NCBI GenBank assembly: GCA_037074765.1
Contig: JBAMDO010000154.1
Coordinates: 1-64,000, forward strand
Length of the DNA: 64,000 nt
Origin: Mansonella perstans
Lineage: Eukaryota; Nematoda; Chromadorea; Rhabditida; Onchocercidae
Reading direction: 5' to 3'
Every line of letters begins with the position of its first letter. The stretch's first letter is position 1. Positions 1 to 64,000 of the stretch are shown here, one piece after another. The notes beneath the pieces were generated by a model. The model had not been told where the DNA came from, made no database searches, and saw only the letters and a list, made by a program, of their open reading frames with translations. Position numbers and translations under genes: made by a program.

Positions 1-165
1 GTGTAAAATTCTAAAGCCAATAAAAAAAGGGACAATAAGTTGAACATTTTGCAAATATCGAGAAATCTCGGAAGAAATGGTGTAAAATTCTAAAGCCAAT
101 AAAAAAAGGGACAATAAGTTGAACATTTTGCAAATATCGAGAAATCTCGGAAGAAATGGTGTAAA

Positions 166-244
<79 letters not shown>

Positions 245-428
245 ATTCTAAAGCCAATAAAAAAAGGGACAATAAGTTGAACATTTTGCAAATATCGAGA
301 AATCTCGGAAGAAATGGTGTAAAATTCTAAAGCCAATAAAAAAAGGGACAATAAGTTGAACATTTTGCAAATATCGAGAAATCTCGGGAGAAATGGTGTG
401 AAATTCTGAAACCAGCCAATAAAAAAAG
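1..428. repeat. 79-bp satellite array interrupted by poly(A) tracts
   Basis: A 79-bp unit starting gtgtaaaattctaaag begins at 1, 80, 317 and 396 (the last partial and mutated), with another copy near 240. Between the second and third clean copies the unit dissolves into A runs of about 33 and 35 bases separated by TGGT. Each unit carries the short hairpin cgagaaatctcg. The copies are nearly identical, so the array is young or homogenised. The open frames across it are only poly-Phe or repeat translations and are not genes. The array reaches the window edge, so its true length is unknown. The A tracts could be real or an assembly artefact. Confidence 0.95.
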
Positions 429-489
429 ATTAATCGATCTTCCCCACTCCTCATTTACATTATTAATCTTTTTCCAATCAATCCCTGTG

Positions 490-509
490 CTCTCTCTCTC
501 TCTCCCTCT
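490..509. repeat. CT microsatellite upstream of the BTB gene
   Basis: A short pyrimidine (CT)n tract lies about 230 bp before the first coding ATG at 741. The rest of 429-740 is AT- and pyrimidine-rich and presumably holds the promoter and 5' leader. I see no other gene there. Confidence 0.8.
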
Positions 510-740
510 ATCTCAATTATAATTACATGCATGTTATTTGTGTATTTTCTCAATCTCTAAAAAGCAATATTTTTTTTTGTTTTTTCCCTAATCTCTATCT
601 CCTCTCAATTTCACTCTTCCTATATAATGTCTCCTTAGACTGCATGACATGTCTAATCCTCTTCTTGACCATACTCTATTCCCACATCCAATTCGATGTG
701 TTTTTTTTCGAAACCGGTTCAATGAAATGAAATAAGTATA

Positions 741-7712
<6,972 letters not shown>

Positions 7713-8652
7713 CACGGGAGCATTCATATTCTTGTTATTTTCTCTTTTTCTACCATTTATTCTTGTCTAATACTTTTTGATACTTGTTTAAAAAGAATTG
7801 TAGCTGTTAAAAAAAAAAATAACTTGAATAAGTATATGATAGAGAGAATTATATAAATCAAGATGATTTTTTATTCCGCGTGATTTAGCCATCATTTTGT
7901 GAAATTGAAGATTGTGCTACTTATGAATTTAGAGAAATATATCAAAATTTTAAGTAGCATATAACGGGTTGTCTAGGCTCACTTGCAAATCGTTGGTTTT
8001 ACTGAGTGAATCTTTCTAAAAAAAAGAAAATTGAGAAGTAGCTTTCATATACGATAGCTAATTTTAGGTACAATTTGTTATTTTTAACTTATAATTTGTC
8101 GATTTATAAAAAGTACTTTCAATATATGCTTATCTTGCCATTATCCAATTAAATTTTATGGATTTCCTCTTTTCGTGTGTTTCTGGCTCATACATCTGTA
8201 AAATTTTGATTTAACTTACTGTATTCTGGTAATTTGCTATATATGCATACAATTTCTGTAATATTTCTCAAAGGTCACAAAATCATATCTCCATACTATC
8301 TACTATGTTTGTTAGTACCAAAATAATTGTTGGAGACAAAATATTGAAAGGCCTGAAAAAGATGAAATCTTAAAATTAATTAGGAAATTGGCCACGAAAG
8401 GATGGAAGTTGAAGAAGCAAATAAAAGCTATGAGATTTTTTTTTTGAATTTTATCATTTAGTCAAGTATGGGATTTGAATGTGACCTTTCAATCTATTCA
8501 TTTTATCATTTAGCTTTCGATTCACATTTCTTTATTTACGGGCAGTAAATATTGCCTTTTGATGATTCTGTGCTTCTTCCTTTTACATATTTTATCCTCT
8601 TTTGCTGTTCTTTCGCATTCGCGTTTAATATGATTGATTAGTTAGACATTTC
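7713..8652. other. 3' flank of the BTB gene, no gene seen
   Basis: AT-rich DNA with several poly(A)-signal-like hexamers; presumably the 3' UTR and convergent intergenic space toward the LIM gene on the opposite strand. No coding or RNA gene was recognised. Confidence 0.6.
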
Positions 8653-8838
8653 TACATACATATACGTATACATACACATACACACATATACACACATACA
8701 CATACACACATACACACATACACACATACACACACATATACGTATATACACACATACACATAACATACACACACACACATACCTACATCATAACACAAAT
8801 AAACACGCACAGACGTACGCACAGTACGCACACAAACT
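8653..8838. repeat. (CA)n/(ACACAT)n microsatellite
   Basis: An imperfect CA-rich array with interspersed TA, such as runs of acacatacacacat. It sits in the convergent intergenic space. The following segment (8839-9622) is A-rich and contains three diverged copies of a ggataattagaa-type motif near 9350-9460; I see no gene in it. Confidence 0.9.
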
Positions 8839-9622
8839 GCTGTACCTGAAATAATAAATCAATATGATCTATTACAAGGACATACATACATGATGCACTA
8901 TACAAAAACTTAGCAGTGTATATTACTTTAAACATTAGCTATGTTCATTTCACGTCAAAAAGTTTTTTATATCATTGCTAATGTTCTTTATGCATTGTTC
9001 ATTTATCATTTGATGTGAACAAAAGAGTAAGTAAAGCTTTTCTTTCCATACAATTTCTTAAAATTTCAAAACAAAAAGAAGAAAAAAATATTCTCTTAGA
9101 TTTGATTGAAATCAATTTTGCAAAGATAACATATAAGTATTTCATTTTGAAATATTGAAAATTTTTGAAATTTTTACATCATTTCAATTTGTAAAATTGA
9201 ATAATAATGTTTACACAATTAGTGTTTTATTTTATTTCCAATATAAATATTAATGGAAATTTTGAAAAAAGAAAAAAAAAACAATGGCTTTTTTCCCTCT
9301 AATTTTCATTTATGATATATGAAAAGAAAGACAAAATATTTGAATTTTTGAAGGATAATTAGAAAAAAAAAACTTATAATTAGCATACTTGATCTGAGGG
9401 ATAATTAGAAAAGAAAAAAAACTTTGTAATTAATATGCTTAGTGTGAAGGATAATTAGAAGAAAACTTGTAATTAGTGCACCTGTTCGTTTGTTTTCTTA
9501 TTATAAGCGTCTTTTCAAAAAATAAAAAAAAAAAAAATGAAAGAAATAATAAAAGAAAAGTGATATCATTTTAAGCTTTTAGAAAGACATTTTAAAAAAA
9601 ACGAAGAAATTGGTTTTTTTTT

Positions 9623-11160
9623 TTAATAATTCATTCGTGTAGATGTTTCTTGTGTGGTACGAATACGCTTCTCGAGACGTTTTTCCCAATGACAATCTCG
9701 ATCATATGGTAAATCGTCGATAATGTAATGCTCACCATTTGGTAGTGGTTGCTTACACGCAGCGCACGTGAAACAACGTGGATGCCAATGCTTATCAAGT
9801 GCAATCAAACATGAATCGATAAGTATCTCACCGCATCCTGATATTGAATAAATGTATAATTAGTCCAAATTTTTTCTTTTTTTCCCACTTTCTCCTTTGT
9901 AAATTTAAAAAAGTTGTATATAATTATGTTGAAAGTTTTAGTACGTTTGATTTCGAATGAAATATATATTTTTCATAATTCGATTGTTAAATATTTCATT
10001 AGCTTAGCAATATTATTAGCTGAATTTAGTCTAACAATATCATTTAACTGATCTAAGCCTAGCAATATTATTTTCCTTACTTACAAGTTTATCTTGTTAA
10101 TTTGATGTAATTTTAAAATAATTCGAAAAGAAAAAGAAGGAATGGAGAATATTGTATTAAAAAAATCTGACACTGCTTCATTTGAATTCTAATCAACAAT
10201 TGTCAACATTTTTGAGAAGGGGAAAGTTACTGTATTATTTGTTGAGATTCCCTGATAAGGAAGGAATTAATCTTAAAAGCTAATTCCAAATTATTCACTT
10301 ACTTAATAAATCTTACTCTGTGATCATTTATGAAATTGAAGAAAAAAAATCGAACAATTAACAATTACGAAAATCTTCAAAATCAAAATCAAATATTCTA
10401 CAGTTAACAATGTTTGTAGCAAATGCCATTAACAATAGCTAACAAAACAATTTGTTGTTTATTAATTAATAAATAATTAGAAATGGAAGAATTATTAACT
10501 GACCGTGACATTTTGGATTGTATTTCTTAGAGAAACACTGTACACAATATGGCATATCATCTGCAATCTAAAAACTTTTCGCATTTATATCTATGGTCAA
10601 TTTAAATTACAAACAGAAATCAATTAGAACTTGTATACTCAACAGTACATAGATTTTCCTTCTTCACTATAAAACTATTTTATCCTTAATTCATTACTTA
10701 TCAGATCGCAGTTACTGCTTTCCTTGAACATTGAGGTGAAGGAATTAAGATGAGGAAATTTAATAATATATGTTTGAAGTCACTCCGAAACTAAAATTAT
10801 TCTTTGCTGAATTGTTATTACAAGTCGAAAGTTCAATTTACCATCTCCGAAAAATCTTACCCGTCCAAATCACACGATACCCGGGGATTACCGGCCCAAA
10901 TTATCAGAAAATACAACATCATATGGCATTTATGAAAAATACATGGATAGATAGTATCGATCGAAGAAACTGATTACCTGATACGTTTGCTTAATTGGTG
11001 CATTACAAGCATGGCAACGAAAATGATCGGGATGCCAAAGGCGATTCATTGCAATAACAGCTTCCTCACCCAATGATGTATTACAGAGTGCGCACATTCG
11101 ACGATCACCTTCTGGCTGTGGAACATATCCAACACCATGGCTCAATGTTGAATCACCCAT
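9623..11160 (-). CDS. Small protein with two LIM domains
   Basis: Three exons on the minus strand (11160-10978, 10567-10504, 9837-9623) join in phase to 153 residues. LIM1 uses C23, C26, H46, C49, C52 and the pair C69/C72. LIM2 uses C81, C84, H101, C104, C107, C110 and ends in D128-R-D-C131, where the first metal ligand of the last pair is Asp instead of the usual Cys. Beyond a ~22-residue N-terminus and a charged tail there is nothing else, so this looks like a protein-interaction adaptor. LIM domains bind zinc and mediate contacts in cytoskeletal or nuclear complexes. I cannot assign it to a named LIM family. It lies about 410 bp downstream of the phosphatase gene on the same strand. Confidence 0.87.
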
Positions 11161-11568
11161 CGTAGCTTGGCTTGAAATACGAAACTAAGCTAATAGAAAT
11201 AACTGATCAATGATAAATCCATTCACTTTTATAATTCTTGAAAATAAAAATTTACACATTTGAAATAAAATATGTAAAATTTGCAATTTATTCACATTGC
11301 ATTTCGTTTTTCATTTATTCAAATATTCATTTTAAAAGAAAATGCAAGAAATTGTTTTTTCTATGATTAATGTTATTGAAATTATCAATGTTATTAATGA
11401 AACATTTATTCATGCATTCATTTTATCCTCTTTTTCTTCAGGTACGTTTCATAGAGTATCGTTAAAATAAGACTATCAACAAGATAAAAAGATGTCAACT
11501 TTATTGAATTGCAAATTTTGTAATATATTCTAAGCATATTTCAATGAATCCATTGAAATCAAGTTTTT

Positions 11569-16172
<4,604 letters not shown>

Positions 16173-17202
16173 CTAAATATTGCAGTAATTAATTCACAAA
16201 GTGAATGCTAAAATGGAATTAATGTATTCTGCTCAAGAACATTAATTGGTAAAGCGCATTCAATTCAGCAATTCATTTTTTAGTTCATTAATTGAATGGA
16301 CTTAAGCAATGAAATACAAAAATACCTGTCCTGCACCACTTTTCAGATACCTGAAATGTTTGCACTTTCCATGCAAATAGCAGTGAAGGTTAAAAAAGAA
16401 ATTTCAGTGAAAAACTTTCATCTGAGTTATTTGAGATTCTCAATTTTGTTTTTTTTCCTACGATCCCTGATTTTTTACAGTATTTACAATATCTTCATCA
16501 AAAAGACAAGGTTAATTTCGAATTCTTTAACTCTTCATTTTCTTAACAGTTGTAAAACATTTTTTTAAGAACAATGTACACACTTCATTTTTTGTACAAT
16601 CTTATTCATGCTTAAATATTGGTGACACTCCGATAAACCAAGAAAATTGAATGAACCGATTGGGATAAATTTTACAAAATAAAATGAGCAATACTTGTTT
16701 GAATATTGATATTTATCATTTCAAATTCTCATTTGCAATAATTGTCAAACTGTTTCATATGAATCAATCGATATTGCAATTCTTCAACGTTGCCTAATAT
16801 TTGAATGATAGAAAAGATTATCAACAAAAGATTTTTGAATTTTTTCCCATTATTAGAATGTAAAGGAAAAAGTCATGTAATTATGAATGGGGAGAATTAA
16901 GAACAATTTAACATTTCAATACATTAAAAATAATTTTTGTCAATAACTTGTCACGAATGTTCAACATAGATTTTTGGTGTAATTTTCCACAATTCGAAAA
17001 GCGTATTCAGAATATGTGCATGTCAGAAAAGGAAACTTTTCTAGCTAAACTTTCAACAAACTGCTAATCAAACCAAAACCACAATTAATTTAAAAATTTT
17101 TCAACATTCAAAATTTCAATTTTCAGAAAATTAAAATGAAGAAAACAAAAGATTTCAAACTGTGAAACAAAATCAATTACACTTGTGAAATAATATGTAT
17201 CG
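16173..17202. other. Upstream region of the PTP gene, first exon not resolved
   Basis: The missing start exon of the minus-strand PTP gene should lie here. Candidate minus-strand exon fragments exist near 16320-16390 (for example a frame ending YLKSGAGQ before a GT donor) but none can be chosen with confidence. The plus-strand 90-codon frame at 16296 is Phe/Leu/Ile-rich and looks like chance. Confidence 0.4.
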
Positions 17203-17478
17203 TTTTTCTAAGTTGTAAGCAAATTCAACCGTTCGAAAGCTACCCTGGTGGAGCTTCTTGAAAGACAGCAAAAGAGGAAAGAGATCTTCGAGGACATGTT
17301 ATCCGGAAGAGATGAGCACTACCGGAAGATAACCTGGAAGATTATCAGTATCAAACTTGACCATTTGTCATCTGTAAATGAGCCTAGAGGTGTGAAAGTG
17401 TTTCCAGAAGATAATGTTAATTCTTTCCATACAAAAGGTTTCAACCGTCAGCCGGTTATGCCTACTAAATACTTTTAA
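17203..17478 (+). other. Orphan open frame, coding-like, unrecognised
   Basis: The frame is open from about 17203 to the stop at 17476-17478, with an internal ATG at 17248. It encodes a charged, helical stretch (ELLERQQKRKEIFEDML) followed by a polar C-terminus ending PVMPTKYF. The composition is clearly less AT-rich and more protein-like than its flanks. I recognise no family. It could be a last exon of an unmodelled + strand gene, a small gene, or a relic. It lies just upstream of the tRNA-associated inverted repeat. Confidence 0.4.
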
Positions 17479-17559
17479 TAATCTCAACAGTTTCAGAAAA
17501 CATCAAACAAGTTAATGCGTGCTTTTGTGCTTTGAGATTCCGGATAAGAGACCGAAAAA

Positions 17560-17680
17560 CTCAATACTCCTCAATTTCCTACCTGCAATCTTTGAGATTC
17601 CGGATAAAACATTCAACAATCACATCAAATTCAATTAAAAAGACAATGAAATTGCAGATAGGAAAGTGAGGATTATTGAG
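17560..17680. repeat. 30-bp inverted repeat abutting the tRNA gene
   Basis: 17560-17589 and the reverse complement of 17651-17680 match at 27 of 30 positions around a 61-bp loop. The right arm ends on the first base of the tRNA. A 17-bp direct repeat (tttgagattccggataa) occurs at 17531 and 17591, the second copy inside the loop. A transcript across this would fold into a long hairpin. It could be a tiny foldback element or a structured leader. Confidence 0.8.
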
Positions 17681-17750
17681 CGCCAATGGTGTAGCGGTAT
17701 CATTGCACCCTCCCAAGGTGCAGACCCGGGTTCGACTCCCGGTTGGCGCA
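17680..17750 (+). tRNA. tRNA-Gly (anticodon CCC)
   Basis: A complete cloverleaf can be drawn. The acceptor stem is GCGCCAA pairing with TTGGCGC, with discriminator A. A D arm contains the A-box-like GTGTAGCGGTATCAT. The anticodon stem is GCACC/GGTGC around the loop CTCCCAA, so the anticodon is CCC (reads GGG, Gly). The T arm is CCGGG-TTCGACT-CCCGG with a good B box. There is no intron. The layout matches the known eukaryotic tRNA-Gly(CCC) pattern. The gene is transcribed by RNA polymerase III and stands alone on the + strand between minus-strand protein genes. Confidence 0.96.
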
Positions 17751-17781
17751 AGGCACTCCCGGTCACTTAGGACTCCGGGGG

Positions 17782-17786
17782 TTTTT
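17782..17786 (+). terminator. Probable Pol III T-run terminator
   Basis: The first run of five T residues downstream of the tRNA, about 32 bp past its 3' end, is preceded by a GC-rich segment with CCCGG/CCGGG complementarity. T runs of four or more end RNA polymerase III transcription. Confidence 0.5.
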
Positions 17787-18870
17787 CCAGTTTTCTGTAT
17801 CTAAATCACTAAATCATTGCATATGCCACTGCGAGAAATTGCTTACTGCCAATTTAAAGTACAATTACATAAATGAATTGTCGCAGTCACTTTAAAAAAG
17901 AACTGTTACTATCTTCATTGTTTGCATCCATCGAACAAATTTGTCTCTGCCAATAAAATTTCTCAACCAATTAAAAATGGCCATCTATTACGGTCAATAT
18001 TAGCAGGCACAATCATTTATTACTATAAATTAATTTGGAAACTTTCAGCTAACAGCAAAAATAAAATTGCTTTAAAATTTAAGAAATTTCTATTAAGATT
18101 ATTTCCTTACGACTAAACTATATGGAATGATAAACATGGTTGTAATAACTTTGATAATTTAAGATAATAAGCTAAATTATTCATTCATTTTGTTTCGTAC
18201 AGATTTTGTTTGTTATGTTAAATTTTAGTGACCGAATAAAAGAAAGTTTTATTTTGTTATGTTTGAATGACTAGCATTTTTTTGTTAGTGCAAGATTTCC
18301 CGATCGACATTTAAAATGCATTTAATACCAGTTATTACAGTTCTTCATTTTTTCTAAAATTTTTCAAAGTAAAGTAAAAAAATAAAAGAATGTTAGTAAC
18401 TACAAAAATATGAAACAACAAAAAAGTCTGTGAAAAACAAAAAACATGGCAATCAATGATTAGCAGAAATGAACCGATTTGATCAATAAAACATAATCAT
18501 TGATCAATCAATGATATGATTGATCAATGAAATAGATTTATCAGAATGGAAGCAATCATTATGCCTTTCTACCACAAATGTGTTGTTTGTTTGTTTTTTC
18601 TTAATTAGTAACAGCAACTGCTAAAAAAAAAACCATAGAAATAAATTCGTAAAAGTTATTCATCAATAAATGAAAGTATTAATTAGAATCAACAAATCAA
18701 AATATTAATTAATCTAGTGAAGTATTAATCAACTAATATAGTGATATATTGTACATGCATGTCTATGTATTTTAAAAAAAAAATTCTTTACTTTTTATTG
18801 TAAAAAAATTACAAATTTGCTGCAAAAAAAAACAACAAAAATCTAATTTGTGAAAAATTAAATTTATGTA
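17787..18870. other. Intergenic AT-rich DNA, no gene seen
   Basis: Nothing coding was recognised. A cluster of alternating tgatcaat/attgatca words at about 18478-18535 forms a weak palindrome-rich patch. The 64-codon plus frame at 17922 has no protein-like features. Confidence 0.5.
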
Positions 18871-19008
18871 AATTTATACAAATCAGATTGATGCAAATTT
18901 ATACAAATCAGACTGATGTAAATTTATACAGATCATAATGATGCAAATTTACACAAATCAATTTATACAGATTGATTTATGAAGTAAATTTATACAAATC
19001 AGAACTGG
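18871..19008. repeat. Diverged 25-bp tandem repeat overlapping a stop codon
   Basis: The word aatttataca or a close variant recurs at 18871, 18896, 18921 and 18946 (period 25), followed by irregular copies to about 19008. The array runs into the last coding bases and stop codon of the FAX/CDR-type gene, so the final residues (DLYKFTS) are encoded by a repeat unit. Confidence 0.8.
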
Positions 19009-21547
19009 CTTGGCTCGAGACAGCTGGTGCATTTTCTGGAGCATTCATATTACACTTCCAGTTAGAATTTTCAGAAAATTCCGTTACGCATTTATCCCAA
19101 TCTGGCCAATAACGCCCTAAAATTCAATACATCAATACAGTTTAATATTACGTTCCCATTTTTTTCTCAAATTTAAATGCAATTGCATTTTATTCAGTGC
19201 TTCTATTAATTCTTTTTGTTTTAAATTTAATTAATTTGACAATTGCTTATTTTGATCAATACCAGCAAAATGTTGTTATTTGGTTGATTTCATAACTGAA
19301 AATTGTCCACTCTAAATATCGTTCAGTGTTATGTGCTTTTTTTAAATTCGGTAATTATAAATCAAATTTAAATAAAAAGTCTCTGAAAAAAAACCTTTGA
19401 TCCGATCGCAATATTCTTTCAAATTTGGTAGTTCCGTTTCAATTGTGGTTTTTTGCGGCAAATCAAATGGAGCATAAACAATCTGCGCCAATACTCCGAA
19501 TAATGTTGCATCAACCAGAAAAAGCAAAAATTCAATTTTTCCATACTAATTTAATGTCATAAATAATGTAGCAATTATAAAAGTAAATCTGAGCAAATTT
19601 CGCTTACTTTTGTTGGCTTAGAACCAGTGAAATAGTGTTTAGTGCCAAGATAGGATGAAATTGCTTTCAAATCATCATTAGCAATATTAATAATTTCCTC
19701 ACGATTGTGCTTTGCCATAGCAATTACTTTATTTTTTTGTTTTACCTGTAAATTTTGTCTTGCGAAATGATCTTCAATCTTCAAATAAAAACATTTCACT
19801 TAACAAAATTGTTCAAGTGCTAATTAACTTTGAAAGATTAGAATAAAAAGAATGGCTAATTTGCATGGTACCTAGACCAATATCTGAGAACATTGCCAGC
19901 TGAAATTTAATTCATTATTCTAATTTACCAATTTACCACATTTTCAGGGGATAATTATACAAATATTTTGCATGCTTTCGGTTCAAAAATTCAAAATAAG
20001 CAAATTATACCGCTATCCTGAATTTTACTAACATTTTCAGAAGCTGCGTTGTTCATTTCGAATTTCATTTAATTAGTCAGAAATGAATGGTATTATTTTA
20101 AGCAAAAAAAGATTTGTCTATCTGATTCTACTTACACTTATGAAAAGCATACTTTTGAAGAGATCATCTCTTTAAGCAGAAATTTCAAAATTGGTGTCAG
20201 CATGCCAAATGCTTGATCTGGTAAATATTGGAAGATGTCATTGAGATGCTCCACGACTCGAAAATAATTAATGGTCGTTGCCAATGAATTTTCAGCCAAT
20301 GCTTCAAAGGCTCGAGCTGTTGCTTTTTGCTCATCATTTAAATGATTTTCCATTGATTCTTTAGCAAAAATTACTGCCATATCACTATAAATTCAATCAT
20401 TCGTAAAATTTAATTGACTTAAATTTTCTTTTTCTTTTAATGAAATATGAATTCATCTATTTGATGAACTAATTTATGCATTGTATTTTAGGGAAGAGTA
20501 CAGATGAAAAGAGGGGAAAGGAAAGCAATGAAATGATGAATTTTTCAAATTTCAGCATGAAATATGAATGAAGTTTGAAGAAAGTTCGAATCAGTTGTAG
20601 TCCTTACCGTATTCCAAGTGCTGAATCCGGATATTCTTTGCCGTTGTATTCCAAAAATGGTAATGTTCCTTCCAGAGAACGTACATTCCAAGAACATACA
20701 TTCTATGCTTGGGAAAAAAAATTACTTCTATTAATTAAATACTGTACTTATCATTTGCCACTGCATTAAAATAAAAAGAAAAGCAGCAACTTAAAAGAAT
20801 TTTAAAAAAAAAGAATAGCAAAATTTTATGACAATCTTTGAAATATTTGGTACAAGTTAAAATTTTATTGCGGCACAAATTAAATTTTCAGTCAGAGCTA
20901 TTTTTTTGTTTAAATCAAAATGAAATTTAAAAAGAGATTTTGATTTTTTCTTTCAAATTCTAACTTCATATTGTATATCAACCATACGTAGCCAAGTTTC
21001 CAATTTTAGGCAAAATGGTGAAAAATTTGGTATGCATTTCACTCGTGGGAACTGATACAAATAAACTAGGCCTAAAATAGGTAGTTACCTGAAGCATGAG
21101 TAATTTAACACATAAGTAAGATTACAATGGTGATTATGAAACACAGTAATGCTATAAGTTTAAGTTAAGCATTCAGTATTTCATTTTAAAATTTCGAACT
21201 TCTAGATTAGCAGTTTTCTAATTGCCTAATTTTTTTATTCTATTCTGATGTTTAATTAAATGACTTTCTCAGGGTTAATTAATTTAACAAACATTTACTA
21301 TAATTTTAATTATGATTATTTATAGTTGAATGGGCAGAAGAAAAACTGTCAATGTTAATTAATTCGAGAAAAAGTACTAACCTTGCTTGTAATCATCTTT
21401 AATTGGTGTTTTGCGCTTTCGTGTAATCAAATATTTATACGGAATATAAAATGCAATGACAATTCCACCAATTGCAGCAGCTTTCGTCAATGGTGTTAAT
21501 TGTTTATAAGATTCGCTTGCATAAGTTTGTAATGAATTGAATGTCAT
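18977..21547 (-). CDS. FAX/CDR-type GST-fold (metaxin-like) protein
   Basis: Eight exons (21547-21382, 21071-20965, 20702-20608, 20384-20153, 19899-19872, 19771-19608, 19545-19395, 19116-18977) join in phase to 360 residues. A membrane segment at about 23-40 ([17 protein letters not shown]) is followed by the hallmark [44 protein letters not shown], and a C-terminal GST-like half with [18 protein letters not shown] and [13 protein letters not shown]. This is the failed-axon-connections / cadmium-responsive (CDR) family: GST-fold proteins without proven transferase activity, membrane-anchored, linked in model animals to axon outgrowth or metal stress. The start is chosen at 21547 because TGCAG directly precedes the ATG. 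A 10-residue insert ([10 protein letters not shown]) before VDATLF is unusual and could be a mis-modelled acceptor. Confidence 0.9.
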
Positions 21548-23381
21548 CTGCAGTAAAGTACATTTAAAATCTGTCACTAACTTTTAGCAACATAACGCAG
21601 CATAATTCCATTAATTTTTCAAAACACATTTTACTATCATTTTTCATCGAAATAAATTAATGTCTACTTATCATTTCAATTACGTTCAAAAATCTTTACT
21701 AATTATAACTGATCTCTGTCATCTCACTTATCCATCACACCGAGTATTTTTATGTGATAACTTTTAAATTATAAAAAAGTATAAATAAATTTTTCTCTAT
21801 TAAAAAACGAGCACTTTTTAACTACTTTGAACGACTACTCAATTATTGTTACTTTGATTTTTTCAGGCCCGGAAATAAATGACTCATCTGTACAGCTTAA
21901 TAAATCTAATCTGATGATTAAATATTAGCATTTAAAAAGAAGCCAATTGTCTAGTTAACTAACTAGATTGCTAATGTAACTGAAAATCATGTGTTATGTC
22001 CTCATCATATCAATCGATAATATTTATCTTCTAGCTTTTCAAATTCTTTAAATTGTAATTTTTTTTGCAAAATTTATTAAGCATTAAGTGATAATAAATG
22101 ATATAATATACAGATGGAATGAAAAAAAATGTGAAATTAAAAGTACCTTAAATTTTAATATTATAATAATATTTAAAATTTTGATATTGCATAAGTTCTA
22201 GACTTAAGATTTTGTATCCTATGAAATAGAGCCATAAATTTTTGAAACATAAACTCAGATTTGCTTAAAATATATAGAACAGAAAGAGTTCATAAAAATT
22301 TTGAAATTTACCAATAGTTTAGTTTTTAATCGATAATAAAGAATATTATCTAGCTAACCATATCGATTAAACCGTGTTAACTTAATTGAAGAATCCGGCA
22401 GGATCATGTATTGGAAGTTGAAAAAGTCTCCTTGCAATATCTCAGGTGGATAAGTCGATGAAGATCACCAATCCGATCTGATTCACTACAAAAAAAATCA
22501 AATAAGGGAATAGGTAGCCTGTACTAAACTCTCTAAATGGTTATTATTAGTCGAACAAACTGATAAATTCAATTGATCAAAAGCGCCAGCTATTATACAA
22601 ATTTACCGAAAATTTTTTCCAAGAACTTTTTTTCATTAACTTAGTGATTTATTAACAAAGGAAGGCAAGTATAATTTGGAAGAACAAAAATAAAACTAAT
22701 TTAATTGGCCGAAAAAAAATAACTCAATTGGAAAAAGAAATAAGGAAAAGAAAAAAAGTATGACAAAAAAGAAGAAAGATTAAATTTCTCCTTCTTTTTC
22801 TGATTTCATGCTTTAATTTTAACTTAAATACTAGAAATGAAAGAAATGAAAAAGTAATGAATGGACAGAATGTCTAATTCATAACTTTTCGTCTCTTTTT
22901 TGTTTTTGTTTTTTTTTTTTTCAGAAATACATAGAGATAGGAACAAACTGCAAAACTGATTGATTTTCAGAGAAAAAATCAATTTTTCTTTAAACAAGAA
23001 AGTGAGAAAGTTAAAACAGAAAGAGAGAAAGTTGAAAAATATTTATAATTGCTGCTTCACAGTATTTCTGATTTGTCTGTTTGTTTGTAGTTTATTGCAA
23101 TTAATTTATGATTAGATTTAAAAGTCTACAGCTTTATGAAATAAATCTTTGCAATGAAGTATAATAGCTAAGCAACTATCGGAAAATTTCCAAGTCACAA
23201 TGCAATTTTCTAGTATCAATTGTTTCAAATTAAAATGCTTGCGAAACAAATAATTTGATAAATCCTTTGTCCAAAATTATACAATCATTGGCATATTGTA
23301 AGGAATCCTCGCTTATAACCAAGTCAAAAGTTAAAACAATCATGCTCTGCTTAATGTCCAAAGGTCATGTGGAAATGTAGC
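21548..23381. other. Gene-poor intergenic region
   Basis: Upstream of the FAX/CDR-type gene. AT-rich with poly(A)/poly(T) runs and a near-palindrome ctagttaactaactag at about 21951. A less AT-rich patch at 22390-22490 contains no open frame of note. I see no gene. Confidence 0.5.
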
Positions 23382-23489
23382 AAGCTAAACCCACAATTGT
23401 AAGCCAAACCCACAATTGCAAGCCAAACCCACAATTGCAAGCCAAACCCACAATTGCAAGCCAAACCCACAATTGCAAGCCAAACCCAC
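23382..23489. repeat. 19-bp tandem repeat (5.7 copies)
   Basis: The unit aagccaaacccacaattgc starts at 23382, 23401, 23420, 23439, 23458 and 23477 (last copy 13 bp). The first copy carries two substitutions; the others are identical. It ends a few bases before a TATA-like ctataaagg at about 23494, placing it just upstream of the orphan exon. Confidence 0.95.
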
Positions 23490-23669
23490 TCCGCTATAAA
23501 GGGTAGCATTCGCCCAAAACTGTGTCATCAATTCTTTTACATCATCCTTCGACAGCCTCATTTTTGCTGTTCGTTTTTGTCCTTTTTTTCATCATCATTT
23601 TTGTAAAAGAGCCTCCTATAATTCTTCCTACCATTTCGCTCATTTTTAATTATCGTTATTTTCTATTAG

Positions 23670-23812
23670 ATGGTACTGTTGCATGAGTACTGGCGCAATA
23701 GTTTTATCAATCAGGTCCGAGTCCAGGCTGAGACAAGTATCATCACAAATCCTCCCATCGAAAGTGAGTTTGTGACCTTACACATAGTTCAATTACAAGA
23801 CTTCGTCCGCAG
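23670..23812 (+). CDS. Orphan first exon, unrecognised (partial)
   Basis: A TTTTCTATTAG splice acceptor directly abuts an ATG. The frame then stays open for 47 codons (start MVLLHEYWRN, end LQLQDFVR) and reaches an AG|GTAATA donor at 23813, leaving phase 2. Base composition is distinctly less AT-rich than the flanks. A TATA-like box and a tandem repeat lie 170-290 bp upstream. The architecture is that of a first coding exon, but I find no convincing downstream exon. It may be a live small gene, a relic, or part of a mobile element. No family is recognised. Confidence 0.4.
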
Positions 23813-25136
23813 GTAATATTTCACGACAATTATAGCTATTATTTTAAAGAAGCATTCCATTTTTTGCATGATTGATAAAATATAATTAAGTTAAAGATGA
23901 ATTTTGAACTTAAATTTATTGCTTTCGAATTAAGCCTTTGAGAAGAAATTATAGTTAATCAAAATAAAAAAAAAAAAAAAAAAAAAAAAACTAACAAAGT
24001 GGAATCAAATTCAATTGATTTCATCAAAGTTTTCTTGACTAGTTCTCAAGTATTACCAAAAACTTACTGGTTTCATTCGTCAAAATAAGTTTTTAAAAAA
24101 GAGAGAAAAAGAAAGGAGGAAAGCGAAGAGAAAGGAAGATAAAAAAAGGAATGTTTGTTATCACTGTAATAAGAAAACTTCAAAATTAATTGTGATGCAA
24201 TTAATACAATTAATATTTTATTTTTTTGTACACACAAGAGACAAAGAACAGAACAGCAAGCGCCTAATTTTACATTAAGTAAATTGAAGCGAAGAAAAGA
24301 GGAAAAATAAAAGACGTCTTAATAATTAATTTGACATCATTTTTTTTAACGAAAAAAATTTCTTATTGGTAGTTTTGTATACTTTTAATTTAACTGGATA
24401 ATTTATTGATTTTGGTATCAGCAATATTACATTAAGCAGAATATAGGTATGAAGTGGTCAACTATGTTAGCATTGAACTGATAAAAGTAGTAAATAGTGA
24501 CAATAAATTTAATATAATCGAATTGCAAAATTATTCATGATTTAAAGTTACAACTACGTTGTTAATGGTATCAATCATTAATGATTTGAAGTTATAATTG
24601 CTTCGTATACTGATATCGATTATCTAAAGGAATTCCAGATTAATTAATAATAAATGATTACATTTCAGCCAATCACAACTAGTATGATCGTTGAAAATTT
24701 TCGAAATTTGGCCTTTTAAAGTGTTTGATAGTTTACTTGATGCCGCATTAATTAGTGCTTCGTACGTCTATCCAACACGATCATTTTCCTGTTAATTTAA
24801 ATTTAATATTAGCAAGGCATCCAGCAGTAAACAATAATAATGATGATTGCAATGATTGATATTGTGGGTTCTGTACTGATCTTACCTATCTTATAAATCT
24901 GTTTCTGGGAATGAAGATTCACATTGAGGATGCAGTATTTCATGAATCGTTCCAATAAAGCAAACAAAATGAGAAATATATGGCGGTTATTACTTTCTGA
25001 TTGACAATTAATGACTCTTACAATCTGACATCATTTAAAATTTTTTGTCATTGGAAGTTTATGCCTAAATATTGTTTGCATGTGGAAGTCAAATCTTGTA
25101 CTTCAATCAGTATAAATTATTATATTAATATTAGTG
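23813..25136. other. Gene-poor intergenic region
   Basis: Contains a poly(A) tract at about 23966-23991, a purine-rich patch near 24100-24150, and two diverged copies of a ~43-bp segment (atgatttaaagttacaac / atgatttgaagttataat) at about 24538 and 24580. No continuing exon for the 23670 frame was identified. Confidence 0.45.
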
Positions 25137-25474
25137 ATTCAACGATTATATTGGCTGTTTCAACCACAGGTTCACAGGTTGTGAATTTTCAAAATTTGCG
25201 AGTATGTCGTACCTAAAAATTAAAGAAGTAGGAAGCTCAAACAAGGCTTATATGTATGCTGCTAAAGTTGATGATGACCAAATTGAAAACACATCTGTGA
25301 TGGCAAATGCCTACTATCATTTGAAGAATGACAGTTTCTCCTTTTCTGCTTATGTTGGAGCTGGAGTCGGTTTAACAAGGATGAAAATATTTGGAGAAGC
25401 GTCAATAAGACCTTAAAGGCTGGTCTTGATTATTCTATAAATGAAAGTGTAAATATGCATGTTGGATATAGGTA
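25137..25474 (+). pseudogene. Wolbachia-like surface antigen fragment (nuclear transfer)
   Basis: One frame reads ...FSKFASMSYLKIKEV, NTSVMANAYYHLKNDSF, AYVGAGVGLTRMKIFGEA, then hits TAA right after IRP. The next frame continues with LKAGLDYSINESVNMHVGYR before another stop. In bacterial outer-membrane proteins of the Anaplasmataceae surface-antigen family (Msp2/Msp4/P44 and Wolbachia WSP-like beta-barrels) these blocks follow one another in a single frame, so a small deletion has caused a frameshift. There is no start or signal peptide and the barrel is incomplete. There are no introns, unlike all neighbouring genes. Lateral transfer from a Wolbachia endosymbiont into the worm chromosome is the natural explanation. 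Upstream homology before 25137 could not be traced. Confidence 0.75.
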
Positions 25475-26706
25475 AAGTAGTAGTAAAATAGTAGTAGTAA
25501 AGATACACTTCATTCCTAGCTTGTTAAATAAATTTTAATTAAAACATTTAATGTATTAGTTGAACATAGAGCAACATCATTAATTAAAAAGTAGATAATG
25601 TTTTCAATGGAAGAATCCAATCTATTTTTCATTAGTGTATTATTTCAGTGTATCTTTTCCACCAGTTGGATAATATTCGATCTAATACTATTGTTCTAAG
25701 TTGTGTATGTACTGACACTGCATTCCTAGCTTGTTTTTAATTACATCAGAAATAGAGAACCACCGCTCTCGCTATTATAGACATGGAAGCCATTGCTAAT
25801 AATTCTATTGCAATTAAATCAGTCATTTCTATCAATGCGAAATATTACATTAAGTCAGTGTAAAGTGATATTTCTTTTGATTATATCCTTGCTTTTACTG
25901 CTTCCTCTTTTTCAACAAATAGTTATTTTTGAATAAATAAATTAAAAAGAGTTAAATGATTTCGCTATAAATGAAAATATAATAGACAAAACAAAGCAAT
26001 TCAAATATATATGCTGAAATAACTGTATTTCAAGAAATCCCAATAATCTGGTCATATAAAAATGATAACATTTCATACGCCCACGTACGCCAAATATTAA
26101 CTAACTATTTCTGAATTATTCCTCGCAAACTTTTTTACATGAATAATTTCCTTTTGTAACAAATATACACATTTCTATCTATGCATCTGTCTATCTAAGC
26201 TTTCTATCAATTTTTTTTCTGTTAATTTATTAAATTTTAATCCAAATGTCAAAATGGATAGTTTTGTTTGTCCTATTAAATAGTTAAAACGTTAACTTAA
26301 ATTTTATGAAAAAGAAAAATTCTATAAAATATAAAAAATTAATAAGAAATGAAAAATCATTTAACAATGTTTTGCCAAGAAATGTTCAAATCATTCACTT
26401 TTTTCAAAAATAACAGCATTACTCAATCCGCAATATTTATTAGATTGTTTTTTTGTTTAACTGCAACCATAATTGTATATTTGAGTTCCAATTTAGTGAT
26501 ATCTCGATTATAATTTACTGATATACCGATTCTAATTTATTGGTAATACAATTTCAATTTATGAGTATTCGAGTTTCCTTTAACGTTATCGTCATTTGAT
26601 ATGCATAAGATTTTCAAATTATCCTTCTTTGTAAGATTTCCATGCTTCACATCGTGGCCGCATTAATTATAACACGCCTTGGATTTAATTAGATGAGAAT
26701 AGAAAA
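25475..26706. other. Gene-poor region after the Wolbachia-like fragment
   Basis: AT-rich. A short segment containing cattcctagcttgtt occurs twice, near 25513 and 25722. No open frame with protein-like features and no further bacterial-looking coding could be supported. Confidence 0.45.
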
Positions 26707-26770
26707 AGGTCACACGTGATTTTGAAGCTGATCGTTTGAATTTAGCCTTGACCTGGTGTAACTTTGACCC
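26707..26770. promoter_or_regulatory. Cluster of nuclear-receptor half-sites and an E-box
   Basis: Within 64 bp upstream of the hyccin gene are AGGTCA (26707-26712), an overlapping-adjacent CACGTG E-box (26713-26718), TGACCT (26749-26754) and TGACCC (26765-26770). These match core nuclear hormone receptor half-sites and a bHLH site. Clustering in a less AT-rich patch about 400 bp before the coding start suggests a promoter or enhancer element, by inference only. Confidence 0.35.
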
Positions 26771-27165
26771 TTAGTCACATTAAAGCTTTACTGAGCTTTG
26801 TTTTGTAGAAGGAAAACAGTGTAGAGGCATACGTTAAGTGATTTGGAAGATTACTTTGGTAAATGGTGACTTTGTCGTGCAGGTGGTTCTGTTCAGGCAC
26901 AAGGAGTAATAATTTAAGTAAATTTGGTAATTTTTTTTTTTACATTTTTAATTATTTTACAAATCTAAGTTGTATTATATATTTCATATGCAAGTTAATA
27001 TTCCGTGAATATTTTAAATTTCGTCGTTGTTATAAAATGGTAAGTTTGAAAATTTTCTCATCCTTTACTTCTGTGTATTGCAGTTATCACTAGAATGTTC
27101 GATCACTGGTTATCTTCCGTTTAAAAGTGGATGAATTATTCGATCCGAATAATTTTTCAGTTTCA

Positions 27166-30100
27166 ATGAATAGTGACCAATTACAAGATTGGCTCACTGA
27201 TCTGAACGGACGATGGAAAAGTGATACAGAGAAGCAAACACTGAAGGATGTGGAATATGAACGAACGCAGTTAACTCAGGAAAACTGCAAAACTCATTAT
27301 TTAATCAGCTATCTCAAATGTAACTACACTGATATTGACCTAGTACAACCGGTCATAGCACAACTTCTTGCATGTTATTATCGTAGAGGTTATTTTTCTC
27401 TTTGACTTTAAACTAATGAATATGGCTTGGATCATATCGGATCAGACTTTGGGTATTTCTTTATGAAAAATGGCACAGTTCGGCATACTACTTCATTTTA
27501 AGTATAAGTATGTTATAAGACACTTGTCAAGGCGCTATAAAATATTTATGGTTATTGTGTTGATATCCTGAATGAATAATGAGGATTTAATTTTTGCAAA
27601 TACTCAAGTATCAGTTATTTTTTAATGTTAATGTTTATCATACGATTGAATTTCGCGATGAAATATGAAGAAATTAAACAGTTTATGTTTTCGAGGTCAA
27701 CTTACTTCAATTACGTCACTAAATTGAAATATACGTTTTGCTTCCATCACTTTTCACTTATAATATATTTCATTTTTTATAAATAGTGAGATGATTCATG
27801 AAGAAAGGATAATATTTGCGACTTCCTTACGTAATACAATTTTAGGTATATTACGTTATTTCGTATTACAATGCATTCCATCATTAATTCATATCTATCT
27901 TTTGGCACTAGCTAAACGTCAAAGGAAATCAGTTTCCATGTTTGAAACGTTCTTTCTTGCTATGTACAATGAAGAAATACTCGCTGATAGTGCTTTATCC
28001 GGATCAGTGATGAAGAAAGTAGAAGAAGTAAAGTTTCCATAAATATTTTTGTACTCTTTTAAGTTAAATTCACTTCTTATTTCATATTTTGCTTTTTTCC
28101 ACCTAAGGTTTTGATTTGTTGAACATTTTGATATGGCTTTATTCTAGTATGAAGAGATAATAAATCTTTAGTTTTCTTCTTGATGCGATTGACGCCTAGC
28201 ATCTAAAAGTTTTCAGATATTAGAATTTCTTAGGAATAGAATTGAACTTTTTTTTTCTTAGGAATAGAATAGGCTTAATTAAACTTTTTGAGAGTGCGTG
28301 TGTTATCTGCAACTCTAATTCAACTTTTTTGTCTGGTTAAGATGACTGGTTCAGTTTAACTACAATCGAGTTCGGATTAAATTTAACTATTACGTTTGAA
28401 TTGTATTGAATTGGCGTTAATCTCTTGATAGGTTTTGCCATATGGATCAGCAATAGCGAAGGTGATATTTCCATGTTGTTTCGCGGAATGCATCGTTGCT
28501 ATAATGTGGAAAGCTTCTTAAGCTTTTTTTGCTCCGTTGTTAAAGCATTACATATGCGAATGAGGGGTGGTTTGATAGGTATTGCAATGGTGATGAGTCT
28601 TAAAAATGGCATTTTAATGTCAGAAATTTTTTTTGGCATAAGCTTTAATTTTATCCAGATAATTCGAGACGGCTCCGCATAGTTCAACTTTTAATTTTTG
28701 TCTTATTATCTTTTTGATATCTAAATAGTGATTTTTTGATTCATCTTGCATGTTTTTAAGATTCGGATACCATCTGTACATTTTCCGAGTGTATATCATG
28801 ATCCAAAGAAGCTCAATTTTACCTCAGATATTGCGTTGAAACCTGGAACACCCGCATTTGTACAAGTGATAGTTGAAATTTGCATTTTACTGAAAAACTA
28901 AGCAGATCTTGTTTAATCTATTCATCTATCTATTTATCTGTCCATTTATCTGTATATATAATATGTTTTGAATTTTTAAAAACTTATTTCTGTGTTATTT
29001 TTTTTTAACTTATTTAATTTGCAGAAAACTGTACGAATTGGTCCTTACAAATCGGTAGATAGGATTATTCCACAAAACAGGCAAACAGTATTGACTCGCC
29101 TGTTAAAGTCCGTATGTTTTTATTAATCATGGGTTGATATGCAGTTCAAATGTGAACAGTAGTTTCTTGATTGAAACATATACCTTGACTTCATTCTTGA
29201 TGAACAGTTAGCAGTTTTTGTCAGTCAGCTTATAATCATTTCGGTTTTCTTTTTCAGGTGAACGGATGTCTCTGTAGGTTATCGCGCGATATAATATGTC
29301 AAGGTATATGTTTGAGCACTATAGCTCTTTGTCAAAGCGGTTTTTTTTTTCCCAAAACTACATTAGCGTCTCAAATTTTTGGCAGCAGTTTTCGTCCTAA
29401 TGAATTTGATGATTTTTCAAAGTATGTTGGTGCTCTTTTGTTTTTCCTATTTTTTTCTTTATTTTACTTTTGGGTTCTTTAACATTTGTAATAGCTGATA
29501 CAGTCTTCCTCATGCATTACCTGTGACTTTTACACTCCTGTTATATATTCGGTAACTTGGAAATCTACTTCTGGGTTTAGGAAACTTTCAATATATAAAG
29601 GGGTTGCACTAACGAATATCAAGATCTGAAAAAGTGTTTTGTAGAAAACCAAGGTTGCGAATCTCGTCACAATATTTGTTAGAATCCTTGAATGGTATAT
29701 ACTTCGCATTATTCAATGGTGCACCAGAATTAGCTGTTCAGGCTGTTGAGACTGTGCATCAGAGAGCTTTGTATGAATTTTATGCTGATGTTATTCTGGT
29801 ATGTTTTATTATTTCTCTGGAATTTATGCTGGCTCTAGCTAAATTAGTTTATGCTGGCTCTAGATAGATTATGTAACTCTATCCATTCACTTATTTTTTC
29901 ACTGGATCGTATATTTTATTGCAGGTAACAAATAGTATTATCGAGTCCTTGCTTGAAAGTAGTTTTCATAAAAATGAAGAATTGTTGACAGCCAATTGGG
30001 TGCATCCTGGAAAATTGGATGATCGTAAAGGAAATGAAGTGGTAACAAATGCTTCTTTGCAGTTAAAGAAAATGCCGGAGGATATTTCACCTGTTGCAGA

Positions 30101-31224
30101 AGATAATATGAAATTTAATTTCACGGATAGTAAGTTATTTTTCCAGTTATGTTTTACTCACTTCCAAGTTATTTCATTAGTTTCTGCCATCTTGCAGCTG
30201 ATATTTACTAGACGAATTATCATCGACATTGCTTTTCTTTTTTTTTTTGTGTATCTTGAATATTGTTTTTTCTCTGTCGATTGTCTTTTATCTTCAATCA
30301 TTAGGATTTTTCCTGAGTTCTGTTACCTTAGATATATATCGCATAAGACTGCAGATAAAGCTTGTCTTTATATCATTGCTGTGAACCTTGTTGCTCTTTC
30401 AAGATTGTTTTCTCGTATCTCCCGAATTTCACATGCATATTATGAATTAAGCTTTATCTTATATAGGTATTGCGATTTTTTCTATCTCATGCTAATCCTA
30501 GTTAAAGTTATATGATACAATCATCACAAGTTATAGGTGTTGAAAATTTCAAGAAGCGAATTGCAATGAAAGTAGAGCATCGCAAGTTAAGGCGCCAATT
30601 TGGGCATCATAGGCGAGGATCAGTGAGTGATATTATTCCATTAATATCTGTCCTAACATTTCTTGAGAATGATCAGCATTTTATTTGAATACATTCAAAA
30701 AATTTATTGTGTTGCGTATCAAATGAAAGTCTTTGATTCCCGACAGATTAGTGAAATATCTAGAAAATTTTATTAGTATCATATTTGGTAAACACATGTA
30801 TAGTTGTCAAAGTGATAAGTTAAAAGAATAATTGTTTAAGGAAAACAATGATGGAAATGCAGGTGATATCGAACTAGATCCAGTCAATGAAGAATCAGCT
30901 TCAACCTCAACTCCGAATCCTCTAATTTTTCATAATACTGATGAAGTCATATATCAGGGTTCGCGACACCATTCCATCTCACATGGTTTAGCAAATTCTG
31001 ACAACAGTGTTTCGGTTTTGTTTCGACAAGATCAGATTAATAATGGAATATCATCAAAACCAAGTAATGAGTTAACCGACTTTTCGGTCCCAGCAGATAG
31101 CGATTTACCTGAAGCCGTAAAACCGACGTCTGTAGAGGACGGTATACACGACTTGGCAAAGTGGCATGGCAAAATTCAACATATCGATAGTATTACTGAT
31201 GGTTTTGAAAATGCTTCATTGTAA
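27166..31224 (+). CDS. Hyccin (FAM126) homologue
   Basis: Nine exons (27166-27388, 27846-28027, 28761-28865, 29025-29111, 29258-29421, 29645-29798, 29925-30129, 30537-30622, 30841-31224) join in phase to 529 residues. The hyccin fold is recognisable from LQDWLTDLNGRW at the N-terminus, VIAQLLACYYRRGILRYFVLQ, IPSVHFPSVYHDP, VLTRLLKSVNGCLCRLS and LLESLNGIYFALFNGAPELA, which follow human FAM126A block by block. The tail (from about residue 370) is polar and low complexity. In animals hyccin, TTC7 and EFR3 hold PI4-kinase III alpha at the plasma membrane to make PI4P. The start is chosen because a TTTTTCAG acceptor lies 5 bases before the ATG at 27166. Exons 3 and 9 use TTAAG acceptors. Open frames inside introns (for example 28425-28682) are not part of it. 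Confidence 0.92.
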
Positions 31225-33510
31225 AGGGTTCAAAATTCATGCGGATTTCAAATCCATTGGAAGTCTAGTAATTAGTTTTCTTCAACTCAAAATTTTAGGG
31301 TCATAATTTTTTTATCTAGTTGTTTTTCATTGGGATAGTTGTATCTGTAATTTCTTTCTTTTTTTTGTTTTGTTTTTATGTTTTAACAATCTTTTTTTGT
31401 TATAATAGATACATAACAGATAGCTAGATAGACTAAAGAATGATTCTGTAGAAGTGAAATTCTTTTCTCCAAGAATAATCCTTTCCACTGATTATATTAC
31501 TTATCTGGTTAACTTTAAACATCTAGAATTAATAAATGATACAAAGGATATGCGCGCATCACCATTCTCCTTTTTCCATACGTTGCTAGTGAAGACACCT
31601 TAAAATAATTTTTATATCAGAAGATAGAAGGGTTAATAATGATATCACTGGATGTTACTATCTAATCCGTATATGCTCTATATCCTCGAAAAACGAATAT
31701 TTGATGATTACTTATCGCAATATGACAAAAAAAATTTATAATTTTATCCGTTTTGCTATTCATTAAGCCACTCTTGTTTGAATGTAGTAGTTTGAAATGA
31801 TTAAATTACAATCATCAAGCATTTGAAATTTTTGCATGATCGAAGTTGTTTAGATTTGATTTTTGGAAACTGTATCATACCTACTGCATGTTTAGGATTA
31901 TTTTCGTTTTCAATTTATTTTCCAATTTTTTCCAATCATTCACTTCAATTTATTCCATAATGATTCAGCCTCGTTGTTTTGATTCTAGATATTTCCTATG
32001 GTTAGTGTACGATTCTACATCATGTAAATTTTTGCAAGTATGATCCATTAGTCCATAATATTTCTTTTATATTCCTTCTCAGTAAAACATGAATAGTGCT
32101 TATAAGTTTTGGAAGCGATAATTTTATTGGTTTTACCTAGGAATCCTCGAAATTAGCACAATTACTCTGTTTTTTATTTATTTATTTATTTATTCATTAC
32201 AAGCAATAAAAGATATAACTTTTAAGTGTTTAAGATCTTTTCATCTACTTCTCTTTTATTGTGCTAATAAAAGTATTTCAAATTTTCTAAGAAGCATTGG
32301 CATTGGGTTGGAAATTTATGGACATATGGTGAAATTGCTGAAATAATTATTCGAATAAAAAAATTTCGTTTTATTATTTTTCTCTTTGCTACACATTCAA
32401 ATATAATTAATTACATGAAACTTTGCTGCTAAGTACAAATGGCAGCATACGATTTTTTCCAGAATTTCAAAGCAAGAGTGAAAGGATAATTAGAATACAG
32501 GGAATATTGCAATATTTTTCATTTCCTCCAAAATAAAACGAAACAAGTTGAATGATCTTTTTGAATTGAAAAACTTTGAATTCAGTTTAAAACAGCATGC
32601 AAATTTGCACAGCTTTTAAATATGACGATAAAAAAAATATTTAACTATTTCATAGTACTAAATATTTCATCAAATATGTGAAAGAAAGTGTAATTCATCA
32701 TCGAAAAATTGAAAGAATTAGTCTAAGTGTAGGAAGTAATATTTGGGAGATATTTAGCACAGATATTATGGGAAATGGAATTTGCTTAGTTTAAACTATT
32801 GCTACGTAATAATTCCATAGATTTTCAGTAACTAATTATATTTTCAACAAATTTTCTCATATTATTGAAAATATCAAACTTTTTATTTATCACAATACAA
32901 TTTATAATGCTTAAATGAATTACTATTTGTTTGATACTCGGACCAATTGTTATTTCATACATGTATTTATATACATATATTTATTTTTTAAATGTCTTAC
33001 AGTTATAATTTATATATATATTTATTTATTATATATCCATTTTTGATTTACAAAGGCAAATTGATTCTAATTCGAAGATAAATTAATTTCTTTCATTTTT
33101 AGCTATGAAGAGACAAAAAAATTTCATTGCCGTTGATGGTTTATGTTTGTGATACAGCGATCTTTGGTGACCCGGTCGAACTAAGAGCTAATTTCTATTA
33201 TCCTTATTGTATGCGGTGGGTTATTTGTTTACTCTTGGTTGGAGTTAATTAATTATGATGGATTAATTGATTTAATTGTAAAGAATTTGTTTCTTTGGAT
33301 ATTTTACGGTTTTGATGAAATTTCTATGAAATTTTAACAAATTTAATGTAAACTCTTAATACAATTATTTGTTAATGCTGTATTTTTAAATGTTGCTTGT
33401 CACATTTCATTCATAGCAAGTTTATTGATATGCTACTATTATCGTTTTTCAGGACTTATTGTCCTAGAACATCTGAGTGATCCGAGCTATTATTGGTGTA
33501 AGTGGAACAT
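31225..33510. other. Intergenic region between hyccin and DHX16
   Basis: The hyccin 3' UTR, then AT-rich DNA including a (TTTA)n run near 32171-32193. A less AT-rich patch at about 33110-33240 contains no convincing frame and no RNA fold I recognise. A TTTTTCAG acceptor at 33452 is a candidate spliced-leader site for DHX16. Confidence 0.5.
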
Positions 33511-40523
<7,013 letters not shown>

Positions 40524-41163
40524 TTTTACGAAAATTCCTTGTTCATATTTTCGAAAACCCTGAAAATTTATATACATTTTTTTGAAGTTACTACAGAAAT
40601 AGAATAATGTTAACTAATCAAAATGCCATCAATAATGTGAAATAAGCACTGGTTAATGCAGGGAGATTTAATTGCAAATTTTAAAGATGGGTTCTCTCTT
40701 TCTTTTTTTAAACATTGGTTGTGCCTATTGCGTAAATAAATTTTGTATAAAATGATTTAAAGATTCTCTTTGTTGGTATTTGCCGTTTTTGCGGAATTTT
40801 ATATATTTCAGACATTTTTTGCGGCTTTATGAAATGACGAATTTATCTTCTAAGATAATTTTTTATGGGTTATCATATTCGGATAATTTTTTATGTTTTG
40901 TCATATTTAATTTTATTTGCTTGTTACATAAGCGTCATATAATATTCTAAACAAGTTTGTTTTGAATTTCTGATTGTTGGGATGGCATTAGGCAGAAATG
41001 TTGATATCTGATGGAGCTAATCTTGAAGTTTCAACTTAAACTTATTAGTTTGGATGAGGAATAATTTTAATGTTTCTTCGTTTAACTAACGAGCGATTAA
41101 CTATGTTCTTCCTAAAAATTCACCTCTGTCATTGTAATATACTATCATTTGCTGTAGAAGATA
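40524..41163. other. DHX16-PLRG1 intergenic spacer
   Basis: Carries the DHX16 3' UTR with poly(A)-signal-like hexamers near 40730 and the leader of PLRG1, with a splice-acceptor-like ctgtag six bases before the PLRG1 ATG. No other gene is seen. The short same-strand spacing leaves polycistronic transcription possible. Confidence 0.5.
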
Positions 41164-44100
41164 ATGGAACAAGTTACTGCTGTCGGCTCTGAACAAGGAG
41201 CATCATTAGAATCGGCAACAACACAACAACACTTTGAAGCACCAGAAACACCGCAGCAGAAAGCATTGTTGAATTTGGTATTCAGGTCGATGAAACGAAC
41301 GCATGATCTTTTTTATCACGATTATGGAACTCTACCTGAATTGAATTCAGAAGCGTAAGTTTTATTAATAGAAACTGAGAGTCCCTTCGGTTAGTGATTC
41401 TTAGTTTACATATTTTAAAGTGTTGTTTATACATAGTGGATGAGAAATTACATTATAAATCAAGCAATGAAGTAAAAGAATTTCTTTTCATAAAGGCATT
41501 AGAGAAACTGTGTAATTATAGGACAGATTTTCTATTATTATATTCATATTGTTAATATGCATTTTTGGAGAGCAAATTTTCTGCTGAAGAACTTCTTGAT
41601 ATGGTTTTTTTCAGTGATAAGTTATGGCGAGCTGTGAAGTTAAGATCTGAATATGGAAGTGTTATGAAGGAAGTGAGTGAAGCGAAGAGGAAAAAAGAGG
41701 AAGAGCTGCTGAAATTACCGATCAATCCAACAAATATTATAGGTAGTTCTGGTGAGAGTTCCTCAAGAACACTTGCCATAACTGCCGGTGCATCAGAAGC
41801 CATGAAGTCAGCGTTTTTCAATATCAAAAACAATTTTTCATTTGTTAGTTTACTCTTAATCTATTATGTAGCAGAAAATTTTTTCAGTGAAAAAGAAAGT
41901 ATTGATTTAACGGGATCCAGTCGCTCAGAAGATACGATGCGTACAATGTTACCTGCTCGAGCTCCTATTATGGTGAAACCTAAATGGCACGCACCGTGGA
42001 AATTATACAGGTATATTTTCGTATAAACATAGCTACTAGTAGAGGCATCATTTTAAGTTTGTTTTTTCTTGCCCGCGCGTTTGATGAATATTTCCCTTTT
42101 GTAAATTTGTCTACTTTATCTTTTTCAGAGTGATTTCGGGACATACAGGTTGGGTGAGATGTGTAGATGTCGAACCTGGTAATGAATGGTTTGCGACAGG
42201 TGGTGCTGATCGAATTGTAAAGGTTTGTTTGGTTTTTTGATGTTACGGTATCTCTTTTCAGTTCAGAATATTCGTTATGAACTTATGCACAGAATTAATT
42301 TTAAAGTGGATAATATAAATTGACTATTTTTCCTACTTTTTTGTAGATTTGGGATCTCGCAAGCGGAAAATTACGATTGTCATTAACAGGACATGTAAGT
42401 GCCGTTAGATGCTGTAAAGTTTCACGAAGACATCCGTTTCTTTTCACGGGTGGTGAGGATAAGCAGGTAAGCTGACTTTATTTGCTCCTGGCTTGTTATG
42501 AAAGAACTTTTATTTCTGATAGATAAGGAAATCATCCATGTTTTCAGGTGAAGTGTTGGGATCTTGAATACAACAAAGTCATCCGTCATTATCATGGGCA
42601 TTTGAGTGCCGTCCAGGATCTTACTGTTCATCCGACAATTGATGTCTTGATTACTTGTGCTCGAGATGCTACTGCACGAGTAAGAATTTTGAGGATAAAA
42701 ACATAGATTTAAACTGAGTATCACTCTCTATATATTTAAATTGGTTATAATATATTTAAACTGATTACTTTAAATTGAATAAAATATTTTAAACTCTATT
42801 AGTCTCTATATTGCAAGTCAGCACCTTTTCATAGATAAATGATTAAGACGTTTTCATGTATATTTTCGAATTTACTAAATTTTAGGTTTGGGACATGCGG
42901 ACTAAAGCGCAGGTTCATTGTTTAAGTGGGCATACAAACACGGTTGCTTCAGTTATTTCACAGGAAGTCGACCCTCAAGTTATCACTGGTAGTCATGACT
43001 CCACAATCCGACTTTGGGATCTTGCCGCTGGACGAAGTATTTGCACCTTAACACATCATAAGGTTATTTTTCACTTAATTTTTAATCTTCAATTTAATTC
43101 GTACTAAATGCAGGCGATTTAAAAGAATAGGCCTCTTGCAGTAAAAATAAACCTCTCTTTTTTATCTTCACAATATAATTCAGTGAACCTTTTGTTTTTC
43201 TGTTGGTTTATTGCGAACAATCTCTTCCTCAGTTCCACCTGCAGAAGTTTTTTTTTGTGAGCATCCCTCAAAATCAGGTGTATGTGCCATTCGGTATAGG
43301 ATGACAGATTATGTTTGTAACTTTTACGAGTCATTTAGCTAGATGGGATAGTTTTAGATCACCGGAACTCAGATTGGTGTTGAGAGATGAATAGAATCTC
43401 TTTGTTGAGGCACTTTTTTTCAGAAGAGTATCCGAGCGTTAACATTGCATCCTTCACTCTTCATGTTTGCATCGGGGAGTGCTGACAATATTAAAGAATG
43501 GAAGTGCCCGGAAGGAATATTTATCCAAAATTTATCAGGGCATAACGCAATCATTAATTCACTTTCATGTAATGAAGACGGTGTGCTTGTTTCTGGAGGT
43601 GAGTTTCAACACTTAATTTTATATCACGTCCTGAAATAGTTTTCTGAGCATTCCTTTCGCTGCATTTACATTGTTTAGTAGAACTTTATTGGTTATTCTT
43701 TTGATGCCACTTAACGTATACATTCCGACGAAGTGCATGTTTGAATTTAATGAAGTCTTAATTATAGTAAAATAGTGTCGGGATTTTCAGGTGATAATGG
43801 TTCCTTGAATTTTTGGGATTGGAAGAGTGGTTTTTGCTTCCAACGCGAACAGACGAAAGCTCAACCCGGTTCAATCGATTCAGAAGCTGGAATATTTGCA
43901 CTCACATACGATCAGTCGGGTTCCCGATTAATTACTGCAGAAGCCGATAAAACAATCAAAATGTACAAAGAAGATGAAAATGCGGTATATTTATGCATAA
44001 TTCTTGTTTTTAGCATTTATCTAACAAATGCTGATTATTTTTATATCACTGAAAATATACAGATTATCACATGTGTTATCATTTATTCGGCTTTCTTTCA

Positions 44101-44319
44101 GTAAACAGTACTAAACACTAATTTATGTTTTTACTTTGGACGGCTATCCATATTATTCCTTGTTCAGTGACCGACGGTTAATCTGCAGTGGAATATCAAA
44201 TGAAAAATAAATTTGATAGATAAGTGATGATAGTTTTTAAATAAAATACTCATTTGCAGACAGAAGAAACACATCCGATTCTGTGGAGGCCAGAAATATT
44301 GCGACGAAAAGCCTATTAA
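41164..44319 (+). CDS. PLRG1: Pleiotropic regulator 1, WD40 spliceosome factor
   Basis: Ten exons (41164-41354, 41615-41806, 41888-42010, 42129-42222, 42347-42466, 42548-42679, 42886-43062, 43424-43598, 43791-43984, 44260-44319) give 485 residues (human 514). The N-terminal ~170 residues are polar and family-typical ([13 protein letters not shown]). A seven-bladed WD40 propeller follows with repeats closing in [48 protein letters not shown] and KMYKEDEN. The protein is a core member of the Prp19/CDC5L (NTC) complex of the active spliceosome. Intron 2 is 81 bp, a multiple of three, and lacks an in-frame stop, so its retention would simply insert 27 residues. The last exon ends [10 protein letters not shown], as expected for the family. 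Confidence 0.96.
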
Positions 44320-45345
44320 CATAAATTTGATATGTGTCACTAGATTTTATGACTGATTTGTTGCTTGTACTTTGTTGGTTTTTAATTTCGTTGTTGACTT
44401 ATTCGTTTCATTCCTGATTCGTAATTTTGACATGTTTGACTAATTAGAATATTCAAAATAACTTTTTTTTTGTTCTGCGTATTTTTTTATATTCATTCGC
44501 AAATGAATACTATTAGCCATTATGATTCTTTTTATATTCCATTATTTTTTTGTTTTTCTTTTGAATCCTCTAGATAAAGATGTGAAATGATGTAATGGTG
44601 GTCAAGGTTACAGATTACAGATATGCGATTAGATTAACCTAGTCCGATATGATTTCACTGCTGATTTGAATTGGGATTTAAATTATTTAAATTAAATTGG
44701 GAATTACGGATTCCCTTAGCATTGATATTCAGATGTTATATATGAACTTCTATAATGCAGCTCCGAAAGTTATGTTCACATCTTCTAATCCTCCTCATTG
44801 AGGGCTACCAATTTCTACATGGTGGTTTCTGTTCCGTGCGTATGATTTAAATTTTTAAATTTAAATGATGATTTAAATTGTCACCGGTAAAAATTTAACC
44901 GCTTTTGTGAACAAACATCAAGCTTGTAATGGGATATGCAACTGTTAGAGAAAAATAATTCCTTGGTTGTCGGTTATCTGAATCAGATAAAAATCCGCTT
45001 TCCGGTGAATTTTCCTTATTGCATAAATGCGTTCTTCATGATTGGACATTGCCGCTCTTTCATGTTCTCATGAAATAAATTATACTAATTGTACTTTCGG
45101 AACTTCTAACATTACACAGCATAAGTTGACAATGATAATTGCCATTATCATCAACAGAGTAAACAGGCTGATAAAAAGGTGAGATTATGATGTATAGAGT
45201 AAGGGCACCTTTGTTATCGGTTGAAAACAAATCCTTCAATTAACAAAAACTTTTTAAAATTCACTAATCATAAAGTCAAAAATGGGATAAAGAGCAGTGA
45301 GGTTATGAATATATAGCAAACAAATAGGTGATAAAATGGAGATGA
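44320..45345. other. Convergent intergenic DNA
   Basis: The PLRG1 3' UTR and AT-rich sequence. A slightly less AT-rich piece near 44750-44830 has no supported frame. I see no gene. Confidence 0.5.
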
Positions 45346-45768
45346 ACAAAGAAATTAGAAATAAAATTAAGCAGTTCGATAACTGAACTAATTGCAACAG
45401 ATGAACTAATTACCAGAAGTATCTATAAAAATCAAAGTAAAACGGGCTCAAATGACATTGATTGGTCAACGTGGACATCAAATGGACATCCCATTATTAG
45501 CGCTTTTACATTACTAATAGGTATTGCGGTAGCAAGATTAGGTAATATTCAAAAACAAAAAAGAATTCGAAAATGATTCGCTGAGAGCGAACGACATCAT
45601 CGAAGAAAGTTTTCCTGGTTCTTTGGATATGACAAGAAAATCCCAAATTCACGACTAACAAACCGAATTATGAAAACAGATGCTAAGTTTAGAAACAGAA
45701 AGGGTCAAAGTAGAAATATTTCAGCCGAACATTTACAAAAATCTGACAACAAGGTTTCATACAAAAAG
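45346..45768 (+). pseudogene. Interrupted coding relic, unrecognised
   Basis: A single reading frame is open for 76 codons, is broken by one TGA at 45574-45576, then stays open in the same frame for 64 more codons to TAA at 45769. The first part contains a hydrophobic, membrane-like segment (HPIISAFTLLIGIAVARLG) preceded by polar sequence (SNDIDWSTWTSNG). The part after the TGA is basic (SWFFGYDKKIPNSRLTNRI). No start codon is obvious. In DNA this AT-rich, stops are frequent, so 140 codons with one stop suggests decayed or spliced coding sequence of a membrane protein. I cannot name a family. It may be a transposable-element or gene relic between two convergent genes. Confidence 0.4.
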
Positions 45769-46019
45769 TAATCATAACACGAGCCTTAACTAGTTATAAC
45801 CATTTATTGTATGTCTTATTTTTTGCAAACTACAAAAACAGAGATTTTAGGGTATTTATAACTTCATTTCGTGGGTATCCCACCAGAACAACACAGAGTT
45901 CTATTAAAATAAAAAATACAAGTACTATTAGAAGACTGAAATTATTACCAAGTATGAAGCGTTGATAGCAACATATCATTATCAGAAATTATCAACAGTG
46001 TGAAACATACACGTTACTC

Positions 46020-46163
46020 TCACTTTAAAGAAATAGAAACAATAATTATTTCTTGCTTTGGTTGGCCACTTTTCTCAAACGTCGGCACCTGATTAATTTT
46101 TTGCACCACATTGAAACCTTCCCTCACCTGGAAAACAAAAAGCAATGCCCTAAAATCAGGGAC
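46020..46163 (-). pseudogene. Possible cyclophilin C-terminal exon relic
   Basis: A minus-strand frame preceded by a TTTAG acceptor-like site reads LLFVFQVREGFNVVQKI, then a loop with EKSGQPKQEIIIVS, and stops. This resembles the end of peptidyl-prolyl isomerases (VVFGKVVEGMDVVKKI...SGK...I.I). I could find no upstream catalytic exons in the 480 bp before the TFIIF gene's last exon, so if the resemblance is real it is an orphan piece. It could also be an alternative 3' exon of the upstream minus-strand gene. Confidence is low because the match is short. Confidence 0.35.
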
Positions 46164-46640
46164 CTAAAGAAATTTTTCTGAACAATTATTATTTGCTAGT
46201 GGTTCCAGTCCATGGCCCAAACTGCAAAGCATTCATTATTTTGCGCAAATATTTTTATAGTTGTCACCGATTAACTGTTTAATGACATCTTTCCAAAAAA
46301 AAAGCTTCCTGACTTTTAGCAACAAATATTCATTTAATTCAGATTTGAAATCACACCAAATTGAGATCACCTGTGCTCAACTTAGATTTCATACTGTTTC
46401 ATTTTTGAAATTAATTTAACCAGTTGCAAGTAAGTTTTTATTTACTTTTTGTTCATTCTTTCCATTTATTCTCCTTTCCATACTTCTTACCACTTCTGCA
46501 ATTTTATAATATAAAAGTTCAAGCTAATACTGAAACAACAAATTACTTAACTATATATAAATGATTGAATCTAATTGTATGTTGTGCAAAAATTATCCAA
46601 GAATGTATTTTTCTAATACAATTTGACCGTACAAATCACT

Positions 46641-49600
46641 TTAACTTTCTGCATGCTCATTTTGCATTTTGTTGATACCATACCACTGTTCACATTTTAT
46701 AGAATGAACTGCATTTATAAAAAATGAAATATTTAAATCATAAATCGAAAAAAAAATTGAAACATAAAAAACATAAATATATAAATCGAAACATAAAAAA
46801 CATAAATATATAAATCGAAACATAAATTCAATTTCGAATGAATTTCTTGTATTAAAGAGTTGAAAGTACAACAACATTGAAAATAAACGATTGGAAGCAG
46901 TCGTCTGCTATCCATTGCACATTACTTAAACTTATTTTAGTTTACTACAAAATCATTGTCATAGAAGAGCAAAAATAAGTCATTAATTCACATAACATTT
47001 ACATCAAAATTGAATGAAAAGGTGTACTTGAAACTATTTCAACGTGATCCATTTTCAACGGAAATCAAAATAATTTGATTCAAAATACTGACCGATTAAC
47101 AATCAGATCAATCTCATCCAGAGAAAACCCTGCTTTTAAAACATTTCCAAAAGTTGCAGTTAGCTATATATAATTGGCAGAGAAATTAAAAAGAATTACA
47201 TCTAGCACTGGCACACATCATTTATCATATACTATATAAAGTGAGAAAAATTAAGCGAGATTATTATTAAGTGAGAAAAACAACACTTCCTTCTTACCAT
47301 GCTTCTGTTTGAATTGATGTGGTTCTATTCGTTTCAGTATAGCAGCAAGCTTTTGTACTATTTCAGACTTTTCCATATCACCACATTTTGACTTGATTTT
47401 AGAAAGCAACTCTTTCGTTGTATGAGGTTTTCTGTAAAATGAAACTCAAATCACTGAATGTTAAGTGAATAAGAATTTAAAAAAAATGCTATACAATCGT
47501 GCGCTGTCAAAACAGAAAATAATGTCGTCTTTTACTTCAATTCGTTTGAAAGACCGATAAACTAAACATAATGTTTACATTCTCATAACATATATGAACA
47601 AATAATTCATAAATATTTGGAAAAGCTACCTTCGAAGATAGCGGCGTACTGTTTCTTCATTTAGACCATCTTGATTTGCTGTCGATTGTATAAATGATGT
47701 TGATGGTGCAGTAACTCTGGAAAGATCGAGCAGATACAATTTTATGGATAATGGAAATGTAGACCAACTAGTATTGACAACAGAAACACATTTGAGTAAA
47801 AAACATCTGAACTTGAATTATTTCCCGAGCGTCAGTAGAAATTAAGCTTTAAGAAATATAAAAGAAACAGAAATCCAATTAAAACAGCGACTCACATTTA
47901 TTAAAAGAAACTGCTAAATGATCTAGCATTGTAAGTTTGCAAGCTACTAATATTTCTTTTTTATGGCTTTTCTCAGCCAAACAATGATAATAATAAAAGC
48001 GCAGAGCAGATAAAATGATATCACCAAAAATTTTTTTAGCAATACATAAAGATCCACTTCACAAGGAAAATAAACAAGCTTACGGTTGCTCGATTTTCAT
48101 CTTCTTCGATTCACTGTCTGCCAAAGTTGCATTGTCTAGTGGTCTCTTTCTCGCCGATGATATCGGTTCTTCCGGAGTTTTTTTCTGCAAAATTCTACAA
48201 TAAGCAATTTTTAAAAAATACAACTTTAAAATGAAATAGGGCTTACCACAGGCAAGAAAATCGCAGAGTTAATTTCCTTATCAGGATCATCTGAGTCGCT
48301 ACCTGATGAATCTGAAAAATTTCTTTAACAATAGTGATCATTTTGACTTTATATTTAACATTCATTTCAATTTAACTAAACATCCTGAAAAGTCCATTCT
48401 TTGTCAAAGTATATCTTAATTTTGTGCTTTCACTTTTTCACGTTTTTTTTTAGAGCAAGAAGAACCAAAATGAATTTAAAATTAAAGTTCGTATATCTAA
48501 ATGTAAAGTTGTTGTTTCTTGTGCAGAATTTACATAAAGCATAAGCAAATTAATAAAGTAAATGAACAGTAAACTTTCAAGGTAATTTACCCCTCTCATC
48601 GACATCGATAAATTGTTTTTTTATCTCATCACCATTGACATCTTGCACAGCAGAAAGAAATTTTTTTGCTAAAAACTCAACATTAATTCAAATTGTTCAG
48701 TTATTCGAACAATTAAGACATTTTAAAGGATGAAAATCATTGTTTTTTTTAGAAAGGGTTTTTTTTGAAAAGATTTTTTTAAAAAAAAATTTTTTAGAAA
48801 AAAGCGAGTAAGTGAAATTGTATGCGTACTGGTGTCGTCCACATCACTACTGTCGGTATCAGAGAAGTCATCACCAATTAATTTCTTCAGACCTGTTTCG
48901 TCACCCACACCAACCATTGCTTCATCCACCTTCTGATCCATAGGGATTGCATCCCGGCTAAAAACAACGTTAATAAAATTGACCTAATCCTAACCAGGAA
49001 AAGAAACAAATCTCAAGATGTATATAATGCTGATAAAACTCCAGGATGCTAATGTTTTGAAAGTTAATATTTTTCGATCATTCGGCCATTGAAACTTATC
49101 GAAATTAAGCGGAATGGAAATATGGAAAAAGAGAAGAAAATTAACAATAAGAGTTAGCATCTAAAGTATCGGAAATCTAAACGATAGGTGAGTTAAACGA
49201 AAAATGAGAAATGATCTGTTGCATTTAGTAGCACTGTAAAGAAATACTAGAAGAAATGAATTGCTAGTCATTCCTTCCTGATTTAGGTCTTTATTTTTTT
49301 GCCTCTTTAACTTTTCATCTCGCTTTCAAAAAATATAGCACTTTAAGTAAGATACAATTCTGCTCAAGTATCAGAAGGACCGAATTTTCAAAAACATTCG
49401 GGTGGTTGGAAAGCTCCCATAAGAATACAGTGAAATGATTTGTTAAAATGAATGAATTTAAGCTTATCTTTCAGTGGAAGATCTTAAATAATGAATTTAA
49501 CGTATAAATGCCTCGTTAGCGTCTATCCTTTACGATGATATATAAAAGTAAAGAATAAAAAAGTTGGGAGAAAAAAAGGAAAAAATGGCGATGGGCAGAA

Positions 49601-52172
49601 GAGGAGAAAACTTAGACTTAGGTTTATTTAAAGTTAAAAATAATTCACTATTAACAACATATTCCTAATCCTCTGTTTTCAAGTTATTGAATTTTAAGAA
49701 CGAATGAAATATATCCATGAAAGCTAATTTCGAATGAAATGAATGATAACATCACTAAACTTCCAAAGAATTCTCACCACATTTGTCGAAACCATCTTAG
49801 ATATGACAAAAATGAAGAAGATCGCTCAGTTTAAAAGAAATATCACTATCATTTTTCATCCGTCTTGGGAACTATTTAAATTAAACATGTAAAAAATGCT
49901 ATGCAAGGAAATGTAGGTCAAGCTTACATCCTCAATTCATTATTTTGATTAAAAAAGTAAACGAACAAGCAACATTTTTAAATAAAAAAGAGAACAAGAA
50001 ATAACAGAAACAAAATCAAGAAGAGCGCAACATCTGCAATATGTTTCTTTTTAACTTATAATTTTCAAAACATACCTGAAACCTGGACAGACTTAAAACT
50101 CATATGTTTGAAACTTACTCGCTTTCTGAACCACTATCACTCATATAATCGTATTCACGGCCTTCATCATCGCCGTCATCGCTTTCATAAGCTGCCACTT
50201 CATCTGCATTCTGTACTCGCTGCCTTTTATCTTTTCGGGCTCGAGCAGTAGTTTTCGAGCTCTAAAGTAGAAACTTGTAAATAAGATTTCGCATTTTCAG
50301 CTAGTATCATTGTCCAATCGCAAAATTTGTGTTGGCAGATCAATTTAAACCTAAAATCATAGAAGCAGGTTTGTGTCTAAAATGAATTCCCTGGTTTTAT
50401 TCAATTCCTACAGTAAGAACTTGTGTTGATTTAACCTTTTTCAGTTTCAAATTTCCGACAGGAGCATCATCTTCATCGTCGCCTTTTTCGCCATCAGAAT
50501 TCTCATCCGAACTAGCTTCATCTTTGATTTTCTGAAAAGATTCAGAAAAATAGATCTGAAATAGTTCAAGGGGAACAATAAATAGAAAACATTAACATTA
50601 AAATAAGCGAACTTACAAGTGATTTTGTTGTTTTTATCATTTGTTCACCATCTTCATCCATTGCTTTCAACTGCCGCTGTATCTGTGCCTTTAGAGCAAA
50701 CTGATTCATGACACGGTTTCGCCTAAAAGCATATTTTTTTTAGTATTTAATTAAAAATCTTGAAAGTATTGCTTTGAGAAGAACACAAAGTTCGTCTCTG
50801 CTATCAGAAGAAAACATAGACACTATAAGAATAGTTTTTCCCTCAATAAATAAAAATGTTTTCATTTTTTGCAGCAATTTTATTCAATTTCGAATAAAAT
50901 TACATCACTATCACAATCATTTAAACCACAACTCAAATACAATTCAAATATGGAAAGCTCTTTAAACCAATCTGTTTCATTAATGCCGCATAAATTGGAG
51001 TTCTCATCTCACAAAATTTTATTTACATATGAGAAAAATATGCTCAGTCATTTGGACATGAATGAAGAAAGTCTTACTCACGAAACCGTTCTTCCGCTTG
51101 ATCAATGTCAAGAGTTCGATGAGTCGAAAACGGCATAAATTGGTGCCATTCATCAACTTTGTAAGCATGAAATTCTTCGCCTGATTTCAAAAATACCCAG
51201 TAGTCCGCATGTTCTCCTGCGCCACCTTCACGGATGCTACGAAACTTCCGTTCCTTAGTACCTGGAAACTTCGCATGAGTAACAGAAAAAAGGTAAAAGA
51301 TGAGATAGTCACATTCAAAAAAAAAAACTGATTAGAAACCACACATTTTAGATAACATGCATGGTAAAACGGAGCAGAGTACAATTTATAATGAGTCTAT
51401 TTAAAGTACGATTAAATTAAAATTAACATGTTGAGGTATAATGAAAGAGAAATATATACTTGAGTCTGTGATGCTTAGCACCCAAGGTTGATTGTCATGC
51501 TGATAAGTTTGAACCTGGCGGCCATATTTCTTGCGCCGTGCTTCTTCTCGCAACGCTTTACCGAATTCGGAACCCTCTCCATACTCCTATAGGAATGATT
51601 GTTACCAATCTCAAGCATTTTTCATTACTACATTAAACTAAAGCTTCACTACAGCTCCCAAAATTTTCCTAAAATCCTAACTTTGAAAACCTTTCGAAAA
51701 AGCGCCCATTTCTTGGTGCTTTCAAATGATTACCAGCAAAGCAAAACAATTAAAAATAACAGTTTTCTACTACCAGCAAAGTAAGTAAGAAAACTAACCT
51801 GTCGGATTTCATTCGCAGTTGCTTGCTCTTTATTATCTTCACGTGCCATTCGTATACTATAATCAGCTGTTGCCCATCTGCCCGGATCAATTTTTAAAGA
51901 ATCATTGAATTTCAAAATTGAATATTTCCCATTGCGTCTGCAAAAAGACATGAAACACTGAAAATCTTCTTTAATCATTTAAAAACTGTGAATAAAAAAG
52001 CAAACTATTTAAATAATTATTCTGACGCTCAATCAATGTACAATTCACGATCGTAAAATATGACAAAAAAAAAAGTGAACTATAAATTCAAATACAAACG
52101 ATACAACAGACTTATTCGAACTTACTTGGGAATACGTACAACATACTGCTTCGGTGTTGCAGGTGAAGCCAT
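46641..52172 (-). CDS. GTF2F1: General transcription factor IIF subunit 1 (TFIIF alpha, RAP74)
   Basis: Fourteen exons (52172-52126, 51937-51799, 51586-51460, 51261-51078, 50722-50617, 50531-50436, 50261-50119, 48957-48830, 48668-48591, 48311-48247, 48184-48084, 47716-47630, 47431-47298, 46708-46641) join in phase to 500 residues (human 517). The N-terminal dimerisation barrel is clear: KQYVVRIPKR, YSILKFND, GSEFGKALREEARRKKYG, FHAYKVDEWHQFMPF, HRTLDIDQAEERFRERN. An acidic, Ser-rich middle follows (YDYMSDSGSE matches the vertebrate YMSD block). The C-terminal winged helix reads TVRRYLRRKPHTTKELLSKI...ILKRIEP. TFIIF escorts Pol II into the preinitiation complex and the winged helix binds the FCP1 phosphatase. 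TCTAG directly precedes the ATG. The short last exon is assigned by phase and by its KHVHSIKCE end, so it is the least certain. Confidence 0.93.
46743..46826. repeat. 29-bp tandem repeat in the last TFIIF intron
   Basis: About 2.7 copies of aaatcgaaacataaaaaaca... with period 29 (aaatcg at 46783 and 46812, with a degenerate first copy at 46743). They sit in the final intron, 35 bp from the last exon's acceptor on the minus strand. Confidence 0.8.
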
Positions 52173-52750
52173 CTAGAAAAATTAAATGTGTAGCAATTAG
52201 CAAAGAAAAAAAATTCATCAGAAACAAATTTCAATTATTTTATATTATTATTCTATATTATTTTACATTATATCCTCCATGCCTTTAATTGTGCAATTTC
52301 TCTTGTATTTTCCTTCAAAATCCCAGCTTTCTAACATTAAAAAGACCAAGCATTAATAAAATGGCATTTGAGCCAGATGCTATTATACAAAGCGAAATTC
52401 CAATAACAAAACTTTATTCGTACCTACAAAGCCAACAAATTTCTAATAATTCAAGCAAAAATTGAAAGACAAAAACCAACATATATCAAGGATTTAGTTT
52501 TTCAAAATAAACTGGATACAAATTATAAATATCAGCAAAATCAGAGGAATTCAACTATTTAACAAAGATCTCTATAACAACGCCTTGAAAGCAGATATGT
52601 GTGAGAAGATAATAAACTCTTAGAATAAAACTTAGCACTTTTAGAGTAACAAAAGTTGCAAAGCTACTAATATTCCAACCCGCCATATGAGATACTCACA
52701 AGTTTCTTTCGTTACACTAAATTTAAATTAAATTTGGGCCTAGCAGAACT
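52173..52750. other. Spacer between SCO1 and TFIIF alpha
   Basis: 578 bp separate the SCO1 stop from the TFIIF alpha start on the same strand. AT-rich, no gene seen. It presumably holds the SCO1 3' UTR and the TFIIF leader and acceptor. Confidence 0.5.
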
Positions 52751-53725
52751 TCAGAACCATCCTTTTTTCTTCATATCACGTTTGAAAACCTTCAATTTAA
52801 TAATCTTTGCTATCTCCTGTGCAGAACGATTCTGACCTGAAATAGATGTATTGGCTGAGGAGTGAATTGACAAGTAGAAAAAATTAATCAGATAATAAGG
52901 AAAAAGCGCTAAAAAAATCACTAATCTGGCCTAAAAGAATAAAAGAACCATTGAAGTGTATTATAAAGGAGAATGGCTTTTCTTTTCAAACTATTGGTTA
53001 AATTACCCTCTACCAAGGAAAACAGCTCACCATAATAATCGTGAAAATTGCCATCTGGATCCATTAGATACATGATAACAGTGTGATCAACAATATAGTC
53101 ATTCGCATCTGCTTTGGGTCCTTGGCTATAATAGACGCGAAATGCCTTTGCTATCTTGTCAACCTGAAGGAATACGATTATGTTCATTTGCTGATTTTTT
53201 CTACAGTCCATCAATAATTTTAATAAAAACTAAAATATTATACCTGTTCCTTCGAACCAGTGTAGCCCCTTATTTTGGGTGAAAATTCAGTGCAATATTC
53301 TTTTACTCTTTTAACTGTATCACGTTCTGGATCTACCGATATGAAAACTGGAATTACTTTGATTTTTTCTTCACTTTTTTCAAGTATATCCACTACCTAA
53401 AACTTGCATAAATCATTGGTTATAAAGTTTTCATGAAATGCTGGATGATATGAACAAAAAATTTTGCAAAAAAATGAAAGGCTAGGGAAGGAAAACTGAC
53501 CTCAGCCATTTTTTCGATAGAATCAGGACAGACATCAGGACAATGTGTGAAACCAAAATACAATAAAAGCCAATTTCCTTTAAGCTGTTCGGATCCTCCT
53601 AAATTACCATCCATATCTACCAATTCCCACGGACCACCAATTCGAGCCTTACCGATTGTTTGTCTCCTTTCGCTTTCCAGTTCTCTCATTTTCTGCAATT
53701 TTGAACTTTTTGTGCAAAATATATC

Positions 53726-53760
<35 letters not shown>

Positions 53761-54493
53761 TGGAATGCATCACATAATGTAATATTTATCAATTTCAAAG
53801 AATTAAAACGAGTTTGTTGTTATCAGCAGCAAAATGCTTCTCAATGAATGTAAAAAACCAAGACTACCTTTTCTCGCATGCCTGATAAAAAGATAACCAT
53901 GATAACACTAACACCAACAATAATCATAGCCAGCTTTCCTGTGAAAATCCCTTCCATTCCTTTCCTCTGCAAAAAAGATATTTTCGGTATCTTTTCCACT
54001 TTATGTATGACCAAATAACATGTTGTTTATCTTGAAATTAATAGTAATCAACCAACCTTCTTCTTTAATTTCTGAATCGTTTCCTTGGGACTTAATGGAA
54101 CTTCATCTCTTTTCAAGGCTTCTTCCAAATCTGCCACATCTATTTTCAAATCGTCGTTTTGCACTGTTTTTTCTAAATGCACTTTAATTTCTCTTAAAAA
54201 ACTCAATAGCATTCAACTTCTAAAGAAATTCAAGAACAATTTCACTAGTCATCATTGCATCTTTAAAAAAATTAACAATTTGGAATAATAAAATAATGTG
54301 CTATCGTCTGTTCGATAAAACTTATAACTTTTCCATAATTTACAATAAGTCACAAACTTTTGTCATTGACATTATCAGCAGCAAATCGTAATGAATTAGT
54401 AGTATGAAGGAAACATCTTTTGATACAGTAACATTGACGAGATGAACTACAAGGTAATAATCGAGATAGAACAGCACAAGTTACACGAAACAT
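52751..54493 (-). CDS. SCO1: Cytochrome c oxidase copper chaperone SCO1/SCO2
   Basis: Seven exons (54493-54358, 54181-54057, 53966-53868, 53692-53501, 53396-53244, 53163-53031, 52836-52751) join in phase to 307 residues (human SCO1 301). The N-terminus ([19 protein letters not shown]) is basic and hydroxylated like a mitochondrial presequence. A membrane anchor spans about 99-116 ([18 protein letters not shown]). The thioredoxin-like copper domain has the CPDVC motif (Cys171, Cys175) within [22 protein letters not shown], and the copper-ligand His262 in VDHTVIMYL. All three metal ligands are present, so it should be functional. SCO proteins hand copper to the CuA site of COX2 in the intermembrane space. 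TTTCAG abuts the ATG. The exon-2 acceptor (TTAAAG) is non-consensus. Intron 3 contains a ~25-base A tract. Confidence 0.96.
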
Positions 54494-55147
54494 CTGAAAG
54501 TAAGCCAATTAAGATATCACGTCATGAAACTTAAATTTAAACAAAGGTAAAGCTACCTTAGTATACGTGCATAGGTGAATAAAAAAATATTAATAAAATT
54601 TTTTTTTTAAAAAAAAATAAAATTTTCGGTGATGTACTGTAACGCTGCATCACAAAAACATGGAAATATAACGAATTGAATCACTAATAAATTTTTAATT
54701 AATCTGTTAATGGATTGAGAGACAAATGTTGCTTTATTCTTTAATTAATTTTATTTCTTTATTAATTTCATTTCAAGTAATTCATGTCAATTTCCTTTGG
54801 CTAAGGTATAAATTGTAAGAATACGTGAAATAAGTAAATTCAAACGTGCACAACGTCAATAAGTAAATGAAATACATTGGTTAAACTAAACCAATACATT
54901 AAATGGGCCAGATCATTTGAAGGATTGGCCAAGTAAATCAAAGAATGCTTGTTTGTCTAAATCTTTATTATTAGTATTATTAGCCAATATATTTTGCATT
55001 TTACTCTCATACTCTACTATCCTATAAATATCTTCACTATTTAAACTATTTATATTAATTGTTTTATTCTCTAATTATCTTTTAAATTCTTACTGCTCTT
55101 TTTCACAAGTCCTCATCACAAATGCATAATAATGAAGATGTCACTCA
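54494..55147. promoter_or_regulatory. Divergent SCO1/OSTM1 intergenic (shared promoter candidate)
   Basis: SCO1 reads leftward and OSTM1 rightward from this AT-rich spacer, so it must hold both promoters. I see no specific factor sites and no separate gene. Confidence 0.4.
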
Positions 55148-55210
55148 ATGAAATTTTTTTGGATCAACGAATTAATTGCATCAATTTCATTCGTAATATT
55201 TTGTTTTGAT
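55148..55210 (+). other. Candidate alternative first exon of OSTM1
   Basis: An ATG opens a 21-codon hydrophobic stretch (MKFFWINELIASISFVIF, then CFD) that looks like a signal peptide and ends exactly at a GTGAGT donor in phase 0. Exon 2 of OSTM1 also starts in phase 0, so this exon could replace the 55676 exon. It is too short to be certain. Confidence 0.4.
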
Positions 55211-55675
55211 GTGAGTATATTTATTTTCTTTACTTCCTTATTTAAAGTATTCCTTTATTAGCTTTATTTCCTAGACAATTAAAGCTTATTGTATGATGAT
55301 TTATGATAAAGCATATTGCTAACTTGATTTGCCAAAAAATCTATTTTAAAAATTGCATTAATTTAATTTATAAATACAATTAAATTTGTTTTCTTTACTT
55401 CTTTATCTGAAGCATTTTTCATTGGCTTTATAAATGATTGATAACATTGTTGAATGTATAATTCAACAATTTCCATTGTCAACTAATACACAAAATGTAT
55501 GGCTGTTATTTGTTGTATCATTTTTTGAAAAGTTATTCTTTTCATTGCAACAACATGTATTGTTACATCTCTTTTGCTCATATTTAATACATACGTGTAT
55601 TTTTGATGAAATTTTTTCAAAAAATTTAACTTTCAGGCACTTTGAAATATTCGAATTTCTAAATAAGTGAAATTG

Positions 55676-58158
55676 ATGAATGGTGTAGTAGTAATACTGT
55701 GCATGATAACTTGGTTTCACTCATATACGACTGCAAACACTAACCTAATTTATACATCAAGTTATCCATGGGATTTAAATGCTCCTTGTCAACCATACAT
55801 TGAGGTTTTCATTTAATTGCATTAATAGAATATAAATATTTCAAGAGAAATACAATGAATACCAGACGATCTCATATATGTCAGATTTTTTTTCGTACAA
55901 TGATATTAATTATGCTTGTCAAAGTAACATAGTTTAATTCTGTTCTTTCAGCATTAATTACAATTTTAATTTTATCATTTTTAAAGTACATTATGATATT
56001 TCATTGGCTACTATTTATTTTTTATAGAATTTCACAGAAGCGAGTTCTAGAATGATACGATGTGCAGTTTTATATTCTTCACCACCTAAAATTTGCACAA
56101 ATTGTATCGATGAATACATTAAGTTCAAACAAATCGAATATAAATTGCATAAATTGGTAAGTGGCAGTTTATTGCAGAGAAATTAAATTTCAGAAAGCAT
56201 ATATTGTAAGGCTGCTTAATTTTTACTGGGTCAATAGAAGCAATGATGTAGGGATTTAAATCAAAGTAATTTTATACCTGAACTCACTTTTTATTCACTC
56301 TCTAAGCTATTCTTTAATTAACCCTATAGTAGAGAGATGCAATTCTTCAGTTTTCAAATGATATTATTTCCAGAAATGAAACTTTAAATTTGAATTAAAA
56401 TTTTAGGAAAACGTGTTTTCACATGACAATATAACTTGCAGTCGTGTAATTTATGGGAATTACTTAATTTCCTACGTATCAGAGATATCGACGACAATAA
56501 CAGAAAACTTATGGGAAAATTCGCGCTGTTCTTGTAAAATTTTTCTGCTTTTTTTTACAAGAAGGATAAATCATATCAAAAAAACAGTTATCATTCTTTT
56601 TTCTGGAATTTTTTGTACCAGTTTTTTCTGTATTATCTTGTTCATTTTTAATCATCCTTAGAAAACACTATTTTATGGAACTAAAGCACAGTATGCGTAG
56701 TTGTGTGAGATGTTGTTAAAGTTGACGAACAGTGCTAAACTGCCTGCTGCTAATAAAATGGAGCTATTTTAAATCTAATAAAAAAAAAAAAAAAAAAAAC
56801 GTTCAAACTCAAAAGTTAGTGCTATGAATTATAGCGGTCTAAAATTGACTGTGTGTGTGAATAAAATTTCTTGACTGAATATAAAAATTAAGGAAAATGG
56901 ATAACGTCTAACTTTTAGTCTTTTTTAATAAGATTTTTATGCTGTATCATACAATATTAGTTATGGTCTATTGTTTTAAATTTACCCCGCATTACATGTT
57001 TCACCGTTGAGTAGAACTCAAAGAGCAACCACTTTTTAAATTGCTGTTCATTTCATAAATTTCAGCTTGTGTAAATATCACTTGGAATTTGGAGACGAAC
57101 AGCACTGAATATATCTTCTCTAACAATACCATGAGCTTTGAAAGTAAATTGTATGATTGGAGACATTGTGTTTCCAATTTCTCGTTTCCTCAAGCCAATG
57201 AATCGATCATTTGCGATAAATGTTTGAATTCATTCAATGAATTATTCCAATTTTACTGGTATATATACACTACACCGAATATTAATTTTTGTTTAGATGT
57301 CGAAACTACAGTTAGTTTTTTTTGTGATAATTTCATTGTTTAAAGTAGTACTGCCTGAAAACTTGATTGTTTGCGAAATATTTTTTCTCGAAAAATTACC
57401 TCTGAACTCCTTAATTTTAACTTCTGTGCAAATGATCAGAAGTGACTTTCTTGATACATGGGTCACGATCATGTCTGAAGATTAGAAATAGACATTGATA
57501 AATAGCCGTTTTTTTGATAGCATTAAGAGTTGGTTATATAGTATTGTAAGTCCTACACAAAATAAGAAGTGAAATCTTTATGCGTGAAATGAACTTCATA
57601 AATCATTTTCTCAGTTACTGGTGCATTGTTATAATGTGTAAATTAACGGGAGATATGTTTCAGATGAACGATACAATGAATTTGTGGCATAATGTTTGGC
57701 ATTGCCCGGATGACCGGGTGGAGGAATTACGGGACTGGACCTTACTTGGATATAGCTTAGCTTTATTGCTAATCATAACAGTGTTTTTCTATGCTGGTAG
57801 TTATATTCAAAGTTCAGAAATACAGAGGCATCTTGTGCAGTGTTGGTTTTTATTTACCTTTATAATTGAAAAATTAAACTCTCAAAAACTGTTCTTTTAA
57901 ATTGACAACCTCAGTTTTGCTCAGTCTTATTCCCTAAATACTCATGCAATTTTATGCACGCTTAATTATTGAATATGTTTATTTCTCGGAGTACAATCAT
58001 ACTTGCCAGCGTTTTTAATATAAAAATACTAAAGAATTATAGATTCACGATTGGAAGCGCCGCGTGGTTTACGATCGCGTATTCTAAACTCATCAATTTT
58101 GGAGAGAGCACCTTTATTAACTGATAGAAATACTGAACAGATCACTAGTTCGCAATAG
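55676..58158 (+). CDS. OSTM1: Osteopetrosis-associated transmembrane protein 1 homologue
   Basis: Six exons (55676-55804, 56028-56156, 56407-56533, 57066-57310, 57664-57841, 58043-58158) join in phase to 307 residues (human 334). A signal peptide (MNGVVVILCMITWFHSYTTA) leads a Cys-rich, heavily N-glycosylatable lumenal domain with paired cysteines (CTNCIDEY, CSSCVNITWN, ICDKCLNSFNELF, FCLDVETT, LWHNVWHC). A single membrane span follows at the C-terminal side (LLGYSLALLLIITVFFYAG), then a ~55-residue basic cytosolic tail. This is the OSTM1 plan. In vertebrates it is the beta subunit of the lysosomal Cl-/H+ exchanger ClC-7. A TTTCAG at 55636 may be the trans-splice site. The donor after VQ (GTTGGT) is weak, but the tail exon continues in frame and resembles the family. 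Confidence 0.9.
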
Positions 58159-59325
58159 TTTATTGTTGAGTTTTTTGTGGATTTTTTGTTTGTTTGACTG
58201 AATAAGTTGAATAACAGGTGCAACAGTCTTGCATTTTTAAAAAATATTTTACTAATGTGGTTCTTAATTAAAAGAAAGCGGTTATTTTTGCTGTATCTTT
58301 AGAGAATACCTTTGTTGACTTATTGTTGACTTACTGACGATACAATATAAAAAGGAAAGTAGTATGTTGTACAGCTATCTTTATTTCGAAAAAAAATAAT
58401 GGGCGAAATTTGTCGTTTCTTTCTGTTATTTCATTAGTAGGTGGTGTTTAATGAATGTGGCTACATATTCTGCTTTTTTATTTTTCAATTTTTATTTAAA
58501 AAAAAAGTTTTTATTTTTCATTTTAATTTTGTATTATATCCTAAATTTCATCTGATTCGTTAAGCTGCCATAGGATGCTTCGATTTGTGTAAGACTTTTT
58601 TGTTGATTTGCTTTACATGGTTGATCTAACGGCTTTACTAGAATTCATTGTAATTTCACTTCTTTAACATTTTTTTTATTGTGTAACACAATTTCTTCTG
58701 TGATGTATCATTGTCTGACTAATTTTCACTTTCTTGATTAGTATTTTTATGTCACAATTTCAATGAGTTTTTAGTTATAGATCTGTCTTAAACAGACAGA
58801 AGAGAAAGTTTGTGTCTTGACAGACTTCTGTTTGTTTTTCTTTATTTTAAACACAGGTCTCATTATAGTATATATATATATTATAATATTATGTAAACTG
58901 TTCCAATATGCAGCAAAATTTTGTATGTTACTCCTTGTAAAACATAAACTGTTCCGAATCTTCAACTTTTTTGTGTCTTTTTAGTTTATTCCTTATTGAT
59001 ATTTTTTTGATAGTAGCTGAAAGACATACTTGGCATACTGGTGTTTTATACTTAAGATTGAGTAAAGAGCATCGAGATGATTCCACCCCTACTATTTAGT
59101 ACTTTTAATAAATGCTGAGCGAAATCATTGCCCTAGACCTAAAAAAAAAAAGTGGAATTTAAAAGCGATTTATTATAGGAACTTTGATCATTTTTCTGCA
59201 TACTGAAATCATTTAATCGTGATATATTTAGTTTACACGTGAACGTTAATAGGTTCGAAATATTTTCAACATCTTTATTAATTCAGAGAGTCGAATTAAT
59301 TTCTTGTGTGAGAAAAGTTGGAATT
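58159..59325. other. Intergenic region OSTM1-UQCRH
   Basis: AT-rich, with a (TA)n run near 58866-58890. A TTCAG at 59281-59286 is a plausible spliced-leader acceptor for UQCRH. No gene is seen. Confidence 0.5.
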
Positions 59326-60000
59326 ATGGGCGACAATAATGCGAGTAGTAAGGTGAGTTTCAATCTGATATCAATTCCTTTTTTTTTCTTTTAATTCTTC
59401 CTATCCTTAAGTTTCGAAATTTCAAGCACATTTTAAGAGAATAGTTGCAATTATGCCTTCATTTTGTTTCTGTCTCCATTCCTTATTCGATAGGCTGAAA
59501 TTCAGGCACCTGCTGCTGATGAGGAAGAGGTGGTAGATTCACTGATTAAATTCCGTGAAGAATGCGAAAGTCGAACTGGAAAGTGGAAAAAATTGCTAGA
59601 CGAATGCACGGAGCGTGTGAATTCAAAAGCAAAGACTAAGGAATCATGTCATTATGAAATGGTTGATTATATTCAAGCTCTTGATCACTGTGTAAGTTGT
59701 ATATGACTTTGTCCTAGACGTAGGAATTTATGACTGTTTATCTTTAAGGAGCTAAAATTTGATTTCAAAAAACTAATAATCAACAATTCTTCTTTTTACG
59801 GATAAAAAGAAAACTATTAGTCAATATTCTTTATTTTTTCACTTAGCTATTTTCGCACTTAGAATATACTGCTATGATGGAAGTAATTATTTAAGATTTT
59901 CATTATTTCTTAATTTTCAAAGAATATAGATTTTTATAACATGATGCTTATGAAAAGTGATTTTCAGGCTATGCCTAAAGCTTTCGCAACTTTGAAGTAA
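59326..60000 (+). CDS. UQCRH: Cytochrome bc1 complex hinge protein (subunit 6)
   Basis: Three exons (59326-59352, 59494-59691, 59968-60000) give 85 residues, close to the mature size of the family. An acidic N-terminal stretch (ADEEEVVDSL) precedes a helical hairpin held by four conserved cysteines in FREECES, LDECTERVNSKA, KESCHYEMVDYI and ALDHC, ending KAFATLK like the vertebrate KLFNSLK. The hinge protein sits on cytochrome c1 on the intermembrane-space side of complex III and helps cytochrome c docking. No cleavable presequence is evident. Phase is 0 at both splice junctions. Confidence 0.95.
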
Positions 60001-62933
60001 TTCAGCAATTATTCATCCCTCGAGTGTAATTTTAAAGATAGGTATTTGTTATATTTATCAAACTGATATGTCTATTAAGAATAAATTAATTTGTCTTCGA
60101 TTTGAAGCCTCTTGCAGACTAAAACAGTCAGATCATGTATATGCTTGAAAACATGTAAATCAAGAGCACACGGAAGAATGTAGCATAAAAAAAGACAAAG
60201 GGAACTTTCAAATAGCAAAAAGTACAATCCTATTATTGAGTTTTAACAATGCTGAACACCTGTTCATAATACTCTAGAATCATTTCAATTAATATTTTAT
60301 AATGTTTAAAAATTCCAGTTCATTTTATCATATCAAAATGTTTTAAACAAAATACCTCAACAAATCATTTATTTGATATTTGCAGCAAATATTTTTTTTA
60401 CAACTCTTATACACATGTATATATATTTATAAATTCAATTTACCTGTCATCTTTAATTCATCCATTTATAATGCTATCATTCTTCCACTATCCATTCAAT
60501 GTATTATTAGTTAGAAGCTGTACGTAAAAGTAAATTATCTTTTAATTTGAAAAATTTTATATTAGAAAAGATTAATTGCTTATGCAACATTTGTTCCATT
60601 TCTCCTCTATGCTTTCTAAAGATGGATTAGAATTTTATGCCAAATGATGCTAAATTCTCAAATTTCTATTCCACAGTGAATAGAAATGAAGAAGCTGGAG
60701 CAGAATGATTTACTGACGAATAGGCTTTACTGATAAGAAATATAAGCCTGTCGCTCTTACATCTTTTGTCTTACATCTTTTCAGTAATTTTATATTTTAG
60801 AATTTAATTAAATTGTTGATTATTCCATTGCATTCATATCCTTTTGAAATTCGTAGCTAAATTGAAAAACGATAAAAAACTCATAAATGAAGGGAATAAA
60901 ATTTAGAAAAAAAAAAGCCGGAACAAATAATTTTTATTATTGCCAATTGCTAAACTAATTAACCGAGCTTTATTGAATAGGGGAACGAATAATATCATTA
61001 TTGTATTTAATTCAAAAGCTACAAAAAAATCAAAAAAAAATTGATTGAAAATGGATAAAAATTCATACCGAATAATTCATTTTTATTACACAGAAGGAAA
61101 TACTCTTTCATTTTCTGCGTGAAATAAAAAAGTAATATTGTGACAGTGTAGAATGAGACATTAAAATACTTCTGAGAAGAAACATCATTGCTGGTATTGT
61201 CATTAATTGAATAATAGCAATTACAACATGGGACTTTTATTATTGCTAATACAACAACGATAATGTTAATTAGTGACGATGATAGATTATATCGTTAATA
61301 CTGTCATCACTGCTATGACATTATGACTGTTAATGCAACAAATTTGCAAACATTTCAAAAACATTAGAAAATTTCAATTATTACAATCTATCTGTTTATT
61401 TAAAAAAAGTTTCAAAAGAAAAAAAAATGGTTAATTGAATGAAATACAAAATATTCTTTTTTGAAATTAATTAGCAGCAAAAAAAAGGAAAATTTCTTCG
61501 ATGCTTCATTTGATCAAATAAGTTGGAACAAGTGCCCAAATTTAGCTAAGCACAAATAAATTACATCAAATGAATAATCTTTGATAATGTTTGAAATATT
61601 AAACCAAATACACTTGCAATAATTAATTAATTGTGTTTTGTAGCAAAAGATTGGACAAATTTTAATGATTAAATAAATGTAATAATTAATTGTAAGCAAT
61701 AATCATTAATAATTGGCACAAAAAATAATTACTACTTTTGATACAGCATTGAAATTTCTCAGAAAACTTATATTTAAATATATTTCATAAAGACAGGCAG
61801 ATCAATGAATGTGCATTGAAATAAACCTTGAATTCTTGACATTATAATTATTCGTAATTATGAAGTGTGAATGAAGATAGTAAAGTGCTGAATTACCAAA
61901 TCAACCGGATGTATTAGTTAATGGATTTGAACAGGAAATGATTGTATTAAAATTGAATAGTTATAGAAAAAAAAAAAAAAGAAAGAAAAAGAAAGGAAAA
62001 GAAATGTCCAATACATTTTAAATTATGACATGCAGTTAAAAATTGTCAATATCCCTTTTACTATTATATTTTGAGGAAAAAAAAAAATTTGATTTTTCCT
62101 CAAAATGAAATAAATTTAAACGAAGAAAAATGTTTTTGAAATGGAAATAAAATGAAATGAATTTGATGAAGGAAATAATGAAATATTTTGAAATTATTCC
62201 TTCATCACTTTTTTAACGAAACTTTTTTTAAAGAATTGATGGAAATCTTTACTACATTCATTCATTCAAATCATTTATCACTGATCAAATTTATGTCTGT
62301 TCGAATCAAAAGTTTTCAAGTAAATTTCGTTTCAATGCATTTTTTGTTCTATTGACCTAATGTTAGGTAACAAAACTTTTACATCACTTTGTGCTTTGAT
62401 AATTTTCATGCTTTTTCAACAAACACACAGACGAATGAATGCAATTCAATGAGCGCAAAGCGCAAAATGTCATTTAGAATGAAAAAAGAATCGATATCAT
62501 CCAGCCATCCAATTATTTTAGCAAACCATATATATATAAGTATATATAGGATGCATGGAGAACTGAATGCTTTGAAAGTGTAGAAAGAGGACGAGGAGAA
62601 TGAAGAAGGAAAGACTAAGCTCTTTTAGTTTATGCTTAGCCGAATAATCAAAGCCTAGGCTCTTTTTTATCCAAGCATATTTTATTTTTCTTGACGCAAT
62701 TTAACTTTCCTATACTTTCTTTTATTTCCTTTTTTTTTTCAATTATTTTTTCAAAATTTACGTAAAAAAATACTTTTGATATTTCAAAAAAAAAAAAGAA
62801 AAAAGATAGGAAAAAATAACAGATTATAAATTTGTATTTTAGTTAAGTTAACAATTTGGATAAATATAATTCGCATATATTTGAATGATTAACAGTTTGA
62901 ACTGTTTTTTTAAAGATGTCTATTTCTTGTAGG
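60001..62933. other. Long gene-free stretch
   Basis: Nearly 3 kb of AT-rich DNA with homopolymer and purine-rich runs (for example about 61967-62003), a (TA)-rich patch near 62530-62550, and a perfect 10-bp palindrome agcctaggct near 62654. No coding exon or RNA gene could be supported. The frames at 61514 and 62389 look like chance. Confidence 0.5.
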
Positions 62934-63059
62934 ATGGTATTACCACTGCTACAACCAAATGGACATTTCCTCCTGCTGTTTCTAACGATCTGTTTCATGA
63001 CATCTGGACATTTTCTGTCCTCAATTGACGATCATCAACATCATTCTAATCGCCGATAC

Positions 63060-63100
<41 letters not shown>

Positions 63101-63860
63101 GCAGCAGCAGTATCATCATTTGCCAACCCTTTCAGCCATTGTACCCGCGGTATCACGACGACATTTGCTACCACCACATCATCATGTTATTATCCGAAGA
63201 GCTATTCTTTCACAACAGCAACAGCAATCATCACCATCTGCTAAAGATCGTTCTATTACTCCTTCTCTTGCGGTCGTAAAGAAAATCGATATGTTGCAGG
63301 TAATTTTCCGAAATTTTCAAAATTTTGAAATTTCAATTTTATTGTTTCATTCCCGCTAAATGATGAACACACACATAAAATCGGATTGCAAATACAATGC
63401 GTAAATTTTAATTTTTAAATTTTCATTTGTACTGTCTTTCAAGTTTCAGCAGTTATTAATATTGTATTTGCTAATTGTTTTAATGGATTTCCAATGCTTG
63501 CACAGATTGATGAGGAATTGAAAGCGTTGAAAAAGAAGCGGAAACGGTTACGGCAATTGCGTGAAGAAGTGCGTGAATTGAGTGAGCATTTAAAAAACAA
63601 ACGAGTATTTTCGAAAAGTAAATTTTTTGCACTTTCGTAAATCTGATTAAATTAAAAATTGCTTATCATACATGTCTCTAAAATCTCATCAATCCATATA
63701 CACAGAAGAAGATTTGAAAAAAGTTTATGAAATTCTCGAATCATCAGTTGTTAAATCTGATATTCAAAATAATGGACATGTCATTCTGTTCATTTCATTT
63801 GCTTTTTCATTCGTACTAAATTCATCTGAATTCAAACAAAGCAAAAATAAATGTTGTTAA
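62934..63860 (+). CDS. Secreted polyglutamine protein with basic helical C-terminus, unrecognised
   Basis: Exon 62934-63299 starts with a signal-peptide-like stretch (MVLPLLQPNGHFLLLFLTIC) and contains 17 consecutive glutamines at 63060-63110 from mixed CAG/CAA codons, then His- and Ser-rich sequence. Exon two (from 63506) is a Lys/Arg/Glu-rich helix (IDEELKALKKKRKRLRQL) predicted to coil. It either stops at 63640 or, using the AAA A|GTAAAT donor at about 63619, joins in phase to an exon at 63706 (KEDLKKVYEILESS). The frame there ends at 63860, or a later donor leads beyond the window. A CTTGTAG acceptor lies one base before the chosen ATG at 62934; an upstream in-frame ATG is at 62916. No family recognised. 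The His-rich, polyQ, exported character suggests a low-complexity secreted factor. Confidence 0.6.
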
Positions 63861-64000
63861 ATTTACACGAATTGGAAAATATTTCAAACCAAAATTTTTT
63901 GAATGGAAATAAATTAGAATTTCTGAATGAAAACAAAATCGAATTACTGAAAAGTGTCAGTTCCAACTAACAATTTGTAAGTGTAATTAATTCGAAATAA

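Follow-up and report, generated by a model that had tools for sequence, protein, structure and literature searches.

A probable nuclear transfer of a Wolbachia wspB fragment in the filarial nematode Mansonella perstans

The window analysed here is the whole stretch of 64,000 nucleotides, taken from the start of a contig of 136,699 bp in an assembly of Mansonella perstans (75,729,464 bases, or 75.7 Mb, in 539 contigs). Within the window a short insert of bacterial type is located between two divergently transcribed worm genes, a glutathione S-transferase-like (GST-like) gene to the left and the hyccin gene to the right (Table 1). Both neighbors contain introns, hyccin being matched in pieces in two frames and hence intron-containing, and the GST-like gene being matched in four pieces of which one GST_C_6 piece was above the cut-off (E 4.2e-9) with the other three below it. 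This setting agrees with an earlier note on this DNA that had described a broken surface antigen gene lying between ordinary intron-containing nematode genes. The 701 bp around the insert occur only once in the assembly, and a second Surface_Ag_2 match was not found in the assembly. Further to the left in the window two methods agree on a tRNA-Gly (anticodon ccc) at 17680-17750, and a short tandem repeat at 23351-23606 gives KPTIASQTHNC-type repeated peptides on one strand in the list of open frames.

Table 1. Features of the insert and the worm genes flanking it, with positions in the window.
Feature	Position	Strand	Evidence or remark
Very probable nuclear Wolbachia transfer, internal piece of wspB (P44/Msp2 family), 273 bp, without both gene ends	25199..25471	+	nhmmer, blastn, PF01617
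First open piece, 92 codons stop to stop	25138..25416	+	Wolbachia-like only from about 25199-25204; the start is worm DNA
Second open piece, other frame, with LKAGLDYSINESVNMHVGYR	25404..25475 (within frame 25332-25475)	+	bacterial similarity ends at 25471
10-bp deletion point, frame shifted	25412..25413	+	relative to bacterial loci
Glutathione S-transferase-like gene (GST_N_4 then GST_C_6), flanking worm gene	19399..21018	-	pieces in several frames
Hyccin gene (PF09790), flanking worm gene	27851..29804	+	pieces in two frames, E 5.8e-32 and 8.5e-17

The two sequence blocks on which the first reading was built are both present, NAYYHLKNDSF...AYVGAGVGLTRMKIFGEA being carried by the first open frame and the second block by the other frame. 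The first open piece (piece 1) matched the Pfam family PF01617 (Surface_Ag_2) with E 5.1e-8 and 33.1 bits, above the cut-off of 22 bits and in keeping with the Anaplasmataceae-type surface antigen originally proposed, with no match for piece 1 in NCBIfam. In a protein search of 5.8 billion sequences piece 1 found P44/Msp2 proteins, with 13 matches at E ≤1 among 18 candidates and with Wolbachia named as the source in five of the 13. The top match, at E 9.1e-27, was a P44/Msp2 protein of Wolbachia from the louse Menacanthus eurysternus (80%, covering 76% of the query), and a protein of the M. perstans Wolbachia was also matched (95%, covering 41%). The 92-residue piece found no relative among genome contigs in a first scan or among phages, and piece 1 had no match among solved structures. 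Piece 2 comprises 23 residues, of which 20 equal those of the protein matches P0001, P0003, P0005 and P0006 with the first three residues sitting at the frame break, and alone it matched no Pfam family.

At the DNA level a profile of 25 wspB-like bacterial loci, one per genome with about 900 bp either side of the match (two loci being shorter on one side), matched 25199-25471 with E 5.7e-79 and 258 bits when searched against the 64-kb window with nhmmer. On this E-value chance similarity is excluded, and nothing else in the window was matched significantly by the profile, the second-ranked match having E 0.93. The profile and the DNA tree described below share one input, the best 25 protein-match rows, one per genome, with the locus fetched for each, weaker rows as well as L011 and L012 being omitted. 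The match ends abruptly at both of its limits. The antigen had been placed at 25137..25474 in the earlier note, a location that stands, with the bacterial similarity itself proving slightly smaller than that extent.

Comparison with Wolbachia genomes, the check that had been suggested at the outset, was made by blastn of window positions 20000-32000 against 41 genomes of the genus of genome G001, read as Wolbachia because the named protein relatives are Wolbachia. The fragment was matched at E 2.4e-17 or better in 31 of the 41, the best match stopping at 25470-25472 in 30 of these 31, and a protein match at E ≤0.01 was present in 37 of the 41 genomes with paralogues counted. The closest DNA found is that of genome G023, for which blastn gave 89% identity across 234 columns and a global alignment gave 229 identical columns out of 261. 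In G023, the one genome for which the neighboring genes were named by Pfam, the counterpart gene (L047:9151-9999) is directly 3′ of ribA-virB8-virB9-virB10-virB11-virD4. In the accessible text of one report wspB encodes an outer membrane protein and closes the virB8-D4 operon on its 3′ side (PMC4705124), and the likeness lies in the position of the fragment's nearest DNA relative directly after these genes. On these sequence comparisons the parent gene is wspB, a P44/Msp2-family gene, which names it more exactly than the first reading did. In contrast to an intact wspB the fragment covers only an interior third of the gene, lies outside the operon and has a broken frame; no start, signal peptide or whole barrel frame is retained in its 273 bp. 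As read from its sequence it is a pseudogene piece and no working Surface_Ag_2 member.

The frameshift noticed earlier is accounted for by a 10-bp gap in the worm copy relative to all eight of the bacterial loci displayed, this deletion breaking the frame. Changes found only in the fossil fall at codon positions 1, 2 and 3 in numbers of 2, 3 and 7 (n = 12), the corresponding figures for G023 being 3, 4 and 1 (n = 8). Such small counts cannot speak for neutral decay; if they lean either way, it is towards some of the divergence having arisen in the bacterium. No target-site duplication flanks the insert among repeats of at least 11 bp sought in 24900-25800, a floor below which a shorter duplication would escape. 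Two direct pairs of at least 11 bp are present in that interval (25472-25482 with 25483-25493, and 25505 with 25715), each on the right-hand side of the insert.

The suggestion that more eroded bacterial DNA might lie around the insert was not borne out, as none was detected in 20000-32000 against the 41 genomes or by the profile with its flanking sequence. With the best seven candidates scored per genome, such that faint remains could escape, strong matches in 20000-32000 fell on the fragment only, the next having E 4.7e-7. On the same basis, short weak matches only were found in 1-20000 and nothing at E ≤1e-6 in 32001-52000. The best of those in 1-20000, at 13954-14010 (E 1.2e-7), is inside an ATT-rich simple repeat, and blastn matches at 24919-24948 to several loci (E 0.04-0.54) were weak and were read as chance.

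Elsewhere in the assembly a search for bacterial 16S rRNA (best five of 271 candidates) gave pieces on contigs C52, C270 and C371 and one below the cut-off on C214, with no full-length gene among these five. As pieces only and no full gene were found, nothing in the assembly points to an intact Wolbachia 16S contig. By blastn against the 16S region of G023 the piece L005 (C52:220299-220802) has 93% identity over 615 bp, L006 (C270:29763-30056) has 83% over 321 bp and L007 (C371:1292-1571) has 91% over 149 bp. These three are probably further nuclear Wolbachia transfers (NUWTs) of differing ages, judging by their sequence. Searched with a 19.9-kb stretch of G023, the assembly yielded 27 matches at E ≤1e-5 with the insert included, many of the others coming from one repeated stretch (see below). 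The 16S pieces and these matches together show that the worm assembly contains a number of short Wolbachia-like pieces that have diverged to varied degrees.

Two trees bear on the donor. In a DNA tree of 26 rows with no outgroup the fragment clusters with wspB genes of the presumed Wolbachia genus and stands beside G023 with support of 91/83 (below the 95/80 mark). In a protein tree of 70 columns, from which P0011 (shifted frame at its end) and P0013 (early end) were omitted, it falls in an unresolved group with the Wolbachia of lice, M. perstans and others, the M. perstans Wolbachia protein P0012 being the nearest row by path. Both Mansonella ozzardi and M. perstans harbor supergroup F Wolbachia according to the part of the source available (PMC10195089), and the Wolbachia of the lice Menacanthus and Penenirmus are likewise given as supergroup F in the accessible text of another (PMC12693587). 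These assignments and the tree placements make F the likely supergroup of the donor Wolbachia, the alignments having few columns. P0012 is listed at 134 residues only, compared with 282-292 for the longest six among the remaining 12 protein matches, and P0004, P0005, L010 and L030 likewise start late. From these short and late-starting copies 5′ damage of wspB-type genes may be common, and in some Wolbachia strains wspB itself is described as broken or absent (PMC4705124, in the part available).

The interpretation that best fits the locus is that 25199-25471 is a NUWT with no visible function that is decaying, a reading regarded as very probable. It is the origin that the earlier note had favored, and it is supported by the Wolbachia relatives, the broken frame, the single occurrence and the worm genes that flank it in one long contig. 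A wspB fragment of a supergroup-F-like Wolbachia would have been joined into a chromosome of an ancestral Mansonella-type worm, probably when stray bacterial DNA was used in germ-line repair of a double-strand break, and 10 bp would have been lost from the insert on entry or later. Filarial DNA preparations contain Wolbachia, such that a live endosymbiont read or contig could have been misjoined into worm sequence or carried in as contamination. This is very improbable, since the insert differs from P0012 at two residues of piece 1 (38 compared) and at one of piece 2 (20 compared), and P0012 is continuous in frame where the insert carries the deletion that the eight displayed relatives also lack. 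Contamination by the resident strain is unlikely on account of these protein differences, and neither the small size of the insert within so long a contig and a surrounding sequence that occurs once, nor the other short and variably diverged scraps in the assembly, is in keeping with a misjoin. A worm gene or exon recruited from Wolbachia and still in use is extremely improbable: 70 codons are still open from an ATG at 25204 and expressed Wolbachia-like sequences have been reported in Onchocerca flexuosa (PMC3549793, in the part available), but the frame is broken, both gene ends are missing and one copy was found.

The reading as a NUWT could be refined, in that the donor may have been a different strain, since replaced, from which the present M. 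perstans Wolbachia does not directly descend. Of the three differing residues, two have in the insert the state common to the other protein rows with P0012 alone being odd, and strain replacement and NUWTs of mixed origin have been reported in filariae in the accessible text of the NUWT survey (PMC12693587). Against this, L020 and L021 read K at one of those two residues as does P0012, so that the state is not unique to P0012, an insertion that predated two changes in the resident lineage would give the same pattern, and P0012 is the nearest row in the protein comparison. A replaced donor is accordingly a possible but rather unlikely refinement. A fuller version, in which the scrap would keep the wspB of a supergroup F strain later replaced in Mansonella and the wspB of the resident strain would since have been shortened, is more doubtful still; were it true the scrap would mark a symbiosis that came before the present one.

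Wolbachia is a drug target in filarial parasites. As a NUWT the fragment adds to the fossils that earlier Wolbachia infection has left, and as a marker it could be followed through related worms. NUWTs of filarial nematodes have been surveyed across 22 genomes/species (Vancaester et al., 2025; PMC12693587), and PMC2882956 is among the older reports. The accessible text of the survey describes hundreds of NUWT regions in single genomes of some filariae and the vast majority of NUWTs as non-functional (PMC12693587), and with so many known the fragment by itself changes little. Like the NUWTs of that text it is a piece of a single Wolbachia gene, short and broken, in an onchocercid nuclear genome, with no essential difference from them, and its E-value is far below the cut-off of 1e-30 given there, albeit obtained with our own profile in the 64-kb window only (PMC12693587). 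A literature search on the transfer of Wolbachia wspB into nuclear genomes turned up no evident report of a wspB NUWT, judging by titles and the opening of abstracts. The fragment is an ordinary NUWT for filarial worms, of a kind already well documented.

The repeated stretch of G023 that accounts for many of the matches in the assembly is present as two inverted copies within 20 kb (L047:10134-10595 and 17395-17869). The repeat matches 12 places in the assembly, L049, L050, L055, L057, L058 and L059 being among the loci, of which 10 match the copy at 17386-17718 with 70-83% identity and two short ones match only 10125-10186 with 87-90%. For 17300-17850 of G023 there was no Pfam match in six frames and no Rfam match other than a tRNA just before it. 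As judged from these matches, the repeat would either have been transferred to the worm many times or have multiplied after transfer. Organellar DNA is represented in the assembly by a nuclear mitochondrial ND5 insert at L013:1357-2001 (C119:23664-24122). Its identity is 93% with Mansonella sp. 'DEUX' but only 84% with Onchocerca ochengi and 83% with M. ozzardi, and by this one insert the host worm probably belongs on the M. perstans/'DEUX' side of Mansonella. The insert is still open over 214 codons.
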